DNA of 64,000 nucleotides from Bacteroidaceae bacterium. Lineage in GTDB: Bacteria; Bacteroidota; Bacteroidia; Bacteroidales; Bacteroidaceae. Every line of letters begins with the position of its first letter. Position 1 is the stretch's first letter. The notes under the pieces were generated by a model, which was given only the letters and a program-made list of their open reading frames with translations, ran no database searches and was not told the origin of the DNA. Below are positions 1 to 64,000 of this stretch, piece after piece. The DNA is taken from positions 1-64,000 of the forward strand of contig JAFUYT010000025.1 in assembly GCA_017470425.1 (NCBI GenBank), written 5' to 3'. The translations under genes were made by a program, and so were the position numbers.

Positions 1-270
1 AGCCTATGTCATCCTCTTCCTCTCAAGAGTACAAGGAAGTCCTCCCCCCCGTGGGGGGGAGAGCCGCAGAGCCTATGTCATCCTCATCCTCTCAAGAGTA
101 CAAGGAAGTCCTCCCCCCCGTGGGGGGGAGAGCCGCAGAGCCTATGTCATCCTCTTCCTCTCAAGAGTACAAGGAAGTCCTCCCCCCCGTGGGGGGGAGA
201 GCCGCAGAGCCTATGTCATCCTCATCCTCTCAAGAGTACAAGGAAGTCCTCCCCCCCACGGGGGGAGTTA
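1..270 (+). repeat. 69-bp tandem repeat, about four copies, in frame inside truA
   Basis: Units start at 6, 75, 144 and 213 with an exact 69-bp period (23 codons). Copies differ only by a few bases (for example tcttcc versus tcatcc), which indicates recent expansion. Each unit contains a strong GC palindrome, CTCCCCCCCGTGGGGGGGAG. The last unit has diverged (CACGGGGGG then AGTTAGAGAGG). The array continues off the left edge, so the copy number is a minimum. Confidence 0.95.
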
Positions 271-803
271 GAGAGGGGCCTCCTGAGAGGAACCTGGTAT
301 ATCGCCTCAACGGCATCCTCCCCCACGACATCGCCATCCACCGGATCTATCCCGTGGCCGATGATATGCACGCCCGCTTCTCCGCCCTCGCGCGTACCTA
401 TTATTATTATGTACACACGCGTAAGTCGCCCTTCCTGCGTGACCGCTCCTGGCGCCTCGTGAAGACGCCCGACTTCGAGGCCATGAACCGCGCTGCCGCC
501 ACGCTCCTGGAGTACGAGGACTTCACCAGCTTCTCCAAGGTGAACACCGACACGAAGACCAACATCTGCCACGTCCGCAGTGCCCGCTGGGTGCAGCTCT
601 CCGACTACGAATGGCGCTTCGAGATCACCGCCGACCGTTTCCTGCGCAATATGGTGCGTGCCATCGTGGGCACCTTGATGGAAGTCGGCCGCGGCCAGCT
701 GTCCCTCGACGGCTTCCGTAAGGTGATAGAAGATAAGAACCGCTCTGCGGCCGGCGACAGTGTCCCGGCGAGGGGGCTGTTTTTGCAGAATGTAGAGTAT
801 TAA
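1..803 (+). CDS. truA: tRNA pseudouridine(38-40) synthase TruA, 3' part, with tandem in-frame repeat insertion
   Basis: TruA isomerises uridines 38-40 of the tRNA anticodon stem to pseudouridine. The gene enters from the left edge, so the N-terminal half with the catalytic Asp is not in view. The C-terminal half is clear from about position 282: a segment beginning NLVYRLNGILPHDIAIHRI, then ARFSALARTYYYYVHT, the FRNMVR-type motif (DRFLRNMVRAIVGTLMEVG) and a normal C-terminus. Upstream of it the reading frame runs through four copies of a 23-residue unit (MSSSSSQEYKEVLPPVGGRA...) that is foreign to TruA and lies where the two halves of the enzyme join. The frame stays open throughout, so the gene may be functional with a long surface loop. 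The next gene starts 1 nt after the stop. Confidence 0.9.
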   Translation, partial: PMSSSSSQEYKEVLPPVGGRAAEPMSSSSSQEYKEVLPPVGGRAAEPMSSSSSQEYKEVLPPVGGRAAEPMSSSSSQEYKEVLPPTGGVREGPPERNLVYRLNGILPHDIAIHRIYPVADDMHARFSALARTYYYYVHTRKSPFLRDRSWRLVKTPDFEAMNRAAATLLEYEDFTSFSKVNTDTKTNICHVRSARWVQLSDYEWRFEITADRFLRNMVRAIVGTLMEVGRGQLSLDGFRKVIEDKNRSAAGDSVPARGLFLQNVEY

Positions 804-804
804 C

Positions 805-1776
805 ATGTGGTTACTATTAGCCTTCACCTCAGCCGCCCTGCTCGGCTTCTATGACGTCTTCAAGAAACAAGCCTTGAAGAACAATGCCGTCGTGCCAGTG
901 CTGACGCTGAACACCCTGTTCAGCTCGCTCATCTTCCTGCCGCTGGTGGTGCTCTCGGCGGCGGGACGGTTGCCGGAGGACTCGCTGTTCTACGTCCCCG
1001 TTTGCGGATGGGAGGTGCACAGGTACATCGTCCTGAAGGCTGTCATCGTGTTGGCGTCGTGGCTCTGTGGCTACTACGCTATCAAGCACCTGCCCCTCAC
1101 GCTCGTGGGTCCCATCAACGCCACGCGCCCCGTGATGGTTCTGCTCGGCGCAGTCTTCGTCTTCGGCGAGCGCCTGAACCTCTATCAATGGATAGGTGTC
1201 CTGCTGGCCATCCTGGGTTTCTTCCTCCTCAGCCGCAGCGGCAAGAAAGAAGGCATCAACTTCCGCCACAACCGCTGGGTGGTCCTCGCGGTGCTCGCCT
1301 CCGCCTTCGGGGCTGTCAGCGCCCTCTACGACAAATATCTCATGGCATCCCCTGAGGTGGGTGGGGTAGGGCTGAACCGTATGGCGGTGCAGAGCTACTT
1401 CGTGTTCTATCAGTTTCTGATGATGATGGCGGTGTGGATAAAGACCCGCCCCCAAACCCCTCCCGTGAAGGAGGGGAGTGGCAGCGCGCAGCTCTCGAGC
1501 GTAGCGAGGCTCTTCCCCTTACGGGGAAGCGGGGAGAGGGGTTTCTGGGTCTTCCTCATCTCCCTCTTCCTCTCGGCTGCCGACTTCGTCTATTTCTACG
1601 CCCTCACCCTTCCCGGCGCCCTCATCTCCGTGGTCTCCATGATCCGGCGGAGCAGCGTGCTGGTCAGCTTCACGGTTGGTGCGTGGGTCTTCCACGAGAA
1701 GAACCTCCGTTCGAAAGCCGTTGACCTTGTCCTGGTACTATTAAGTATGGTGTTCCTGTGGATGGGCAGTCAGTGA
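805..1776 (+). CDS. EamA/DMT-family membrane transporter with in-frame palindromic insert
   Basis: This 323-residue, very hydrophobic protein has about ten predicted membrane segments and the two-repeat layout of the drug/metabolite (EamA) transporter superfamily, with typical motifs such as LTLVGPINATRPVMVLLGA and WIGVLLAILGFFLL. The substrate cannot be inferred. It starts 1 nt after truA and is probably cotranscribed. About residues 212-246 (KTRPQTPPVKEGSGSAQLSS and following) are hydrophilic, Pro/Gly/Arg-rich and encoded by a palindromic repeat. They sit in a loop between membrane segments, so the protein may tolerate them. Without the insert the length would be about 288 residues, which suits the family. 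Confidence 0.85.
   Translation: MWLLLAFTSAALLGFYDVFKKQALKNNAVVPVLTLNTLFSSLIFLPLVVLSAAGRLPEDSLFYVPVCGWEVHRYIVLKAVIVLASWLCGYYAIKHLPLTLVGPINATRPVMVLLGAVFVFGERLNLYQWIGVLLAILGFFLLSRSGKKEGINFRHNRWVVLAVLASAFGAVSALYDKYLMASPEVGGVGLNRMAVQSYFVFYQFLMMMAVWIKTRPQTPPVKEGSGSAQLSSVARLFPLRGSGERGFWVFLISLFLSAADFVYFYALTLPGALISVVSMIRRSSVLVSFTVGAWVFHEKNLRSKAVDLVLVLLSMVFLWMGSQ
1440..1548. repeat. Composite GC-rich palindromic element inside the EamA gene
   Basis: Contains ACCCCTCCCGTGAAGGAGGGG (bases about 1456-1476, written here without its flanks) and CTTCCCCTTACGGGGAAG (about 1510-1527), bounded by outer imperfect arms CCCAAACCCCTC and GAGAGGGGTTTCTGGG. Its length keeps the host frame open. It belongs to the same CCCCTCCC/GGGAGGGG class as the copies near 9645, 9745 and 13999. 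Confidence 0.8.
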
Positions 1777-1786
1777 GGCACCGTCA

Positions 1787-1874
1787 CCCTCTATGGAGGG
1801 TACGCGATCCCTCTATAGAGGGTTTGCGCAGTCTCTATAGAGGGTTTGCGCGGACTCTGTAGAGGGGTATGCCG
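1787..1874. repeat. 22-bp tandem array, four units, palindromic core
   Basis: Units start at 1787, 1809, 1831 and 1853, an exact 22-bp step. The core is a palindrome, CCCTCTATAGAGGG in unit 2, followed by TTTGCGCA-like spacer. Units 1 and 4 are diverged (CTATGGAGGG, CTCTGTAGAGGGG). It lies between the EamA gene stop and the DUF3256 gene. Confidence 0.9.
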
Positions 1875-1936
1875 AGGCAATCATACAAGAGAATATACAG
1901 ATAGTAGAGCAATAGATCATACAAACAAAGGAAATC

Positions 1937-2545
1937 ATGCTACGTAACACGTTTTGGAAGATCCTTTTTGCTGCTTGTTGGGTCACGACGGCTGCGCAAG
2001 CGCAGCCCATCGCCATGCGCGACGTCTTCGCCGCGATGCCCGACAGCATCCTGCCGATGGTCACGAAGAACAACCGGCTGGATTGCATCGACTTCATCGA
2101 GAATCACATGGAGGCAAGGGTGCGTAATAAGGCCGACGAGTATGTGACGCTGGAGGCGTTGACCGCCGACTACGCCCGCTTCCGCACCAGTGCGCTGGCC
2201 GTCTTGGAGATGAAGCTGCTGCCCGTCAGCGACAGCACTGCGGTGCTCTGCCTCGTCACTACCATCCAAACCGGCGAGGAGGGTACGTCGCGCCGTCTCG
2301 AAGACTCCCAGATCCGCTTCCTCGCCTCCGACTGGTCGCCGCTGCCCACGCCCGTACCCTTCGAGCGGCTCGCCGACAACCCCTTCCTGCGGATGGCGCT
2401 CTCGGCCGACGATCTCACCCTCACGCTGACACCCCAGACGGCGCTCATGACCATAGAGGAGCGCGAGGAGATGAAGGAAGCACCGAAGGCCGTGGTCATG
2501 CGGTGGAATGAAGGAAAGTTTGTTGAAGCAACCACTCATGAATAG
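1937..2545 (+). CDS. DUF3256-family exported protein
   Basis: This 202-residue protein has a clear signal peptide (MLRNTFWKILFAACW...AAQAQ) followed by MRDVFAAMPDSILPMVTKNN, the conserved opening of DUF3256, a Bacteroidales-specific family of unknown function. It is likely periplasmic or outer-membrane associated, since no lipobox is seen. An AAAGGAAATC stretch precedes the ATG and could act as a weak ribosome site. The next small gene overlaps its 3' end by 8 nt, which suggests translational coupling. No catalytic motif is visible. Confidence 0.8.
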   Translation: MLRNTFWKILFAACWVTTAAQAQPIAMRDVFAAMPDSILPMVTKNNRLDCIDFIENHMEARVRNKADEYVTLEALTADYARFRTSALAVLEMKLLPVSDSTAVLCLVTTIQTGEEGTSRRLEDSQIRFLASDWSPLPTPVPFERLADNPFLRMALSADDLTLTLTPQTALMTIEEREEMKEAPKAVVMRWNEGKFVEATTHE

Positions 2546-2891
2546 CTTGAGGGCGTACAAGGTGTTCCTTAGCCTCCTGTTGCTCATGCTTCCCTGCACC
2601 CTTGTGCAGGCTTCCATGTTGCGCCCGGACACCCTCGCCGTGCCCTGCGACACGGTTGTCGCTGCGGCCGACACGGCCTCGGCGGACTCCTCCTTGCGGC
2701 GGAGGGTGAAGGGTAGGGTAGAGCATCTGCGGGAAGAGTACAACATCGACAGCATCCATTCCATCCGCGACGTCGATAGCATCCTCGCCGTGAGATACCA
2801 GAGGACGGGAACCTACGACACCCTCTACCTCACACGCCCCACGCAGCGCTTCACGGCGCGCCTGCGCATCACCTACGGCCTCCGCTTCTGA
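2538..2891 (+). CDS. Short exported protein, resembles the N-terminus of a DUF4421-type protein
   Basis: The ATG at 2538 gives 117 residues: a signal peptide (MNSLRAYKVFLSLLLLMLPC...), a low-complexity linker rich in D, T and A, a basic segment (LRRRVKGRVEHLREEYNIDS) and DTLYLTRPTQRFTARLRITY. The last part looks like the start of the beta-barrel portion of DUF4421 outer-membrane proteins, but the gene stops there at a strong terminator. It may be truncated, or be a free-standing small protein. The upstream in-frame ATG at 2508 would destroy the signal peptide. The family assignment is tentative. Confidence 0.55.
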   Translation: MNSLRAYKVFLSLLLLMLPCTLVQASMLRPDTLAVPCDTVVAAADTASADSSLRRRVKGRVEHLREEYNIDSIHSIRDVDSILAVRYQRTGTYDTLYLTRPTQRFTARLRITYGLRF

Positions 2892-2934
2892 CAAAAAAAT
2901 CAGGACCTCCGTTGCTGGAGGTCCTGATTTTTTG
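2892..2934. terminator. Bidirectional intrinsic terminator
   Basis: The stem ATCAGGACCTCC / GGAGGTCCTGAT around a GTTGCT loop has an A-run on the left and a T-run on the right. It serves both the small exported protein gene (+) and rpmE2 (-). Confidence 0.9.
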
Positions 2935-2952
2935 GGGGGAGTCGTGAGGCGC

Positions 2953-3204
2953 TTACTTGCGGCTGCGAGCGTAGCGGCTCATGAACTTATCGACACGACC
3001 GGCGGTGTCAACGAGCTTGCTCTTACCAGTGTAGAAGGGGTGGGAGCTGGAGGAGATTTCCAGCTTGACGACGGGATAGGTCTCGCCTTCAAATTCCACC
3101 GTGTCGTTCGTCTTGGCGGTGGAGCGGCTCAGGAACATATCGCCATTGCTCATGTCCTTGAACACGACGGGGCGATAGTTGTCGGGATGAATACCTTGTT
3201 TCAT
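2953..3204 (-). CDS. rpmE2: 50S ribosomal protein L31, type B
   Basis: This 83-residue protein beginning [19 protein letters not shown] is the zinc-independent type B form of L31: it lacks the CxxC pairs of type A and keeps [20 protein letters not shown] and the basic tail [10 protein letters not shown]. It binds the 50S subunit near the central protuberance and bridges to the 30S. The ATG at 3204 was chosen because it gives the canonical N-terminus; the longer upstream reading frame is untranslated leader behind the promoter at 3290-3297. Confidence 0.97.
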
Positions 3205-3289
3205 TGTTTTGTTGAGTAGTTTAGCCGGGCTTGTGTACCGGCGGTGAATAATATCAGGGTTCTCGACCCTGCTTACTTGAATTGCGGCG

Positions 3290-3297
3290 CAAAAGTA
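3290..3297 (-). promoter_or_regulatory. rpmE2 promoter, -7 element TACTTTTG
   Basis: Minus-strand TACTTTTGC matches the Bacteroidetes -7 consensus TAnnTTTG. It implies a leader of about 80 nt before rpmE2. Confidence 0.7.
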
Positions 3298-3388
3298 GTG
3301 CTTTTCTCCGACGTGGCCAAACATTCCGCTCCTTTTTTTGCACTTTTTCTATTACATGCTATTTTATGTCAACAAAAAGAGCGGCTTT

Positions 3389-3420
3389 TTTGGCGGCTCT
3401 CAACTCTTTTGCTATCTTTG
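3389..3420 (+). promoter_or_regulatory. Promoter of the TonB receptor/nuclease operon
   Basis: TTTG at 3389-3392 and TATCTTTG at 3413-3420 are separated by 20 nt, the ideal Bacteroidetes primary-sigma spacing. The start codon at 3471 is 50 nt downstream. Confidence 0.8.
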
Positions 3421-3470
3421 CACCAATATTTATTCACAACATCACTTTACTAAAACAAAATCATTATCTC

Positions 3471-6182
3471 ATGACCAACAGGGTAAAGCTCGCGACTATG
3501 GCTTGGTGCTTGGCATCGGCTATGTTCGCACAGCAACCGCAAGGCACTGCTACCCCTAAGACCCCGGTTGACGATGATAACGCGGACTTCACCTTCACCG
3601 AGTCGCAGCTCGACGAGGGCGACGAGGCGACGACCGTGTCATCGCTGGTGGCCACCAAGACCGATCCCTATCTCTCGCGGGTCGGCTTCCTGTTCAGTCC
3701 CATGCGCTTCCGCGTCCGCGGTCTGGACAACCAGTACAACCAGACGTATCTGAACGGTATCATGTACAACGACGCCGAGCGCGGGCGCTTCAGCTACAGC
3801 ATGATAGGCGGCTTGAACCAGATTGTCAACCCCAACCGCGAGGGTGCCTCGGCCTTCGAGAACACCGTCTTCGGTCTCCCCGGCATCGGCGGTGCCACCA
3901 GTATCAACCTGCGTCCCGGCTCGCAGCGACAGGGCAACCAGCTCACGCTCTCCGGCTGCAACCGTAACTACGTGGCTCGTGCCGCCTACAGCTTTGCCTC
4001 CGGCTTCAACGCCAAGGGCTGGGCATTCTCGGGTGCCGTCGGTTACCGCTGGTCGAAGGAAGGCAACATCGAGGGTACGTTCTACAACTCGCTGAGCTAC
4101 TACCTCGGCGTGGAGAAGAAGCTGGGCGACCGCCACTCCTTCTCGCTCATCACCTTCGGCGCGCCCACGGAGCGCGGCCAGCAGGGCGCCAGCACCGAGG
4201 AAGCCTACTGGCTCGCCAACTCCCATTACTACAACCCCAATTGGGGCTATCAGGATGGGAAAAAGCGCAACAGCCGCGTCGTGCGCGACTACGAGCCCAC
4301 GGCCATCCTGACATGGGATTTCGACATCGACCAATATACCAAGCTCACGACCGCTGCAGGCTTCCGCTACTCCATGTACAGCGGCACGGCACTCGGCTGG
4401 AACGGCAACGCCGCCGACCCGCGTCCCGACTACTACAAGAACTTCCCCTCCAGCATCTTCAACGTCTATGACGATGAGCTGAACAACGAGGGCTATCTGG
4501 GACAGAACAAGTATTTCCTCGACCAGTGGCAGACGCTCTACGACTACTGGACTGCTGACAAGGCCAACCGCCAGGTGCAGTGGGACCGTATGTATGCCGT
4601 CAACCGCGCGGAGGCAGCCCGTAATGGTGAGACCCTCTACTACCAGGAGCGCCGCCACAACGACCAGCTGATGCTTAACCTCAGCTCCACGCTGAACCGC
4701 ACCATCGACCAGAGCAACAAGTACAGCCTCGGCCTCCAGTTCAACTCCACCAAGGGTATGCACTACAAGACGATGGCCGACCTGCTGGGCGGTGTCACCT
4801 ACTATGACTACGACAAGTTCGCCGCCAACGAGTACGGCAAGAGCAGCATCGAGGCCGAGAACGACCTCCGCAACCCGCACCGCCTCATCGGCGTAGGCGA
4901 TAAGTTCGGCTACGACTACAACATCCACGTCCACAAGGCACGCCTCTGGGGACAGTACCTCTTCCACCGCGGCATGTGGGACTTCTCGATGGCCGCCCAC
5001 GTGGATGGTACCGTCTTCGAGCGCGACGGCCTGATGCAGAACGGCCGTGCTCCCGAGAACTCCTACGGCAGCAGCGGATGGGCCAAGTTCCTGCATGGCG
5101 GCGGCCGCGCACGCCTGGCCTTCGACCCGACGCCGAACCACCGTATCTCCCTCTCCGGCAGCTGGGATAGCGAGGCGCCGATGCCCGCCAACAGCTTTGT
5201 GGCACCCCGTATCCAGAACAACTACATCAACAACCTCGACCTGGAGGACATCTTCAACGCCGAGCTCGCCTACGACTTCCGCTTCGGCATCTTCTCGGGT
5301 CGCATCGCCGGTTACTACACCTATTTTAATAATGGCGTAGAGCAGACCGCCTTCTACAACGACGACCAGTCGCGCTTCACCTACCTGACCATGAACGGCA
5401 TCCAGCGCGTGCACTACGGTCTCGAAGCCGCCTTCAACCTGCAGATCACCAACAGCCTCAGCGTCCATGTCCTCGGTACCATCTCCGAGGCCAAGTACGA
5501 CAACAATCCGTTGGCGCAGCTCGCCTACGAAGGCTCCGACGCTACCACCATTGCCAAGGTGAACCGCTGGGTGAACCCCGTCACGAAGCGCACTTCCAAG
5601 GATCCGCTCTGCGTGTATGCCGAAGGGATGCACATGAACGGCACGCCCCTCACCGCCCTCAATATCGGCGTGAACTACAACATCAAGGGATGGTACCTCG
5701 GTCTGGACCTCAACTACTACGACCGCGTCTATCTCGGCTTCTCGCAGTACCGCCGTCTGTCCAATGTCATGGCGCAGTACGTCGCCTCCGGCGTCGATGA
5801 GAAAGGGCGCCACCTCTTCCCCGACGTGGATGCCGAGACGCTCAAGAACGAAGGTGGCATCCTCTACGACCAGCAGGGGAACATCATCCATGCCTATTCC
5901 GCCAAACAGGAGAAGTTCGACGGCGGCTTCATGCTCGACGCCTCCATCGGCCACTCCTTCTACCTCCGCCACGGTCGCAGCTTGAACGTCAACCTGAGCC
6001 TCAGCAACCTACTGAATAATACGAACATGCGCACAAGTGGCTACGAGCAGAACCGCGACGATAACTACTACAACCTCGACGGTTCCGTCGGTGAGTCCAA
6101 GGCGTACAAGTTCTCCAAGAACCCCAAGTACTACTATGCGCAGGGCTTCAATTTCTTCCTGAATATCGGTTTCCGCTTCTAA
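3471..6182 (+). CDS. TonB-dependent outer-membrane receptor
   Basis: A 903-residue protein from ATG 3471 (MTNRVKLATMAWCLASAMFA signal peptide). After an acidic linker comes a plug domain (VGFLFSPMRFRVRGLDNQYN, TYLNGIMYNDAERGRFSYSM, GASAFENTVFGLPGIGGATS), then a long beta-barrel rich in aromatic residues that ends in the outer-membrane signature FNFFLNIGFRF. There is no carboxypeptidase-like N-terminal domain and no SusD partner, so it is not a classical Sus system. It is the first gene of an apparent operon with two lipoproteins and two nucleases, which suggests import of nuclease products (oligonucleotides, nucleosides or phosphate). That substrate is inference from context. Confidence 0.88.
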   Translation: MTNRVKLATMAWCLASAMFAQQPQGTATPKTPVDDDNADFTFTESQLDEGDEATTVSSLVATKTDPYLSRVGFLFSPMRFRVRGLDNQYNQTYLNGIMYNDAERGRFSYSMIGGLNQIVNPNREGASAFENTVFGLPGIGGATSINLRPGSQRQGNQLTLSGCNRNYVARAAYSFASGFNAKGWAFSGAVGYRWSKEGNIEGTFYNSLSYYLGVEKKLGDRHSFSLITFGAPTERGQQGASTEEAYWLANSHYYNPNWGYQDGKKRNSRVVRDYEPTAILTWDFDIDQYTKLTTAAGFRYSMYSGTALGWNGNAADPRPDYYKNFPSSIFNVYDDELNNEGYLGQNKYFLDQWQTLYDYWTADKANRQVQWDRMYAVNRAEAARNGETLYYQERRHNDQLMLNLSSTLNRTIDQSNKYSLGLQFNSTKGMHYKTMADLLGGVTYYDYDKFAANEYGKSSIEAENDLRNPHRLIGVGDKFGYDYNIHVHKARLWGQYLFHRGMWDFSMAAHVDGTVFERDGLMQNGRAPENSYGSSGWAKFLHGGGRARLAFDPTPNHRISLSGSWDSEAPMPANSFVAPRIQNNYINNLDLEDIFNAELAYDFRFGIFSGRIAGYYTYFNNGVEQTAFYNDDQSRFTYLTMNGIQRVHYGLEAAFNLQITNSLSVHVLGTISEAKYDNNPLAQLAYEGSDATTIAKVNRWVNPVTKRTSKDPLCVYAEGMHMNGTPLTALNIGVNYNIKGWYLGLDLNYYDRVYLGFSQYRRLSNVMAQYVASGVDEKGRHLFPDVDAETLKNEGGILYDQQGNIIHAYSAKQEKFDGGFMLDASIGHSFYLRHGRSLNVNLSLSNLLNNTNMRTSGYEQNRDDNYYNLDGSVGESKAYKFSKNPKYYYAQGFNFFLNIGFRF

Positions 6183-6186
6183 TTAA

Positions 6187-7125
6187 ATGTACACGCGTAT
6201 GAATAAGTATATGATCCTGGCGGCAACCGTTCTCGCCGCACTCTCTTTCACCGCCTGCATGGACGAAACCGATGAGCCGCCCGTGGATGCAGATCCCGGC
6301 ATCTACAGCCTCACGTCGGTGGGCGAGGTCAACACGACCATCGCCGACCTGAAAGTGAAATACCGCACCAAGATGACTGCCAACAACACCTACCAGAAGG
6401 TGCTCGATGATCAGGTCTTCGAGGGCACCGTCGTGGGTAACGACATCACCGGTAACCTCTACCAAAAGCTCTGCCTGAGCGAGCTGACACCCGATGGAAA
6501 GGTGCAGAGCATCTATCTGAATATCAAGTGCACGAACCTCTTCTCCTACTTCCCCCTCGGCACGACGGTGCGCGTGAACCTGAAGGGGTTGTGGATTGGC
6601 AACTACGGTTATGTGCCCACCATCGGCACACCCTATAAGACCAGCCAGGGCAATATGCGCCTGGGTGTCATCCTCCTGCAAGACTGCCGCACCCATGTGC
6701 AGATCGTGGAGGGTCCCGACGACGCCACGAAGGAGCAGCTCCTGACACCCACGAAGGTCGATGCCACATGGCTGGGCAGTGCTGCTAACAAAAATGTGAA
6801 CAACACGCCCATGCTGGCGACCGTGGAGGGAGTCTTCACCGAGGCCGACGGCGAGCGCATCTTCACGCCCAACGTCTCGGAGGCCGAAGACCCGCTGAAC
6901 GGCTACGATGCCGGCTACGCCCGCAACAGAACCCTCAAGGTGGGTAGCCAGAAGATCCTCGTCCGCACTTCCACGCGCAACGAGATCTCCACGACCATCA
7001 TCCCCTCCGGGAAGGTGCGCCTGACGGGCATCCTCACCTATTACGGCTCCGACTGGCAGTTCCAGATGCGCGACCTGGGAGACCTCGTCGTCTTAGAGGA
7101 GCAGCCCAACGCCACCCAACAATAA
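6187..7125 (+). CDS. DUF5689-family surface lipoprotein
   Basis: A 312-residue lipoprotein with lipobox LSFTAC near residue 24; the ATG at 6199 (MNKYMILAATVLAALSFTAC) is an equally good start. Residues about 45-280 match the DUF5689 pattern, an OB-fold-like beta domain (FEGTVVGNDITGNLYQKLCL ... VRVNLKGLWIGNYG ... VRLTGILTYYGSDWQFQMRD). It starts 4 nt after the receptor gene. DUF5689 proteins are usually found beside secreted nucleases in Bacteroidetes, so binding of nucleic acid at the cell surface is plausible but unproven. Confidence 0.8.
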   Translation: MYTRMNKYMILAATVLAALSFTACMDETDEPPVDADPGIYSLTSVGEVNTTIADLKVKYRTKMTANNTYQKVLDDQVFEGTVVGNDITGNLYQKLCLSELTPDGKVQSIYLNIKCTNLFSYFPLGTTVRVNLKGLWIGNYGYVPTIGTPYKTSQGNMRLGVILLQDCRTHVQIVEGPDDATKEQLLTPTKVDATWLGSAANKNVNNTPMLATVEGVFTEADGERIFTPNVSEAEDPLNGYDAGYARNRTLKVGSQKILVRTSTRNEISTTIIPSGKVRLTGILTYYGSDWQFQMRDLGDLVVLEEQPNATQQ

Positions 7126-7169
7126 CTCATTCATCTTTCGTTCAATCGTAAATATACAAGATACATATT

Positions 7170-8663
7170 ATGAAAAAGTATTTTTCTATCCTGATGGCGC
7201 TGGCAGTGTTTGCCTTTACCGCTTGTGTGGATGTGCCCGAGCCCTACGGCATCAATGCGGGTAATATCGCTGATGAAGAGGAGGTTATCATCCTGCCTGC
7301 CGGTAGCGGAACAGTTGCTGATCCCTACAACGTGGCGGGTCTGATACAGGCCGTGGCTAACCTGCCCGCGGGACAGAACTGGCCCACGGAGGTGGTCGTG
7401 AAAGGCATCGTCTCGCAACTCAAGAACGACCTCAACCCCGATTATGGCAACCTGTCCTACTATATCTCCGACAACGGCAAAACCACTGAGCAGTTTTATG
7501 TCTATCGCAGCTTGGGACTGAACAAGGAGAAGTTCACTGCCGACGAGCAGGTGCAGCTGGGCGATGTCGTCGTTGTGCAGGGTACCGTGACCAACTACAA
7601 CGGTACGCTGGAGTTTGTCCAGAACCAGAGTTGGCTGCTCTCCACCACCAACACCTATTCGGGTGGCGGCGAGACCGTGGATATCCTCGGCGATGTCACC
7701 TTCTACGAGAACGCTTTCGACGGCGCACTGGGTGACTTTACCACGAACAATGTCAAGCTGCCCGGCACTTCTTCGTATGTCTGGACGGGCGACAAGACCT
7801 ACCACTGCGCGAAGGCCTCCGGCTACGTGGGCGGTTCTACGCAGGAGTCTGAGGGATGGCTCATCTCCCCGAGCATCAACCTGAAGAAGGCCACAGAGGC
7901 ATACCTCACCTTCGATCACGATTGCAGCAAGTTCAATGTCGATGCCTCCCAGCAGGTCTTCGTGAAGGCCAAGAGCGAGAACGACCGCGAGTGGACCGTG
8001 CTGCCCGTCGAGGAATATCCCAGCGGCAAGTTCGTCACTATCGCCAACATCAACCTCTCCGACTTCGTGGGCACGAAGGTGCAGATTGCCTTCCAATATA
8101 CCAGCAGCACCGCTTCCGCCGGCACGTGGGAGGTGAAGAACTTCAAGGTCACCGGTTATGGCGAGAAGGGCATCAATGGCATCACCTGGGAGGACTTCTC
8201 GAACGGACAGTTCGACTACTGGGAGGCTGATGACGCGACGCCTACGGGATGGCAGGAAGATGCCACTAAGGGCAATGCCAAGCTCTCCAAGTCCGAAGAC
8301 TGCTACAGCCGCAGCTATAGTGTGTGCATCGAGGGTGTGGCGCTCGGCGAGCGTCGTCTGGCTTACAAGGAACTCTACTTCGAGCCCGGCACCTACACTT
8401 GCTCCTTCTATGCCAAGGCCGCTCTCTATGAAGGTCGTGTGCAGGCCGGCTACTGGCCGCAGGGCGCTGCCGCTGCCATCTATGACAAGGATGCCACGGG
8501 GGCTAATATCCGTACCGACGTGACTGGCCGTGACTGGACGAAGATCACCTACTCCTTCACCATCGAGGAGACGGTGCCTGTGGCCCTCATCGTGGCAGTG
8601 CCCACAGGCAGCAAGGACAAGAACGTCCTCGTCGATGACTTCACTATCACCAAGAACCAATAA
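7170..8663 (+). CDS. OB-fold / choice-of-anchor J surface lipoprotein
   Basis: A 497-residue lipoprotein (MKKYFSILMALAVFAFTACV, Cys near residue 19). Residues about 45-165 form an OB-fold-like domain (VVVKGIVSQLKNDLNPDYGN ... VQLGDVVVVQGTVTNYNGTL), then a jelly-roll domain of the choice-of-anchor J type (GWLISPSINLKKATEAYLTF ... WEVKNFKVTG), then a second carbohydrate-binding-like jelly roll (residues about 340-497) ending in VLVDDFTITKNQ. It probably works with its neighbours in capturing substrate at the surface. No catalytic residues are recognised. Confidence 0.75.
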   Translation: MKKYFSILMALAVFAFTACVDVPEPYGINAGNIADEEEVIILPAGSGTVADPYNVAGLIQAVANLPAGQNWPTEVVVKGIVSQLKNDLNPDYGNLSYYISDNGKTTEQFYVYRSLGLNKEKFTADEQVQLGDVVVVQGTVTNYNGTLEFVQNQSWLLSTTNTYSGGGETVDILGDVTFYENAFDGALGDFTTNNVKLPGTSSYVWTGDKTYHCAKASGYVGGSTQESEGWLISPSINLKKATEAYLTFDHDCSKFNVDASQQVFVKAKSENDREWTVLPVEEYPSGKFVTIANINLSDFVGTKVQIAFQYTSSTASAGTWEVKNFKVTGYGEKGINGITWEDFSNGQFDYWEADDATPTGWQEDATKGNAKLSKSEDCYSRSYSVCIEGVALGERRLAYKELYFEPGTYTCSFYAKAALYEGRVQAGYWPQGAAAAIYDKDATGANIRTDVTGRDWTKITYSFTIEETVPVALIVAVPTGSKDKNVLVDDFTITKNQ

Positions 8664-8667
8664 GACT

Positions 8668-9603
8668 ATGAACAGGAATCGCACATATTGGGGCTTTGCC
8701 GCCTTGGCCGTGGTTGCCGTGTCGATGGCGTTTGTCGCCTGCGACAACGACGATGACCGCTATGACATGCCCTCCGACGTGGTGTGGCGCAGCTCCGGCA
8801 AGGCTGCAGGGGCCATCATCACGACCCCCTATGAAGAACGCATCGAGGTGCCGGCGCGCAAGGCCGGGAACACCTTCGTGGCGCATACCGTGCAGTTCGG
8901 CGGTCACGAGGTGATGAACTTCTGCGTGGAGTACGACCCCAACCAGATGCACTCCCGCTGGGTCGCCTTCCGCTTCGACGGCGACACGCGGCAGCGCAAC
9001 GTCTCGCGCAGCAACGAACCCTTTGCCGACGACCCCAAGCTGCCCTCCAGCATGAGGATCGGCTCCGGCACCTTCGGCTGGCCCTACAGCCGCGGCCACC
9101 TCGTCGCCTCCGCTGACCGCCTCTTCTCGCAGGAGGCCAATGAGCAGACGTTCTATATGTCGAACATGAGTCCGCAGATCAGCAATTTCAATGCTCCGTA
9201 CTGGTCGCGCCTGGAGAACATCGTGCAGAACCACGGCCACAACAGCTCCTTCGCCGACACCCTCTATGTCGTCAAGGGCGGTTACATCGACGATGACATG
9301 GATCTCCTCGGCTGGCAATCGCGCGGCAATGGCAAGAGCGTGGCTGTGCCCGGACATTATTTCATGGCGCTCCTGCGCGTGAAGGGGGCCTCCTACAACA
9401 GCATCGCCTTCTGGATTGAGCACAAGGACTATGGCTACGATGACGACGTCGCCGTGCCCAAGACCGTCTTCCAGGACAACCACCAGATCGTCTCGGTGGA
9501 TGAGCTGGAGCAGCTCACCGGCATCGACTTCTTCCACAACCTGCCCGATGACATCGAGACCAAGGTGGAGGCCGAGTATTCCGTAGGACTGTGGATGAAC
9601 TAA
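8668..9603 (+). CDS. DNA/RNA non-specific endonuclease (NucA/EndA type), lipoprotein
   Basis: A 311-residue lipoprotein with lipobox VSMAFVAC. The beta-beta-alpha-metal nuclease signature is present as YSRGHLVASADRLFS (the RGH motif with the catalytic His) followed by YMSNMSPQISNFNAPYWSRL, which contains the metal-binding Asn. The family cleaves single- and double-stranded DNA and RNA using Mg2+. The lipobox places it on the outer membrane, probably surface exposed. It starts 4 nt after the upstream gene. The first position of the classical DRGH motif is Ser here, a common Bacteroidetes variant. Confidence 0.92.
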   Translation: MNRNRTYWGFAALAVVAVSMAFVACDNDDDRYDMPSDVVWRSSGKAAGAIITTPYEERIEVPARKAGNTFVAHTVQFGGHEVMNFCVEYDPNQMHSRWVAFRFDGDTRQRNVSRSNEPFADDPKLPSSMRIGSGTFGWPYSRGHLVASADRLFSQEANEQTFYMSNMSPQISNFNAPYWSRLENIVQNHGHNSSFADTLYVVKGGYIDDDMDLLGWQSRGNGKSVAVPGHYFMALLRVKGASYNSIAFWIEHKDYGYDDDVAVPKTVFQDNHQIVSVDELEQLTGIDFFHNLPDDIETKVEAEYSVGLWMN

Positions 9604-9676
9604 AGCCCCCCGCTCGGCCCAAAGGGACGCTCGACCCTTCGAGAACCCCTCCCCTAAGGGAGGGGAGTAGGAGCAG
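9604..9676. repeat. Intergenic CCCCTCCC/GGGAGGGG palindromic element
   Basis: Contains ACCCCTCCCCTAAGGGAGGGG (about 9646-9666, core CCCCTCCC ... GGGAGGGG) preceded by CTCGACCCTTCGAG, itself a short palindrome. It fills most of the 99-nt gap between the two nuclease genes. Confidence 0.75.
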
Positions 9677-9702
9677 GGAAAAATATTAAAGGAATCGCAA
9701 AC

Positions 9703-10797
9703 TTGAATCTTATGAAGTATAATAAAGTTACCTCGCGCCAGCTTCTCCCCTCCCTCACGGGAGGGGTACGGGGGTGGGTCTTTTTCCTCCTCTCCCTCCT
9801 CTGTCTCCCGCTGGCTGCACAGGAAGGTCGGATCGGCATGTACGCCATCGGTTTCTACAATCTGGAGAACCTCTTTGACACCCAGCACGACGAAGGCAAG
9901 AACGACTACGAGTACCTGCCCGATGGCGCCAACAAGTGGAGCGAGCTGAAATACACGCATAAGCTGAAGAACATGTCGCAGGTGCTCTCCGAGATGGGCA
10001 CCGACCGCCTGCGCACCGGCTGCGCCATTATCGGCGTCAGCGAGGTGGAGAACGCCCACTGCCTCACCGACCTCTGCGCACAGGAACCCCTCGCCAAGCG
10101 CGGAATCCAGTTCGTGCACATCGAAGGTCCGGACAACCGCGGTGTCGATTGCGGCCTACTGTACAATCCCCGTTTCTTCACGCCGGCGAAGGTGTGGCTG
10201 CAACCCTACGTGCTGAAGGAGGAAATCAATTCACGGCCCACCCGCGGCTTCCTCACCGTGCAGGGCACACTGGCGGGCGACAGCATCACCGTCATCGTCT
10301 GCCACTGGCCCAGCCGCTTCGGCGGCTCACCGCTGCGTGAGTGGGCGGGTGAGCAGGTGAAGGTCGAGAAGGACAGCATCCTCCGCGCCAACCCGGAGAT
10401 GAAAGTCCTCGTCATGGGCGACATGAACGATGACCCCTTCAGCCCCTCGATGGCCAAGTCGCTGAGCGCGCGCCGCAAGATGGCCGACGTCAAGGCCGGC
10501 GATATGTTCAATCCCTGGTGGCAGATCCTCCTCGACGGCCGTGGCACGCTGAAGTACAACGGCAACTGGAACCTCTTCGATCAGATCGTGATGTCGCCCG
10601 GATGCATCAAGGGTGTGCCCGATAAGGACTACACATCGCTGACCTTCTACAAGGCTGAGATCTTCACCCGCGACTACCTCTTCCAGGATGGCGGCAAGTA
10701 CAAGGGCAACCCGAAGCGCACCCACGCTGGCGGTGTCTGGCTCGACGGCTACTCCGACCACCTCCCTGTCGTGACTTACTTTGTCAAGAGGCAATAG
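9703..10797 (+). CDS. Exported endonuclease/exonuclease/phosphatase-family protein
   Basis: A 364-residue protein (or 361 from the ATG at 9712) of the EEP (DNase I/exonuclease III) fold. Motifs in order: IGFYNLENLFD (metal-binding Asn and Glu region), GVSEVEN, DCGLLYNP, VCHWPSRFGG, VMGDMNDDPF (catalytic D-x-N) and YSDHLPVVTYF (catalytic Asp-His). The signal peptide is unusual: the hydrophobic core FFLLSLLCLPLAAQ follows a stretch, SRQLLPSLTGGVRGW, encoded by a palindromic repeat. The protein probably hydrolyses nucleic acid or phosphodiesters in the periplasm or outside the cell, together with the upstream nuclease. Confidence 0.88.
   Translation: MNLMKYNKVTSRQLLPSLTGGVRGWVFFLLSLLCLPLAAQEGRIGMYAIGFYNLENLFDTQHDEGKNDYEYLPDGANKWSELKYTHKLKNMSQVLSEMGTDRLRTGCAIIGVSEVENAHCLTDLCAQEPLAKRGIQFVHIEGPDNRGVDCGLLYNPRFFTPAKVWLQPYVLKEEINSRPTRGFLTVQGTLAGDSITVIVCHWPSRFGGSPLREWAGEQVKVEKDSILRANPEMKVLVMGDMNDDPFSPSMAKSLSARRKMADVKAGDMFNPWWQILLDGRGTLKYNGNWNLFDQIVMSPGCIKGVPDKDYTSLTFYKAEIFTRDYLFQDGGKYKGNPKRTHAGGVWLDGYSDHLPVVTYFVKRQ
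9741..9782. repeat. Palindromic element within the signal-peptide codons of the EEP nuclease
   Basis: CTCCCCTCCCTCACGGGAGGGG-type core (about 9747-9766) lies in frame between the charged and hydrophobic parts of the signal peptide. It is the same class as at 1456, 9646 and 13999. Confidence 0.75.
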
Positions 10798-10869
10798 AGG
10801 CTATGAGGCTATAGAAGCTATAGATATCCGAGGTAACCCTAGATATCCGAGATACCCTAGAGAGGCTAA
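10796..10869. repeat. Degenerate 9-bp ladder downstream of the nuclease operon
   Basis: The sequence divides into 9-mers such as TAGAGGCTA, TGAGGCTAT, AGAAGCTAT, TAGATATCC and GAGATACCC. It occupies the start of the 203-nt gap before fba; the rest holds the fba promoter and an AT-rich leader. Confidence 0.6.
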
Positions 10870-10924
10870 GATTAAAAAAAGCTAAACTTTTTTCCTTAAT
10901 CCCTTCCTTCTAAGCTTTTTTAGC

Positions 10925-10932
10925 TACCTTTG
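10925..10932 (+). promoter_or_regulatory. fba promoter, -7 element TACCTTTG
   Basis: TACCTTTG fits the Bacteroidetes -7 consensus. No clear TTTG is seen at -33. The 5' leader from 10966 to 11000 is a 7-bp AT-rich ladder (AATAGTT, AACTGTA, AATCATT, AAATTGT). Confidence 0.7.
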
Positions 10933-11000
10933 CACACCCTAAGAGGAAATCTTTGTTAGAAATAAATAGTTAACTGTAAATCATTAAATTGTAATTCAAA

Positions 11001-11999
11001 ATGACAAGCTACAAAGAACTGGGTTTGGTGAACACCCGTGAAATGTTCAAGAAAGCTGTGGCTGGTGGCTATGCCATCCCCGCCTTCAACTTCAACACGA
11101 TGGAGCAGATGCAGGCTATCGTGCAGGCTGCCGTAGAGACCAAGTCTCCCGTCATCATGCAGGTCAGCAAGGGCGCCCGCAACTATGCCAATGGCACCAT
11201 CCTTCGCTACATGGCTCAGGGTGCTGTGGAGTATGCCAAGGAGCTCGGTTGCCCCAATCCTCAGATCGCTCTGCACCTCGACCACGGTGACAGCTTCGAG
11301 ATCTGCAAGGAGTGCATCGACAATGGTTTCTCCAGCGTGATGTTCGACGGCAGCGCTCTCCCCTACGAGGAGAACATCGCCATCACCAAGAAGGTTGTGG
11401 AGTATGCCCACCAGTACGACGTCACCGTTGAGGCTGAGCTCGGCGTGCTCGCCGGTGTCGAGGACGACGTCGTGGCAGAGAAGAGCCACTACACCCGTCC
11501 TGAGGAGGTCGTGGACTTCAGCACCCGCAGCGGTTGCGACAGCCTCGCCATCTCCATCGGTACCAGCCACGGTGCTTACAAGTTCACTCCCGAGCAGTGC
11601 ACCCGCGACCCGAAGACCGGCAAGCTCGTGCCTCCTCCCCTCGCTTTCGACATCCTGCATGAGATCGAGAAGCGCATCCCCGGCTTCCCCATCGTGCTCC
11701 ACGGCTCCAGCTCCGTGCCCCAGGACGAGGTCGATACCATCAACGCTTTCGGCGGCAAGCTGCCCGATGCAGTAGGTATCCCCGAGGAGCAGCTGCGTGA
11801 GGCTTCCAAGAGCGCTGTCTGCAAGATCAACATCGACTCCGACAGCCGTCTGGCCATGACCGCTGCCATCCGCAAGTACCTCGCTGAGAACCCCGGTCAC
11901 TTCGATCCCCGTCAGTATCTGAAGCCCGCCCGCGAGAGCATGAAGAAGATGTACATCCACAAGATCGTGAATGTCCTCGGCTCCAACGACAAGCTCTAA
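11001..11999 (+). CDS. fba: Class II fructose-1,6-bisphosphate aldolase
   Basis: A 332-residue zinc-dependent aldolase of glycolysis/gluconeogenesis that interconverts fructose-1,6-bisphosphate and glyceraldehyde-3-phosphate plus DHAP. The class II pattern is intact: AIPAFNFNTMEQMQAI, LHLDHGDSFE (catalytic Asp94, zinc-ligand His95), VEAELGVLAG (zinc-ligand Glu), GTSHGAYKF (zinc-ligand His) and VLHGSSSVP (zinc and phosphate site). Codon use is strongly biased and the gene has its own promoter and terminator, as expected for a highly expressed single-gene unit. Confidence 0.97.
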   Translation: MTSYKELGLVNTREMFKKAVAGGYAIPAFNFNTMEQMQAIVQAAVETKSPVIMQVSKGARNYANGTILRYMAQGAVEYAKELGCPNPQIALHLDHGDSFEICKECIDNGFSSVMFDGSALPYEENIAITKKVVEYAHQYDVTVEAELGVLAGVEDDVVAEKSHYTRPEEVVDFSTRSGCDSLAISIGTSHGAYKFTPEQCTRDPKTGKLVPPPLAFDILHEIEKRIPGFPIVLHGSSSVPQDEVDTINAFGGKLPDAVGIPEEQLREASKSAVCKINIDSDSRLAMTAAIRKYLAENPGHFDPRQYLKPARESMKKMYIHKIVNVLGSNDKL

Positions 12000-12015
12000 G
12001 CCATCCATCACGGCA

Positions 12016-12062
12016 TAAAAAAGGAACCCCGCAGATCAATGGTCTGCGGGGTTCCTTTTTTA
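12016..12062. terminator. Bidirectional terminator after fba
   Basis: The stem GGAACCCCGCAGA / TCTGCGGGGTTCC (loop TCAATGG) is flanked by A6 and T6 runs. It serves fba (+) and the small lipoprotein gene (-). Confidence 0.92.
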
Positions 12063-12072
12063 TGAGGGCTTT

Positions 12073-12435
12073 TTATTCGCCTTCAGCGGGAGCTTCTTCA
12101 GCAGCGGGCTCTTCAGCAGCCTCTTCAGCCTCGGGGAGAGCGACGTTGTTGTAAGCGTTCCAGTAGCGCTCGTTGAGCTCGTCGAGAGCAGCCTGCTGCT
12201 CCTCGGTCAGTGTGCCTTCGAAAGCAACGAGCTTCTCGCCCAGAGCCTCGAACTCAGCGTTCAGAGCGTCCTTAGCTTCCTGTGTGCCAGCAGCCTCAGC
12301 CTTCTCGGCCAGCTCGGTCATTTCGCCCAGGAGAGCGTCGAAATCAACAGCCTCAGCAGCTTCCTTCTTGCCACCGCAGCTTGCCATGGTGAAAGCCAGA
12401 GCAGCTACTGCGAAGAAAGTAAATACCTTTTTCAT
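12073..12435 (-). CDS. Small Ala/Glu-rich lipoprotein
   Basis: A 120-residue protein with signal peptide and lipobox (MKKVFTFFAVAALAFTMASC). The mature part is highly acidic, Ala/Glu-rich and predicted helical/coiled-coil (MTELAEKAEAAGTQEAKDAL), ending in a repetitive EEPAAEEAPAEGE tail. Small abundant lipoproteins of this composition are common in Prevotella. The function is unknown. It has its own promoter at 12534-12541. Confidence 0.8.
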   Translation of the reverse strand: MKKVFTFFAVAALAFTMASCGGKKEAAEAVDFDALLGEMTELAEKAEAAGTQEAKDALNAEFEALGEKLVAFEGTLTEEQQAALDELNERYWNAYNNVALPEAEEAAEEPAAEEAPAEGE

Positions 12436-12533
12436 AGCGTGTAAAAAATGAATTTTAATGGCGCCTACTCTTTTATGGATTTTCGGCTATTTCCTTTTTG
12501 CTTTTTCTAACGTTTGTTTTCGTAGTGCGGGTG

Positions 12534-12541
12534 CAAAAGTA
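12534..12541 (-). promoter_or_regulatory. Promoter of the small lipoprotein gene, TACTTTTG
   Basis: Minus-strand TACTTTTGC lies about 100 nt upstream of the start codon. Confidence 0.7.
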
Positions 12542-12690
12542 GAGAAAAAGGTTGATATGACAGCAAGAGAATGTCATCTTTTTTTGAAAATATCTTCTTT
12601 TTATGCCTTCGATGGCTGAAAATGTCTGAAAAAGGCTGTCCGCAATCAAAGTTTTGCAGGAAACCGTGGTGGCATCTCATGGAAAAGTTG

Positions 12691-12698
12691 TACCTTTG
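12691..12698 (+). promoter_or_regulatory. Promoter of the AICAR transformylase gene, TACCTTTG
   Basis: TACCTTTGC matches the -7 consensus. The transcript would carry a leader of about 100 nt composed mainly of the 9-bp ladder. Confidence 0.7.
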
Positions 12699-12717
12699 CC
12701 ATCGCAAATTCAGTGAG

Positions 12718-12798
12718 GCTAATGAGCTCAATAATCCCTATGAGCCCAATAAGCCCAATGAGTCCAATGAGTCCCATCAGCCCCATTAACCCAAGACA
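12718..12798. repeat. 9-bp ladder in the 5' leader of the AICAR transformylase gene
   Basis: Consecutive 9-mers AATGAGCTC, AATAATCCC, TATGAGCCC, AATAAGCCC, AATGAGTCC, AATGAGTCC, CATCAGCCC and CATTAACCC run almost up to the start codon. The period is a multiple of three, but the segment lies between promoter and start codon and is not needed for the protein. Confidence 0.85.
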
Positions 12799-12801
12799 AT
12801 C

Positions 12802-13986
12802 ATGAACTCTTTAGAATTAAAGTACGGTTGCAACCCGAACCAGAAGCCGTCGCGCATCTTCATGTCCGATGGCAGTGAACTCCCCATCGAAGTCCTCAGC
12901 GGCCGCCCCGGCTACATCAACTTCCTCGACGCCTTCAATGCCTGGCAGCTGGTGCGCGAGCTGAAGGCTGCCACGGGCCTTCCCGCTGCGGCCTCCTTCA
13001 AGCACGTCTCCCCCGCCGGTGCCGCCGTGGGACTGCCCCTTAGCGACACGCTCCGCAAGATCTACTGGGTGGATGACGTCCCGTTTGAGCTGACGCCCAT
13101 TGCCACGGCCTACGCCCGTGCCCGCGGTGCCGACCGCATGAGTTCCTACGGCGACTTCATCGCTCTCTCCGACACCTGCGACACCGCCACCGCCCTCCTC
13201 ATCAAGCGCGAGGTCAGCGACGGCGTCATCGCTCCAGACTACACGCCCGAGGCGCTGCAGATCCTGCAGGAGAAGCGCAAGGGGACCTACAACGTCATCA
13301 AGATAGACCCCGCCTACCGCCCCGAGCCCATCGAGCGCAAGCAGGTCTTCGGCATCACCTTCGAGCAGGGCCGAAATGAGGTGCGCCTCGATGACCCCGC
13401 CCTCTTCGCCAACATCCCCACCGCCAACAAGGACTTCCCCGAGGAGGCGCGCCGTGACCTCATCATCGCCCTCATCACCCTGAAATATACCCAGTCGAAC
13501 AGCGTCTGCTACGTGAAGGATGGCCAGGCCATCGGCATCGGCGCCGGACAGCAGAGCCGCATCCACTGCACGCGTCTGGCCGGTCAGAAGGCCGACATCT
13601 GGAGGCTCCGCCAGCACCCGAAGGTGATGGCGCTGCCCTTCGTGCCCGGCATCCGGCGTGCCGACCGCGACAACACCATCGACATCTATATCTCTGAGGA
13701 CCACGACGACGTGCTGGCCGACGGCGCCTGGCAGCAGTTCTTCACCGAGCGCCCCGAGGTGCTCACGCGTGAGGAGAAGGCAGCGTGGATCGCACAGAAC
13801 ACCGGCGTCTGCCTCGGCAGCGACGCCTTCTTCCCCTTTGGCGACAACATCGAGCGCGCACATAAGAGCGGTGTCCAGTATGTTGCCCAGGCTGGCGGCA
13901 GCGTCCGCGACGACCATGTCATCCAGACCTGCGACAAGTACGGCATCGTGATGGCCTTCACGGGCGTGAGACTGTTCCACCATTAA
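12802..13986 (+). CDS. Phosphoribosylaminoimidazolecarboxamide (AICAR) formyltransferase, stand-alone PurH C-terminal domain
   Basis: A 394-residue protein matching only the AICAR transformylase domain of PurH; the N-terminal IMP cyclohydrolase (MGS-like) domain is absent. It transfers a formyl group from 10-formyl-THF to AICAR late in purine synthesis. The catalytic Lys67-His68 pair is present in SFKHVSPAGAAVG. YGCNPNQKP, YTQSNSVCYVKDGQAIGIGA, SDAFFPFGDNI and VQYVAQAGGSVRD are further family motifs. Such short forms coexist with full-length PurH in many Bacteroidetes; another locus would have to supply the cyclohydrolase. Confidence 0.9.
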   Translation: MNSLELKYGCNPNQKPSRIFMSDGSELPIEVLSGRPGYINFLDAFNAWQLVRELKAATGLPAAASFKHVSPAGAAVGLPLSDTLRKIYWVDDVPFELTPIATAYARARGADRMSSYGDFIALSDTCDTATALLIKREVSDGVIAPDYTPEALQILQEKRKGTYNVIKIDPAYRPEPIERKQVFGITFEQGRNEVRLDDPALFANIPTANKDFPEEARRDLIIALITLKYTQSNSVCYVKDGQAIGIGAGQQSRIHCTRLAGQKADIWRLRQHPKVMALPFVPGIRRADRDNTIDIYISEDHDDVLADGAWQQFFTERPEVLTREEKAAWIAQNTGVCLGSDAFFPFGDNIERAHKSGVQYVAQAGGSVRDDHVIQTCDKYGIVMAFTGVRLFHH

Positions 13987-13996
13987 GACTCTCCCC

Positions 13997-14022
13997 GTCC
14001 CCTCCCTAAACAGGGAGGGGCG
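13997..14022. repeat. Intergenic CCCCTCCC/GGGAGGGG palindrome
   Basis: CCCCTCCCT-AAAC-AGGGAGGGG is a perfect stem just after the AICAR transformylase stop. It lacks a following T-run, so it is more likely a member of the dispersed palindrome family than a terminator. Confidence 0.7.
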
Positions 14023-14055
14023 TCTATACCTGTCAGTTGAATATCTTAATAATCT

Positions 14056-14295
14056 ATGGTAGAGAAACAGAACAAGGAAACTTCGCGTGGGTCTTTTGGC
14101 GGCGATGATATCGACAGCGTCATCCTGCATGGCGTGACGTTCAAGGGTGCGGGCAAAGGCCCCAAGCGTGATGACACTGGCAAGGTGAAAACCAAGGCCA
14201 AGAAGAAAAGCTACATCACCGGTGCCCACGGCTCGGCGTCGGCCAAGAAGAAGGCCGACATCCGGCGTGCCCGTGCCAACCGGCACAAGAAATAA
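14056..14295 (+). CDS. Small highly basic hypothetical protein
   Basis: A 79-residue protein beginning MVEKQNKETSRGSFGGDD with a very Lys/Arg-rich C-terminal half (KVKTKAKKKSYITGAHG ... KKKADIRRARANRHKK). The composition suggests binding to nucleic acid or the ribosome, but no family is recognised. It is followed at once by a terminator and has no obvious promoter of its own, so it is probably transcribed from upstream. Confidence 0.6.
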   Translation: MVEKQNKETSRGSFGGDDIDSVILHGVTFKGAGKGPKRDDTGKVKTKAKKKSYITGAHGSASAKKKADIRRARANRHKK

Positions 14296-14338
14296 AGAAG
14301 CGGCTGTGTCTATCATCTTGACACAGCCGCTTCTTTTA
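14296..14338 (+). terminator. Intrinsic terminator
   Basis: The stem AGAAGCGGCTGTGTC / GACACAGCCGCTTCT (loop TATCATCTT) is followed by TTTT. Confidence 0.9.
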
Positions 14339-14344
14339 CTTCTT

Positions 14345-14433
14345 GTGGAGCTGGCGGGACCTTCGGCCGTGCCGAAATAAAAAAACTCGGCAGGTTCAGT
14401 TCCCGCCGAGCGAAAAGTAGTGGAGCTGGCGGG
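14345..14433. repeat. 15-bp direct repeat bracketing the tmRNA terminator
   Basis: GTGGAGCTGGCGGGA occurs at 14345-14359 and again at 14419-14433, where it is the 3' acceptor end of tmRNA. A duplicated tmRNA 3' end is the usual footprint of integrase attachment, but no element lies between the copies. Confidence 0.6.
14378..14410 (-). terminator. tmRNA terminator
   Basis: On the minus strand CTCGGC ... GCCGAG is followed by T7. It lies about 10 nt beyond the tmRNA 3' end. Confidence 0.8.
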
Positions 14434-14816
14434 AATTGAACCCGCGTCCAAACAGGGAAATCCTGCGCTTTCTACACGCTTATTCCGGACTGGATTGTCG
14501 GGCATGGGCAAGACCCGGACCACCGACCCATACCTTATCCTCTGAAGAGCTTCATCGTCGCCGCGAGGCCGGCGCCGACTATCCCCAAGTTTGCTGCACC
14601 ACTGAACCAGAGCACTTTGGGGCAGAGTCTCTGAGTGATGTCCCGTCGCAGCACCTTGTGCCGCGAGAAGCTGATCTACTGTACTTCAATCAAGCAGCGA
14701 GAGCGTAACGAGTTTCGCCAGATAATTGTTGGAGACCAGAGATTCAAGAGAGCGATCAGCGACTCTCTGCGTGCTTACGCAACATTCCGTCCTGCTGTCA
14801 AATCCATGTCAGCCCC
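14420..14816 (-). ncRNA. ssrA: Transfer-messenger RNA (tmRNA)
   Basis: The 5' end GGGGCTGACATGGATTTGAC and 3' end GGGTTCAATTCCCGCCAGCT followed by CCA form the tRNA-like part; GGGGCUG pairs with CAGCUCC over 7 bp and the T-arm is intact. CCA does not appear fully encoded (the genome reads ACTA). The tag frame at 14719-14690 reads GGC GAA ACT CGT TAC GCT CTC GCT GCT TGA, giving GETRYALAA. tmRNA rescues stalled ribosomes together with SmpB. The remainder folds as pseudoknots. The promoter is at 14844-14851. Confidence 0.97.
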
Positions 14817-14843
14817 AAGACGTCTTGTTTTGCTTTTGCGCGG

Positions 14844-14851
14844 CAAAGGTA
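14844..14851 (-). promoter_or_regulatory. ssrA promoter, TACCTTTG
   Basis: Minus-strand TACCTTTGCC lies about 28 nt upstream of the mature tmRNA 5' end, allowing a short precursor trimmed by RNase P. Confidence 0.75.
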
Positions 14852-14857
14852 CGGAAA

Positions 14858-14890
14858 AAGTTGATAGTTGATAGTTGATAGTTGATAGTT
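14858..14890. repeat. 7-bp tandem repeat (TTGATAG)
   Basis: More than four near-perfect copies of TAGTTGA lie between the tmRNA promoter and the start of the polysaccharide locus. The rest of the gap to 15006 is T-rich with no clear consensus promoter; TTACTTTAT near 14969 is the best candidate for the polysaccharide operon. Confidence 0.9.
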
Positions 14891-15006
14891 TTTTTTGCAA
14901 TTGTGTGTTTTTTTGCCTTTCGTCATGTTTTTTTTGCATCCTGTAACAATATTTTGCCCAGAAAAGAGTTACTTTATATATACCTCATGAGAATACACAT
15001 CTATAG

Positions 15007-15642
15007 ATGATACAAGAGACAACCCTGGACATCGAGATAACCGATGGCATGAATGGGGCGGAGCGGGCAGCGAAACGTGCTTTCGACATCGTGGCCGCTC
15101 TCGTAGCCTTGCTCGTGCTGTCGCCCCTTTTTGTCGTCATCATTCTTGCGCTGAAGCTCAAGGCGCGAGGGCCTGTGTTCTTCCGTCAGGAACGCATCGG
15201 ATTTCGCGCGCGCCCGTTCTATATATATAAGTTCCGTACCATGCGCACCGACACCGAGCAGGACGGCCGCCCGCAGCTGGCACAGACCGACGATGAGCGC
15301 CTCATCCCCCTTGGCCACCTGCTCCGCACCCATCACCTCGATGAGCTGCCGCAACTGGTGAACATCCTGAAGGGCGAGATGAGCTTCGTAGGGCCGCGCC
15401 CCGAGCGGCAGTACTTCATCGATCAGATCATGGCCCAGAACAGCGACTACCGCTACATCTTCCGGATGCGCCCCGGCGCCACCTCCAAGGCCACCATCTA
15501 CAACGGCTACACCGACACGATGGAGAAGATGCTCGTGCGCCTGCAAATGGACCTTGACTACTATCAGCACCGCTCCCTGCGCATGGACGCGCAGATCCTG
15601 CTGACCACGCTGAAGTACGTGTTCAGCGGCAAAAACTTCTGA
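15007..15642 (+). CDS. Initiating sugar-1-phosphate transferase (bacterial sugar transferase family)
   Basis: A 211-residue membrane enzyme of the monotopic phosphoglycosyltransferase family (PglC/WcaJ type), which transfers a sugar-1-phosphate onto undecaprenyl phosphate as the first step of repeat-unit assembly. A hydrophobic N-terminal segment (FDIVAALVALLVLSPLFVVI) precedes GPVFFRQERIGFRARPFYIY, KFRTMRTDTE, LRTHHLDELPQLVNILKGEM and FVGPRPERQYF, all hallmarks including the catalytic Asp-Glu pair. It heads the polysaccharide locus. Confidence 0.92.
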   Translation: MIQETTLDIEITDGMNGAERAAKRAFDIVAALVALLVLSPLFVVIILALKLKARGPVFFRQERIGFRARPFYIYKFRTMRTDTEQDGRPQLAQTDDERLIPLGHLLRTHHLDELPQLVNILKGEMSFVGPRPERQYFIDQIMAQNSDYRYIFRMRPGATSKATIYNGYTDTMEKMLVRLQMDLDYYQHRSLRMDAQILLTTLKYVFSGKNF

Positions 15643-15664
15643 AACAAAAGTCCAACTAACTGAT

Positions 15665-18223
15665 ATGAAAAAGAAAATCCTTGTCTTCATACTGTCGCTT
15701 CTCACCTTCCAGCTGCCTGCGTTGGCGCAGTCCATGACGGACAGCCAGCTCATCCAGTACGTGCAGAAGGAGATGGAGAAGGGCACGCCCCAGCAGACCA
15801 TCATCCAGAACCTCATCAAGCGCGGCGTCACCACCGAACAGCTCCAGCGCGTGCGCCGCAAGGTGGAGGCCGAGCAGAAGCAGCTCGGGGCGAAAGACCT
15901 GACCAGCAACGCTCAGGAGAGCCGCCTGCGCACGGGACAATCTGCGAAGACAGCGAAGGACAAGGAGCAGCGTGACAAGCAGACCCTCGGGGCTTTGCCC
16001 ACGCAGAGGACACCCTACGAGGAGCGTCGCCTCACAGCCAAGGAACGCCAGCAGCTCATTGCCAGCGAGGGCAGCTTTCTGGGATTAGAGGACGAGGAAG
16101 AGTACGACGAGGAGCTCTGGACGATCCCCCGTGAGCAACAGGTCTATGGCCGTAATATCTTCAACCAGAAAGGACTGTCCTTTGAGCCCAATCAGAATAT
16201 GGCCACGCCGGCGAACTACCGTCTGGGGGCCGGTGACCATGTCATCATCGACGTGTGGGGCGCCTCCCAGGAGACCTTCTACTGCGAGGTGTCGCCCGAC
16301 GGCACCGTGACCATCCAGGGCGTCGGCCCCATCCAAGTGGGCGGCCTCTCGGTCTCCGATGCCACGTCGCGTCTGCGCAGCCACCTCGGCCGCTATTACT
16401 CCGACTGCGAGGTCAGTCTCAGTCTGGGCGAGACGCGCAGCATCATTGTGCAGGTGATGGGCGAGGTGCAGATCCCCGGCACCTACACCCTCAGCGGCCT
16501 CTCCTCCGCCTTCAACGCCCTCTATGCCGCTGGCGGCATCAGCGACGTGGGTACCCTGCGCGACATCAAGGTCTATCGCAGTGGCCGCTGCATCGCCCAT
16601 ATCGACGTCTATGACTATCTCGAGAACGGCAATGCCGCTGGCGATGTACGCTTGCAGGATAACGATGTCATCATTGTGGGACCCTATGACTGCCTGGTCG
16701 CCGTGCGCGGCAAGGTGAAGCGTCCGATGTTCTACGAGATGAAGTCCAGCGAGAGCGTGAAGCAGGTCCTGCAGTTCGCGGGCGGCTTCGCCGGTGATGC
16801 CTACACGAAGAATGTGCGCCTCATCCGCAAGGCAGGCGACGAGCACAGCATCCACACCATCGATGAGTTCTCGATGGCCGGTTTCACGCTGGCCGACGGT
16901 GACAGCATCTATGTCGATAGCGTCATCCCCCGCTTCCGCAACATGGTGGAGGTGCGCGGTGCCGTGATGCACCCGGGTCAGTTCCAGATGGACGGCCGCA
17001 TCCAGAGCGTCCGCGACCTGCTGCAGGTCGCCGAGGGACTGCGCGAGGACGCCTTCACGGAGCGTGCCGTCATGCACCGCGAGAAGGACGACCTCACGCT
17101 GGAGATGATCTCCCTCGACATCCAGGGCATCATGGACGGCCGCCTGCCCGACATCGCCTTAAAGAAAAACGACGTCCTCTTCATCCCCAGCAAGACCGAG
17201 ATGCGCGGCGAGGAGACCCTCCGCATCAATGGTGAGGTCAACTACCCCGGCACCTACCAGTTCGCGGAGAACACCACCATTCAGGACCTCATCCTGCAGG
17301 CCGGCGGTCTCACGCGTTCTGCCTCCACGGCGAAGATCGACGTCTTCCGCCGCAACTATGATCCCGCGGCGCAGGCCAGCGGCAAGAACCTCGCGCGCGT
17401 CTTCTCCTTCAACCTCGCGAATGGCTTCGTCGTCGAGGATACTATCTTCGCCCTGCAGCCCTACGATGAGGTGCAGGTGCGCAAGAGCCCCGTCTATGCC
17501 GACCAGCAGAACGTCCGCGTCAGCGGTGCCGTCAACTTCGAGGGTGAGTTCGCCATGACGAGCAAGGAGTTCCGCCTGAGCGATCTCGTGGCCCTGGCCG
17601 GCGGCCTCTCTGAAGTGGCCTATGCCAAGGGCGCACGCCTCATCCGCCAGATGACCGAGGAAGAGCGCGAGCAGCGCGACATCTCCCTGCAGCAGTCACA
17701 GATCTCGCTCCTGGAGCGGGGCCTGGATGCCGAGAACAACTTCAACCGTGAGCTCGCCGACTCACTGCTCGACTTGAAGATGAACCAGGGCTATGAGTAC
17801 CCCGTCGCCGTGAACCTCGATGAGGCCATGCTGCACCCCGGTGAGGCGGCAGACATCGTGCTGCGCGCCAATGACCGCCTCGTCGTGCCGCAGTTCTCCA
17901 ACACCATTCAGGTGTCTGGCGAAGTGATGTACCCCATCTCCATCACCTACCAGAAGGGCAAGAGCCTCAGCTACTACATCAACCGTGCCGGCGGCTATAC
18001 GAAGAAGGCCAGCAAGGGTCAGACCTATGCCATCTACATGAACGGCTCCGTGGATAAGCTCGGCCGCCACGCTCGCTCCGGCAAGCTCGAGCCGGGTGCG
18101 CAGATTGTCGTGCCCACGAAGCCCAAGCGTAAGGGCATGAGCACCGCAGAGATCTCCGTCCTTGGCACCTCTGCCGCCAGCCTGACCACCATGATTGTCG
18201 CACTCATCAATCTGCTGAAGTGA
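15665..18223 (+). CDS. Polysaccharide export protein (Wza-like) with multiple SLBB domains
   Basis: An 852-residue exported protein (signal peptide ending LPALAQ). A helical N-terminal region (TDSQLIQYVQKEMEKGTPQQ) is followed by a charged linker, a poly-export domain at about residue 180-270 (NYRLGAGDHVIIDVWGASQE) and at least five SLBB-type units (VMGEVQIPGTYTLSGLSSAF, VRGAVMHPGQFQMDG, INGEVNYPGTYQF, VSGAVNFEGEFAM, VSGEVMYPISITYQKG). A C-terminal hydrophobic segment (TSAASLTTMIVALINLL) could span a membrane. It forms the outer-membrane export channel and works with the Wzz-like gene that overlaps it by 1 nt. Confidence 0.9.
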   Translation: MKKKILVFILSLLTFQLPALAQSMTDSQLIQYVQKEMEKGTPQQTIIQNLIKRGVTTEQLQRVRRKVEAEQKQLGAKDLTSNAQESRLRTGQSAKTAKDKEQRDKQTLGALPTQRTPYEERRLTAKERQQLIASEGSFLGLEDEEEYDEELWTIPREQQVYGRNIFNQKGLSFEPNQNMATPANYRLGAGDHVIIDVWGASQETFYCEVSPDGTVTIQGVGPIQVGGLSVSDATSRLRSHLGRYYSDCEVSLSLGETRSIIVQVMGEVQIPGTYTLSGLSSAFNALYAAGGISDVGTLRDIKVYRSGRCIAHIDVYDYLENGNAAGDVRLQDNDVIIVGPYDCLVAVRGKVKRPMFYEMKSSESVKQVLQFAGGFAGDAYTKNVRLIRKAGDEHSIHTIDEFSMAGFTLADGDSIYVDSVIPRFRNMVEVRGAVMHPGQFQMDGRIQSVRDLLQVAEGLREDAFTERAVMHREKDDLTLEMISLDIQGIMDGRLPDIALKKNDVLFIPSKTEMRGEETLRINGEVNYPGTYQFAENTTIQDLILQAGGLTRSASTAKIDVFRRNYDPAAQASGKNLARVFSFNLANGFVVEDTIFALQPYDEVQVRKSPVYADQQNVRVSGAVNFEGEFAMTSKEFRLSDLVALAGGLSEVAYAKGARLIRQMTEEEREQRDISLQQSQISLLERGLDAENNFNRELADSLLDLKMNQGYEYPVAVNLDEAMLHPGEAADIVLRANDRLVVPQFSNTIQVSGEVMYPISITYQKGKSLSYYINRAGGYTKKASKGQTYAIYMNGSVDKLGRHARSGKLEPGAQIVVPTKPKRKGMSTAEISVLGTSAASLTTMIVALINLLK

Positions 18224-19287
18224 TGGAAGGACAGAAAAATCAAAAGGTCATCGACCTTCGCAAGATAGGCCAGCTGTTGTGGAGCCGCAAGAAGCTCTTC
18301 CTGAAGGTGTGGGCCATCACGTTCGTGCTGGCTTGCGCGTGGATTTTCCCGCAGCCCCGCTCGTATGACACCTCCGTGATGCTGGCTCCGGAGACCGTGG
18401 AGGGTGGCGCCAGCAGTACGCTGAGTAGTATTGCCTCATCCTTTGGCGTCAATATCGGTAATGCCACGGGTAGCAGCGATGCCATCTACCCCCTGTTGTA
18501 TCCCGATGTAATCAGCTCCAATGACTTCATCGTCGGCCTCTTCGACATTCCCGTCCAGACGAAGGACGGCGAGGTGCAGACCGACTATCTCGACTACCTG
18601 ATTCATCACCAGAAGGTCTCCATCTGGTCCTATCCCAAAATTTGGATCAATCAAGGCATCAATGTTTTGTTCCCGCCGGAGGACAATGCTCCTGTGGGTG
18701 CCAAGGGCAAGGTGGATCCGTCCCATCTCTCCCGCAAGGAAGAGATGATTGTGGAGGCGGTGCGCGGCAATGTGCGCTGCTCGGTCGATAAGAAAACCGA
18801 TGTCATCACCCTCAGCGTTTCTGACCAGGATCCCCTCGTGTGTGCCACCTTGGCAGATTCCGTCCGTGCCCGTCTTCAGGAGTTCATCATTCATTACCGG
18901 ACGAGCAAGGCGCGCATTGATGTTGAATACTTCTCGCGCATGGCGCAGGAGGCACATCAAGACTATCAAAAGGCAGTCAATGCGTATAGCCACTATTGCG
19001 ACACGCACCGCGACGTGATCCTGCAGTCCATGCAGTCGCAGCGCGACGAGCTGGAGAACGATATGCAGATGAAGTTCAACACCTACAACATCATGTGTAC
19101 CCAGCTCAGCGCTGCTCAAGCCAAGGTGCAAGAGCGCACCCCCGCCTTCACTATCCTGCAGAATGCCAGCGTTCCCACGAAGGCTTCCAGCCCCAAGCGT
19201 ATGATTTTCGTGGCTGCCATGCTGTTCCTGGCTACGATAGTCACGGGCGTCATCGTCAGTCGCGAGTATCTCAAGACATTCTTCTAA
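18223..19287 (+). CDS. Wzz-type chain-length determinant protein
   Basis: A 354-residue inner-membrane protein with two membrane segments near its ends (KVWAITFVLACAWIFPQP, and MIFVAAMLFLATIVTGVIVS) and a periplasmic coiled-coil region between (EAHQDYQKAVNAYSHYCDTH ... LENDMQMKFNTYNIMCTQLS). This is the Wzz/GNVR layout that controls polymer length and couples polymerase to exporter. No C-terminal tyrosine-kinase domain is fused. ATG 18223 overlaps the upstream TGA (TGATG), indicating coupling; a GTG one codon earlier is less likely. Confidence 0.88.
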   Translation: MEGQKNQKVIDLRKIGQLLWSRKKLFLKVWAITFVLACAWIFPQPRSYDTSVMLAPETVEGGASSTLSSIASSFGVNIGNATGSSDAIYPLLYPDVISSNDFIVGLFDIPVQTKDGEVQTDYLDYLIHHQKVSIWSYPKIWINQGINVLFPPEDNAPVGAKGKVDPSHLSRKEEMIVEAVRGNVRCSVDKKTDVITLSVSDQDPLVCATLADSVRARLQEFIIHYRTSKARIDVEYFSRMAQEAHQDYQKAVNAYSHYCDTHRDVILQSMQSQRDELENDMQMKFNTYNIMCTQLSAAQAKVQERTPAFTILQNASVPTKASSPKRMIFVAAMLFLATIVTGVIVSREYLKTFF

Positions 19288-19303
19288 AGTCTCCCTCAGC
19301 ACC

Positions 19304-20380
19304 GTGTTCCTGGTATTCTCCATCTGTGTGCTATATGCACTGTATGGTCTTCTGATTTTCGTCGAGGATTACCTCCCGGAGAATCATAAGAAACTGATAT
19401 ACTGGGGTACCTGTGTGCTGCTGATTCTTCTGGCTGGTACGCGTGAGATTGGCTTTGACCCAGACTCGGCAGAGTACGAGAAGACCTATCTGGATCCCTA
19501 CAACACTGATGTCATGGATTCCGTGGAATTCACGTACATCATGATTGCCCAGGCTTTCAACTCATTCACCCGCGATGCTCATCCGCTTTTTCTGGTGTAT
19601 GCCTTTCTGGGTGTCCTGTTGAAGTTCTGTGCTTTCCGCCGCTATAGCGACTCGTGGCTGATTGTGGTGTTCATGTACATCAGTTTCTACTATGAGTTGC
19701 ATGAGACCTGTCAGATCCGTGCCGGTGTACTATCGGGCTGTATGTTGCTGGCAGTGCCTTGCATCGCCGACGGGCAACGTTGGAAGGCGTTTCTGTGGAT
19801 TGCCATTGGCACGTGTTTCCACATGTCCGGGCTCATCCTGTTGCCTCTCCTCTTCCTGCGCAATAAGCCGTTGGGATGGCTCTGGAAGACGGTTCTGGCA
19901 CTGTCGATACCTTTGTCCTTTGCTTTCGCCGGCTTTGAGGTCGGTCTGGATTTCGCTTCGGAGATTCCTTACATCGGGGACAAGATTGCCCTCTACAGCG
20001 AGATTGAGAATAAGGGAAAGCAAGTAGTCTCCAGTCTGAATCTCTTCGGCCCCCTGCACCTGCTGATGGTGCTGCTCTTCTACTACCTCCTTTTCTTCGC
20101 CGACACGTTGACCGAGCGCTTCCGCTATTTCCCGCTGATGCTGAAGATTCTGGCGCTGGCGCTGGTGTCGTATGCCGTATTCTCGTTCATCCCTGTCATG
20201 GGTGAACGTATGTGCTCCATGTACCGTACGATCATGATCGTGATCCTTCCGACCATCGTCTATACACTGCGGCCGAAGTGGTGTGGCCTGCTGTTGCTGT
20301 TGATGGTCTCGTTCATCTTCATCAACTTCTCGCTGCGAGATATGTATAATGTATCCTTCATCCTGCCCGCCGTCAGATGA
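19304..20380 (+). CDS. EpsG-family polysaccharide polymerase (Wzy-like)
   Basis: A 358-residue polytopic membrane protein with about ten hydrophobic segments. EpsG-type motifs are visible: LILLAGTREIGFDPDSAEYE near the N-terminus, an HETCQIRAGVLSGCM segment and SYAVFSFIPVMGERMCSMYR. The family joins repeat units on the periplasmic face. The start codon is GTG at 19304, 16 nt after the Wzz gene; no better ATG is present. The 3' end overlaps the flippase gene by 4 nt (ATGA). Confidence 0.8.
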   Translation: MFLVFSICVLYALYGLLIFVEDYLPENHKKLIYWGTCVLLILLAGTREIGFDPDSAEYEKTYLDPYNTDVMDSVEFTYIMIAQAFNSFTRDAHPLFLVYAFLGVLLKFCAFRRYSDSWLIVVFMYISFYYELHETCQIRAGVLSGCMLLAVPCIADGQRWKAFLWIAIGTCFHMSGLILLPLLFLRNKPLGWLWKTVLALSIPLSFAFAGFEVGLDFASEIPYIGDKIALYSEIENKGKQVVSSLNLFGPLHLLMVLLFYYLLFFADTLTERFRYFPLMLKILALALVSYAVFSFIPVMGERMCSMYRTIMIVILPTIVYTLRPKWCGLLLLLMVSFIFINFSLRDMYNVSFILPAVR

Positions 20381-21687
20381 AATGGTCTGTCACCGATACC
20401 GCTGAACGGAGAGTAGCGAAGAACACGCTGCTGCTTTTCCTGCGCATGGCACTGCTGATGGTCATCAGCCTGGTGGCCGTGCGTTTCGTGCGCAGTGGAC
20501 TTGGCGTGGAGGACTATGGCATCCTGAATGCCGCCACGGGCATCGTGCAGATTGTCATCTGCCTGAAGTCCATCCTCGCCACTGCCACACAGCGCTTCAT
20601 CTCCCTGGCCTTGGGGCGGGGCGATCTGGAGAACGCTCGCGACTCGTTCAGCGTCAGTGTCCGACTGAGCCGCTTGCTTTCCCTTCTGGTGCTTGTGGGC
20701 ATGGAGACAGTGGGGTTGTGGTTCGTAGCTACGCAGATGAACTGTCCGCCGTCGCGCTACACCGCTTTGCTCATCGTCTATCAGCTGGCTGTCGTGAACT
20801 TCATCCTGACCCTGTTGCAGGTGCCTTATCTGGCTGTAGTGCTGGCCTATGAGCGGATGGGCGTCTTCGCCATCGTCACGGTGGCCGAGGGTGTCATCAA
20901 TCTGGCGGCTGCCCTGTTGCTGTCCATCGTACCCGGCGGCAGGATGATCTTCTATGCAGTAATGCTGATTGTGGCCAACCTGTTCGGTTTCCTCGTGTAT
21001 CAGGCTTATGTTCGTCGTCGTATCCGCGACATCTCCTTCCAGCGCGTGCAGGATGAGCGTCTCTACCGTCAGGTCCTGTCCTTCTCTGGATGGACTATCT
21101 ACGGGAGCATTGCTGCCGCTATGATGTTGCAAGGTAATATGCTGGCGCTGAATGTCTTCGTGGGGCCTCTGGCGAACGCAGCCTTTGCCGTCGCACTACA
21201 ACTGTACAACGCTTTCAGCAGTTTGGGCAACAATGTGATCATGGCGGTACGCCCGCAGATGGTGATGAACTATTCGCGGGGCGACTACCGCCAGCTCAAC
21301 CGCCTTTTCATCCTCTCGACGCTGGCCCTGATTGCCTCGTTCGGCGTCATCCTGGTGCCGCTGGAAATATGGATGCCGGAGATTCTGCACCTTTGGCTGG
21401 GTGATGTAGATGGCATGACCGTCATCTTCTCTCGCCTGATGATTGTGGTGGCCTCGCTGTTAATGCTTGGGATGCCCATCACGATTATTATGCACGCCGT
21501 CGGCTGCGTGAAGCAGTACCACCTCATTGTAGAGACCATCACCATCTTGTGTCTGCCCGTTGCCTGCCTCTGTCTCCACTGGGGCTATGCGCCGGAGAGC
21601 GTCTGCTGGTCGATGGTGGGCTTCATTACGCTGGCACATGTCAGCCGTCTCTATTGTCTATGGAAATATTATCTGAAGGAAATATGA
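20377..21687 (+). CDS. Oligosaccharide flippase (Wzx/MATE-like)
   Basis: A 436-residue protein with 12 predicted membrane segments. The N-terminus RRVAKNTLLLFLRMALLMVI and GLGVEDYGILNAATGIVQIV are typical of polysaccharide flippases, which move undecaprenyl-linked repeat units across the inner membrane. The loop around residue 275-305 (VALQLYNAFSSLGNNVIMAV RPQMVMNYSRGD) resembles flippases common in Bacteroides capsule loci. ATGA overlaps occur at both ends, so it is part of a tightly coupled operon. Confidence 0.9.
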   Translation: MKWSVTDTAERRVAKNTLLLFLRMALLMVISLVAVRFVRSGLGVEDYGILNAATGIVQIVICLKSILATATQRFISLALGRGDLENARDSFSVSVRLSRLLSLLVLVGMETVGLWFVATQMNCPPSRYTALLIVYQLAVVNFILTLLQVPYLAVVLAYERMGVFAIVTVAEGVINLAAALLLSIVPGGRMIFYAVMLIVANLFGFLVYQAYVRRRIRDISFQRVQDERLYRQVLSFSGWTIYGSIAAAMMLQGNMLALNVFVGPLANAAFAVALQLYNAFSSLGNNVIMAVRPQMVMNYSRGDYRQLNRLFILSTLALIASFGVILVPLEIWMPEILHLWLGDVDGMTVIFSRLMIVVASLLMLGMPITIIMHAVGCVKQYHLIVETITILCLPVACLCLHWGYAPESVCWSMVGFITLAHVSRLYCLWKYYLKEI

Positions 21688-22286
21688 TATTCAAGCTCTT
21701 GCATACCCTCTTCCCGTTGCGCATAGTCTCCCTTCCCGGCCGTGTCCTCCGCCGCATCTACTCCGGTTGGGTGCGCTACGAGTTCCGCTCCTGTGGCCGC
21801 CATTGTTTCTTCGGCAGGTTCCTCGCATTGCAAGGTGCCAAGTACGTTGACATCGCCGACCACGTCACGATGGGACGTGGCCTCGTCCTGGAGGTCTTCG
21901 ATCGTTATGGTGAACAGCGCTTCACGCCCGGTGTGACCATCGGTAACTACGTCAATATCGGCGACTATAGCCATCTGACCTGCATCAATGGCATCACCAT
22001 CGGCGACAACGTCCGCATGGGACGCAAGATTTTCATCACCGACAATGCCCACGGTGCCTCTGAACGTGCATTGCTGGATACACGTCCCAACATCCGTCCG
22101 CTCGCCAGCAAGGGTCCCGTTGTCATAGAGGAGAATGTGTGGATAGGCGAGATGGCCTGCATCATGCCCGGCGTGACCATCGGGCGTGGCGCCATCATCG
22201 GTGCAAATGCCGTCGTGACGCACGACGTGCCGCCATATACCCTCGTGGCAGGGAACCCCGCCCGTGTCATCAAACAGATTGAATAA
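21684..22286 (+). CDS. Hexapeptide-repeat acyltransferase
   Basis: A 200-residue protein of the left-handed beta-helix (LbH/WbbJ) acyltransferase family. The N-terminal region is basic and hydrophobic; hexapeptide repeats run from about residue 55 (ADHVTMGRGLVLEVF, PGVTIGNYVNIGDYSHLTCI, GITIGDNVRMGRKIFITDNA, VVIEENVWIGEMACIMPGVT, IGRGAIIGANAVVTHDVPPY). The His of TDNAHG is the expected catalytic base. It probably O-acetylates the polysaccharide. ATG 21684 overlaps the flippase stop (ATGA). Confidence 0.9.
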   Translation: MIFKLLHTLFPLRIVSLPGRVLRRIYSGWVRYEFRSCGRHCFFGRFLALQGAKYVDIADHVTMGRGLVLEVFDRYGEQRFTPGVTIGNYVNIGDYSHLTCINGITIGDNVRMGRKIFITDNAHGASERALLDTRPNIRPLASKGPVVIEENVWIGEMACIMPGVTIGRGAIIGANAVVTHDVPPYTLVAGNPARVIKQIE

Positions 22287-22306
22287 TCCTTATCTCCCTC
22301 TGCCCT

Positions 22307-23293
22307 ATGTTCAAACTTCTTCTTCGTCATGTGCCGTTGTTCGCGATGCTTTCCGCGTGCCTGTCGCTGAGTGCGTGCAAGGATGCTGACGAGCTGAATG
22401 TTGAACTCATGGAGAAGAGGTTGGCAGAAGTCGGGGCACATCCAGAGCATCCGTATTCCTATATCCAGAATCATCCGTTACCCCTGGGAAAACAGACGCT
22501 GAAGGTGTTGTCTATCGGCAACAGTTTCACGCAGGATGCCCTATGGTTCGTCTCAGATTTGCTGGAGACGGCTGATGTCGATGCGCAGAGCTATTCTATT
22601 TATTATGTGTCACATGAGGCGGCATCGCTACAATACTGGTGGGGGCAGGCGGAGAGTGGAACGCGGCTGGCGGCTCACCATTTGGCTGGTCTTCGAATGA
22701 CACAGGAGAGTGGGACGCTGGCAGAACTATTGGCACAGGATTGGGATGTCATTACTCTGCAACAGAATTCGGAGAATAGCATCCTTTATGCTTCGTTTCA
22801 TCCCTACCTGCATCATCTCATCGACTTCATCCAGCAGCATTGTCTGAATCCAGATGTTACGTTGGCCTGGCTGATGGCCTGGTCATACAATGATGGCGAT
22901 TTCCACCCTTGGACGAATTATGAGCGCTGGCTCCTTATCGCCAGGACGACCGTGCAGATGGTGCAGGAGGATGGCATTGATGTCGTTATCCCAGTGGGCA
23001 CAGCTATACAGAATGCACGCAAGACAACGCTCAACTCAAAGAGTCAGCTGACGAGTGATGGCTGGCATCTCGACACGGGTATTGGCCGCTACATCGCAGC
23101 CTGTACATGGGTGGAAACCCTCTTCGGCGCCGTCTATGGCATGAGCGTCAACGGAAATACGGCCCTTCCCCAGACTTCTGATGCTCCTTCTCAGCGCTAT
23201 CCCTCGCAGCCTGTCACCGAAGAGAACCGCCCCATTGCCTGGCAATGTGCTATTGATGCAGTCGTCTCCCCTTTTCAAATCACACCTCTATAA
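22307..23293 (+). CDS. DUF4886-type SGNH hydrolase lipoprotein
   Basis: A 328-residue lipoprotein (lipobox LSLSAC). Block I is VLSIGNSFTQDALWF (nucleophile Ser in GNSFTQ), block III is DVITLQQNSENS, and the C-terminal Asp-His block is LTSDGWHLDTGIGRYIA. This is the DUF4886 branch of SGNH esterases/lipases. In a capsule locus beside an acyltransferase, a role in removing acyl groups from the polysaccharide is reasonable inference. Base composition is noticeably more AT-rich here than in the genes upstream. Confidence 0.82.
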   Translation: MFKLLLRHVPLFAMLSACLSLSACKDADELNVELMEKRLAEVGAHPEHPYSYIQNHPLPLGKQTLKVLSIGNSFTQDALWFVSDLLETADVDAQSYSIYYVSHEAASLQYWWGQAESGTRLAAHHLAGLRMTQESGTLAELLAQDWDVITLQQNSENSILYASFHPYLHHLIDFIQQHCLNPDVTLAWLMAWSYNDGDFHPWTNYERWLLIARTTVQMVQEDGIDVVIPVGTAIQNARKTTLNSKSQLTSDGWHLDTGIGRYIAACTWVETLFGAVYGMSVNGNTALPQTSDAPSQRYPSQPVTEENRPIAWQCAIDAVVSPFQITPL

Positions 23294-23305
23294 TATGCGT
23301 GCTTT

Positions 23306-25399
23306 ATGAAATACCGTCAATATGTAGTATTGCTGAAAGAGTCATTCTTTGCAGCAGTCGTTGTCTTCTTCACGTTGAACGCAAATGCACAGGCACCACA
23401 GGAAATGTTCTATATATGTCGAGGCAATGTGGAAGAAATGGCAGTCTTTAATAGAACAACTGTTGACAGTATTGTTTTTGCTGATGACCATGCAGGCGGG
23501 AGATTCTATATTTATATGCGAGACAGTGTTTGCGGATTTCCTATTGTAGGCGTTGACAGTATCGTCTTCAGAACAGATTATGTTGGCGAGACAATGGGAT
23601 GGAGTAGAAAGAATCCCATCTCCTTCGCTCAACCCTCGTGTGCGCTGGTGAATATCACGGGTATCTCGGAAATGCCTGAAAGGAAAAACACAAATGCTTC
23701 TGCTTGGATGGAGGTATGGGACGGGTATGGTCATTACTTCAAGAAGAAGGTCGTCCTGGATATGCAGGGAAATAGTTCAGGTGCCTTTCAGAAGAAGAAT
23801 TTTTCAGCGGATTTCTATGAGGCGGATGGAAAGACACCCACTGACATCCGCATCGGTGACTGGGTCGCGCAGGATAGCTACCATTTCAAGGCTTTTCACA
23901 CCAGTATTACAAAGGGAGAATGTCCTGTTAGTTACCACCTCTATGATTTGTTCCTCGCAACCAAGCCTGTCAACCAGCGGGCACCCTATATGGATTATGC
24001 GCCGGGGGAGTGGATGGAGTATGAAGAGAGTGTTGCGGAGAGGGGCTTTGCCCGCTGTTACCCCGCTGGATTCCCATGTGTGGTCTATCTGAACGGTCAG
24101 TTCTATGGCATCTTCAGCTGGCAGTTGAAGAAGCATCGCGACAACTTCAATATGGGACGGAACAATGCAGACCATATCTGCCTGGATGGCAATGTCGGAC
24201 CGAATGACATTTGGAACGGAACCGTCAAATGGAGTAGTTTCGAGGTGCGTAATCCGAAACCAAAGGAAGGTAAATGGATATTGACAGACGTAAATGGCAA
24301 TCCTTATGACGGTAATTATCCGAAGGAGTTGTTGGGTGCAGACAGTCCCATATATGACCCGACAAACAGCAGCCATGTGAATACGGCACGAACCAAGAAT
24401 CATATCCTCGCGCTAAGCCGTTATATGTCAGAGATCGCAGTCTTTGAAAAGGCCTATTCCGAGGCATCGACTGCGGAGAAGGCTACAGCCCTCGCGAGTG
24501 TTAAGAAAGAAATCGAGAAACGGTTCTCGATGGAATGGATGATAGACTTTGTCCTGCTCGCCAATATTGTAGGAAACGGTGACGTCATAGATAAGAACTG
24601 TCAATGGACGACATGGGGTGAGCTGGATGGGACGGTCAGATGGTACGTCAATCCGTATGATATCGATGTGGCCTTTGGCGTCAATGCCACCACGGCCTTC
24701 TGGTTCTACGACTCTGGAAAATCTGAGATCGGAAACGGAAGTAGTACTCCCCTGCGATATGTATGGGCATATTACAGGGATGAGATGAAGGCCAGATACA
24801 CAGAGTTACGGACTGCAGGTGTCATCAGTTACGAAACAATCTTCGGCTTGTTGAAAGACTGGTGGGATAGAGTCGGCGAGGAGAACTACGCCAAAGAGGC
24901 CGGGAAATGGCCGGAGATGCCCTGCAACAGAGATGATGGCATCTCGGAGAACTGGAGCTACACAGGAAAATACTATATCACCTTCTGGGGACTGGAAAGC
25001 AATTGGACAACGACCTCCACGTATGCAGAAGGGAGTTTTTGTAAGTACAAGTATCGGTGCTACAAGTCGCTTCGCCCTGATAATAGGGGGCACTTGCCCA
25101 ACGAAGAGAATTCAGTCTGGTGGCAAGACATGAGTATCAAGCCGGGGATTTACCATACGGGCGATCTTGTGTACGACGGGCGTTGCAATTATTATCAGTT
25201 TCGGGCTCTGAAGGATGTGGAAGTCATAGAGAACCCGCTCTCCTTGAACAGGATGGATCACTTACAGGGAGCGCCGTTTGATAAATTCTATTCTTGCTAT
25301 CCTTATGAGGGGGGTGTTCATGACAGCTTGGAGCGGTTGAGTGAATGGGTCAAGCGTAAAATCATATCTACAGATGAACAGATGAACTATCAGAGATGA
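23306..25399 (+). CDS. CotH kinase-like exported protein
   Basis: A 697-residue protein with signal peptide (about 1-28, ...LNANA). CotH-family blocks are recognised: KKVVLDMQGNSSGAFQKKNF (about 148-167), SYHFKAFHTSITKGECPVSY, CVVYLNGQFYGIFSWQLKKH and the acidic WYVNPYDIDVAFG (about 445). The C-terminal part has two aromatic segments resembling chitin-binding CBM5/12 modules (YAEGSFCKYKYRCYKSLRPD, YHTGDLVYDGRCNYYQFRAL). CotH proteins in spore formers are atypical kinases; their role in Bacteroidetes polysaccharide loci is unknown. The gene is clearly AT-richer than the rest of the locus, suggesting acquisition. Confidence 0.82.
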   Translation: MKYRQYVVLLKESFFAAVVVFFTLNANAQAPQEMFYICRGNVEEMAVFNRTTVDSIVFADDHAGGRFYIYMRDSVCGFPIVGVDSIVFRTDYVGETMGWSRKNPISFAQPSCALVNITGISEMPERKNTNASAWMEVWDGYGHYFKKKVVLDMQGNSSGAFQKKNFSADFYEADGKTPTDIRIGDWVAQDSYHFKAFHTSITKGECPVSYHLYDLFLATKPVNQRAPYMDYAPGEWMEYEESVAERGFARCYPAGFPCVVYLNGQFYGIFSWQLKKHRDNFNMGRNNADHICLDGNVGPNDIWNGTVKWSSFEVRNPKPKEGKWILTDVNGNPYDGNYPKELLGADSPIYDPTNSSHVNTARTKNHILALSRYMSEIAVFEKAYSEASTAEKATALASVKKEIEKRFSMEWMIDFVLLANIVGNGDVIDKNCQWTTWGELDGTVRWYVNPYDIDVAFGVNATTAFWFYDSGKSEIGNGSSTPLRYVWAYYRDEMKARYTELRTAGVISYETIFGLLKDWWDRVGEENYAKEAGKWPEMPCNRDDGISENWSYTGKYYITFWGLESNWTTTSTYAEGSFCKYKYRCYKSLRPDNRGHLPNEENSVWWQDMSIKPGIYHTGDLVYDGRCNYYQFRALKDVEVIENPLSLNRMDHLQGAPFDKFYSCYPYEGGVHDSLERLSEWVKRKIISTDEQMNYQR

Positions 25400-25458
25400 T
25401 TTTCACTGCCTTTGAACAAATAATCGTGAGATTTCTTGGGGGTTACCGTGAAAAGGCT

Positions 25459-25466
25459 TATTTTTG
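25459..25466 (+). promoter_or_regulatory. Promoter of the Rpn-like gene, TATTTTTG
   Basis: TATTTTTGCG lies 26 nt upstream of ATG 25492 and supports that start over the in-frame ATG at 25396. Confidence 0.65.
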
Positions 25467-25491
25467 CGCAGAAACAAGATACGAAGCGTTT

Positions 25492-26412
25492 ATGAATGTA
25501 GAAAATAAATATATCCGATTCGACTGGGCCGTGAAGCGGATGTTGCGCGACAAGGCTAATGCTGCCGTACTCGAGGGGCTCATCACGGTGCTACTCGGAC
25601 AGAAGGTGACCATCGTCGAGATCCTTGAGAGCGCTTCTGATGATGAATATGACACAATCCGTGACGTTCAAGATTATAGAAATAGAGTATGTTGCATAAT
25701 CCAAGAAAACGATAAAGGTTTAGCAATTGCGGAAATCCATTTTATCCGTAGGCTATACTATTATGAACGCATCCTCTACGGAGTGGCCAAGACGCTGACG
25801 GAGCACATCCAGCTCGGACGTCTGTACAACGAGGTGAAGAAGGTGTATCACATTAGTATCATCTACTTCGACCTCGGACAAGGGGCGGACTATCTCTACC
25901 ACGGGCAGACGAAGTTCATCGGCGTACACACCCACGACGAACTCCGCGTGAACACCAAGGAGGAGCGCCTGATTCAGATGAAGACACCGGCTCAGGTGTT
26001 CCCCGAGTATTTCATCATCCGCGTGAATGAATTCAATGACGTGGCGACAACGCCCTTGGAAGAATGGCTCGACTATCTCAAGAACGGCTACATCCGCGAT
26101 GACACCACCACGCCTGGCCTCCAGGAAGCAAGGGCAAAGCTACAGGTAATGACCATGAGTCCCGCAGACCGCCGTGCCTACGACCGTCACCTCGATGCCA
26201 TCATGGTACAGGAGGATGTCCTCTCGACCGCCAAAATCGAGGGACGCGCAGAAGGCCGTGCAGAAGGCCGTGCAGAGGGCCGTGCAGAAGGCCGTGCGGA
26301 AGAAAAAATAGAGGCTGCCCGCAAGATGAAGGAACTTGGCCTGACGGCCGATGTCATCGCGCAAGTTACAGGATTGACCCCAGAACAGATTGCTCCGCTT
26401 TCCGCGTCGTGA
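25492..26412 (+). CDS. Rpn/PD-(D/E)XK-family transposase-like protein, active site altered
   Basis: A 306-residue protein starting MNVENKYIRFDWAVKRMLRD, typical of the Rpn (PDDEXK_2) family; LYYYERILYGVAKTLTEHIQ, VYHISIIYFDLG and FPEYFIIRVNEFND are also family landmarks. Family members normally read F-N-R-V-D-I/L before the E-I-Q strand, whereas here the segment is YRNRVCCIIQENDKGLAIAEIH, so the conserved Asp position holds Cys and EIQ is EIH; nuclease activity may be lost. The tail carries five EGRA-type repeats and a degenerate HTH-like end (MKELGLTADVIAQVTGLTPE). It stands alone within the polysaccharide locus with its own promoter. Confidence 0.82.
   Translation: MNVENKYIRFDWAVKRMLRDKANAAVLEGLITVLLGQKVTIVEILESASDDEYDTIRDVQDYRNRVCCIIQENDKGLAIAEIHFIRRLYYYERILYGVAKTLTEHIQLGRLYNEVKKVYHISIIYFDLGQGADYLYHGQTKFIGVHTHDELRVNTKEERLIQMKTPAQVFPEYFIIRVNEFNDVATTPLEEWLDYLKNGYIRDDTTTPGLQEARAKLQVMTMSPADRRAYDRHLDAIMVQEDVLSTAKIEGRAEGRAEGRAEGRAEGRAEEKIEAARKMKELGLTADVIAQVTGLTPEQIAPLSAS
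26239..26298 (+). repeat. 12-bp coding tandem repeat (EGRA) in the Rpn-like gene
   Basis: Five units of GAAGGCCGTGCA (with GAGGGACGCGCA first) encode repeated Glu-Gly-Arg-Ala. Such charged repeats near the C-terminus are frequent in this family and prone to slippage. Confidence 0.9.
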
Positions 26413-26413
26413 T

Positions 26414-26677
26414 GGCTGTGCTCGCTGGCTGCAGAGCAGTTCCACGCATGGAACTGCCTTGAAGCACGCTTGGTTTGACGCGTAAGCTCGCGAGGTTAAG
26501 GGCATAAGCTCGCGAGCTTATGGGCGAAAGCACGCGAGGTTATGGACGTAAGCACACGGGGTGCCGAGCGATAGTCCACGAGGTGAAGAGAAAGAACTCG
26601 TGAGATGAAGGCTAAAAACTGGGCGACTTTTAGGAAAAAGCTGGACGGCTTTTCAGAAAAAATAGACGTGTTTTTGG
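26414..26677. repeat. 22-bp tandem array, about 12 degenerate units
   Basis: The array starts next to the Rpn-like stop codon and steps every 22 bp: 26414, 26436, 26458, 26480 and so on to 26656. The central consensus is near GCGTAAGCTCGCGAGGTTAG. Unit 26502 holds a perfect 20-nt palindrome, CATAAGCTCGCGAGCTTATG, and unit 26436 is GCAGTTCCA-CGCA-TGGAACTGC. Similarity decays towards the right-hand end, where units are A/T-rich. It is non-coding, since the period is not a multiple of three and no long frame crosses it. The remaining gap to 26994 holds an inverted repeat and a promoter. Confidence 0.88.
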
Positions 26678-26743
26678 TTGAAACGGGTGCGAACGGGGGG
26701 GCTGGAAGCGCCGAAATCCGCCGTTTCCATCACCAATCACCCC

Positions 26744-26807
26744 TTTCTCTCACCGTTCCCTCACTGGATTCTCCTGATAATCAAACCGTGTGAGGGAATG
26801 AGAGAAA
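26744..26807. repeat. Interrupted inverted repeat upstream of the AAA-nuclease gene
   Basis: Arms TTTCTCTCA + TTCCCTCAC and GTGAGGGAA + TGAGAGAAA pair perfectly apart from a 3-nt bulge (CCG), with a 25-nt loop. It could be the 3' hairpin of the upstream transcript, but it lacks a T-run. Confidence 0.65.
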
Positions 26808-26854
26808 AAGAAGGGCAAAAATTATTTGTAGAGACAATATGTCTGAGTTATTTT

Positions 26855-26885
26855 TTTGTCACTTCACAGAAAAGCGCTATCTTTG
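26855..26885 (+). promoter_or_regulatory. Promoter of the AAA-nuclease gene
   Basis: TTTG at 26855-26858 and TATCTTTG at 26878-26885 are 19 nt apart, a consensus match. The leader before ATG 26995 is about 105 nt. Confidence 0.8.
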
Positions 26886-26994
26886 TGCCGAAATAGAAAG
26901 CAAGGTATCACCTACGACCGCCAGACGAAGGTGCACACGTGTAGGATTGATACGATGCACATGGATAATATGACAATGAAAGAAGATAGGTCGC

Positions 26995-28596
26995 ATGGAA
27001 AGGTTCTTTAATACGGCGGGTCCCAACAACCCGGAAGATAGTTATACGATTGATCCTCTGAGCCGTTTTGACTTGGATGACATTCTCATGCTCATACGCC
27101 AGAAAAAGTACTTCGTGCTCCACGCTCCCCGGCAGACGGGTAAGACATCTTGTATGCTCGCTCTGCGCGACTATCTGAACAAGGAGGGCGACTACATCGC
27201 GGTGTATGCCAACGTGGAAGGCGGGCAAGCATCGCGCAACGACAAGATGACGGTCGTGAAATCAACCGTGGATACTTTGACAGGGGAGATTTCGTTGATA
27301 CTCAAGAATAATAAGGCCGAAGTTGTCCGTGATGCAGTGCAAGAGATGGGTGCAGATTCTATGCTCTCTCAGTTCCTGTCCCTCCTCTGTCAGTCCTTGG
27401 AAAAGCCTTTGGTGCTGATTCTCGATGAGATAGATGCTTTGGTCGGCGACTCCTTGGTTGCTGTGCTTCGCCAGATTCGTTCGGGCTATGCCAACCGCCC
27501 TGCAGCCTTTCCGCAGACGATCATCCTGTGCGGTGTACGCGATGTGCGCGATTATCGCATTGTGCTCTCAAACCAGGATATCGTCACGGGCGGTTCGGCC
27601 TTCAACATCAAAGCAGAGTCGTTGCGGCTCGGCAACTTCACTAAGGAAGAGATACATGAGCTCTATATGCAGCACACCCGTGAGACGGGACAGGAGTTCG
27701 ACGAGGCCTGCTTCCCGATGGTGTGGGATGCCACCGAAGGACAGCCCTGGCTGGTGAATGCCTTGGCATATGAGGTGACATGGAAGATGAAGGAAAACCG
27801 CGACCGCAGCATCCGCATCATACCGGAAATGATCTATCGCGCTCAGGAGCGCATCATCTACCGCAGAGACACACACATTGACATTCTGATATACAAGCTA
27901 CAAGAACCAAGGGTGAAACGTGTCATTGAGCCCATCCTCGCCAATAGCGAGGAAGCCGATGAGGGCCTTATTCCCAGTGATGATGTACTCTATGTTCAGG
28001 ATATGGGGCTGATTGCGGTCGAGAGAGGCAAGCCGCGTCGTATCGCCAATGGTATCTATCGGGAAATTATACCACGCGAGTTGACATGGAGTACACAGGA
28101 TTCGTTGGTACAGCAGCCGCAATGGTATCAGCGCCCCGATGGTCGCATCGATGTGGAGAAACTGCTGTTGGATTTCCAGCAATTCTTCCGCCAGAACTCC
28201 GACTCATGGATTCAGAAGTTCGACTACGCCGAGGCTGGCCCGCAACTGCTTCTACAGGCGTTCCTGCAGCGCATCGTCAATGGCGGTGGCTATATTGACC
28301 GTGAATACGGTCTTGGCCGTAAGCGTACCGACCTGCTTATTCGCAAGCCTTTGACAGAGGGCTATGGCGGCCCGGTTCAGCGTGTAGTACTTGAGCTGAA
28401 AATCAAGCGCGAAGCGCTGGAAACAGTGATTGAAAAAGGTTTGCAGCAGACGGCAGAGTATATGGATCTCGTGGGCGCTGTAGATGAGGGGCACCTCATC
28501 ATCTTCGACCGATCCAATGAGAAGACATGGGAAGAGCGCATATGGCATCGTTCTTATGATTATCAAGGCCGCACCATTGTGGTGTGGGGTATGTAG
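26995..28596 (+). CDS. AAA-type ATPase with C-terminal PD-(D/E)XK nuclease-like domain
   Basis: A 533-residue protein. An N-terminal strand (MERFFNTAGPNNPEDSYTID) precedes Walker A HAPRQTGKTS (residues 43-52) and Walker B LVLILDEID (about 140), followed by sensor-like ILCGVRDVRDYR. Residues about 420-530 resemble a PD-(D/E)XK fold: YGLGRKRTDLLIRKP then VVLELKIKRE (E-x-K) and GHLIIFDRS. Such AAA_35-like/nuclease fusions are widespread in Bacteroidetes, and a defence or mobile-element role is often suspected but not shown. It ends 3 nt before the WbsX gene although its ancestry differs from the polysaccharide genes. Confidence 0.8.
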   Translation: MERFFNTAGPNNPEDSYTIDPLSRFDLDDILMLIRQKKYFVLHAPRQTGKTSCMLALRDYLNKEGDYIAVYANVEGGQASRNDKMTVVKSTVDTLTGEISLILKNNKAEVVRDAVQEMGADSMLSQFLSLLCQSLEKPLVLILDEIDALVGDSLVAVLRQIRSGYANRPAAFPQTIILCGVRDVRDYRIVLSNQDIVTGGSAFNIKAESLRLGNFTKEEIHELYMQHTRETGQEFDEACFPMVWDATEGQPWLVNALAYEVTWKMKENRDRSIRIIPEMIYRAQERIIYRRDTHIDILIYKLQEPRVKRVIEPILANSEEADEGLIPSDDVLYVQDMGLIAVERGKPRRIANGIYREIIPRELTWSTQDSLVQQPQWYQRPDGRIDVEKLLLDFQQFFRQNSDSWIQKFDYAEAGPQLLLQAFLQRIVNGGGYIDREYGLGRKRTDLLIRKPLTEGYGGPVQRVVLELKIKREALETVIEKGLQQTAEYMDLVGAVDEGHLIIFDRSNEKTWEERIWHRSYDYQGRTIVVWGM

Positions 28597-28599
28597 CCT

Positions 28600-29757
28600 A
28601 TGAAAGCAAGAGTTATAGCATATTATCTGCCGCAGTTCCACCCGATACCAGAGAACGATAAGTTCTGGGGAAAGGGGTTCACGGAATGGACGAATGTGGC
28701 CAAGGCCAGGCCGCTGTTCAGGGGACACTATCAGCCGCGCATTCCGGCGGATCTCGGTTTCTACGATCTGCGTCTGCCGGAGGTGCGGGAGCAGCAGGCG
28801 GAGCTGGCGCGCGAGGCTGGGGTAGAGGGCTTCTGCTACTGGCATTACTGGTTTGGCGGCGGACGGATGCTGCTGGAGCGTCCCTATGAGGAGGTGTTGG
28901 CGAGCGGCAAGCCGGATTTCCCGTTCTGCCTGTGCTGGGCCAATCACAGCTGGACGACCAAGACATGGGACAAGGACAGCAGTAAGATGCAGGATGCCAT
29001 GATCGCTGAACAGCGCTACCCCGGCGAGGAGGATGACATCGCGCATTTCCGCTATTGTCTGCCCGCCTTCAAGGATGCCCGCTACATCACGGTCGAAGGG
29101 AAGCCCGTCTTCGGGATCTATGAGCCTTTCCATCATCCCCATGTACGTCGCTTCATGGAGCTATGGCGCCGGTTGGCCGTGGAGAACGGGCTGAAGGGCA
29201 TCTATTTCTATGCCATCACGCGCTCCTCCAACTTCAACCGCTTCATGCCCGACGGCACGGTCGGACGTGTGATGCCCGACCTCAAGAGCAGCGCCGAGGA
29301 CTATCGTGCCATGCTGGCACAGGGCTACGATGCCCTGAACTCCACGGGGCAGGTGCGCGCCGAGATGGCCTATTATAATAAATATGTGAACCTGGCACTC
29401 ATCGCGTTGCGTAAGTACCTCCCGTTCATCCCTGCCACGCGTTTCCGCTATTCGCGTCTCATCCGAAACTTCTTCGCCCCCGAGGATCGGTGGGAGAATG
29501 TATTCCCGACGGTCTTCCCGCAGTGGGATCGCAGTCCGCGCGTGGGCAAGGCGGAAGGCGTGTATGTGGATGCCACCCCTGCGCATTTCGAGCAGCACCT
29601 GCGCGATGCCCTCAGCATGGTGGAGCAGAAAGACCTGGAGCATCGCATCATCTTCCTGCGCTCCTGGAATGAGTGGGCCGAGGGCAACTATGTGGAACCG
29701 GACTTGAAATACGGGCATGGCTTCCTGGATGCCATTCACCGTGTCATTGCAGAATAG
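28600..29757 (+). CDS. WbsX-family protein (GH99-like) of polysaccharide synthesis
   Basis: A 385-residue protein of the WbsX/glycosyltransferase family: MKARVIAYYLPQFHPIPEND, FWGKGFTEWTNVAKARPLFR, GFCYWHYWFGGGRMLLERPY, FPFCLCWANHSWTTKTWD and IIFLRSWNEWAEGNYVEPDL are all landmark blocks. The family has a GH99-like TIM barrel and is encoded almost only in O-antigen or capsule loci; the precise reaction is not settled. It lies directly behind the AAA-nuclease gene and 6 nt before the next glycosyltransferase. Confidence 0.9.
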   Translation: MKARVIAYYLPQFHPIPENDKFWGKGFTEWTNVAKARPLFRGHYQPRIPADLGFYDLRLPEVREQQAELAREAGVEGFCYWHYWFGGGRMLLERPYEEVLASGKPDFPFCLCWANHSWTTKTWDKDSSKMQDAMIAEQRYPGEEDDIAHFRYCLPAFKDARYITVEGKPVFGIYEPFHHPHVRRFMELWRRLAVENGLKGIYFYAITRSSNFNRFMPDGTVGRVMPDLKSSAEDYRAMLAQGYDALNSTGQVRAEMAYYNKYVNLALIALRKYLPFIPATRFRYSRLIRNFFAPEDRWENVFPTVFPQWDRSPRVGKAEGVYVDATPAHFEQHLRDALSMVEQKDLEHRIIFLRSWNEWAEGNYVEPDLKYGHGFLDAIHRVIAE

Positions 29758-29762
29758 ACGGC

Positions 29763-30755
29763 ATGATGGAGGATGTGAAGATTTCGGTCATTGTCCCGGT
29801 CTATAATGCGGCTCCCTATCTGGAGCGCTGCGTGGAGTCCATTCTCGGGCAGACCTATGGCCGCTTGGAGCTGTTCCTCATCGATGACGGCTCCACGGAT
29901 GGCAGCGGGGCTATCTGCGACCGTTTCCTGGCAGACCCGCGTGTGCAGGTTGTCCACAAAGTGAATGGCGGGCAGGCGCAGGCGAGAAACCTGGGTCTCG
30001 ACCGCGCCACCGGAGACTACGTGCTGTTTGTCGATAGCGATGACCAGATAGCGCTGGATACGCTGGCGTATTGCCTCCGCCTCCAGGAACAGGCACCCGC
30101 CGATGCCGTCCTCTTCGACTGCCTGATGACAGAGAACCGTGAGGCCGTGATCCCCGCTTCGCAGGAGACACTGCGCCGTTTCAGCGGCGACGAGATCCTG
30201 CGTTTCTTCATGGAGGAATCGACGCGCCAGGCCCGCCTCTACAGCCCCTGCCTCTGCCTCTACCGGCGTGAGGTGCTGGGAGATTTGCGTTTCAGGGAAG
30301 GTGTGTTCTTCGAGGATGTCGATTTCAAGTATAAGTTCATGGCGCGCTGCCAGAGGATTGTCGTCTCCAATCAGGTCAAATACATCTACTACATCACAGG
30401 TAATAGCACCACATCTGGAAGGCTCGGGCGCAGAGGCTTGGAGGTCCGCTTGGCGGATCAGATCATCTATGAGCTGACGCAGCAGAGCAGCGACCCGGTC
30501 GTGAGACGTCTGGGCAAGGTCAAGCGCGCTCGCACCGCCTTCTCCCTGCTTGGCCGCATGGCGCGCTATGGTGTCAAGACAGAGGAAATCAATGAGGATG
30601 AACTCATCGTACAGTTGACAAAAGAGCATCGCGACAATCTCTTCACATTGCTCTTTGCCCCCATTGGTTTCCAACGCAAGGTACTTGCCATCCTGCTTGC
30701 CATCAGCTTCAACATCGCCCGAAGGGTGATGAATAGCCGGAAGACGATTTATTGA
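29763..30755 (+). CDS. Family 2 glycosyltransferase
   Basis: A 330-residue inverting GT-A glycosyltransferase. It opens KISVIVPVYNAAPYLERCVE, then QTYGRLELFLIDDGSTDGSG, NGGQAQARNLGLDRATGDYV and LFVDSDDQ (metal-binding DxD). FEDVDFKYKFMARC is a typical acceptor-side motif. A hydrophobic, basic C-terminal region may attach it to the membrane. Starts at 29763 and 29766 are both possible. It adds one sugar of the repeat unit; donor and acceptor are unknown. Confidence 0.9.
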   Translation: MMEDVKISVIVPVYNAAPYLERCVESILGQTYGRLELFLIDDGSTDGSGAICDRFLADPRVQVVHKVNGGQAQARNLGLDRATGDYVLFVDSDDQIALDTLAYCLRLQEQAPADAVLFDCLMTENREAVIPASQETLRRFSGDEILRFFMEESTRQARLYSPCLCLYRREVLGDLRFREGVFFEDVDFKYKFMARCQRIVVSNQVKYIYYITGNSTTSGRLGRRGLEVRLADQIIYELTQQSSDPVVRRLGKVKRARTAFSLLGRMARYGVKTEEINEDELIVQLTKEHRDNLFTLLFAPIGFQRKVLAILLAISFNIARRVMNSRKTIY

Positions 30756-30791
30756 TGACATGGAAAATTGTGCGTTGCCATAGAATTCTGT

Positions 30792-30833
30792 CCGAATTGT
30801 TTGGCCATGTCGCTCAAAAGGAGTATTTTTGCC
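30792..30833 (+). promoter_or_regulatory. Duplicated promoter module, copy 1 (drives the AAA_14 gene)
   Basis: TTTG at 30800-30803 and TATTTTTG at 30824-30831 are separated by 20 nt, embedded in a 42-bp block (CCGAATTGTTTGG ... GTCGCTCAAAAGGA) that recurs at 32288-32329 with about six mismatches. Confidence 0.75.
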
Positions 30834-30920
30834 TCGGCAAAAGCAAAGGACAATCATGCGGTTACGGACCGCAACAGCGGTTTCGGAAACGGCGGTTGCG
30901 CAACATGAAATAAAAGAGCA

Positions 30921-32246
30921 ATGAGATTCTTTGACCGACAACATGAGATTGAGAGCCTGCGGCGCACCTGGGAGAAGTCACGGGAGGTGGCGCAGTTCAC
31001 AGTGGTTACAGGGCGCCGACGCATCGGGAAGACCACGCTGGTGCTCCATGCGCTGGCGGACACTACCGTGCTGTATTTTTTTGTCTCCAGAAAGGCAGAG
31101 GCGGAACTCTGCAACAGCTTCGTAGCAGAGATAGAGGAGAGGCTGGGAATCCCGATGCTGGGGCATAGCGGGCGTTTCGCCGACATCTTTGAGTATCTGA
31201 TGAAACTGTCTAAGAAGCAGCATATCACGCTCTTCATCGATGAGTTTCAGGAGTTCTACAAGGTGAATAAGTCTGTGTTCTCAGACATGCAGCGCATCTG
31301 GGATCTTAACAAGCAGGAGGCGCACATGAACCTCATCGTAGGCGGCTCGGTAAACGCGATGATGAACAAGATTTTCCGCGATAAGAAAGAACCGCTCTAC
31401 GGCCGGCATACGGCGATGATGCGCGTAAGGCCGTTCACGCCTTCGGTGCTGTCCGAGATTCTACGGACGTATGCACCGCAGCATACATCGGAAGATCTGC
31501 TGGCACTCTATCTGTTCACGGGCGGCGTGGCAAAGTACGTGGAGGTGCTGATGGACGGGGGGCATTTCACCTTCACGGACATGTTGGCGGCCATTATGCA
31601 CGAGGACTCGCTCTTCTTGGATGAAGGCAAAGCATCGCTGATAGAGGAGTTTGGGCGCGACTATGGCATCTACTTCAGCATCCTGTCGCTCATCGCGCAG
31701 GGGCATAACACGAGGAGTGACATCGAGACAATGCTGAAACAGGAAGTCGGGGGCTATCTCACGAAACTGATGGATGACTACGAACTGATTACCAAGCGCC
31801 AGCCACTCTTCGAGAAGTCGTCCAACAAAGGTGTACACTACACCATCGACGACAACTTCCTCGCCTTCTGGTTCCGCTTCATCTTCAAGTACAATTATAT
31901 GCTGGAGATCGGTGCTCACGAGAAGCTCAAGGAAATCATTGCCCGTGACTACGAGACCTACAGCGGTCGCATCCTCGAGAAGTATTTCATTGAGAAATTG
32001 GCGGAGTCAAAGGCTTACACGCGCATCGGATTCTGGGCCGATCGCAAGGGTGAGAACGAGATAGACATCATTGCAGCAGACGAGACGCGGCGCATTGCCG
32101 ACTTCTTCGAGGTGAAGCGGAAAGCGGAGAACATCAACCTTGACACCTTGCAGGCTAAGGTCGCCGCTTTCCAGAGGGCGACGGGGCAGTTCGTCCGATA
32201 CGCCGTCACATGCCACGGGCTCAGCATGGACAATATGACTAACTGA
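30921..32246 (+). CDS. AAA_14/archaeal-type ATPase with DUF234-like C-terminal domain
   Basis: A 441-residue protein. MRFFDRQHEIESLRRTWE is the usual start; Walker A is GRRRIGKTTL (31-40), Walker B is HITLFIDEFQEF, and VGGSVNAMM marks the sensor strand. A winged-helix region follows (RSDIETMLKQEVGGYLTKLM), then a PD-(D/E)XK-like end with GENEIDIIAADE and IADFFEVKRK. These ATPases are common in Bacteroidales genomes as single mobile-looking genes of unknown role. It lies between glycosyltransferase and epimerase genes with its own promoter. Confidence 0.83.
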   Translation: MRFFDRQHEIESLRRTWEKSREVAQFTVVTGRRRIGKTTLVLHALADTTVLYFFVSRKAEAELCNSFVAEIEERLGIPMLGHSGRFADIFEYLMKLSKKQHITLFIDEFQEFYKVNKSVFSDMQRIWDLNKQEAHMNLIVGGSVNAMMNKIFRDKKEPLYGRHTAMMRVRPFTPSVLSEILRTYAPQHTSEDLLALYLFTGGVAKYVEVLMDGGHFTFTDMLAAIMHEDSLFLDEGKASLIEEFGRDYGIYFSILSLIAQGHNTRSDIETMLKQEVGGYLTKLMDDYELITKRQPLFEKSSNKGVHYTIDDNFLAFWFRFIFKYNYMLEIGAHEKLKEIIARDYETYSGRILEKYFIEKLAESKAYTRIGFWADRKGENEIDIIAADETRRIADFFEVKRKAENINLDTLQAKVAAFQRATGQFVRYAVTCHGLSMDNMTN

Positions 32247-32287
32247 TGAGCATCACCCTAAAATTGTATGCCTCCGTAGATTTAAGC

Positions 32288-32329
32288 CCGAAATGTTTGG
32301 CTCTGTCGCTCAAAAGGATTACTTTTGCG
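32288..32329 (+). promoter_or_regulatory. Duplicated promoter module, copy 2 (drives the epimerase gene)
   Basis: TTTG at 32296-32299 and TACTTTTG at 32320-32327 are separated by 20 nt. It shares the block CCGAAATGTTTGG ... GTCGCTCAAAAGGA with copy 1, including the non-consensus spacer. Confidence 0.78.
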
Positions 32330-32357
32330 GTGAGAATTTAAATAAAACATTCATACT

Positions 32358-33314
32358 TTGAAGATACTAATAACTGGCGGCTCCGGCTTTATCGGGACCA
32401 ATGTAGTGGAATTCTATCTCTCGAAGGGATGGGAGGTGCGGAATATTGACATTAAGGAGCCGAAGCAGGCTGAGGCGGCGGGATGCTGGGTGAAGTGCGA
32501 CATCACGGATGAGGCGGCGTTGATGGCGGCCGTGCAGGAGTTTAATCCTGAGTATATCATCCATCTGGCGGCACGCACCGACCTCGAAGGCAAGACCGTA
32601 GAGGACTACAAGGCTAACACCGTCGGCGTGGAGAACATTCTGAAGGCGGCGGCAATGCTCAACGGGCTGAGGAAAATCCTCATCACGTCGTCGATGCTCG
32701 TCTGCCATACGGGATATATCCCCAAGGACCAGTTCGACTATGCTCCCACGACACGCTACGGCGAGAGCAAGGTCATCACGGAGAACACCGTCTGGACGCA
32801 CAAACCCGCCTGTGACTGGGCCATCCTGCGTCCCACGTCGATGTGGGGACCGTGGTTCGGCGTGCCCTACCGTAATTTCTTTGACATCGTGAAGGCTGGC
32901 CGCTACTTCCATATCGGTCATCGCTCCTGCACCAAGACCTACGGCTACATCGGGAATGCGGTCTATCAGATCGACCGGATTCTGATGACCCAGACCGTGG
33001 ACGAGGCCGACAAGGTCTTCTATCTGGGTGACCAACCGCCGGTGTTCATCGAGGAGTGGGCCAATCAGATTGCGGCCGAGCTGGGGCGCCGCGTGCCGCG
33101 CGTGCCTTTCTGGATGATGCGGTGTGCCGCCCTCGTGGGCGATGTCCTGCTGCGGATGGGGATTCCCTTCCCGATGAGCTCCTTCCGCTTGCGCAACATG
33201 ACCACTGACAATATCGTGCCGCTGGACAACACGTACCGCGTCGCGCCCCATCCGCCTGTGGATAGGCTGACAGCGATTCAGCGGACGTTGGACTGGATGG
33301 AGAAGGTGGGGTAG
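32358..33314 (+). CDS. NAD-dependent epimerase/dehydratase (extended SDR)
   Basis: A 318-residue extended short-chain dehydrogenase. The Rossmann motif MKILITGGSGFIGTNVVEFY, the HLAARTDLEG strand, catalytic Ser (ITSSM) and Tyr134-x3-Lys138 (RYGESK) are all present. It likely converts a nucleotide sugar for polysaccharide synthesis; the specific sugar cannot be read from the sequence. The only fitting start codon is TTG at 32358, immediately before AAG ATA CTA. Confidence 0.88.
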   Translation: MKILITGGSGFIGTNVVEFYLSKGWEVRNIDIKEPKQAEAAGCWVKCDITDEAALMAAVQEFNPEYIIHLAARTDLEGKTVEDYKANTVGVENILKAAAMLNGLRKILITSSMLVCHTGYIPKDQFDYAPTTRYGESKVITENTVWTHKPACDWAILRPTSMWGPWFGVPYRNFFDIVKAGRYFHIGHRSCTKTYGYIGNAVYQIDRILMTQTVDEADKVFYLGDQPPVFIEEWANQIAAELGRRVPRVPFWMMRCAALVGDVLLRMGIPFPMSSFRLRNMTTDNIVPLDNTYRVAPHPPVDRLTAIQRTLDWMEKVG

Positions 33315-33325
33315 GGGAGGCCGGT

Positions 33326-34090
33326 TTATCCCCTCAGCTCAAAGATCTTGAACAGGAATTTGGTGGCGATGAAGAGGGCGTTGGTGTAGATGCCGTTCTC
33401 GCGGCACGCGCGCACGTCATCTTTAATCAGTTGTAGCTTGCTGTGCACGCCGCTGGTGCTGAGGCCGCCCATGCGCATGGTGACGAAATCCATCGGCAGG
33501 TAGCGGGCACGGATGCGATGGACGCAGAACAGGCGCACCATCATCTCATAGTCCGAACCGATCTTGTAGTCTGTCTTGTAAAGTCCGGCCCGCTCAAACA
33601 CAGCCCGTCGCGCATAGAATGAAGGGTGGGCGGGCATGAAGCCGAAGCGCAGCCAGCCGGGGCTGAAGCGGCGCGAGGAATAGTAGCGGACGCACCGCTC
33701 TGGTTCGCCGTCGCGGATGAAATGGATGTCGCCATAGACGGCATCGACGGCCTCGTCCGCGAAGGCCTCCGCCATCCGCGCGATCACGTCGGGGGCCGTG
33801 AAGTAGTCGTCGCTGTTCAGGATTCCCACGACGTCGCCCGTGGCCATGCGGAAGCCCTTGTTCATCGCGTCGTAGATGCCGTTGTCTTTCTCCGACACCC
33901 ATAGCAGCCGCCCCTGGAAGCGGCTCTCGTACCGTCGCAGGAGGGCCGCGGTGCCGTCGGTGGAGTCACCATCGACGACGATGTACTCGATGTCGGGATA
34001 GGTCTGCGACAGGACGGACTGGATGGTATCTTCGAGGGTCGCTGCGCTGTTGTAGGCGACGGTGATGATGCTGATGCGGAGATGCTGCAT
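33326..34090 (-). CDS. Family 2 glycosyltransferase (WcaA-like)
   Basis: A 254-residue GT-A enzyme: ISIITVAYNSAATLEDTIQS, DIEYIVVDGDSTDGTAALLR, WVSEKDNGIYDAMNKGFRMA, GDVVGILNSDDYF (DxD-like) and IGSDYEMMVRLF. It is encoded opposite to the rest of the locus and converges on the epimerase gene (11-nt gap). ATG 34090 was chosen because the promoter at 34123-34130 excludes the longer upstream start. It adds a sugar to the growing repeat unit. Confidence 0.9.
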   Translation of the reverse strand: MQHLRISIITVAYNSAATLEDTIQSVLSQTYPDIEYIVVDGDSTDGTAALLRRYESRFQGRLLWVSEKDNGIYDAMNKGFRMATGDVVGILNSDDYFTAPDVIARMAEAFADEAVDAVYGDIHFIRDGEPERCVRYYSSRRFSPGWLRFGFMPAHPSFYARRAVFERAGLYKTDYKIGSDYEMMVRLFCVHRIRARYLPMDFVTMRMGGLSTSGVHSKLQLIKDDVRACRENGIYTNALFIATKFLFKIFELRG

Positions 34091-34122
34091 GATGTGCGGT
34101 GAAGGATGCTTGTTGACGGGTG

Positions 34123-34130
34123 CAAAGATA
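34123..34130 (-). promoter_or_regulatory. Promoter of the minus-strand GT2 gene, TATCTTTG
   Basis: Minus-strand TATCTTTGCA lies 33 nt upstream of ATG 34090. Confidence 0.72.
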
Positions 34131-34216
34131 GCGAATAACACTGAGACCAACGACTGTTTCTGACTTTTTTTCTATTTTTATTTCCCGGATATAATAAATG
34201 TATGGTCCGATACGTT

Positions 34217-34238
34217 ATATAGATGGTAACATCTATAT
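34217..34238 (+). promoter_or_regulatory. Hairpin abutting the WecA-like start codon
   Basis: ATATAGATG-GTAA-CATCTATAT is a perfect 9-bp stem with a GUAA (GNRA-type) tetraloop in RNA. It ends on the base before ATG 34239, and a tenth pair would include the A of the start codon. It could control ribosome access. Confidence 0.6.
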
Positions 34239-35351
34239 ATGGCTGAACTGCGTATCTATATCCTGCTCGCATTGGTCATCGGGGCGGCTGTCACGGCGAT
34301 AGTCATCCCGCTGATTATTGCCTTCTGCCGCAAGTTCGGCTACTTCGACCAACCCAACCAGCGCAAGGTGCACCATGTCGCGGTGCCGCGCCTCGGCGGA
34401 CTGGCGTTCCTGCCGGCGATGGCGATGGGCAGCGTCATCTCCCTGCTGGCCTACTTCTCCAACACGCTCTCCCCTCCCGATTTCCATTTCACGGCGGCGC
34501 TGATGATTGTCGGCGCCACCATCGTGTATCTCCTGGGGCTCGTCGATGATCTGCTGGATCTGCCCGCCAACCTGAAGTTCGTCATCCTGGCCATCGGCTC
34601 GGCGATCCTGCCGGTGTGCAACCTCCAGATTGACAACCTCTACGGTCTCTTCGGCATCGGCGAGCTGCCGCTGTGGGTGGCCTATCCGCTCACGGTGCTC
34701 ATCATCATGACGATCGTCAACGCCATCAACCTCATCGACGGCATCGACGGCCTCGCCTCCGGCATCGCCGCCATCTGCCTCGTGGTGTTCACCTATCTCT
34801 TCTGGGACTTGCGCACGGCCACCTTCATGTCGCTGTCGGCGGCGCTGCTGGGCTCCGTCCTTGCTTTCTTCTGCTTCAATGTCTTCGGTAAGTTCGGAGG
34901 GCATAAGATCTTCATGGGCGATGCGGGCAGCCTCATCCTGGGCTATGTCCTCTCGTACCTGGCCATCAAGTATATGATGATGACGGAGCAGGACATTTAC
35001 ACGGACGTGAATCCGCTGCTGCTGCCCTATAGCGTGTTCATCGTGCCGGTCTATGACCTGGTGCGCGTGGCGGTGACGCGTGTGCTGGACGGCCAGCCGA
35101 TGTTCCAGGCCGACAACCGCCACATCCATCATGTGCTGATGCGCTGTGGGCTGACGATGCACCAGACGCTTGCCGTCATCCTCCTGCTCGTCGTCCTCTT
35201 CATCGCCGGCAACCTGTGGCTGGATGCCGTGGAGGTTCCCTTCACCGTCATCTTCTTCATCGACGCGGCCCTCTACCTCCTCTTCTTCGTCGTGGCCTAC
35301 AGCATCGTCCACCGCCGCGAATCCTTCCTCGAACTGCTGTCGGAAGAATAA
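34239..35351 (+). CDS. MraY/WecA-family undecaprenyl-phosphate glycosyl-1-phosphate transferase
   Basis: A 370-residue polytopic enzyme with about 11 membrane segments. Family motifs: FGYFDQPNQRKVHHVAVPRL, VYLLGLVDDLLDLPANLKF (Asp-Asp motif), NAINLIDGIDGLASGIAAIC, GGHKIFMGDAGSLILGYVLS and ADNRHIHHVLMRCGLTMHQT. This is the polytopic class, which transfers a HexNAc-1-phosphate to the lipid carrier. The locus therefore encodes two different initiating enzymes. It is followed directly by a terminator. Confidence 0.92.
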   Translation: MAELRIYILLALVIGAAVTAIVIPLIIAFCRKFGYFDQPNQRKVHHVAVPRLGGLAFLPAMAMGSVISLLAYFSNTLSPPDFHFTAALMIVGATIVYLLGLVDDLLDLPANLKFVILAIGSAILPVCNLQIDNLYGLFGIGELPLWVAYPLTVLIIMTIVNAINLIDGIDGLASGIAAICLVVFTYLFWDLRTATFMSLSAALLGSVLAFFCFNVFGKFGGHKIFMGDAGSLILGYVLSYLAIKYMMMTEQDIYTDVNPLLLPYSVFIVPVYDLVRVAVTRVLDGQPMFQADNRHIHHVLMRCGLTMHQTLAVILLLVVLFIAGNLWLDAVEVPFTVIFFIDAALYLLFFVVAYSIVHRRESFLELLSEE

Positions 35352-35388
35352 AGAAATCCCCGCCAGTCGGCGGGGATTTCTTTATTCT
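35351..35388. terminator. Bidirectional terminator
   Basis: AAAGAAATCCCCGCC-AGTC-GGCGGGGATTTCTTT is a long symmetric stem serving the WecA-like gene (+) and rny (-). Confidence 0.92.
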
Positions 35389-35396
35389 TTATTGTT

Positions 35397-36956
35397 TTAC
35401 TTCGCGTAGCTCACGGCTCGTGTCTCGCGGATGACGGTGATCTTCACCTGTCCGGGGTACGTCATCTCGTTCTGGATCTTCGTGGCGATGTCGGTGGAGA
35501 GCTTCTCGATCTGCGTGTCGTCGATCTGGTCGGCACCCACGATGACGCGCAGCTCACGACCCGCCTGGATGGCGTAGGTCTTGGTGACACCCGGGTAGCT
35601 CATGGCAATGTTCTCCAGGTCTTTCAGGCGCTTGATGTACGCCTCCGCGATCTCGCGACGGGCTCCGGGACGGGCACCGCTGATGGCGTCGCAGACCTGC
35701 ACGATGGGCGCGATGAGCGATGTCATCTCCATCTCCTCGTGGTGGGCGCCGATGGCGTTGCAGATGTCCGGTTTCTCCTTGTACTTCTCCGCCAGCTTGG
35801 CACCATAGAGTGCGTGGGGCAGTTCGGGCTCCTCGTCGGGCACCTTGCCGATGTCGTGGAGCAGTCCGGCGCGCTTCGCCTTCTTGGCATTGAGGCCCAG
35901 CTCGCTGGCCATGACGGCGCAGAGGTTCGCCGTCTCGCGGGCGTGCTGCAGCAGGTTCTGGCCGTAGCTGGAGCGGTACTTCATCTTACCCACGATGCGG
36001 ATGAGCTCCGGGTGCAGGCCGTGGATGCCCAGGTCGATGGCGGTGCGCTTGCCCGTCTCCATGATCTCTTCATCGACCTGCTTCTTCACCTTTGCCACCA
36101 CCTCTTCGATACGGGCGGGGTGGATGCGGCCGTCGGCCACGAGCTGGTGCAGGGCCAGGCGCGCTATCTCGCGGCGCACGGGGTCGAAGCCGCTGATGAC
36201 GATGGCCTCGGGCGTGTCATCCACGACGATCTCCGTGCCGGTGGCAGCTTCGAGGGCGCGGATGTTGCGGCCTTCGCGGCCGATGACGCGGCCCTTCACG
36301 TCGTCGTTGTCGATGTGGAACACCGTCACCGAGTTCTCCACGGCGGCCTCCGTGGCCACGCGCTGGATGGTCTGGATCACGATGCGCTTGGCCTCCTTGT
36401 TGGCCGTCATCTTGGCGTCGTCCATGATCTCGTTGATGTAGCTGGCGGCGGCCGTCTTGGCCTCGTCCTTCAGTGTCTCCACGAGGCGCTCCTTGGCTTC
36501 CTCGGCGGTGAGGCCGCTGATCTTCTCCAGCTGTGTGCGCTCCTGCGTGATGAGGCTCTCGAGGCGCTGGCTCAGCTCCTCCTCCTTCTTCTGCAGCAGT
36601 GCCTGCTGCTGTTCCATGCGCTTGCGCTCGTTCTCTTGTTCGTTCTTGCGGCGGGTGATCTCGTCCTGACGCTGGTTCAGGCTGATCTCGCGCTGCTTCA
36701 GTCGGTTCTCGCTCTGCTGGATCTGCTGGTTGCGCTGCTGCACCTCCTTCTCCAGCTCTGCTTTCTTGTTGAGGAACTTCTCCTTCACTTCGAGGAGTTT
36801 CTTCTGCTTGATCACCTCGGCATTCTTCTGGGCTTCGTCGTGCAGCTCACGCATTTGGTTCGGGCGAGTATGGCGATACCAGACCATCTGATAGATGAGC
36901 ATCGCGATGGCGATGATGGCTGAGGCGATGGTGATGATGAGTCCAATGGTTGTCAT
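35397..36956 (-). CDS. rny: Ribonuclease Y
   Basis: A 519-residue membrane-anchored endoribonuclease that initiates mRNA decay. N-terminal membrane segment ([20 protein letters not shown]), a long Glu/Gln/Lys coiled coil (about 35-150), a KH domain ([20 protein letters not shown]) and an HD domain with [16 protein letters not shown] and the metal-binding [11 protein letters not shown], then [10 protein letters not shown]. It ends AVSYAK, as in other Bacteroidales RNase Y proteins. It starts with ATG at 36956, 43 nt downstream of zapA, probably in one operon with zapA and the coiled-coil gene. Confidence 0.96.
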
Positions 36957-36999
36957 GTGTAGTTATATAAGATAAATATACGAATAGCGGCGCCGGGGA

Positions 37000-37290
37000 T
37001 TATTTCAGCGCCGTGTTAAGTTCATTGACGAGGCCGTTGAGGGTGGCCATGACGGGTTGCAGGTTGCTGTCGGCCTCCTGCTTCTTGAGCTTTACCGCAA
37101 TCTCGATGATGGTCATCAGCAGGTACGTCGTGTTGGCCTGCCCGGGGTAGCGGTTGGCGTAGTAGCTGTAGCGTTGGTTGATGAGCTTCTCCGCGTCGCG
37201 ATAGAAGATCTCCTCGTCGCGACGAATCGTGATCGAGAAGTTCTGGCCGCCCAGCTTGAGCGTTATCTGAAAAGTATCACTTACTTCCAA
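37000..37290 (-). CDS. zapA: Cell division protein ZapA
   Basis: A 96-residue protein matching ZapA: an N-terminal beta domain (FQITLKLGGQNFSITIRRDE), then helices (FYRDAEKLINQRYSYYANRY, TYLLMTIIEIAVKLKKQEAD). ZapA bundles FtsZ filaments at the division site. The best start is a TTG at 37290, which sits inside a 7-bp AT-rich ladder; no ATG is available in frame. It lies between a coiled-coil gene and rny. Confidence 0.88.
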   Translation of the reverse strand: MEVSDTFQITLKLGGQNFSITIRRDEEIFYRDAEKLINQRYSYYANRYPGQANTTYLLMTIIEIAVKLKKQEADSNLQPVMATLNGLVNELNTALK

Positions 37291-37345
37291 TTTTCAATCT
37301 ATCAATTTCAATCTTCAATTTCAACTCTCAACTCTCAACTGAAAT
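37270..37345. repeat. 7-bp ladder across the zapA start and the upstream gene's stop
   Basis: Heptamers such as AATCTAT, CAATTTC, AATCTTC, AATTTCA, ACTCTCA and ACTCTCA run through the 37-nt gap. They supply the zapA TTG start on one side and the VES-stop codons of the coiled-coil protein on the other. Confidence 0.8.
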
Positions 37346-37651
37346 TGCCTCCGGTCCTATGGCCTTGAGCAGTGCGATGCACTTATCAACGTCGCGCACG
37401 AGTTGGTTGATGCGTTGTTTGGCGGCGGCGAGGTCGGTGTCGCCGATCTCCATGAGCTTCGCCATCTTCAGGTTGGCGTAGTCGGCTTCCAGCTGCTTGT
37501 TCTGCTCTTTGACGTGGCGCAGCTCCTCGTCTTTGGCTACGAGGTCTGCGAGCAGCTCCTCGTTGTCCTCCTGCTGTTGCTGGTATTTCAGGATGAGCTG
37601 TCGCACACGCGTCTCAAGCGTCTTGATGGTTTTTTCTTCCTCTGCAGTCAT
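37328..37651 (-). CDS. Small coiled-coil protein, possible ZapB-like division factor
   Basis: From ATG 37651 this is 107 residues and almost wholly coiled coil (LETRVRQLILKYQQQQEDNE, LRHVKEQNKQLEADYANLKM), ending AISVES. The -7 element TATCTTTG at 37688-37695 rules out the longest start; MPKGHEQ at 37678 would leave almost no leader. Its position directly upstream of zapA and its size suggest a ZapB-like partner of ZapA, but sequence similarity alone does not prove it. Confidence 0.7.
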   Translation of the reverse strand: MTAEEEKTIKTLETRVRQLILKYQQQQEDNEELLADLVAKDEELRHVKEQNKQLEADYANLKMAKLMEIGDTDLAAAKQRINQLVRDVDKCIALLKAIGPEAISVES

Positions 37652-37687
37652 GTGAGCCTGTTCGTGCCCCTTGGGCATTTTGCGCCA

Positions 37688-37695
37688 CAAAGATA
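37688..37695 (-). promoter_or_regulatory. Promoter of the coiled-coil/zapA/rny unit, TATCTTTG
   Basis: Minus-strand TATCTTTGTGG upstream of the coiled-coil gene; there is no comparable motif before zapA or rny. Confidence 0.7.
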
Positions 37696-37747
37696 GCGTA
37701 TGTTTTCGGTTTATGCAACTTTTCGCCCAATTTTCAATGGACAAGGG

Positions 37748-37792
37748 TCAATTTTCAACTCTCAACTCTCAACTTTCAATTCTCAATCTCCG
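37748..37792. repeat. 7-bp ladder at the 3' end of the 207-residue protein gene
   Basis: Heptamers TCAATTT, TCAACTC, TCAACTC, TCAACTT and TCAATTC, TCAATCT overlap the final codons (IEN, stop) of the minus-strand gene ending at 37776. Confidence 0.85.
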
Positions 37793-38399
37793 GCCGCTTC
37801 TCTTTCTTGGCCAGCATCACGGTCGTGTGCACGAACTCCGTCATCCAGCCCTCGGAGAAGCCGAGGGCCTGCTGGTACTTGCGCACCTGTGCCGCCGTGC
37901 GCCGCACGTTGTCGTCGTTCCAGTCCGTTTTCGTCATGATGTCGTGGACGCTCTTCTCCGTCATCGTGCGCAGGGTGCTGCGCATGAACGACGGCAGGCG
38001 GAACTTCCACTGCATCAGGTTGCCCATGAGCATCATCAAGTCCTGCGTGAAGCCCTGGAACTGGAGCAGGTACGTCTGCACGTCCTGCATCCGCTTGCAG
38101 CGGCGTTTCACGCTGGCGTCGATCTCCTGGGTGAACGTGTCGGTGATGCCATAGACCTCGCCGAGCATCTTCGCGCACCGCTTCTTCTCGGCCACGCCCA
38201 GCTTGTTGTTCTGCGTCGGCACCTTCAGGGTCTGTTTGAACACGCGCAGGTCGGGGAGGGCGGCCAGGTTGGTGATGCCCACCTGTGCGGCGATGCCAGC
38301 CTGCAGATATACGCGGATGAGGGTCATGAAATCTTCCATGCCCCCCACCTTCACTTCGTCGGCCGCTTTGCGGCCAAATAGTTTGCTAAAGAATGACAT
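37776..38399 (-). CDS. Conserved hypothetical protein
   Basis: A 207-residue soluble, mostly helical protein beginning MSFFSKLFGRKAADEVKVGG. Visible segments include DFMTLIRVYLQAGIAAQVGI, EKKRCAKMLGEVYGITDTFT, a Lys/Arg-rich KRRCKRMQDVQTYLLQFQGF and WMTEFVHTTVMLAKKEKRPE. There is no signal peptide or membrane segment. I recognise it only as a family conserved among Bacteroidales; no function is inferred. It lies between the rfbA and zapA units on the same strand. Confidence 0.7.
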   Translation of the reverse strand: MSFFSKLFGRKAADEVKVGGMEDFMTLIRVYLQAGIAAQVGITNLAALPDLRVFKQTLKVPTQNNKLGVAEKKRCAKMLGEVYGITDTFTQEIDASVKRRCKRMQDVQTYLLQFQGFTQDLMMLMGNLMQWKFRLPSFMRSTLRTMTEKSVHDIMTKTDWNDDNVRRTAAQVRKYQQALGFSEGWMTEFVHTTVMLAKKEKRPEIEN

Positions 38400-38402
38400 T
38401 AT

Positions 38403-38458
38403 CTGATTTAATGATTTAACGATTTAATGATTTAGCGATTTAATCTGTCAACTCTCAG
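38403..38458. repeat. 8-bp ladder (TGATTTAA/CGATTTAA) overlapping the rfbA stop
   Basis: Octamers TGATTTAA, TGATTTAA, CGATTTAA, TGATTTAG and CGATTTAA fill the gap; the adjoining CAACTCTCAG supplies the last rfbA codons (AES, stop). Confidence 0.8.
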
Positions 38459-39326
38459 CTATCAACTTCATCAAGTACTGCCCGTACTGGTTCTTGAGCA
38501 TGGGCTGTGCGAGCTCGCGCATCTTCGCCGCATCGATCCAGCCGCGGCGGTAGGCGATGCCCTCGAGGCAGGCCACCTTCAGACCCTGGCGCTTCTCGAT
38601 GACCTCGATGAAGGTGGAGGCTTCGGAGAGGCTGTCGTGCGTGCCTGTGTCGAGCCACGCGAAGCCGCGTCCCAGCGTCTGCACCTTCAGATCGCCAGCC
38701 TCTAAGAAGCGCTGGTTCACGGTCGTGATCTCCAGCTCGCCGCGTGCCGACGGCTGGATGGTCGCCGCCACATCTACCACGCGGTTGGGGTAGAAGTAGA
38801 GTCCCACGACGGCATAGTTCGATTTGGGCTGTGCCGGTTTCTCCTCGATGGAGAGGCAGTTGCCCTGCTCGTCGAACTCGGCCACGCCGTAGCGCTCCGG
38901 GTCGTTGACCCAGTAGCCGAACACGGTGGCCTTCCCGTCCTCCTCGGCCGTGCGCACCGCCTCGCGCAGCATTGCGCTGAAGCCGGAGCCGTAGAAGATG
39001 TTGTCGCCCAGCACCAGGCAGGCGCTGTCTTCTCCGATGAACTCACGGCCGATGATGAACGCCTGTGCCAGGCCGTCGGGCGAGGGCTGTTCGGCGTAGG
39101 CAAAGTGCACGCCGTAGTCCGAGCCGTCGCCCAGCAGGCGCCGGAATGCGGGCAGGTCCGTGGGGGTGGAGATGATGAGGATGTCGCGGATGCCGGCCAG
39201 CATCAGCGCAGAGATGGGGTAGTAGATCATGGGTTTGTCGAAGATCGGCAACAGCTGCTTCGACACGCCCTTCGTGATGGGGTACAGCCGTGTCCCGGAG
39301 CCCCCCGCCAATACAATTCCTTTCAT
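38448..39326 (-). CDS. rfbA: Glucose-1-phosphate thymidylyltransferase
   Basis: A 292-residue nucleotidyltransferase that makes dTDP-glucose for dTDP-rhamnose and related sugars. The signature [20 protein letters not shown] is followed by [71 protein letters not shown] and [20 protein letters not shown]. The usual rfbBCD partners are not in this window. It may supply sugar donors to the polysaccharide locus at 15-35 kb. Confidence 0.96.
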
Positions 39327-39340
39327 TGCAGCAATATGTT

Positions 39341-39436
39341 TTATTCTACTGACTGACTATGAATCCGATGAAATTCTATGGCAATGCCAATGAGGCCCAC
39401 GACAATCATAGTAGAGAATAAAATGATGAGTTCCAT
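39341..39436 (-). CDS. 31-residue putative membrane peptide
   Basis: ATG 39436 encodes [20 protein letters not shown] followed by [11 protein letters not shown] and stop. A single hydrophobic helix with a short charged tail is typical of small membrane proteins. It lies 10 nt after the DUF6722 gene on the same strand, so the two are probably cotranscribed. Its shortness makes this tentative. Confidence 0.5.
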
Positions 39437-39446
39437 TGCAAATATA

Positions 39447-39686
39447 TTATTTTGATGAATGTATGAGTAAAAAGCCGTAAAAGCAAAAGACGCCTACAGC
39501 CAGAATCCCAAGTGTGAACTGAAGAGAGTAGTCTATATCTTGCTTCACTAGGCCTGCGATAATTACGCCTGCGAAAACCAGTTTCGCAATATCTAAGCAA
39601 AATTTACCAGCTTCAAACAAGACAGCTTTGTGTGCCTCTTTTTGTTGCGCTGTGTGCTCAATACTTTGTTTATTCTTACCTTTCAT
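39447..39686 (-). CDS. Small DUF6722-like membrane protein
   Basis: A 79-residue protein with a charged N-terminus (MKGKNKQSIEHTAQQKEAHK), then GKFCLDIAKLVFAGVIIAGL and a second hydrophobic helix (LQFTLGILAVGVFCFYGFLL). The pattern GKxxxDIxKLxFxGVIxA is that of DUF6722, small two-helix proteins common in Bacteroidales. The promoter lies so close to the ATG that either the transcript is leaderless or translation begins further in. Confidence 0.65.
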   Translation of the reverse strand: MKGKNKQSIEHTAQQKEAHKAVLFEAGKFCLDIAKLVFAGVIIAGLVKQDIDYSLQFTLGILAVGVFCFYGFLLIHSSK

Positions 39687-39690
39687 GCCG

Positions 39691-39722
39691 CAAAGATAGT
39701 GGCTTTTTGTGGAATGACCAAA
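39691..39722 (-). promoter_or_regulatory. DUF6722 gene promoter, nearly flush with the start codon
   Basis: Minus-strand TTTG (39722-39719) and TATCTTTG (39698-39691) are 20 nt apart. Only four bases separate the -7 element from ATG. Confidence 0.75.
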
Positions 39723-39728
39723 AGAAAC

Positions 39729-39777
39729 GGATAAAAAGAGGGTCTGGCAAGCCTGCCAGACCCTCTTTTTATCCGTT
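39729..39777. terminator. Terminator for the giant secreted-protein gene
   Basis: GGATAAAAAGAGGGTCTGGC / GCCAGACCCTCTTTTTATCC is a 20-bp perfect stem, able to act in both directions. Confidence 0.92.
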
Positions 39778-39792
39778 TCCAGAAAGGAATGT

Positions 39793-42700
39793 TTACTTCA
39801 CGAGCACCTTCTGCACCTGGCCTTCGGCCGTGCGGACGATGTTCAGGCCGCGCTGCAGGCGGGCAGCCTGACGGCCGTCGATGGTGTAGATGACGGCGGG
39901 AGCGGACTGCGTCTTAGCATCCACGACAGCGATGCCGTCGGGAGCCTCGGTGCCGAGGTAGCTCAGTGTCCAGTTCGAGAACACTGCCCAGTCGTTGTTC
40001 TGGCCATCCACATAGAGACCCTTGTTGGAGATACCGATGGTGAGGATGCCGTCTTCGCCTACCTGCACGTCGAGCGTGTTGCGATAGGTCGGCACGTTCT
40101 CATCTTCGCCCGAAAGTTCGGTGGGCTCCACTGCTGCAATCACATTCTGGAAGTAGTAGGCTGCAGATACACGGCTGCCAGGAGCATAGATGGTCACTTC
40201 ATTCTCCTCCTCGTCGGTGTAGGTGAAGGTGGATTGACCCTCAGTGCCTTCGTCGCTCTCGGAACCGTATGCCAGGACGTTCTTGAGGAGCTTGGTATAG
40301 CGGCCTTCGCTGCTCTCGCCGAACATATAAGCTCTGCTGATGGCTGCCCATTCCTTGTGAGTGGCGGCGGTGTAAGCCTCGGAGGGGCTGAACCAGCCGT
40401 TCACGGTCAGACGGTAGTAGCCTTCGGTCAGGCCGACAATCTGCTGCTTGCTGGTGTATTCACCGCTGGCGTGCCAAGCCTCAGCCACGCCGTTGTCGGC
40501 GAGGTAGTTGCCGAAGGTGACATCGTCAGCCTTCTCCATCGTCCAGCCGTTAAGGCTGCCAACGGTTTCATCTTCGTAGGAAACGTAGTTCGGGTTGTAG
40601 ATGACTTCGGTGACGTTGCCGAATTCGCCTTCGGTGGCGTTATCCATGATGCACTTGGTCCATGCCTCTGCCAGAGCAGCAGGAGCGTTTTTCAGCTCGT
40701 CGTTGTCTGCTATGGACAGGCCTTCCAGTTTATCGCTCAAATCGGAATAGACACCATTCACGAAGTCAGAGGTTTCCGCTTCGGTGGCAGTGATTCTGTT
40801 GCCGTAGTCCTCCAGAAGCGTTTGCAGAGCCTTGCCGAGCTCCGTACCTTCCTTGATGTAGGCAATCAGCGCGTCGCACAGGGCGGCATACTCATTGTAA
40901 CCTTCCAGGTCGCTGATGCCAGTATAGTCAATCGTTCCGATGGTGTTGTAGTCATTGGCAGCCTTCTCAGTGAGGTAGATGGCGTTAGCCTCAGACTCAT
41001 AGACCTTCGTGAGCTCTTCCCATTTCTCTTGTGCAATTTCTGCATAGATGCTACCATCGTTGCCGATGTACTTGATCTGGAAGTTATCCCAGATGATCCA
41101 GTCAGTCGTGCCGAGGCTCTTCAGACCGATGGTGAAGTCACCAGCTTCCTTGAGCACAGCCTTGATGTGGTTGGTGTAGTAGTTGTCACCTTCCTGCCAT
41201 TTGGGATAGTCCATGTTTGCACCGTCGGTGTTCTCTTCCTGTTCCCACCAGTAGAAACCGCTCATACCATTGGGTACCTTGACGGACTCGCCGAGGGAGT
41301 TGGTGATGGTCTGGTCTTTGTTGGCACCGCCACAGGGGTCACCCTTGCCGTCACCATCATTGTAGTAGCCATCAACGCTCCATTGTGCGCTGCGCTCCAT
41401 GAGCTGTGTCTCGAGGTCGCCAGCGTAGAAGATGGTCTGATCGGTGGCAGAACCGTCGTGGCGCACGAAGCCCTGAACGGTGATATCATAGACACCAGCG
41501 GGCATGTTCTTGATGGTCTGGTTGAAGTCGAACTTACGGTGGTAGGTCTCGATGACGTGGCTCATCTGTGTGATGTTACCGCTGGAGATGGTCCATCCGG
41601 GGATGGTGCCATAGTCCTTGTCGGGCTGTACTTCATCGTCGGCTACATCCCAACCTGCGAAGTACTTGCCGCTCTCAAAGTCGGCGTTCACCAAGAGCAG
41701 TGTGAGGTCGTTACCTTCCTTGACGGCATCGGGATTCTCGGTCATCCAGTTGATGATGATGCCCTGAATGCTGCTGATGGCTTCGGCAACCTGCTCGTCG
41801 GTGAAGGTGCCATCGGTGTAGGCGTCCTGCCAATCTTGCTGCATCTGGCTGAGCTGCTCGCTCAAGCTGTCCCACCCATTGTCGGCAGTTTTCGAAGCAT
41901 ATTCCTCGAGGAGACCGCCAGACTGTGCATAGGTGTTGAGCTCTTCATAGACTGCAACTGATGCGTTTACGACCTTGAGGGCTTCCTCCAAAGCGGTGTA
42001 AGCAGCATCGCACTCGTCATCGGTGGCATCCGTAGTGATATTTTCGGCATCTTCAATGGCCTTGTTCATCTGCTCCTTGGCAACAGCTGAGCAGTATGTG
42101 CTGTTCTCGTCATATTCAGACGTCACCGTTTCCAGATACTCCTTCAGGTTCTTGTAGTGAGGAGACTCTTTCAGTTCGCCTACATAGAAGAGCTGGAAGT
42201 TGTCTGCGCTCAGCCAGTTAGCGTTGGTGCCTTCTGCATAGAGACCGAAGGTCATGGGCTTGCCGCCGTCGTTGTCGAAGTCAACGGTGAAGTGAGCCAC
42301 GCCAAGGCGTGGGGTGCCGATGGGGGTAGTAGCTCTGAGGACACCAGACTGGATGAAGAGGCCGGCGCCTACAATGTCAGAACCGTCGCCGCTGGCGGGG
42401 TCGTGGCAGATGGAAGCGTCGCACTCCAGTCGATAGGTACCTGCGGGCAGACCATAAATGGTCTGTGCGATGACACCGTCGCCGAGGGAACCGCTGGCCC
42501 AAGCTTCAATGAAATTCGTCATCGAATATCCATCTTCCGGGTTTACGTCCGTTCGATTCTGCTGGCCGAGATTGTTACCGGTAATTGTGATATCCCATCC
42601 GGGAGGCAGTACGCCATTGGCTGTGGCAATTTCAAAGTCGGGGTTCTGGAGCACGCCCGTGATATCTACGGGGTACTCTGTAGCGCTGGCCAGTGTAATG

Positions 42701-43620
42701 GCGAGCTGCAGAGCAGTGTTGGCGGCAAGAATCTCAGCTTCAGTTGCCGTTTCACTCTCATAGACAGCGACGGCAGCATTGATGTCAGCTTCGCTGATAC
42801 CTTTTACATCAGCGGTGTCCAGCGTGGCGTGCAGCACGACCTTAGCGTTGTAAATGACCATTGCAGCCTCATACGCCTTTTGGAGGGCTGCAAATTCAGG
42901 ATCATCGCGCCATGCACGGATGTCTTTGGCGACATCGTCGGTAGCTTCGACGAATTTCCAGACGACCTTGTAGCTCTTGCCGTCGGCGTTCTCGCCTGCC
43001 CATGCATCGTTCCATGTATAGGAAGCCGTTTCAACGGCATCTATACCGAGAAGACGATACTTGTCAATGTTCTCGTCTGTGATTTCCACAGTGCCATCAT
43101 AGGGCTCGTTCTTGGCGTCGTGGAGAAGGAAGCCATTGTCCTCGACAGGTACGAGCTCATAGTGGCCAGCACGGCCAGTATCGCCATCCTGCCAGGAGGC
43201 ATTTCCGTCCTGAAGACCAGTGACATAGCCGTTCATGTCTGTGTTCAAGGGGCTAAAGAACAGGTTGCCCGTGCTGCCGTCAGCAGATGCTGAATAGGAG
43301 ATGGCAAAGTTCTTGTTGGTGGCGTGGGCTATCTTCGAGCCTGTGGGAGAGGCGATGGAGTCCACGGTGGCGATGGTACGGGTACCCCAGTCGCGACCGC
43401 AACCCATGAACTGGCTGGCTCCTACATTATAGATGTAGTAGTTCTTGCCTGCGACAGGTGTCACCCAGGAGCCTTCATAGGCTCCGCGCACGGGCTCTGT
43501 CGGCTTGACGGGATCTGCCCACTTGGAAACGAAGGTGGGTTCCTCGTCCTGTGCCCATACACTTGTGCTCAAGCACATTGCACCTGCGAGTGCAAGGAGA
43601 GAGAGTAACTTGTGTTTCAT
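39793..43620 (-). CDS. Giant multidomain secreted protein with probable type IX secretion tail
   Basis: A 1275-residue exported protein (signal peptide ending STSVWAQ). An N-terminal lectin-like region (KNYYIYNVGASQFMGCGRDW) is followed by alternating helical FIVAR-like segments (for example YCSAVAKEQMNKAIEDAENI) and three galactose-binding/CBM-like jelly rolls (VLQNPDFEIATANGVLPPGW; LLVNADFESGKYFAGWDVAD; VIYNPNYVSYEDETVGSLNG). The last about 45 residues (VIYTIDGRQAARLQRGLNIV ... KVLVK) look like a type A T9SS sorting domain. It is likely surface-attached or secreted and binds glycans; no catalytic domain is evident. Single gene with its own promoter and terminator. Confidence 0.82.
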   Translation of the reverse strand: MKHKLLSLLALAGAMCLSTSVWAQDEEPTFVSKWADPVKPTEPVRGAYEGSWVTPVAGKNYYIYNVGASQFMGCGRDWGTRTIATVDSIASPTGSKIAHATNKNFAISYSASADGSTGNLFFSPLNTDMNGYVTGLQDGNASWQDGDTGRAGHYELVPVEDNGFLLHDAKNEPYDGTVEITDENIDKYRLLGIDAVETASYTWNDAWAGENADGKSYKVVWKFVEATDDVAKDIRAWRDDPEFAALQKAYEAAMVIYNAKVVLHATLDTADVKGISEADINAAVAVYESETATEAEILAANTALQLAITLASATEYPVDITGVLQNPDFEIATANGVLPPGWDITITGNNLGQQNRTDVNPEDGYSMTNFIEAWASGSLGDGVIAQTIYGLPAGTYRLECDASICHDPASGDGSDIVGAGLFIQSGVLRATTPIGTPRLGVAHFTVDFDNDGGKPMTFGLYAEGTNANWLSADNFQLFYVGELKESPHYKNLKEYLETVTSEYDENSTYCSAVAKEQMNKAIEDAENITTDATDDECDAAYTALEEALKVVNASVAVYEELNTYAQSGGLLEEYASKTADNGWDSLSEQLSQMQQDWQDAYTDGTFTDEQVAEAISSIQGIIINWMTENPDAVKEGNDLTLLLVNADFESGKYFAGWDVADDEVQPDKDYGTIPGWTISSGNITQMSHVIETYHRKFDFNQTIKNMPAGVYDITVQGFVRHDGSATDQTIFYAGDLETQLMERSAQWSVDGYYNDGDGKGDPCGGANKDQTITNSLGESVKVPNGMSGFYWWEQEENTDGANMDYPKWQEGDNYYTNHIKAVLKEAGDFTIGLKSLGTTDWIIWDNFQIKYIGNDGSIYAEIAQEKWEELTKVYESEANAIYLTEKAANDYNTIGTIDYTGISDLEGYNEYAALCDALIAYIKEGTELGKALQTLLEDYGNRITATEAETSDFVNGVYSDLSDKLEGLSIADNDELKNAPAALAEAWTKCIMDNATEGEFGNVTEVIYNPNYVSYEDETVGSLNGWTMEKADDVTFGNYLADNGVAEAWHASGEYTSKQQIVGLTEGYYRLTVNGWFSPSEAYTAATHKEWAAISRAYMFGESSEGRYTKLLKNVLAYGSESDEGTEGQSTFTYTDEEENEVTIYAPGSRVSAAYYFQNVIAAVEPTELSGEDENVPTYRNTLDVQVGEDGILTIGISNKGLYVDGQNNDWAVFSNWTLSYLGTEAPDGIAVVDAKTQSAPAVIYTIDGRQAARLQRGLNIVRTAEGQVQKVLVK

Positions 43621-43705
43621 AAAGCAGTTAATAAAATTAGTTAGTAAATAATGTATTTATATATGTAAGCGGTTCAATCAGGGCATATTTCGCCCTATTT
43701 GGTGG

Positions 43706-43713
43706 CAAAGATA
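43706..43713 (-). promoter_or_regulatory. Promoter of the giant secreted-protein gene, TATCTTTG
   Basis: Minus-strand TATCTTTGCC; leader of about 85 nt. Confidence 0.75.
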
Positions 43714-43790
43714 CACTTAAAAAATATAGCCCCGCACTTTGCCGCGTGAAAAGTGAGGGCTGTTAAGGATTATTAACGAAAAAAGAAAAG

Positions 43791-44233
43791 GCAGTGGGGC
43801 TGTAAGCCAGGTTCTGTGCTGTCGGCGGCAGGGGTTGGGGGCTGCCGCAGGCAGTGCTTGCCATTGATCTAGGACGTGGCTCTCGCCGCGCCTCCATCGT
43901 TCTACCCTCCGGCTCGGACGGGCCGCCCTCTCTCGCCCTTGCGGCCACGGGTGGCCGTAGTCGGCGCGTCGCCGGTTTACGCGAACTTTCAACCTCCGGT
44001 GTGCACAGCGCGTATGTCGCCATACGCCTGGTGGGCTCTTACCCCACCTTCTCACCCTTACCTCGCGGGGGACGCCTTGCGGCGGTGCCCTCGCGGTCGG
44101 CGGTTGTTTTCTTCTGCACGTGCAAGCCCTCGCGGACTTCTACCCGTTAGGTAGCGGAGTGCCCTATGTTGCCCGGACTTTCCTCTCGCCCTCGCCACGA
44201 ATGGCGACGGCCAGCGGCAAGCCGCCCCACTGC
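43791..44233 (-). ncRNA. rnpB: RNase P RNA, bacterial class A
   Basis: On the minus strand the 5' end GCAGTGGGGC pairs with the 3' end GCCCCACTGC (helix P1). The universally conserved GAGGAAAGTCCGGGC at the 5' side and CAGAACCTGGCTTACAGCCC near the 3' end are both present. This is the catalytic RNA that trims tRNA and tmRNA 5' leaders. Length is about 443 nt. The upstream HAD-like gene ends 24 nt before it and may share its transcript. Confidence 0.97.
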
Positions 44234-44240
44234 TTTTTTT

Positions 44241-44271
44241 AGTTTAGAGTTTAAGGTTTAAAGTTTAAAGG
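44241..44271. repeat. 7-bp ladder (AGTTTAA) at the HAD-like gene stop
   Basis: AGTTTAG, AGTTTAA, GGTTTAA, AGTTTAA; the stop codon of the minus-strand gene (44258-44260) lies inside it. Confidence 0.85.
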
Positions 44272-44692
44272 GACGCTGCCACCAATGTCGCTTGGGGGCA
44301 GGTCGTTCGGCGCGGAGTTCCTCGGTGAGGATCTGCTCGAGGCTCTTGTGCTCATGGATGAGCTTGTATATGGTACCCCAGTCGGGGAGGCCGCCGATGT
44401 TGCGGTCATCGATGAAGAGGTCGATGTTCTTGAGCTTGCGCGAGTAGTGCGGGTTGCGGTCGGTGTCCTCTTCGGGGTACTCCCTGTTGACGGCATAGAA
44501 CTCGATGCCGCGCTGGCGGCACCATTCCACGGCCTCGTCGAGCAGCTCGCCCTCGCGCACGGTCCATAGTATCAGCTTGTGGTGCTCCTCGAGGAGCAAG
44601 CGGAGGGTGGCGATGGCGAAGGGGCGCTCCTCGCCGATGGCGGGGTAGCGGTGGCGCACGATGGTGCCGTCGAAGTCAACTGCGATGGTCAT
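44258..44692 (-). CDS. HAD-like hydrolase (BT_0820-type)
   Basis: A 144-residue protein. MTIAVDFDGTIVRHRYPAIG is HAD motif I with nucleophile Asp6 and Asp8; LILWTVREGELLDEAVEWC carries motif II (Thr); KLKNIDLFIDDRNIGG is the Asp-Asp motif. It lacks a cap domain and is shorter than most HAD phosphatases, matching a small Bacteroidetes family whose substrate is unknown. The C-terminal PFKL is encoded by the ladder. Confidence 0.85.
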   Translation of the reverse strand: MTIAVDFDGTIVRHRYPAIGEERPFAIATLRLLLEEHHKLILWTVREGELLDEAVEWCRQRGIEFYAVNREYPEEDTDRNPHYSRKLKNIDLFIDDRNIGGLPDWGTIYKLIHEHKSLEQILTEELRAERPAPKRHWWQRPFKL

Positions 44693-44744
44693 TATATTGG
44701 TCGATTTGACGATTTACGATGGGTCTGTTTCGCGATTTGCGGCG

Positions 44745-44752
44745 CGAAGGTA
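44745..44752 (-). promoter_or_regulatory. Possible promoter of the HAD-like gene, TACCTTCG
   Basis: Minus-strand TACCTTCGCG differs from TAnnTTTG at one base; no TTTG is seen at -33. Confidence 0.45.
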
Positions 44753-44919
44753 CAAACTTTTTCTTGAACCGCATGACATCCTGGCCACTTTTTTATCTTG
44801 TGACAAAAGAAATGTAAAAATGGCAGGCTCACAACTTAACCGCTGTTAAGCATGGGCCACGGGGCGTTAAAAGAAAGAAAAAATGGCGGACAAAACGGCA
44901 GTGGGCTAAACTTTTGCAC

Positions 44920-44981
44920 TACTTTTGTGTCCGAAATCGTGGAACCCCCCATGATTTAAATAGTAAATTGTTAAATCGTAA
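44920..44981 (+). promoter_or_regulatory. degP promoter and AT-rich ladder leader
   Basis: TACTTTTG at 44920-44927 is the -7 element. The leader ends in a 7-bp ladder (AATAGTA, AATTGTT, AAATCGT) running into the start codon at 44982. Confidence 0.7.
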
Positions 44982-46505
44982 ATGAATATGATGACACAGA
45001 AGACAAAGACATGGCTCGGCGCAGCGGCGCTGGTGCTGAGCAGCAGCCTGCTGACAGGCGCAATCATGACCAACCGAGTGACGATGGGCACCGCGGCGGT
45101 GGCCGCCGACGCACCCACGACCGTGGCGGCTCCCGCTGCCGCCACGCCCACAGGGCTCGTGGATCTCACGACGGCTGCGGAACGCTCCGTGAACTCGGTA
45201 GTATATATTAAGGTGACGCAGAACGCGAAGCGGCAGACGGTGACGGTGCGCGACCCGTTCGAAGATTTCTTCGGCGACTTCTTCGGCTACGGGAACCGCG
45301 GCCGCGGACAGGGACGCCAGCAGGAGATCGAGACACAGCCGAAGCGCCAGGGCGCTGGTAGCGGCGTCATCATCTCGGCTGACGGCTACATCGTGACAAA
45401 CAACCACGTCGTGGCTGGTGCCGACGAGATCCTGGTGAAGCTGAACGACAACACCGAGTACAAGGGTCGCGTCATCGGCCTCGACGAGACCACCGACCTG
45501 GCACTCATCAAGGTGGAGGCCAAGGACCTGCCCGCCATCGCCATTGGCAACAGCGACGCCCTGAAGGTGGGGGAGTGGGTGCTGGCCGTGGGTAACCCCT
45601 TCAACCTGACCTCTACGGTGACGGCCGGCATCGTCTCTGCCAAGGCGCGCTCGCTCGGCGCCAACGGCGTGGAGAGCTTCATCCAGACCGACGCTGCCAT
45701 CAACGCCGGTAACTCGGGCGGCGCACTCGTCAACGAGCGCGGCGAGCTGGTGGGCATCAACGCGATGCTCTACAGCCAGACGGGCAGCTACAGCGGCTAC
45801 GGCTTCGCTATCCCCACGACGATCATGAACAAGGTCGTGAAGGATCTGAAGGAGTTCGGAATGGTGCAGCGCGCCATGCTGGGCGTGCGCGGCGGCGACG
45901 TGACCAACTACATCGACAGCGAGAAGGAGAAGGGCAACGAGGTCGATCTGGGCACCAACACGGGTATCTACATCCAGGATGTGGAGCCGAAATCGACGGC
46001 CGAGGAGCTGGGTCTGCAGAAGGGCGACGTGGTCACTGCCATCGACGGCAAGGAGGTCACGAAGATGGCCGAGTTGCAAGAGGCTCTCTCGCAGCGCCGA
46101 CCCGGCGACAAGGTGACGGTGACGTACCTGCGCAACAAGAAGCGCCACACCGAGACGGCTACGCTGCGCAATGCGCAGGGCGGTACGGAGGTGCTGGAGG
46201 AAGTGGATATCGACCTGTTCGGCGCACAGTTGAAGCCGCTGACCGACGAGACCAAGCAGGCGCTGGCACTGCGCTACGGCCTGGAGGTGACCGCCATCAA
46301 GAAAGGTAAGCTCGCCGACGCCGGCATCACCAAGGGCATGATCTTGCTACAGGTCAACGACAAGGAGATGCGTACCGTCGAGGACTTCGAGGAGGCCGTG
46401 AAGGCTGCCAACCAGTCGAGCGACCGCGTGCTCTGGATCCGCGCCATCACGCAGAGCGGCCGTCGCGTGGCAACAGCGATCGACCTGAGCAGCGAGAAGA
46501 AGTGA
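44982..46505 (+). CDS. degP: Periplasmic serine protease DegP/HtrA (Do family)
   Basis: A 507-residue exported protease/chaperone. An N-terminal hydrophobic segment (WLGAAALVLSSSLLTGAIMT) anchors or exports it. Catalytic triad: His142 (IVTNNHVVAG), Asp172 (ETTDLALIKV), Ser245 (NAGNSGGALVN). Two PDZ domains follow (TGIYIQDVEPKSTAEELGLQ; VTAIKKGKLADAGITKGMIL). It degrades misfolded envelope proteins. The gene sits just upstream of rpoD but is separated by a terminator. Confidence 0.95.
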   Translation: MNMMTQKTKTWLGAAALVLSSSLLTGAIMTNRVTMGTAAVAADAPTTVAAPAAATPTGLVDLTTAAERSVNSVVYIKVTQNAKRQTVTVRDPFEDFFGDFFGYGNRGRGQGRQQEIETQPKRQGAGSGVIISADGYIVTNNHVVAGADEILVKLNDNTEYKGRVIGLDETTDLALIKVEAKDLPAIAIGNSDALKVGEWVLAVGNPFNLTSTVTAGIVSAKARSLGANGVESFIQTDAAINAGNSGGALVNERGELVGINAMLYSQTGSYSGYGFAIPTTIMNKVVKDLKEFGMVQRAMLGVRGGDVTNYIDSEKEKGNEVDLGTNTGIYIQDVEPKSTAEELGLQKGDVVTAIDGKEVTKMAELQEALSQRRPGDKVTVTYLRNKKRHTETATLRNAQGGTEVLEEVDIDLFGAQLKPLTDETKQALALRYGLEVTAIKKGKLADAGITKGMILLQVNDKEMRTVEDFEEAVKAANQSSDRVLWIRAITQSGRRVATAIDLSSEKK

Positions 46506-46539
46506 GCTTTGCAAAAAGCAAGCCAAAAGTGACATAAAA

Positions 46540-46588
46540 GCGAAAAGGCGTGAAGAAAAAGGAAAATCTTCACGCTTTTCGCATTTTT
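46540..46588 (+). terminator. degP terminator
   Basis: GCGAAAAGGCGTGAAGA / TCTTCACGCTTTTCGC stem followed by ATTTTTCTT. Confidence 0.85.
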
Positions 46589-46611
46589 CTTGGCGAAAAG
46601 ATTGAATTTTT

Positions 46612-46643
46612 CTTGCGCGCGTACAATATATATTGTATCTTTG
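46612..46643 (+). promoter_or_regulatory. rpoD promoter, TATCTTTG
   Basis: TATCTTTG at 46636-46643 with CTTG 20 nt upstream at 46612. The leader before ATG 46695 is about 45 nt. Confidence 0.7.
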
Positions 46644-46694
46644 CGCGCTTTTGAAAGGAGCACTTTAGTTTTTTTGTACTTTAACCATCAAGGA

Positions 46695-47555
46695 ATGAGA
46701 CAACTTAAGATTACCAAGAGCATCACCAACCGCGAGAGTGCTTCGTTGGACAAGTACCTCCAGGAAATCGGCCGCGAGGACCTGATCACGGTGGAGGAGG
46801 AGGTGGAACTGGCACAGCGCATCCGCAAGGGTGACCGCGCTGCGCTGGAGAAGCTGACGCGCGCCAACCTGCGCTTCGTAGTGAGTGTTGCCAAGCAGTA
46901 CCAGAACCAAGGTCTGAGCCTCCCCGACCTGATCAACGAGGGTAACCTCGGTCTGATCAAGGCTGCCGAGAAGTTCGACGAGACGCGTGGCTTCAAGTTC
47001 ATCTCCTACGCCGTCTGGTGGATCCGTCAGAGCATCCTCCAGGCGCTGGCCGAGCAGAGCCGCATCGTGCGCCTGCCCCTGAACCAGGTGGGGTCGCTGA
47101 ACAAGATCTCGAAGGCACTCTCGAAGTTCGAGCAGGAGAACGAGCGTCGTCCGAGTCCCGACGAGCTGGCCGAGGAACTGGATATCCCCGTCGATAAGAT
47201 CTCCGACACGCTGAAGGTCAGCGGCCGCCATATCTCCGTCGATGCGCCGTTCGTGGAGGGCGAGGACAACACGCTCCTCGACGTCATCGTGAACGATGAC
47301 AGCCCCATGGCCGACAAGAGTCTGGTCAACGAGAGCCTCTCGCGCGAGATTGACCGTGCGCTGAGCACCCTCTCGGAGCGCGAGAAGCAGATCGTGGAGA
47401 TGTTCTTCGGCATCAACCACCAGGAGATGACGCTCGAGGAGATTGGCGATAAGTTCAACCTCACCCGTGAGCGCGTGCGCCAGATCAAGGAGAAGGCCAT
47501 CCGCCGCCTCCGCAATAACTCGAAGAGTAAACTGCTGAAGTCGTATCTGGGATGA
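46695..47555 (+). CDS. rpoD: Primary RNA polymerase sigma factor (RpoD/SigA)
   Basis: A 286-residue group 1 sigma factor of the short Bacteroidetes form, lacking region 1.1. Region 1.2 ([20 protein letters not shown]), region 2 ([60 protein letters not shown]), region 3 ([20 protein letters not shown]) and region 4 ([38 protein letters not shown]) are all intact. It reads the TTTG/TAnnTTTG promoters seen throughout this window. ATG 46695 yields the conserved [15 protein letters not shown] start. Confidence 0.97.
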
Positions 47556-48034
47556 GGCAGTCGAGATTATCAGGGCCAATGGGGCTCATGAGGCGATGGG
47601 CGGTGGTGCTTTGCTGCTTGCTGTCCTTGTCGGCCGCGGCCGCAACGCCGGAGGGCAAGGAGAAGAAGGAACCCGTGGCGCGGCGGATGGCGATGATGGG
47701 CTTCGCCCTGTCGTTCTCCGACTCGGCGGCCTGCCTGACCGATGTGCAGGTGCTTGACAGTATCTGGTTAGACGCTCGTAAGTTCCTGGTCGATCGCTCG
47801 CTCTACAGCCTCCAGCTGCAGATGCATCTGGAGAAGAAGGGCTACAAGAACACCATCTGCTCGGTGTTCTTCGACAAGAATCCCCGGAAGCTGCAGCGCC
47901 TGTGGCGCAAGATGTACAAGCGCTATGTAGGCAGCACCGACCTGCGCTATCACGAAGTGCCGGAGAGCGACTTCCGCTTCCACGCGGAGGAATACCGGCC
48001 GATTATCACATTGGAGGAGGAGACGACACCATGA
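47552..48034 (+). CDS. Hypothetical exported protein, coupled to rpoD
   Basis: A 160-residue protein whose ATG overlaps the rpoD stop (ATGA); ATG 47579 is an alternative start. A hydrophobic signal segment ([20 protein letters not shown]) is followed by [40 protein letters not shown], and [20 protein letters not shown], a basic region, then an acidic C-terminus. I recognise no family. It overlaps the HPr-kinase-like gene by 4 nt, so it may be the first member of that cassette. Confidence 0.7.
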
Positions 48035-48924
48035 CGACAGCCCGCTACAAGGTGGCGGAGCACCTGCTTGAGGTCCGCCTCCCCGACACAATGACACCCC
48101 GCGACATCATCCCCTCCTTCTCGCCTTTTGTGAGCGAGGAGGAGGGCGATGTGCTTTTTACGATGGAGGTCTCCGTGGGCACGGCACCTGACTTCTCCGC
48201 ATGGGAGGAGATTGGGCAGTTCGACTGCGGCGGCGCCAACCACGGCGTCTATCGCCAGCCGGACGGCAGCTATGCCTTTGAGATCAGCCTGCCCGACTGC
48301 GACGGCGGCGCACTGAGCTGTTGCATGACGGCGCGCGACGACTTCCGCCGTTGCGAGGCGGTGCTGACGGGCGACGCGCTGCGGCAGCATCAATTCGGGC
48401 TGAACAATGCGCTGATGATGGCCTTCGCCTTTGCCGCCGCGGAGCAGGACACGCTGCTCGTGCACGCCTCCGTGATCCGCCACGACGGCCGTGGCTATCT
48501 GTTCACGGCGCCGAGCGGTACGGGGAAGAGCACCCACACATGGCTGTGGCATAAGTATATCCCCGGCTGCGACCTGATGAACGACGACAACCCCGTGGTG
48601 CGCGTCGTGGAGGGTGAGGCCCGCATCTACGGCTCGCCGTGGAGCGGCAAGACGCCCTGCTACCGGAACATCTGGGCACCCATCGGTGCCATCACGCGCA
48701 TCGAGCAGAAGCTTGAGAACACGATCCGCCGCATGGCGGTCGTGGAGGCGTTCGCCACGCTGCTGCCCGCCGTGAGCTCCATGAAATGGGACCGTCGCGT
48801 CTATAACGGCATCTGCCAGGCCATCGGCCATCTGCTGCCCACGACGCCCGTGTTCTGGCTGGGCTGCCGCCCCGACGAGGAGGCGGTGCGTGTGTGCTTT
48901 GCGGCGGTGAAAGTTGAGAGTTGA
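48031..48924 (+). CDS. HPr kinase-like P-loop protein
   Basis: A 297-residue protein. The P-loop is FTAPSGTGKSTHTWLW (Walker A at 161-168), preceded by LLVHASVIRHDGRGYLF, the layout of HPr kinase/phosphorylase C-terminal domains. LMNDDNPVVRVVEGEARIYG and PWSGKTPCYRNIWAPIGAIT follow. It lacks the N-terminal HPrK domain and is the version found next to PqqD-like proteins and RiPP systems, where such kinases may phosphorylate peptides. Its stop lies in a 7-bp ladder. Confidence 0.82.
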   Translation: MTTARYKVAEHLLEVRLPDTMTPRDIIPSFSPFVSEEEGDVLFTMEVSVGTAPDFSAWEEIGQFDCGGANHGVYRQPDGSYAFEISLPDCDGGALSCCMTARDDFRRCEAVLTGDALRQHQFGLNNALMMAFAFAAAEQDTLLVHASVIRHDGRGYLFTAPSGTGKSTHTWLWHKYIPGCDLMNDDNPVVRVVEGEARIYGSPWSGKTPCYRNIWAPIGAITRIEQKLENTIRRMAVVEAFATLLPAVSSMKWDRRVYNGICQAIGHLLPTTPVFWLGCRPDEEAVRVCFAAVKVES

Positions 48925-48952
48925 GAGTTGAAAGTTGAAAATTGAAAAATTG
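48911..48952. repeat. 7-bp ladder (GAGTTGA/AAGTTGA) between the kinase and peptidase genes
   Basis: AAGTTGA, GAGTTGA, GAGTTGA, AAGTTGA, AAATTGA. It supplies the kinase stop codon (48922-48924) and contains a TTG (48935) in frame with the peptidase gene. Confidence 0.9.
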
Positions 48953-48979
48953 AAGGATTTCCGATCTCTTATTAAGAGG

Positions 48980-49495
48980 ATGGCGCGTTGGATGGCGACG
49001 CCGTGGCGGCACGCCAAGCAGCGCCGCTACGCTGACGCGTCGCTGGACGGCCTCTCGCGCAAGGAACTGCCCAATGACCAGTTGCTGCCGTTGGTGCGGG
49101 AGTATGTGGCGCAGGGGGAGTCGGTCATCATCTCGGTGAAGGGCTACAGTATGCGTCCGTTCCTGGAGCACCTGCGGGACCGCGTGCAGCTGTCGCCGTG
49201 GACGGAGCTCCACGTGGGCGACGCGGTGCTGGCGGAGATCAGCCCCGGCCATTTCGTGCTGCATCGCATCATCGGGATCGACGGCGAGCGGCTGACGCTC
49301 ATGGGCGACGGTAACATCCGCGGCACGGAGGCCTGCACCGTGCACGATGTCTGCGGCGTGGTGACGGAGTATCTGCGGCCTGGTGGCCATGTGCTCTATG
49401 CCAGCGATCGGGGCTTGCAAAGGAAAATAAGAATCTGGCGGCGGCTGTTGCCTGTTCGGCGGTGGCTGCTGTTCGTGTATAAACAGACGGTGTAA
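48980..49495 (+). CDS. S24/S26-family peptidase (SipW-like)
   Basis: A 171-residue protein from ATG 48980; a TTG at 48935 would add 15 residues encoded by the ladder. The nucleophile Ser57 is in IISVKGYSMRPFL and His95 in HFVLHRIIGIDGE, followed by LTLMGDGNIRGTEACTVHDV. The Ser/His pattern is that of SipW/archaeal-type signal peptidases, where Lys is replaced by His. There is no obvious membrane segment before the active site. It may be the leader peptidase of the kinase-PqqD cassette. Confidence 0.8.
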   Translation: MARWMATPWRHAKQRRYADASLDGLSRKELPNDQLLPLVREYVAQGESVIISVKGYSMRPFLEHLRDRVQLSPWTELHVGDAVLAEISPGHFVLHRIIGIDGERLTLMGDGNIRGTEACTVHDVCGVVTEYLRPGGHVLYASDRGLQRKIRIWRRLLPVRRWLLFVYKQTV

Positions 49496-49565
49496 ACGCT
49501 GCGGCACAACCGCAGCGCACCTAACACGCCGCTTAACATGCTTTCCAATAAAAAAGATAGATATT

Positions 49566-49832
49566 ATGCGAATCAAGGACGGATTTGAACTGAGGGTGAT
49601 CTGCGGCGAGGCTATCGTCGTGGCTCACGGCAAGGAGAACATCGATTTCTCCAAGATCATCAACCTGAACGAGAGCGCTGCCTACCTCTGGCGCGCCGTC
49701 GAGGGTAAGGACTTCGATGCACCGATGCTGGCGCATCTGCTCACCGAGGAGTACGACGTCGATGAGGCGACGGCACTGCGCGACGCGACCAAGATGATGG
49801 ACGAGTGGCGCGAGGCGGGGCTGGCCAGTTGA
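49566..49832 (+). CDS. PqqD-family (RRE) protein
   Basis: An 88-residue protein with the PqqD fold pattern: [20 protein letters not shown], then [20 protein letters not shown] and [20 protein letters not shown]. PqqD proteins are RiPP recognition elements that bind a precursor's leader peptide and present it to modifying enzymes. Here the neighbours are a kinase-like and a peptidase-like protein, but no radical SAM enzyme or precursor gene is visible. It starts 70 nt after the peptidase gene. Confidence 0.88.
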
Positions 49833-49893
49833 TGAGGCCAATGAGGCTAATGAGGCAAATAGGGTCACTGAGATCCATGGGGCTAATGAGAGA
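49831..49893. repeat. 9-bp ladder upstream of mtgA
   Basis: GATGAGGCC, AATGAGGCT, AATGAGGCA, AATAGGGTC, ACTGAGATC, CATGGGGCT and AATGAGAGA fill the gap between the PqqD stop codon and the mtgA start. Confidence 0.85.
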
Positions 49894-49899
49894 GCTGTC

Positions 49900-50583
49900 A
49901 TGCTAAAGAAGATACAGAAGGTGCTGCAGTGGCTGGTGGTGGCGTTCTTCGCCACCAGCATCGGGGCGGTGGTGCTCTACCGCTGGGTGCCTGTGCCCCT
50001 GACGCCGCTGATGGTCATCCGATCGGTACAGCAGGTGAGCCGCGGCGAGCAGGTGCGGTTGCGCCACCACTGGGTGCCGCTCACGGAGATGTCGAAGTAT
50101 ATGCCCGTGGCGGTGATGGCATCAGAGGACCAGCGTTTTATGGAGCACCACGGCTTCGACTTCGATGCCATTGAGAAAGCCATCGAGGAGAACCGAAGTG
50201 GCAAGCGGCAGCGCGGTGCGAGCACCATCAGCCAGCAGACGGCGAAGAACGTGTTCCTGTGGCCCGGCCACTCCTGGGTGCGCAAGGGTCTGGAGGCGTA
50301 CTTCACCTTCCTCATCGAGCTATGCTGGAGCAAGCAACGCATCATGGAGGTCTATCTGAACTCCATCGAGATGGGCGACGGCATCTATGGCACCGAGGCC
50401 GTGGCGCAGTGGCACTTCCACTGCACGGCGGCGCATCTGACGCGGCCGCAGTGTGCGCTGATTGCCGCCACGCTCCCCAACCCGCTGCGCTTCAGTAGTG
50501 CCCATCCCTCTGGCTATATGCTGAAGCGGCAGACGTGGATCATGCGGCAGATGAGGCACATTGATTTAATGGAAACTGAATAA
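49900..50583 (+). CDS. mtgA: Monofunctional biosynthetic peptidoglycan transglycosylase
   Basis: A 227-residue GT51 enzyme that polymerises lipid II into glycan strands. An N-terminal membrane anchor ([20 protein letters not shown]) precedes [20 protein letters not shown] (catalytic Glu in the SEDxRF motif), [20 protein letters not shown] (second catalytic region) and [20 protein letters not shown]. It is monofunctional, as no transpeptidase domain follows. It is probably cotranscribed with the upstream cassette and the DUF5103 gene. Confidence 0.94.
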
Positions 50584-50612
50584 TTGGGTTTTCGAGATGT
50601 CGAAGTAACGAA

Positions 50613-51863
50613 ATGCCGAAAGCAATGAAAAGAATCTATTGGTTTGCCTTGATGCTTCTGTTGCCGCTGCTGGCCGTGGCGCAACAGACGCGGAGCTTTT
50701 CGGAACAGGTGCGGACGGTGCAGGTCATCGTAGATGACGACCCGCTGCTACCGCCAGTGGCGCCGCTGGGCACGACGGTGGAGGTCGCCTTCGACGAGCT
50801 ATCGCATGAATATACGCGCTATGTCTATCAGGTGGAGTTCTGCAATGCCGACTGGACGCCGGCCACGGAGGTCTTCGAGAGCGATTACTTAGAGGGCTTC
50901 AACGGCCGTCCCATCGAGGACTACGAGACGAGTTTCAACACGACGGTGCTCTATACCCACTACCGCGTCGTGTTCCCCAATGAGGACGTGCGCCTGCTCC
51001 TGCCGGGCAACTACCGCGTGCGGGTCTTTGCCGACGAGCGCGCTGCCGCTGACGAGCCGGTGCTGGAGGCGTGCTTCTCGCTTTACCAGCCGCTGATGAA
51101 CGTGACGGGGCAGGTGAGCGACAACACCGACATTGATTTCCAGCAGCGCCATCAACAGGTGAGCTACGCCGTCAGCTTCGGCGGACAGCGCGTGGTAGAT
51201 CCGGAGCGGGAGCTGCACACGGTGGTGATGCAGAACCGGCGCTGGGACACGGCCGTCATCAACCTGCCGCCCAACATCCGCCACGCCACGGGCGTGGAGT
51301 GGAACCATCGTCGCGATTTGATCTTCGATGCGGGGGCGGAGTTCCATAAGTTCGAGATCCTGGATGTGCGCCTCAACGGCATGAACGTGGATCGCATGGA
51401 ATGGATCGGCGAGCAGTATCATGCCACGCTTTTCGCGCAGTCGCCGCAGCACAACTACACGAGCGACCGCGACGTGAATGGCGGCTATGTCATCCGCCAC
51501 ACGGGCGATGAGGACAACGCCACCCAGAGCGAATACCTCTTCGTGCACTTCCTGCTGCAGATGCCGGAGCTCGTGGGCGAGGAGGTGTATGTCTGCGGGC
51601 AGTGGAGTGGTGGTGAGCGGAACCCGGAATGTAGGATGCAGTATGACGAGAGCCTACGGGCCTACGAGTGCGGCGTGCTCCTGAAGCAGGGGTACTACAA
51701 CTACCAGTTCCGGCACTACGACGGTGGCAACAGCCGCGGCCGCACACTCCGCACCGAGGGCGACTTCTACCAGACCGAGAACGAATACCTCATCCTCGTC
51801 TATCACCGCCCACAGGGCGCCCGCTATGACGCGCTGGTGGGAGTGGCCAGGTTGGGGGATTGA
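50613..51863 (+). CDS. DUF5103-family exported protein
   Basis: A 416-residue protein with signal peptide (MKRIYWFALMLLLPLLAVAQ from ATG 50625; ATG 50613 adds four residues). Conserved blocks are TTVEVAFDELSHEYTRYVYQ, VEFCNADWTPATEVFESDYL, LPGNYRVRVFADE and YNYQFRHYDGGNS, the pattern of DUF5103, a Bacteroidetes family with beta-sandwich domains and no known function. It is probably periplasmic or on the outer membrane. The stop codon lies at the start of an 8-bp ladder (GATTTAAG). Confidence 0.85.
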   Translation: MPKAMKRIYWFALMLLLPLLAVAQQTRSFSEQVRTVQVIVDDDPLLPPVAPLGTTVEVAFDELSHEYTRYVYQVEFCNADWTPATEVFESDYLEGFNGRPIEDYETSFNTTVLYTHYRVVFPNEDVRLLLPGNYRVRVFADERAAADEPVLEACFSLYQPLMNVTGQVSDNTDIDFQQRHQQVSYAVSFGGQRVVDPERELHTVVMQNRRWDTAVINLPPNIRHATGVEWNHRRDLIFDAGAEFHKFEILDVRLNGMNVDRMEWIGEQYHATLFAQSPQHNYTSDRDVNGGYVIRHTGDEDNATQSEYLFVHFLLQMPELVGEEVYVCGQWSGGERNPECRMQYDESLRAYECGVLLKQGYYNYQFRHYDGGNSRGRTLRTEGDFYQTENEYLILVYHRPQGARYDALVGVARLGD

Positions 51864-51940
51864 AGGATTTAAGGATTTAAGGGCTGAAAGGCAGATTTTC
51901 GAAATGTCGAAATACCGCAATATCGAATAATAAATAACCA

Positions 51941-52603
51941 ATGGACTGGATTAAAGAGTTTTTTCAGAACATGGGCGCGATCCTCAACGAGCCCTGGTCT
52001 TTCGTGATTCTTGAACTGATAGGCACGCTGGCAGGTGCTGTCTCTGGTGCCCGTTTGGCCTCCGCAAAGCAGTTTGACTTGTTTGGAGCCCTCATCGTGG
52101 GTATCGCCACGGCTTGCGGCGGCGGTACGATCCGTGACCTAATGATCGGGAAGCCGCCCTTCTGGCTGGAGGACCCAATCTTCCTGCTGACCTGTCTCTT
52201 CGGTCTGATCTGGGTGTTCCTGTTCCGCAAGTGGCTGGTGCGCCAGAACAACACGTGGTTCCTCTTCGACTGCATCGGCTTCTCGCTGTTCAATGTGATC
52301 GGCATCGAGAAGTCGCTGGGGCTGGGCTTCCCCACGTGGGCTGCTATCGTGCTGGGCGTGATCACGGGTGCCGGCGGCGGTGTGCTGCGTGACATCCTGA
52401 TCAATGAGGTGCCCCTCATCTTCCGCAAGGAGATCTACGCCACCTGCTGCCTGGCGGGCGGCATCGTCTATGTCCTCTTTCTGCGGATGGGCTGGACGCC
52501 CGAGGGCTGTGCCCTCCTCTCCTGTACCGTCGCCATCGGCATCCGTATGCTGGCCGTGAAGTACCACTGGAGCCTGCCCTACATCAAAGGGATTGAGGAG
52601 TGA
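51941..52603 (+). CDS. UPF0126/TRIC-like membrane protein (YicG family)
   Basis: A 220-residue polytopic protein with seven hydrophobic segments arranged as two related halves, each with a Gly-rich motif: GIATACGGGTIRDLMIGKPP and VITGAGGGVLRDILINEVPL. That is the UPF0126 signature; structural work on related proteins shows a trimeric cation-channel fold. In bacteria, links to glycine transport have been proposed for some members. A palindromic terminator follows. Confidence 0.88.
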   Translation: MDWIKEFFQNMGAILNEPWSFVILELIGTLAGAVSGARLASAKQFDLFGALIVGIATACGGGTIRDLMIGKPPFWLEDPIFLLTCLFGLIWVFLFRKWLVRQNNTWFLFDCIGFSLFNVIGIEKSLGLGFPTWAAIVLGVITGAGGGVLRDILINEVPLIFRKEIYATCCLAGGIVYVLFLRMGWTPEGCALLSCTVAIGIRMLAVKYHWSLPYIKGIEE

Positions 52604-52619
52604 CGAATGACGAATGATA

Positions 52620-52666
52620 CATAATAAATAAGGTACGCGCGTATGCGCGTACCTTATTTATTATGT
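52620..52666. terminator. Bidirectional terminator
   Basis: ATAATAAATAAGGTACGCGC / GCGCGTACCTTATTTATTAT is an almost perfect 20-bp stem with loop GTAT, flanked by A/T-rich arms. Confidence 0.85.
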
Positions 52667-52680
52667 ATAGGAAAATCCTG

Positions 52681-53409
52681 TTACTTGGCGATAGCCTCCT
52701 GGGCGGCCTTGATCATGGCCTCGCTGGCATAGAGGTAAACCTCGACGCGGCGGTTCTGCTGACGACCTTCAGCGGTCTCGTTGCTGGCCACGGGGTTGTC
52801 CTCGCCGAAGCCTACGACTTCCTTGATCTGGCTGGAGCTGATGCCCTGGCCGAGGAGGTAGTTGCAGACGGACTGTGCACGATCCTGAGACAGCTGCACG
52901 TTCATCTGCTTGCTCTCGGCAGCAGTCTTGGCGCTCTTGAAGCCCTGGTTGTCGGTGTAGCCGAGGATGCCCACGTTCATGTCGGTGTTCTGCTTCAGCA
53001 CGTTGTTGGCGAACTTGGAGAGCGTGTTCTGAGCCACGGCGCGGAGGGTGGATTTACCCGAGTCGAAGAGGATGCCGCTGTCGAAGGTCAGCTTCACGGC
53101 CTGGTAGCCGTTGCCGTCGGTGACGGTCTCTACCTGAGCGTTCTCGATTTCTTCGGCAGCCTTCTTGGCCTTGTCCATCTTGTTGCCGATGATGGCACCA
53201 GCAGCCGTACCGGCTACAGCACCGGCGGCACCGCCGATGGCAGCCCACTGACCCTTGTTGTTCTTAGCGATGATACCGCCGAGGGCAGCACCGAGAGCAG
53301 CAGCGCTGGAACCGCCGATGAGGGCGCCCTTCGTGGTGTTGCTCATGCCACAGGACTGCAGCAGCAGTGCTGCGACGAGGCCGAGGGCATAGAATTTTAA
53401 ACCTTTCAT
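52681..53409 (-). CDS. OmpA-family lipoprotein
   Basis: A 242-residue lipoprotein (lipobox LLLQSC). Residues about 28-75 are a Gly/Ala-rich glycine-zipper segment (GALIGGSSAAALGAALGGII, AAIGGAAGAVAGTAAGAIIG). The C-terminal OmpA domain binds peptidoglycan: LTFDSGILFDSGKSTLRAVA, ILGYTDNQG, LSQDRAQSVCNYLLGQGIS, VVGFGEDNPVASNETAEGRQ and QNRRVEVYLY. It links outer membrane and cell wall. Own promoter at 53457-53464. Confidence 0.93.
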   Translation of the reverse strand: MKGLKFYALGLVAALLLQSCGMSNTTKGALIGGSSAAALGAALGGIIAKNNKGQWAAIGGAAGAVAGTAAGAIIGNKMDKAKKAAEEIENAQVETVTDGNGYQAVKLTFDSGILFDSGKSTLRAVAQNTLSKFANNVLKQNTDMNVGILGYTDNQGFKSAKTAAESKQMNVQLSQDRAQSVCNYLLGQGISSSQIKEVVGFGEDNPVASNETAEGRQQNRRVEVYLYASEAMIKAAQEAIAK

Positions 53410-53456
53410 AGTTGTTTTGTTTAAGTATAAATAGTTAAAAAGACATTTTCTGGCTG

Positions 53457-53464
53457 CAAAAGTA
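53457..53464 (-). promoter_or_regulatory. Promoter of the OmpA-like gene, TACTTTTG
   Basis: Minus-strand TACTTTTGCA, about 50 nt upstream of the start codon. Confidence 0.72.
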
Positions 53465-53528
53465 CAAAAAAGATTAGAGATAGGACGTGAAAGATGGAAG
53501 TTTTTATCTCTTCACGCGAAAAATTCAC

Positions 53529-53536
53529 TAACTTTG
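53529..53536 (+). promoter_or_regulatory. proS promoter, TAACTTTG
   Basis: TAACTTTGCA lies 33 nt before ATG 53569 and excludes the longer in-frame start at 53494. Confidence 0.72.
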
Positions 53537-53568
53537 CACCCAAATTTAGGAAAAAGGATATTATTTCT

Positions 53569-55050
53569 ATGGCAAAAGAACTCAAAAACTTAACAAAACG
53601 CAGCGAGAATTACTCGCAATGGTATAACGAACTGGTCGTGAAAGCCGACCTCGCAGAGCAGAGCGACGTCCGCGGCTGTATGGTCATCAAACCTTATGGC
53701 TACGCCATCTGGGAGAAGATGCAGCGCATCCTCGACGATATGTTCAAGCAGACGGGCGTTCAGAACGCCTACTTCCCCCTTCTCATCCCGAAGAGCTTCC
53801 TCTCGAAGGAGGCCGAGCACGTGGAAGGCTTCGCCAAGGAGTGCGCCGTCGTGACGCACTACCGCCTGAAGACCAACGCGACGCACGACGGCGTCGTCGT
53901 GGATCCCGAGGCAAAGCTGGAGGAGGAACTCATCATCCGTCCAACCTCCGAGACCATCATCTGGAACACGTTTAAGAACTGGATCCACTCCTACCGCGAC
54001 CTGCCGCTGCTCGTCAACCAGTGGTGCAACGTGATGCGCTGGGAGATGCGCACGCGCCTGTTCCTGCGCACCGCCGAGTTCCTCTGGCAGGAGGGTCACA
54101 CCGCCCACGCCACCCGCGAGGAAGCCGAGGCACGTGCCAAGCAGATGCTGAAGGTCTATGCCGACTTCGCCGAGAAGGTGATGGCGGTGCCTGTCATGCA
54201 AGGCGTGAAGAGCGAGACCGAGCGCTTCGCCGGTGCCCTCGACACCTATACCATCGAGGCGATGATGCAGGACGGCAAGGCGCTGCAGAGCGGCACCAGC
54301 CACTTCCTGGGGCAGAACTTCGGCAAGGCCTTCGAGGTGCAGTTCCTCAACAAGGACAACCAGCCCGAGTACGCCTGGGCCACCTCGTGGGGCGTCTCCA
54401 CGCGCCTGATGGGTGCCCTCATCATGACCCACTCCGACGACAACGGCCTCGTGCTGCCGCCCGCCCTGGCACCCATCCAGGTCGTGCTCATTCCTATCTA
54501 TAAGACCGAGGAGCAGCTCAATGCCATCCGTGAGAAGCTGGCTTCCATCGCCGATGAGCTCAAGGCGCTGGGCGTCAGTGTGAAGCTCGACGACAACGAC
54601 CAGAAGCGTCCCGGCTTCAAGTTCGCCGACTACGAGCTCAAGGGCGTGCCCGTGCGCCTCGTCATGGGCGGCCGCGACCTCGAGAGCGGCACCATCGAAG
54701 TGATGCGCCGCGACACACTCGAGAAGGAGACTGTGTCCTGCGATGGGATCGCAGGCTATGTCAAGAACCTTCTCGACGAGATCCAGACGGCAATCTTCGA
54801 GAAGGCCCGCAAGTACCGCGACGAGCGCATCTACGAGTGCGACAACTACGAGGAGTTCAAGGAGCGCATCAAGGACGGCGGCTTCTTCCTATGCCACTGG
54901 GACGGCACCGCCGAGACCGAGGCCAAGATCAAGGAAGACACGCAGGCCACCATCCGCTGCGTGCCCTTCGCCTTCGAGCAGACGCCCGGCACTGACATGG
55001 TCAGCGGCAAGCCCGCCAAGTACCGCGTCCTCATCGCCCGTTCGTATTGA
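53569..55050 (+). CDS. proS: Prolyl-tRNA synthetase, archaeal/eukaryal-type
   Basis: A 493-residue class II aminoacyl-tRNA synthetase starting [20 protein letters not shown]. It lacks the inserted editing (INS) domain of the bacterial long form and has the C-terminal zinc-binding-like extension of the archaeal/eukaryal form. Class II motifs: motif 1 region [20 protein letters not shown], motif 2 ([20 protein letters not shown] ... [23 protein letters not shown], two parts) and motif 3 ([20 protein letters not shown]). This type is usual in Bacteroidetes. It overlaps the next gene by 1 nt. Confidence 0.96.
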
Positions 55051-56270
55051 TGCGCTGGCTCCCCACCCTGTTCGCCGCTGAGGCCATCCCCAGTGCCATG
55101 ATCACCTTCGTGGCACTGCTGATGTTTGTGCAGTTAGGCGTGGGGTGGGGGATGAGTACCCTGCTGTGCGGTCTGCTGACGCTGCCGTGGGTGCTGAAGT
55201 CGCTGGTGCGCCAGCGCGTGCAGCGCATCGGACGCCTCCGGCCAGTGCTGTGTACGCTGGAGGCTGCCATCTTCGGGCTGCTGGTCGCGCTGGCCTTCAG
55301 CTTCGGCGGTGGACAGGCCGCAGCGTACAGCGTCTTTGCCGTGCTGTTCGTGATGTGCCTGCTCTGTGCGTGGCATGAGTTGGCCGCCGGGTACTACTTC
55401 GAGCGGATGCTGAGTCCGCGCGAACAGCGCTACTATCATAGCCAGAGGACTGCCGCCTCGCAGACTAGCACCATCGTCACCTACGGGCTGATGCTGATGG
55501 CGGTGGGAGCCTTGGAAGTCTTCTATCACAACCGTTCGCAGGCCATCGCCCTCTCGTGGAGCACCGCCGTCTATCTCCTGGCCGGCTTCTATCTGTTGTT
55601 GTTCTGCCTGAACCTGTTCTGGCTGAGAAGGACGCCGAAGGGAGACGGGAGCAGCGGTGCCGCGCAGGCGGAGAGCGGACGCACGGTGAGCCGTGCCTTC
55701 GTTGTCACTGTTCTCTGCCTCTTCCTGCTGTTGCTGCCACAGTCGCTGTTGTTCTACACGCGCGTCCTCTTCTTGATTGCCCCCGTCGCTGATGGCGGCC
55801 TGGGGTGCTCGTTGCAGTGGATTGCGCTGGCACAGGGCACGGTGGGCGTCATCGCGTTCTCGGCGGGTCTCGGCCTGGGACATCGTCTGGAGCGCAAATC
55901 CCGGGCCTTCTCGCGGCTTTCCAGCGCGCATGTCACCCTTGTCCTCTCGCCCTTCGTCTATTGGTGTATGACGCAATGGCCGCCGCAGAGTCTGGCGATG
56001 TTGTGTGTGGCTACCTTCGTGGCGCAGGGCACCTTCGGTCTCGGACTGAACGCCTGCATCCCGTACGTCCGTGCCCTCTCCGGCAACCGCTACCGCAACA
56101 CCCTGAACTACCTCTATATCCCCCTCGTAGCCCTTGTGATGCTGGTGCCATTGTCCCTTTCGGGCTGGCTCCTGTCCTGCACCGGCTTCCGCCTCTTCTT
56201 CGCCCTCGATGCCTTCACGGCGCTGCCGGCGCTGGCGGCCGGGCTCTGGGGTAAATCCCTGCGACAATAG
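55050..56270 (+). CDS. MFS-type permease
   Basis: A 406-residue protein with 12 predicted membrane segments. [20 protein letters not shown] and LCGLLTLPWVLKSLVRQRVQ resemble the start of AmpG-like/muropeptide permease MFS proteins, and its organisation parallels the neighbouring minus-strand MFS gene, although the sequences have diverged. The substrate is unknown. ATG 55050 overlaps the proS stop (TGATG), so it is translationally coupled to proS. Confidence 0.78.
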   Translation: MRWLPTLFAAEAIPSAMITFVALLMFVQLGVGWGMSTLLCGLLTLPWVLKSLVRQRVQRIGRLRPVLCTLEAAIFGLLVALAFSFGGGQAAAYSVFAVLFVMCLLCAWHELAAGYYFERMLSPREQRYYHSQRTAASQTSTIVTYGLMLMAVGALEVFYHNRSQAIALSWSTAVYLLAGFYLLLFCLNLFWLRRTPKGDGSSGAAQAESGRTVSRAFVVTVLCLFLLLLPQSLLFYTRVLFLIAPVADGGLGCSLQWIALAQGTVGVIAFSAGLGLGHRLERKSRAFSRLSSAHVTLVLSPFVYWCMTQWPPQSLAMLCVATFVAQGTFGLGLNACIPYVRALSGNRYRNTLNYLYIPLVALVMLVPLSLSGWLLSCTGFRLFFALDAFTALPALAAGLWGKSLRQ

Positions 56271-56303
56271 GGAAACCCGCTTGCAGCATCCCGCAGAAGG
56301 CAC

Positions 56304-56311
56304 TACCTTTG
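56304..56311 (+). promoter_or_regulatory. Orphan promoter-like motif, TACCTTTG
   Basis: TACCTTTGCG is a consensus -7 element on the plus strand, but no plus-strand gene follows; it points into the 3' end of the minus-strand permease gene. Confidence 0.4.
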
Positions 56312-56333
56312 CGGTGTCAAACAATAAAAACTC

Positions 56334-57614
56334 TTATTCCTTTTCCTTTATTCCAAACGACGGGTCAATCTTGATGAAGGCGGAGACGACGAAGGTGACA
56401 AGGCAACAGAGCATGATCCACCAGAAGAAGTTCTGGTAGCCCAGCGCATCGCAGATGTAGCCTGCAAACATACCCGGTACAAGCATTCCGGCATACTGAA
56501 TCGCGGTACAGATGCTGAGCACCGATGTGCTCTTCTGACCTGTCGCGAAATACACCAGGAACAGAGAGCAGGCCGTGAAACCGAAACCATAGCCGAGTTG
56601 CTCAATGAAGAAGCAGGCGCCGACAATCCACAGGTTTGTCACTTGCGTGAGACTCAGATAGACATAGACAAGGTCCGGCAACGAGATGCTGAGCACCATC
56701 GGCCACAGCCAGCGCTTGAAACCGTGACGATTGACGCAGATGCCGCCTACGATGCCACCAACGAGCAAACCGACAACGCCGAGAATGCCTGTGAGTACAC
56801 CCATCTGCTCATTGGTCATCGCCAGGCCACCGTTGGCCAGCGTGTCCTTGAGGAAGGGCGTCGTCATCATGTTCAGCTGTGCCTCGGGGAAACGGAAGAG
56901 GAAGATGAAGAGCAAGGCCGACACCAGATGGGGTTTGCGGAAAAAGACGCGGAAGGTGTCCAGCAGGTCTTCGACCACCTCGCTGGTTTTCAGATGCACG
57001 CGTGCAGGTTCCTCTGTCTTGGGAACGCCCACGAAGTTCCAGACCGTGATGCACACGAAGAGCACCGTCAGCGCAAGCAGCGCTATCATCCACGAAGTGG
57101 CAATCGGAAGTCCGAAACGGTCGGGGTTCATCAGTACACCTGCCAGTGCTACAATGGCGAATTTCGCAATCACCATGCCCACGCGGTAGAAGAAATTGCG
57201 GATACCTACGTAAAGCGACTGATCGGATTGTGACAACGCAATCACGTAGAAGCCATCAACGGCGACATCGTGAGTGGCACTGCTGAAGGCGATGATAAAG
57301 AACAACGCCAACATGGCCTGTAGCCAGAACGCGGTGTTCAGGAGGAACGCGCAGAGCGCGAAGCCGCAACAGATTACCACCTCCATGGTGAGAATCCACC
57401 AGCGCTTGGTCTTGAAGGTGTCGATGAACGGGCTCCAGAGGAACTTAAACACCCAAGGCAGTTGCAGCCAGCCGATGTAGAAGGCAGCCACGTCTTTGGT
57501 GACACCCATGTCCAACAGGAGGAACATGGAGATCATGGTTACGAGTTGATTGGGTAGTGCCTCTGCCAGATAGGTTGTTGGCACCCAGGAATAGGCCTTT
57601 GTCTTTGTGCTCAT
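56334..57614 (-). CDS. AmpG-like MFS transporter
   Basis: A 426-residue permease with 12 membrane segments. WVPTTYLAEALPNQLVTMIS, AAFYIGWLQLPWVFKFLWSP, FIDTFKTKRWWILTMEVVIC, FIIAFSSATHDVAVDGFYVI and YVGIRNFFYRVGMVIAKF match AmpG-type transporters, which in some species recycle anhydro-muropeptides. Bacteroidetes homologues vary in substrate, so this is not certain. It is convergent with the permease gene linked to proS. Confidence 0.85.
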   Translation of the reverse strand: MSTKTKAYSWVPTTYLAEALPNQLVTMISMFLLLDMGVTKDVAAFYIGWLQLPWVFKFLWSPFIDTFKTKRWWILTMEVVICCGFALCAFLLNTAFWLQAMLALFFIIAFSSATHDVAVDGFYVIALSQSDQSLYVGIRNFFYRVGMVIAKFAIVALAGVLMNPDRFGLPIATSWMIALLALTVLFVCITVWNFVGVPKTEEPARVHLKTSEVVEDLLDTFRVFFRKPHLVSALLFIFLFRFPEAQLNMMTTPFLKDTLANGGLAMTNEQMGVLTGILGVVGLLVGGIVGGICVNRHGFKRWLWPMVLSISLPDLVYVYLSLTQVTNLWIVGACFFIEQLGYGFGFTACSLFLVYFATGQKSTSVLSICTAIQYAGMLVPGMFAGYICDALGYQNFFWWIMLCCLVTFVVSAFIKIDPSFGIKEKE

Positions 57615-57666
57615 TGTCTCAATAGAGTGCCCTTACAGGGCACGTGTCCTTTTGTTTGGAGAACCC

Positions 57667-58554
57667 TCAAAGTCCTCGGGCTTTGTAAATGAGGTCTCTG
57701 GCCTCGTTGATCTCGCGCATCTTCTTCTCGGCCGCCTGCCGGATATCCTCGCCGAGCGAGGCGACGCGGTCGGGGTGGTGCTTCACGACGAGGCGCTTGT
57801 AGGCAGCGCGCACCTCGTCGTCGGTGGCGCTCTCGTCGATCTCCAGCACCGCGTAGGCATCCTTCAGTGATGTGCTGCCGAGCCCCAGCATCGAGTTCAG
57901 CTCCGCCTCGGAGAGCCCCATGTAGCGGGTGACCTCACGCAGCGCCGCAATCTCTTCGGCGGCCACGTGGCCGTCGGCCTTCGCCAGTGTTGCCAGGAAG
58001 CTGAGCAGCTGCAGTCGCTGTGCGGCAGGGAGGACGCTGGAGAGCTGCTGGCAGCACTCCAGGATGGTCGCCTGGTAGGAGCCCGGCTGTTGCGCCTCCA
58101 TCTGCTTCTGGCGCTCGAAGAGCTTCAGCATGATCTGGTTACCCTCCTCGACAGCCCGCTCGCCGAAGTTCATCCGCAGGAACTGCCGCACCGCCTCCAT
58201 CTCGCTGTGCATCACCTTGCCGTCGGCGCGGATGATGTAGCTGGCCAGCGTCAGCAGTGAGAACAGGAAACCGTTGCGGGTACCCTGGTTGACGCGCGCT
58301 TCCGAGCGACCCGTGCGGTCGTAGCCGTCGCTGCCCGCATCGTAGCCGTTCCCGCCCGCGTTGTAGCCGCCGCTTCCCGCCTTGTAGCCGTTGAAGCCGT
58401 AGGGTTGTTCGCCCGTCGTGGTGCCGTCGCCCTGGAGCCCGTTGTCATCGGCGACCGTGTCGAAGAGTGCGCCCAGGATGAAACCTGCCAGTGCGCCAAT
58501 GGGGCCACCTGAGAGCAGGCCCAGGAAGCCCCCTATCCATTTCGCTTTTGCCAT
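57667..58554 (-). CDS. TerB/DnaJ-domain protein (DjlA-like)
   Basis: A 295-residue protein. The N-terminus is a Gly-rich membrane-like segment (GGFLGLLSGGPIGALAGFIL), then a Gly/Tyr/Asn-rich linker (YNAGGNGYDAGSDGYD), a TerB-like helical domain (FSLLTLASYIIRADGKVMHS) and a C-terminal J domain (DAYAVLEIDESATDDEVRAA, YKRLVVKHHPDRVASLGEDI) with intact HPD. This is the DjlA layout, a co-chaperone that stimulates DnaK. ATG 58554 starts the conserved MAKAKWIGG. Confidence 0.9.
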   Translation of the reverse strand: MAKAKWIGGFLGLLSGGPIGALAGFILGALFDTVADDNGLQGDGTTTGEQPYGFNGYKAGSGGYNAGGNGYDAGSDGYDRTGRSEARVNQGTRNGFLFSLLTLASYIIRADGKVMHSEMEAVRQFLRMNFGERAVEEGNQIMLKLFERQKQMEAQQPGSYQATILECCQQLSSVLPAAQRLQLLSFLATLAKADGHVAAEEIAALREVTRYMGLSEAELNSMLGLGSTSLKDAYAVLEIDESATDDEVRAAYKRLVVKHHPDRVASLGEDIRQAAEKKMREINEARDLIYKARGL

Positions 58555-58585
58555 ATTCTTCTGATTCCTTTCTTGAATTCCGCGA

Positions 58586-58593
58586 CAAAGATA
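58586..58593 (-). promoter_or_regulatory. Promoter of the djlA-like gene, TATCTTTG
   Basis: Minus-strand TATCTTTGTCG about 30 nt before the start codon. Confidence 0.72.
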
Positions 58594-58640
58594 CGATGAT
58601 GCCGCCGAATAACAAAATATATTATGTGAAAAAAACGCAG

Positions 58641-58695
58641 CCACCACAATCTTCAGCCCCTGTCACTACAATCCTCAGCCCCTGTCACTACAATC
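58641..58695. repeat. 22-bp tandem array A, 2.5 units
   Basis: Units start at 58641, 58663 and 58685, an exact 22-bp step: TCACTACAATCCTCAGCCCC followed by TG. Unit 2 and the partial unit 3 match exactly over the 11 bases of unit 3. Confidence 0.88.
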
Positions 58696-58703
58696 TTTTA
58701 ATC

Positions 58704-58769
58704 ATTCCATGATGACGGAATGATTATTCCATCATGAAGGAATGATTATTCCATGATGATGGAATGATA
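58704..58769. repeat. 22-bp tandem array B, three units with dyad symmetry
   Basis: Units start at 58704, 58726 and 58748. The core is ATTCCAT-GATG-ATGGAAT in the last unit, an inverted repeat; AATCATTCC and GGAATGATT also pair across units. It lies 8 nt after array A but is unrelated in sequence. Confidence 0.92.
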
Positions 58770-58784
58770 AAGGCAATGCTATGA

Positions 58785-58880
58785 GTTGGCGCTCACGACG
58801 GCATCTATGAAGCACAACATACTATAAGAGGCTACATCCACATGGAGCGCAATGGCGGTTGGGCAGCCGTGATAGAATAG
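58785..58880 (+). pseudogene. Possible gene remnant (31 codons, no start)
   Basis: An open stretch ending in TAG reads VGAHDGIYEAQHTIRGYIHM then ERNGGWAAVIE. It looks protein-like but has no start codon, is preceded by a stop, and lies just right of the 22-bp arrays. I do not recognise the family; chance remains possible. Confidence 0.3.
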
Positions 58881-58886
58881 CTGCTC

Positions 58887-59702
58887 TTACTTCGGCTGCA
58901 GGCTCTGTCGGTACTCGCTGGGCGACTGGCCGAGGTGCTTGGTGCAGTAGCGGCTGAAGTAGGAGAGTGAGGTGAAATTCATCAGGTCGGCTATCTGGGT
59001 AAGGGACAGACGTTGGTTATCCAGATAGTCTTTTAGTATGGGTACGGTGTGGCGGTCGATGTAGGAGGTGACGCTGTGCCCCGTCATACGCTTGATGGTG
59101 GCCGAGAGGTATTTGGGCGACACGCTGAGTCGCTCGGCATAGTAGCGCACGTCGCGCTCTGTGCGGCTGATGCCACTGGCGAGCAGGGCCATGAACTGCT
59201 TGACGATGTAGGCTGTGCGGTCGGTATGGGTGTCGGCAGCGTCGCGCTGGGCGTGGGCCTCGAAGATGTCGTATATCATCGTCAGACAGAGGCTGCCCAT
59301 CAGTCCGCGGTAGAACTGCAGGTGATGCTCGGCCATGCGGTCGCGCAGGCGGTGGAAGTCGGTTAGCAGATGCCGGGCCTGCTCGTCGGTGAGACGGATA
59401 ACAGGGTCCTGGTTCAGAGAGATGCTGCCCCCGATGCTGTAGTTGTTCGAGGGCAACAGGTTCTGGAGGAACTTGTAGTCGGCTGCGAACCACTCCACCT
59501 GCATGTCGTTGTGGGCGGCAAGGTTGCGCACGCGGTCGGGGTAGGGTATCACCACCAGGTCGTTCTTCACGATGTGGTAGCAGTGCTCGTTGAACACGAA
59601 ACTGCCCTCACCCGCCGTGCAGAGCACGTGCATGCAGGTATGGCTCAGCTCGCGGGCATTGATGCCGTAGAAATCGGTCGAGTAGATGAAATCGGTCTTC
59701 AT
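58887..59702 (-). CDS. AraC-family transcriptional regulator
   Basis: A 271-residue regulator with an N-terminal cupin-like sensor domain (MHVLCTAGEGSFVFNEHCYH, LVVIPYPDRVRNLAAHNDMQ) and a C-terminal double HTH (RDVRYYAERLSVSPKYLSAT, IKRMTGHSVTSYIDRH, LTQIADLMNFTSLSYFSRYC, KHLGQSPSEYRQSL). It is divergent from the flavodoxin and aldo/keto reductase genes and probably controls them, perhaps in a way similar to YqhC with DkgA in E. coli. Target and effector are inference. Confidence 0.9.
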   Translation of the reverse strand: MKTDFIYSTDFYGINARELSHTCMHVLCTAGEGSFVFNEHCYHIVKNDLVVIPYPDRVRNLAAHNDMQVEWFAADYKFLQNLLPSNNYSIGGSISLNQDPVIRLTDEQARHLLTDFHRLRDRMAEHHLQFYRGLMGSLCLTMIYDIFEAHAQRDAADTHTDRTAYIVKQFMALLASGISRTERDVRYYAERLSVSPKYLSATIKRMTGHSVTSYIDRHTVPILKDYLDNQRLSLTQIADLMNFTSLSYFSRYCTKHLGQSPSEYRQSLQPK

Positions 59703-59721
59703 AGTCGCTGTTATTTGAGCG

Positions 59722-59729
59722 CAAAGTTA
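59722..59729 (-). promoter_or_regulatory. Promoter of the AraC gene, TAACTTTG
   Basis: Minus-strand TAACTTTGCG, 20 nt upstream of the start. Confidence 0.7.
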
Positions 59730-59817
59730 CACATTATATAATTAACAAACGAATGATTTGTGCAGAAAGTGAAAATGATGGGGCTTTTAGTGAAAGTGCG
59801 GCGTCGTGAAATCACCG

Positions 59818-59876
59818 TACCTTTGCAGCGTGAAAAGTAAATCTTTAAATCGTAAATCATTCAATCATTCAATCAA
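59818..59876 (+). promoter_or_regulatory. Promoter and leader of the flavodoxin gene
   Basis: TACCTTTG at 59818-59825. The leader from 59838 is a 7-bp ladder (TAAATCT, TTAAATC, GTAAATC, ATTCAAT, CATTCAA) running into the start codon. Confidence 0.72.
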
Positions 59877-60512
59877 ATGATGAGCATCAAAAGTATGATC
59901 GCGGCTGCAGTAGCACTGCTCGTATCGACAGCATGCAGCGGCAACGCAAAACAAGAAACAGAACAAACAAAAACAAACAAAACTAAGGTTATGGCAAAAG
60001 ACGGAAAGACATTGGTTGTGTTCTTCTCGCATGCGGGAGACAACTACGCAGTAGGAGACATCAAGGTCGGCAATACTAAGATTATGGCCGACTATATCAC
60101 GGAGTTTGCTGGTGCAGAACAGTTTGAGATTGTGACGCACAAGTACGATGGCATGGCCTACAACCCACTGATCAAGCTGGCGAAGGAAGAAGCCCGCAAA
60201 GGCGAACTGCCCGAGTACGAGGGCGACGTGGACCTCAGCAAGTACGACACGGTTTTCATCGGCGGTCCTATATGGTGGGGCACCTATCCGCAGGTGATGT
60301 TCACCTTCTTCAAGAAGCACGCGAACGACCTGAAGGGCAAGACGGTCATCCCCTTCACCACGCATGAGGGAAGCGGCCTGGCCAGCTGTGTGGAGGACGT
60401 AAAGGCTGCATTCCCCGGGGCTAACGTGCAGAAGGGCTTCAGCATCTATGGCCACGATGTGCGCACAGGTAAGGAGAAGGTGGAGAAGTGGTTGAGAGGT
60501 TTAGGATTTTAA
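59877..60512 (+). CDS. Flavodoxin, predicted lipoprotein form
   Basis: A 211-residue protein. Residues 1-20 form a lipoprotein signal (MIAAAVALLVSTAC), then a Lys/Thr/Gln-rich linker and a flavodoxin domain from about residue 40 (KTLVVFFSHAGDNYAVGDIK; VFIGGPIWWGTYPQVMFTFF; IPFTTHEGSG). The FMN phosphate loop usually reads T/S-x-T-G-N-T; here it is SHAGDNYAVGDIKVGNT, a longer variant typical of flavodoxin_4 proteins. An internal ATG at 59991 (MAKDGKTLVVFF) could give a cytoplasmic form. It precedes an aldo/keto reductase gene. Confidence 0.85.
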   Translation: MMSIKSMIAAAVALLVSTACSGNAKQETEQTKTNKTKVMAKDGKTLVVFFSHAGDNYAVGDIKVGNTKIMADYITEFAGAEQFEIVTHKYDGMAYNPLIKLAKEEARKGELPEYEGDVDLSKYDTVFIGGPIWWGTYPQVMFTFFKKHANDLKGKTVIPFTTHEGSGLASCVEDVKAAFPGANVQKGFSIYGHDVRTGKEKVEKWLRGLGF

Positions 60513-60594
60513 ACACGAATTTTCACGAATTAAACATGAATTAGCCATAAATAATTCATGACAAATTTATGGATAATTAATGGCCATTCGTGTT
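60512..60594 (+). promoter_or_regulatory. Nested and competing inverted repeats in the flavodoxin-AKR gap
   Basis: Outer arms AACACGAAT (60512-60520) and ATTCGTGTT (60586-60594). Inside, CATGAATT/AATTCATG (60535-60560) and CCATAAAT/ATTTATGG (60545-60572) overlap, so only one can form at a time. Confidence 0.6.
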
Positions 60595-60613
60595 ATAGAA
60601 AAAACAAAGCACT

Positions 60614-61462
60614 ATGGAGTACATTAAGTTAAGCAACGGCGTTGAGATGCCGACATTGGGCTACGGCGTGTTTCTCGTAAGTCCAGACGAGTGTGAGCGA
60701 TGTGTGGCGGATGCGCTGAGTGTGGGCTACCGTCTGATAGATACGGCTCAGGCTTATGCCAACGAGGAAGGCGTAGGCAATGCATGGCGCAAGAGTGGCA
60801 TCAAGCGCGAAGACCTGTTCCTCGTGACGAAGGTGTGGATATCCAATGCTGGCGAGGAGAAGGCAGCCAAGAGCATCGACGAGAGCCTGCGCAAGTTGCA
60901 GACCGACTACATCGACCTGCTGCTCATCCATCAGGCCTACGGCGATGTGTTCGGCTCGTGGCGGGCAATGGAGAAAGCCTATCGCGACGGTAAGGTGCGT
61001 GCCATCGGCGTGTCGAATTTCCAGGCCGCCCGCTTCTTCGACTTCGCCCACTACGTGGACGTCAAGCCGATGGTGAACCAGTTGCAGTGCAATGTGATGA
61101 TTCAGCAGACGGGTATCGAGCCTATTCTCGCTGAGACCGACACGAAGATGATGGCATGGGGGCCGCTCGGCGGACAGGGCGTAGATGGCATTGTGAAGAG
61201 CGACGTGCTTGCAGGCATCGGCGCAAAGTATGATGGCAAGAGTGCAGCCCAGGTTGCCCTCCGCTGGCTCACGCAGCGCGGCATCGTGGCCATTCCCAAG
61301 TCCAGCCACAAGGAGCGTATGGCGCAGAACTTCGACATCTTCGATTTCTCGCTGACCGCTGACGAGATGGCACAGATAGCCACCATGAACCAGCACGACA
61401 CGGGCACCATCAACTTCGGCGACCCACAATTCGTGAAGTATCTGATTGAGACATACGGTTAA
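60614..61462 (+). CDS. Aldo/keto reductase
   Basis: A 282-residue NADPH-dependent oxidoreductase with the (beta/alpha)8 AKR pattern. The catalytic tetrad is intact: Asp43 and Tyr48 (RLIDTAQAYANEEGVGNAWR), Lys73 (LVTKVWIS) and His106 (IDLLLIHQAYGD). The cofactor-binding end AIPKSSHKERMAQNFDIFDF is typical of 2,5-diketo-gluconate reductase-like AKRs. It probably detoxifies aldehydes and ketones, regulated by the divergent AraC protein. A terminator follows. Confidence 0.94.
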   Translation: MEYIKLSNGVEMPTLGYGVFLVSPDECERCVADALSVGYRLIDTAQAYANEEGVGNAWRKSGIKREDLFLVTKVWISNAGEEKAAKSIDESLRKLQTDYIDLLLIHQAYGDVFGSWRAMEKAYRDGKVRAIGVSNFQAARFFDFAHYVDVKPMVNQLQCNVMIQQTGIEPILAETDTKMMAWGPLGGQGVDGIVKSDVLAGIGAKYDGKSAAQVALRWLTQRGIVAIPKSSHKERMAQNFDIFDFSLTADEMAQIATMNQHDTGTINFGDPQFVKYLIETYG

Positions 61463-61489
61463 TTTGAAAGCAACCCACTAACTCCCCTC

Positions 61490-61530
61490 GAATCCGCGAA
61501 ACCGTAACAAGTTCCGCGGATTTCTTTTCC
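61490..61530 (+). terminator. Terminator after the aldo/keto reductase gene
   Basis: AATCCGCGAAAC ... GTTCCGCGGATT stem followed by TCTTTTC. Confidence 0.75.
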
Positions 61531-61578
61531 GTTTCGCACTTTTAACAGCGAAATACGCTGTAATTCTGAAAAAAGTTG

Positions 61579-61586
61579 TAATTTTG
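61579..61586 (+). promoter_or_regulatory. Toxin-antitoxin promoter, TAATTTTG
   Basis: TAATTTTGCA, 31 nt upstream of the antitoxin ATG. Confidence 0.7.
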
Positions 61587-61617
61587 CAGCCGTTATAACA
61601 CTTAAATGCACATAATT

Positions 61618-61755
61618 ATGGCAAACGAAACAAAGAACAACACCTCCACCACCCACAATGAGGTGAAAGAGGAGAAAAGGCACAATCCCACATGGGAGGC
61701 CTTTGGCATGTATAAAGGAGCGTTCACATACGTTGCACCCGAAATGTACGACTGA
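61618..61755 (+). CDS. Small putative antitoxin partner of the PIN toxin
   Basis: A 45-residue protein beginning MANETKNNTSTTHNEVKEEK, charged and probably disordered, then NPTWEAFGMYKGAFTYVAPE and MYD. A short protein ending in a W-x-A-F-G-x-Y-KG motif directly before a PIN-domain gene is the usual antitoxin arrangement in Bacteroidales. It stops 3 nt before the toxin start. It lacks an N-terminal DNA-binding domain, so autoregulation would need another protein. Confidence 0.72.
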   Translation: MANETKNNTSTTHNEVKEEKRHNPTWEAFGMYKGAFTYVAPEMYD

Positions 61756-61758
61756 CCC

Positions 61759-62181
61759 ATGCGTTACCTGCTTGATACCAACATATTCATCTATGCAGCG
61801 ATAGACCGCGACCAGCTTAGCCGCGACGTGAAGGCCATCCTCGACGACTACGACAACACGTTCTACATGAGCAGCGAGAGCGTCAAGGAATTGATAGTCG
61901 GCTTCAACAAAGGCAAACTCGTGTCGCGCTTCTGGGACACGGCTGCCAAGATGGTGAAGGACATCACCAACCGCTACTTCATCCGCATCCTACCCGTGGG
62001 CGAGGAGCATATGGACACCTACGCCCATCTGACGCTGAACCTTGCCGAGGATCACCGCGACCCCAGCGACCACGTCATCATAGCCCACGCCATCACCAAC
62101 CGTATGCCCTTGGCTTCGAGCGACCGCAAATTCAAGTTCTACGAAGACCAAGGCCTGGAATTGGTGTTCAACGAGAAATAG
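61759..62181 (+). CDS. PIN-domain ribonuclease toxin (VapC-like)
   Basis: A 140-residue PIN domain. Acidic active-site residues are all in place: Asp6 (MRYLLDTNIFIYAA), Glu40 (FYMSSESVKEL), Asp104 (HRDPSDHVIIAHA) and Asp122 (PLASSDRKF). Such toxins cleave tRNA or rRNA when freed from their antitoxin. It is coupled to the 45-residue gene upstream and followed after 7 nt by the TPR-AraC gene. Confidence 0.92.
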   Translation: MRYLLDTNIFIYAAIDRDQLSRDVKAILDDYDNTFYMSSESVKELIVGFNKGKLVSRFWDTAAKMVKDITNRYFIRILPVGEEHMDTYAHLTLNLAEDHRDPSDHVIIAHAITNRMPLASSDRKFKFYEDQGLELVFNEK

Positions 62182-62188
62182 ATTCCCC

Positions 62189-63757
62189 ATGCCCCTGCAC
62201 ACCCTCACATATAGCCCCGCTGTCGCTCCCAGTCTCATTGCTAACAGGGGCAGATGCATCTGGTTTTTATTGCTTTGCGCTGCCCTGATGCTGACCGCTT
62301 GCGGTGGGGGAAAGGCCGATGACTGGCAGGCTTTGCGTGAGGAGGCTAATGAATTATACAACGGCCAGCAATATCAGGAAGCCCTTGAAAAATATGACAA
62401 AGCACTGTCGAAAGCACTGGGAAACGACAAACTGACGCTCCGACAAGACATCATCGACTGCTATCAGGCATTGGGCAACCAGACGAAGGCCCGCGAACTG
62501 CTGAAGGCCCAACTGACAGAGACTCATGCGGCTGGCAACATTCAGATGGAAGCCGAGGCCATGCTCACCCTGGGTATGCAAATCTACGACACGGGTGACA
62601 AGCAGACAGGCTACGACTATATGACCCAGGCTGTCAGCCTGATGGAGAAGAGCGACGCTGCCGATGCGCCCTATCTGCTGGCCTACTACCACTATGTGCT
62701 GATGAAGCGCAGGGCGCTGGATCAAGACTATGCCCAAGCCCTCATCGATTCAAAGGCGGTAGAAGCAAACTTGCAGAAGTCCGGACAACCGGAGAATGGT
62801 GAGCAGATGCTGATCCGCACCTTGGCTACGAGGGCTTGTCTCTACCTCGAGACGGACAGCGCAGCGAAAGCCGACAGTACCTACGCCCTCTGGCAGCAGC
62901 ACCAGCCCATAGCCGTCTGCTCTGAGCGTGACATCTGTCCTTACCTGACCCGCCGCGGACGATACCAGGAGGTGGTCGATATCCAAAGACGATATGTGGA
63001 ATGGGTGCGCGAGAAGAAAGGCTTGTGGACGGCGTCTGAGCGCACATCGAAATACGAGATGGCTGAGGCGGAGGCCGCTTTGGGTAACGGCGTCGAGGCT
63101 TACAGGCTGTTGAAGGAGTCGTACGAGATCAACGACACGCTGCTGGCACGGCAAGCCGAGGCGAATGCGCAGGAACTGGAGGCGGTGTATCAGAACCAGT
63201 TGAAGGCAGAGCAGATCAGCCGTTTGCGCCTGTGGGTTATCATACTCGGCGGAATAGCAGCCGTTCTGGCCGTCATGCTGCTGGCATACAGGATCAAGAC
63301 TGTACGCAAGAGAAAGAACAAGGCACTGATTGATGTGGCAAGAAGCTTGGCACAGCCAGCAACAAGCATCGAAATGTCAGAGTTGGATACCATGACCGAC
63401 GATGCACAAACAAGAGATTCCGAAACCGTCCGCTTTGCCACCTTCGACCGCACTGTGGAACAAGGTCGTCTCTACACCCAGAGCGACCTCAGCCGTGAGA
63501 TGCTCTCCGACTTGATGGGCGTAGATCGCACCACCTTCAGCCGTATCATCCAGGAGCAGAGCGGCTGCAAGAATATGAACGACTACCTGAACCAGAAGCG
63601 CATCCGCCATGCCGCCCGACTGCTGCGCGAGCAGCCCAACTACACCATCCAGGCCGTGATGGAGGACAGCGGTTTCCAGTCGAAGTCGAACTTCATCCGC
63701 CTCTTCCGCGACACTTACGGCATGACACCTTCTGAGTACCGAAAAGGCAGCGAATAA
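62189..63757 (+). CDS. TPR sensor/AraC-type HTH membrane regulator with lipobox
   Basis: A 522-residue protein. Hydrophobic segment with lipobox LMLTAC (Cys38), then a TPR-like solenoid (NELYNGQQYQEALEKYDKAL; QDIIDCYQALGNQTKARELL; MLTLGMQIYDTGDKQTGYDY) to about residue 340, one membrane helix (LWVIILGGIAAVLAVMLLAY, about 347-366) and a cytoplasmic AraC HTH (LSREMLSDLMGVDRTTFSRI; TIQAVMEDSGFQSKSNFIRL; YGMTPSEYRKG). The periplasmic TPR part would sense a signal and the HTH act on DNA in one polypeptide. Confidence 0.85.
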   Translation: MPLHTLTYSPAVAPSLIANRGRCIWFLLLCAALMLTACGGGKADDWQALREEANELYNGQQYQEALEKYDKALSKALGNDKLTLRQDIIDCYQALGNQTKARELLKAQLTETHAAGNIQMEAEAMLTLGMQIYDTGDKQTGYDYMTQAVSLMEKSDAADAPYLLAYYHYVLMKRRALDQDYAQALIDSKAVEANLQKSGQPENGEQMLIRTLATRACLYLETDSAAKADSTYALWQQHQPIAVCSERDICPYLTRRGRYQEVVDIQRRYVEWVREKKGLWTASERTSKYEMAEAEAALGNGVEAYRLLKESYEINDTLLARQAEANAQELEAVYQNQLKAEQISRLRLWVIILGGIAAVLAVMLLAYRIKTVRKRKNKALIDVARSLAQPATSIEMSELDTMTDDAQTRDSETVRFATFDRTVEQGRLYTQSDLSREMLSDLMGVDRTTFSRIIQEQSGCKNMNDYLNQKRIRHAARLLREQPNYTIQAVMEDSGFQSKSNFIRLFRDTYGMTPSEYRKGSE

Positions 63758-63766
63758 TGGCGATTT

Positions 63767-63810
63767 AGCCAATTTTGAACCCGCTTTTGGCTAATTTTGA
63801 ACCACAACCA
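63767..63810. repeat. 22-bp direct repeat, two units
   Basis: AGCCAATTTTGAACC and GGCTAATTTTGAACC start 22 bp apart, just after the TPR-AraC stop codon. Confidence 0.75.
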
Positions 63811-63842
63811 GCGGGCTCCCCACGGCGGGAGCCCGCTTTTTT
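63810..63842 (+). terminator. Intrinsic terminator
   Basis: AGCGGGCTCCC / GGGAGCCCGCT stem followed by TTTTTT. Confidence 0.92.
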
Positions 63843-63844
63843 CG

Positions 63845-63852
63845 TACCTTCG
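63845..63852 (+). promoter_or_regulatory. Promoter-like motif TACCTTCG
   Basis: One mismatch to TAnnTTTG; 33 nt before the ATG of the last gene. Confidence 0.55.
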
Positions 63853-63885
63853 CGCCAATTTGAACGCTATAAACTATAAAACATC

Positions 63886-64000
63886 ATGAAAAAGAAACTA
63901 CTGCTACTACTCATGGCGATGCTCGCGGTGTCTGCACAGGCAGCAACGTACAGTCTCTATGCCGTCATTGACGGGACGAAGATGACGCTGAAAGCCTCCA
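63886..64000 (+). CDS. N-terminus of a secreted protein, possibly BspA-like (runs off the right edge)
   Basis: MKKKLLLLLMAMLAVSAQAA is a signal peptide, followed by TYSLYAVIDGTKMTLKAS. The Y-A-V-x-x-G-T-x-x-T-x opening resembles BspA-type leucine-rich surface proteins of Prevotella, but only 38 residues are in the window. Confidence 0.6.
   Translation, partial: MKKKLLLLLMAMLAVSAQAATYSLYAVIDGTKMTLKAS

Follow-up and report, generated by a model that had tools for sequence, protein, structure and literature searches.

Among described bacterial repeats, the closest in layout to those reported here is BrickBuilt of Porphyromonas gingivalis, a 23-nt intergenic minisatellite with a leader and a tail, which occupies 19 places in one strain, is built of imperfect units, has reported promoter activity and, in the available part of its description, carries no transposase remnant inside (PMC4596501). 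It is a single sequence family, represented in both P. gingivalis and P. gulae (PMC4596501). REP palindromes offer a second comparison; in the excerpted account, their partners lie 1-5 or 20-100 bp apart at no fixed pitch, they bear a GTAG/CGTC tag, and they have a RAYT partner (PMC3733652).

The locus considered here lies in a stretch of 64,000 nucleotides, called the window, from a Bacteroidaceae bacterium (GenBank assembly GCA_017470425.1, contig JAFUYT010000025.1, positions 1 to 64,000, forward strand). Below, G000 is this source genome, other G-numbers are other genomes, and L-numbers are stretches examined. Like BrickBuilt, the locus is an intergenic tandem array of one short period and imperfect units, and an earlier note on this DNA, which knew of no described element of this kind, put the matter too strongly given the similar layout of BrickBuilt (PMC4596501). 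The unit is 22 bp and not 23, and the accessible portion of the BrickBuilt account holds neither palindromic units nor a period common to unrelated sequences (PMC4596501). With REP elements the arrays share short, clustered intergenic palindromes in many copies, in families that differ between species, and they are unlike REP in their fixed 22-bp pitch (PMC3733652). Neither GTAG nor CGTC is present in the consensus of the CTCGCGAG family. No match to the Y1 transposase family PF01797 was found in G000, whose assembly is 72% complete, or in G070, which is 97% complete and has arrays; 62 of 139 genomes of the genus have some match, and four Y1 proteins of relatives score far under the RAYT model cut-off. 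A RAYT/REP system as the driver was not supported. Two of the five Y1 loci examined adjoin a 22-bp array; in L187 (1083-1299, G292) and L188 (1024-1234, G013), arrays of 8-9 units lie about 200 bp or less from IS200-like Y1 genes.

Plasmid iterons are repeats that bind proteins and follow one another in tandem at intervals of about two helical turns; they are few in number and located at replication origins together with a Rep gene. The term '22-bp tandem repeats' does occur in the plasmid literature, but the present arrays, unlike iterons, are dispersed over the chromosome, and no Rep initiator family was found among the 20 flanking proteins scanned. An origin in phages or plasmids was rejected because no similar array was found in 72,556 plasmids searched and no match in 50,697 phages. 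Three viral contigs matched strict patterns, two of them with just one palindrome pair. In L220 (7588-7719), a 34.7-kb contig from a viral collection that is possibly a host fragment, a 22-bp array of the type seen in G398 lies between two long ORFs. MatP/matS, SlmA and Noc use single dispersed palindromic sites of one conserved sequence, each bound by a dimer; dispersed palindromes are a shared feature, whereas here they form tandem arrays of changing sequence. CRISPR arrays combine cas genes with near-identical repeats and unique spacers; such repeats and spacers are unlike the degenerate units and 8-bp spacers described below. A literature search of titles and abstract openings, with subscription journals mostly outside its reach, returned no 22-bp pitch common to unrelated palindromes.

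The array in the window

The 22-bp periodicity of positions 26414-26677, first noticed from the sequence alone, is real. Identity at lag 22 is 0.591, the highest of lags 3-79 (lag 66, 0.485; lag 44, 0.477), compared with a mean of 0.259 (sd 0.028, maximum 0.351) at lag 22 in 2000 dinucleotide shuffles of the same segment, in which the best identity at any lag was 0.410. Successive adjacent 22-mers from 26414 match at 9, 10, 11, 19, 18, 14, 14, 12, 9, 15 and 12 of 22 positions, with no phase slip. Of the twelve units originally proposed, eleven are secure and keep register from 26436 to 26677, while the putative first unit, 26414-26435, is marginal (9/22 identity to the next). Tandem Repeats Finder (TRF, minimum score 30) saw the array only as the pieces 26480-26562 and 26614-26662.

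The secure array begins with an edge unit at 26436-26457, a palindrome GCAGTTCCACGCATGGAACTGC with 20 of 22 bases in dyad, whose 22-bp phase relative to the CNCGCGNG centres is exact; its GTTCCANGCNTGGAAC occurs 9 times in the genome, against none for the reversed control. There follow, at 26458-26567, five units of the AAGCTCGCGAGSTT family, each a 14-bp palindrome plus an 8-bp spacer, the first of them degenerate. The unit at 26502-26523 also has a dyad of 20/22 bases, and this unit and the edge unit are indeed the two strong palindromes remarked on before. The 22-bp register continues through 26568-26677 in five degenerate units, and in the alignment with a copy on contig C19 they end in AAAAGCTGGACGGCTTTT-type palindromes.

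The array is flanked by two plus-strand genes that we regard as neighbours only: an Rpn-like PD-(D/E)XK gene at 25396-26412 (PF12784; NCBIfam TIGR01784 slightly under cut-off) and an AAA-like ATPase gene at 26995-28596. Between the array and the latter lies an inverted-repeat edge module of about 75 bp (26739-26814) with TTCYCTCAC / GTGAGRGAA half-sites, whose arms fold (z -4.0); hairpin models hit it weakly, at scores under their cut-offs. The window also holds an unrelated 22-bp array at 1796-1883, with palindrome CCCTCTATAGAGGG (dyad test p 0.013), and two unrelated 22-bp repeats placed consecutively at 58645-58776, the second with GGAATGATTATTCC; the detected segment 58620-58721, taken whole, gave no dyad signal (p 0.94). 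Other repeats in the window are one of 12 bp at 26248-26302, which encodes EGRA close to the C-terminus of the Rpn-like protein, and, at the window edge (1-265), a tandem repeat with a 69-bp unit, 3.8 copies and 97% matches.

Copies of the family in the same genome

When the array was compared by BLAST with the 2.4-Mb, 36-contig assembly, 35 matches were obtained at 17 places including that of the window, in agreement with the expectation that such arrays would be present elsewhere in the genome. Two of these places belong to a pair of contigs that agree fully over 19.9 kb, which leaves 16 independent places, 15 besides the window. The assembly holds redundant or duplicated contigs: L018 and L019 are 100% identical over 19.9 kb, L086 and L093 show the same arrays, and window positions 45-10376 are 99.96% identical over 10.3 kb to L092 9669-20000 (G000:C31), on two contigs. 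Sixteen stretches around family places were taken and printed in register. They show AAGCTCGCGAGSTT-type units, often bordered on one side by a single GTTCCAYGCRTGGAAC-like unit, together with other palindromes that share the register, for example TGTCTCACGCGTGAGACA, GTTTTATCACGCGTGATAAAAC and AAGGATGCATCCTT. The pattern CWCGCGWG-N14-CWCGCGWG occurs 49 times in G000, against 0 for its control. Family matches were found in one of the 40 relatives searched, G013, of the same genus. L086 also contains, at 10528-11873, AT-rich blocks with 11-bp repeats of CATAAATTA type, several of them consecutive.

The genomic surroundings of the copies are diverse. Flanking proteins include AraC, a DEAD-box helicase, SusD, GlyA, HisS, an outer membrane efflux protein, GNAT, FeoB, NrdD and HipA, among which SusD and others point to Bacteroidota; 20 were scanned, two of which had no family, and the flanks of L009 and L024 lay outside the scan. 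Many arrays are outside ORFs, and several overlap ORFs of at least 80 aa that are possibly spurious. One array lies behind a gene that we take, from its C-terminus, to be SecA; behind that gene no array was found in any of 29 relatives, where over 300-420 bp there is neither a CNCGCGNG core nor a lag-22 identity as high as 0.40. A stretch of 182 bp (about 8 units), starting from the GTTCCA palindrome, is common to the window and C19:18953 at 88% identity with unrelated flanks. Arrays have thus been copied as blocks to new places, as shown for this one pair, and probably grow by duplication of units.

Related copies of the edge module at 26739-26814, with its TTCYCTCAC half-site, were found by BLAST at 4 further places. 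GTGAGRGAA half-sites number 20 in 13 kb near arrays, compared with 3 in 714 kb elsewhere, and lie within 300 bp of 6 of the 16 arrays; modules on both sides in inverted orientation are present at L010 and L020 only (2/16 arrays). Dispersed TTCYCTCAC inverted-repeat modules were also noted beside arrays in the window, L010, L018, L020, L022, L023, L079 and L075. In some places the module is followed by a promoter-like TTTG...TATCTTTG. The edge modules resemble the leader and tail of BrickBuilt as given in the available description (PMC4596501).

Period 22 across species and genera

From 16 other species of the genus we sampled 20 stretches, each of 20 kb and arbitrarily placed. Outside ORFs of at least 90 aa, lag 22 was the highest of lags 5-60, and 21 period-22 segments were detected in 11 of the 16 species, compared with 0-7 at each other period from 15 to 30 and an average of 0.05 in shuffled gaps. 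The sequences of the arrays differ between species; within one species a palindrome may recur, as in three arrays of L107. The signal in G000 itself is weaker: its 19 arbitrary stretches (duplicated contigs included; L079 was left out as it had been chosen for a GTTCCA site) yielded 8 segments of period 22 as against 12 of period 23 and 3 of period 21; lag 22 (z 2.0) did not rank first. With each own-genome array taken at its best period, 28 fall at 22 and 4 at 23.

The pattern CWCGCGWG-N14-CWCGCGWG was found in 11 of 251 genomes, representing 4 of 30 genera. The reversed pattern GWGCGCWC-N14-GWGCGCWC, intended as a null, matched in four genomes belonging to three other genera, with counts of 218, 129, 102 and 54; the loci inspected proved to be real arrays, built of different palindromes. 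In the family, four genera besides that of G000 have 22-bp palindrome arrays of their own. Arrays consist of TAGGTGCGCTCCTA plus 8 bp in G398, of AAGGTGTACACCTT followed by CGAGCGCTCG in a single register in G340, and of the palindrome AGTGCGCACT in G374, while G292 has CTGAGCGCTCAG arrays and also a 9-unit array. In G419, of a further genus, there are 37 CTCGCGAG pairs, and 400 kb yielded 13 segments at 22, 8 at 23 and 6 at 21; these neighbouring counts make the preference for 22 weaker there. Clustering of sites in part of the G419 chromosome suggested a macrodomain, an idea set aside on finding degenerate arrays of the same family elsewhere; GC content may explain the clusters. Beyond the family, 16 other families of the order gave 1 period-22 segment in 258 kb (20 stretches, two all N) and other orders gave 2 in 276 kb (14 stretches), that is, the preference is absent from these sampled stretches.

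Comparison between species thus shows the palindrome replaced and the 22-bp layout kept. The earlier statement that period is better conserved than sequence holds in the window, between species and between genera, and with it the argument that the arrays require either that spacing is selected or that some specific process generates it.

Dyad symmetry, core and spacer

Dyad symmetry was tested by permuting columns, with period and composition kept. In arbitrary stretches of other species, 14 of 22 arrays reached p < 0.05 (Fisher 7e-17) and 8 did not (p >= 0.05), four of them with p > 0.4. In G000, the same level was reached by 6 of 7 arrays from arbitrary stretches and 2 of 5 other arrays in selected stretches, compared with 1 of 3 controls. 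A wider survey took each array at its best period between 10 and 40. At period 22, 24 of 28 own arrays were dyad-symmetric (selected and arbitrary, mostly of the selected family, with the duplicates L092 and L093 kept), as were 17 of 26 in other species (including 6 chosen G013 stretches). The corresponding figures were 8/59 own and 13/47 other-species arrays at periods other than 11 and 22, 5/23 and 0/2 at period 11, and 7/42 for controls. Of eight 21-bp arrays in other species, five were dyad-symmetric, three of these belonging to one G013 family. Dispersed 21-bp dyad-symmetric arrays with ATAAAACTATTTTCA-like units occur in this sister species in L120 (15663), L124 (6647) and L127 (12189).

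The palindromic core and the spacer evolve at different rates. In own arrays, adjacent units mismatch at 0.197 in columns 5-18 and at 0.436 in the other eight (97 pairs, Fisher 3e-31), a contrast computed on pairs with at least 12/22 identical bases, lower ones being dropped, at loci chosen by similarity to the window array and with the phase set by the core; information per column agrees with it. A weaker contrast was seen in 28 other arrays, which are conserved at 0.65 around the stronger dyad axis and at 0.56 around the weaker (21/28 higher, p 3e-4); it is partly circular, because those columns also served to choose the stronger axis. Dyad mates covary in 130 distinct units: pairing is 0.559 against 0.502±0.009, and double changes number 142 against 99±8, levels reached in 0 of 500 shuffles, which ignore relatedness among family loci that share descent. 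The mutual information of dyad mates also exceeds that of other column pairs (p 0.027).

The register extends to unlike palindromes. With a search pattern widened to the variants seen, 11 loci combine GTTCCA-type units with CNCGCGNG centres; the 22-bp phase between the two is exact at 8 of these loci and out by 1 bp at the other 3. The loci share descent and are hence not independent. In L163 and L171, from another genus, GTGTACAC and GAGCGCTC units are in phase. Unlike palindromes also pair at 33 and 55 bp in excess over other distances, the pattern that a second dyad axis at 11 bp would give; a spacing test restricted to strict palindromes had too few pairs. In 17 arrays with a sense strand assigned from ORF calls (at least 4 other tandem-gap arrays were left out), non-complementary dyad pairs are G·T in 105 cases and A·C in 102 (p 0.89), and this lack of a G·T excess indicates a dyad kept in DNA and not as an RNA hairpin. 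Gaps that hold arrays are tandem in 15 cases, divergent in 4 and convergent in 2, of 85, 25 and 24 such gaps, and no preference for a gene arrangement was seen among them. A preference for 3' ends, hinted at by the CTCGCGAG loci, was discarded because unselected arrays did not bear it out.

Possible explanations

We tentatively prefer, at somewhat less than even confidence, to see the arrays as series of sites for a putative dimeric DNA-binding factor, set two helical turns apart and spreading as blocks. The unit of the window family is a 14-bp palindrome AAGCTCGCGAGSTT plus a spacer fixed at 8 bp in length and free in sequence, and a putative dimer on each palindrome would sit beside its neighbours. 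Supercoiled DNA in cells has about 11 bp per turn; 22 bp thus amount to two turns, which would place the factors on one helix face. Candidate roles of the bound factor would be chromosome organisation, local regulation or insulation. Several observations count against binding sites: the weaker lag-22 signal of the own genome, the lack of a significant dyad in 8 of 22 other-species arrays, and the want of a preferred gene arrangement or a conserved place. Moreover, different palindromes are present in one genome and even in one array, and one protein would not bind them all. The many palindromes per genome and the unconserved places also argue against one simple operator and make a selfish composite repeat a serious rival. 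According to this rival, which we consider somewhat unlikely, the array is the interior of a dispersed, MITE-like element comparable to BrickBuilt, bounded by edge modules, moved by a transposase in trans and devoid of host function. The 182 bp shared at 88% identity between unrelated flanks, the unconserved places (0/29 relatives behind SecA), the concentration of GTGAGRGAA half-sites near arrays (6/16) and the inverted modules on both sides of L010 and L020 are all in its favour. However, no more than 2 of 16 arrays have such two-sided modules, neither fixed ends nor a terminal repeat or target duplication were established, the 72% complete G000 and the array-bearing, 97% complete G070 gave no Y1 transposase match, and a 22-bp period common to unrelated sequences would be left unexplained.

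An unlikely explanation is a neutral satellite produced by replication, in which hairpin-templated slippage or template switching lengthens palindromes by 22 nt at a time and mends imperfect dyads, no binding protein being involved. Such a process would account for dyads that persist whatever the sequence and in a strand-symmetric manner, for the second dyad axis at 11 bp, and perhaps for our impression that the motif composition of G419 tracks local GC. Slippage should spread periods. The prominence of 22 over 21 and 23 in other species, together with the register between unlike palindromes, argues against plain slippage; in addition, the core columns vary at under half the rate of the spacer columns, and the preference is missing from the sampled outgroups. 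Arrays of RNA hairpins, such as multi-hairpin terminators or 3' stabilisers of mRNA, are very unlikely. Three arrays have strong predicted folds (z -4.3, -5.1 and -8.1) and several CTCGCGAG arrays lie close behind gene ends, but G·T pairs are not in excess over A·C in the 17 arrays, convergent gaps are not in excess, 4 array-holding gaps are divergent, and 26300-26900 contains no Rfam family at gathering score (four weak hits only, to microRNA models far under their cut-offs). Finally, the periodic stretch begins directly after the stop codon of the Rpn-like gene, behind which the earlier note had placed it. A functional link with this nuclease gene is scarcely credible, as none of the 19 other flanking proteins scanned has an Rpn domain and the other copies adjoin GlyA, HisS, FeoB, NrdD and a SecA gene, among others.

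Returning to binding sites, it is tempting to speculate further, although we think it rather unlikely, that palindromic sites are laid out genome-wide on a 22-bp ruler while the site sequence turns over fast, as an architectural or insulating DNA-binding system that co-evolves with its own repeat. The shared spacing and changing sequence hint at such a molecular ruler; the system would be comparable to a fast-evolving eukaryotic satellite and its binding protein.

Significance

Within a family of tandem repeats it is usually the sequence that is shared and the period that varies. In these arrays a period is common to unrelated sequences across species and genera, which requires either a process that measures 22 bp or selection on spacing. 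Neither would be expected in the intergenic DNA of bacteria. If the arrays are binding sites, the genomes that carry them would be predicted to encode a factor that reads dyads spaced at 22 bp.
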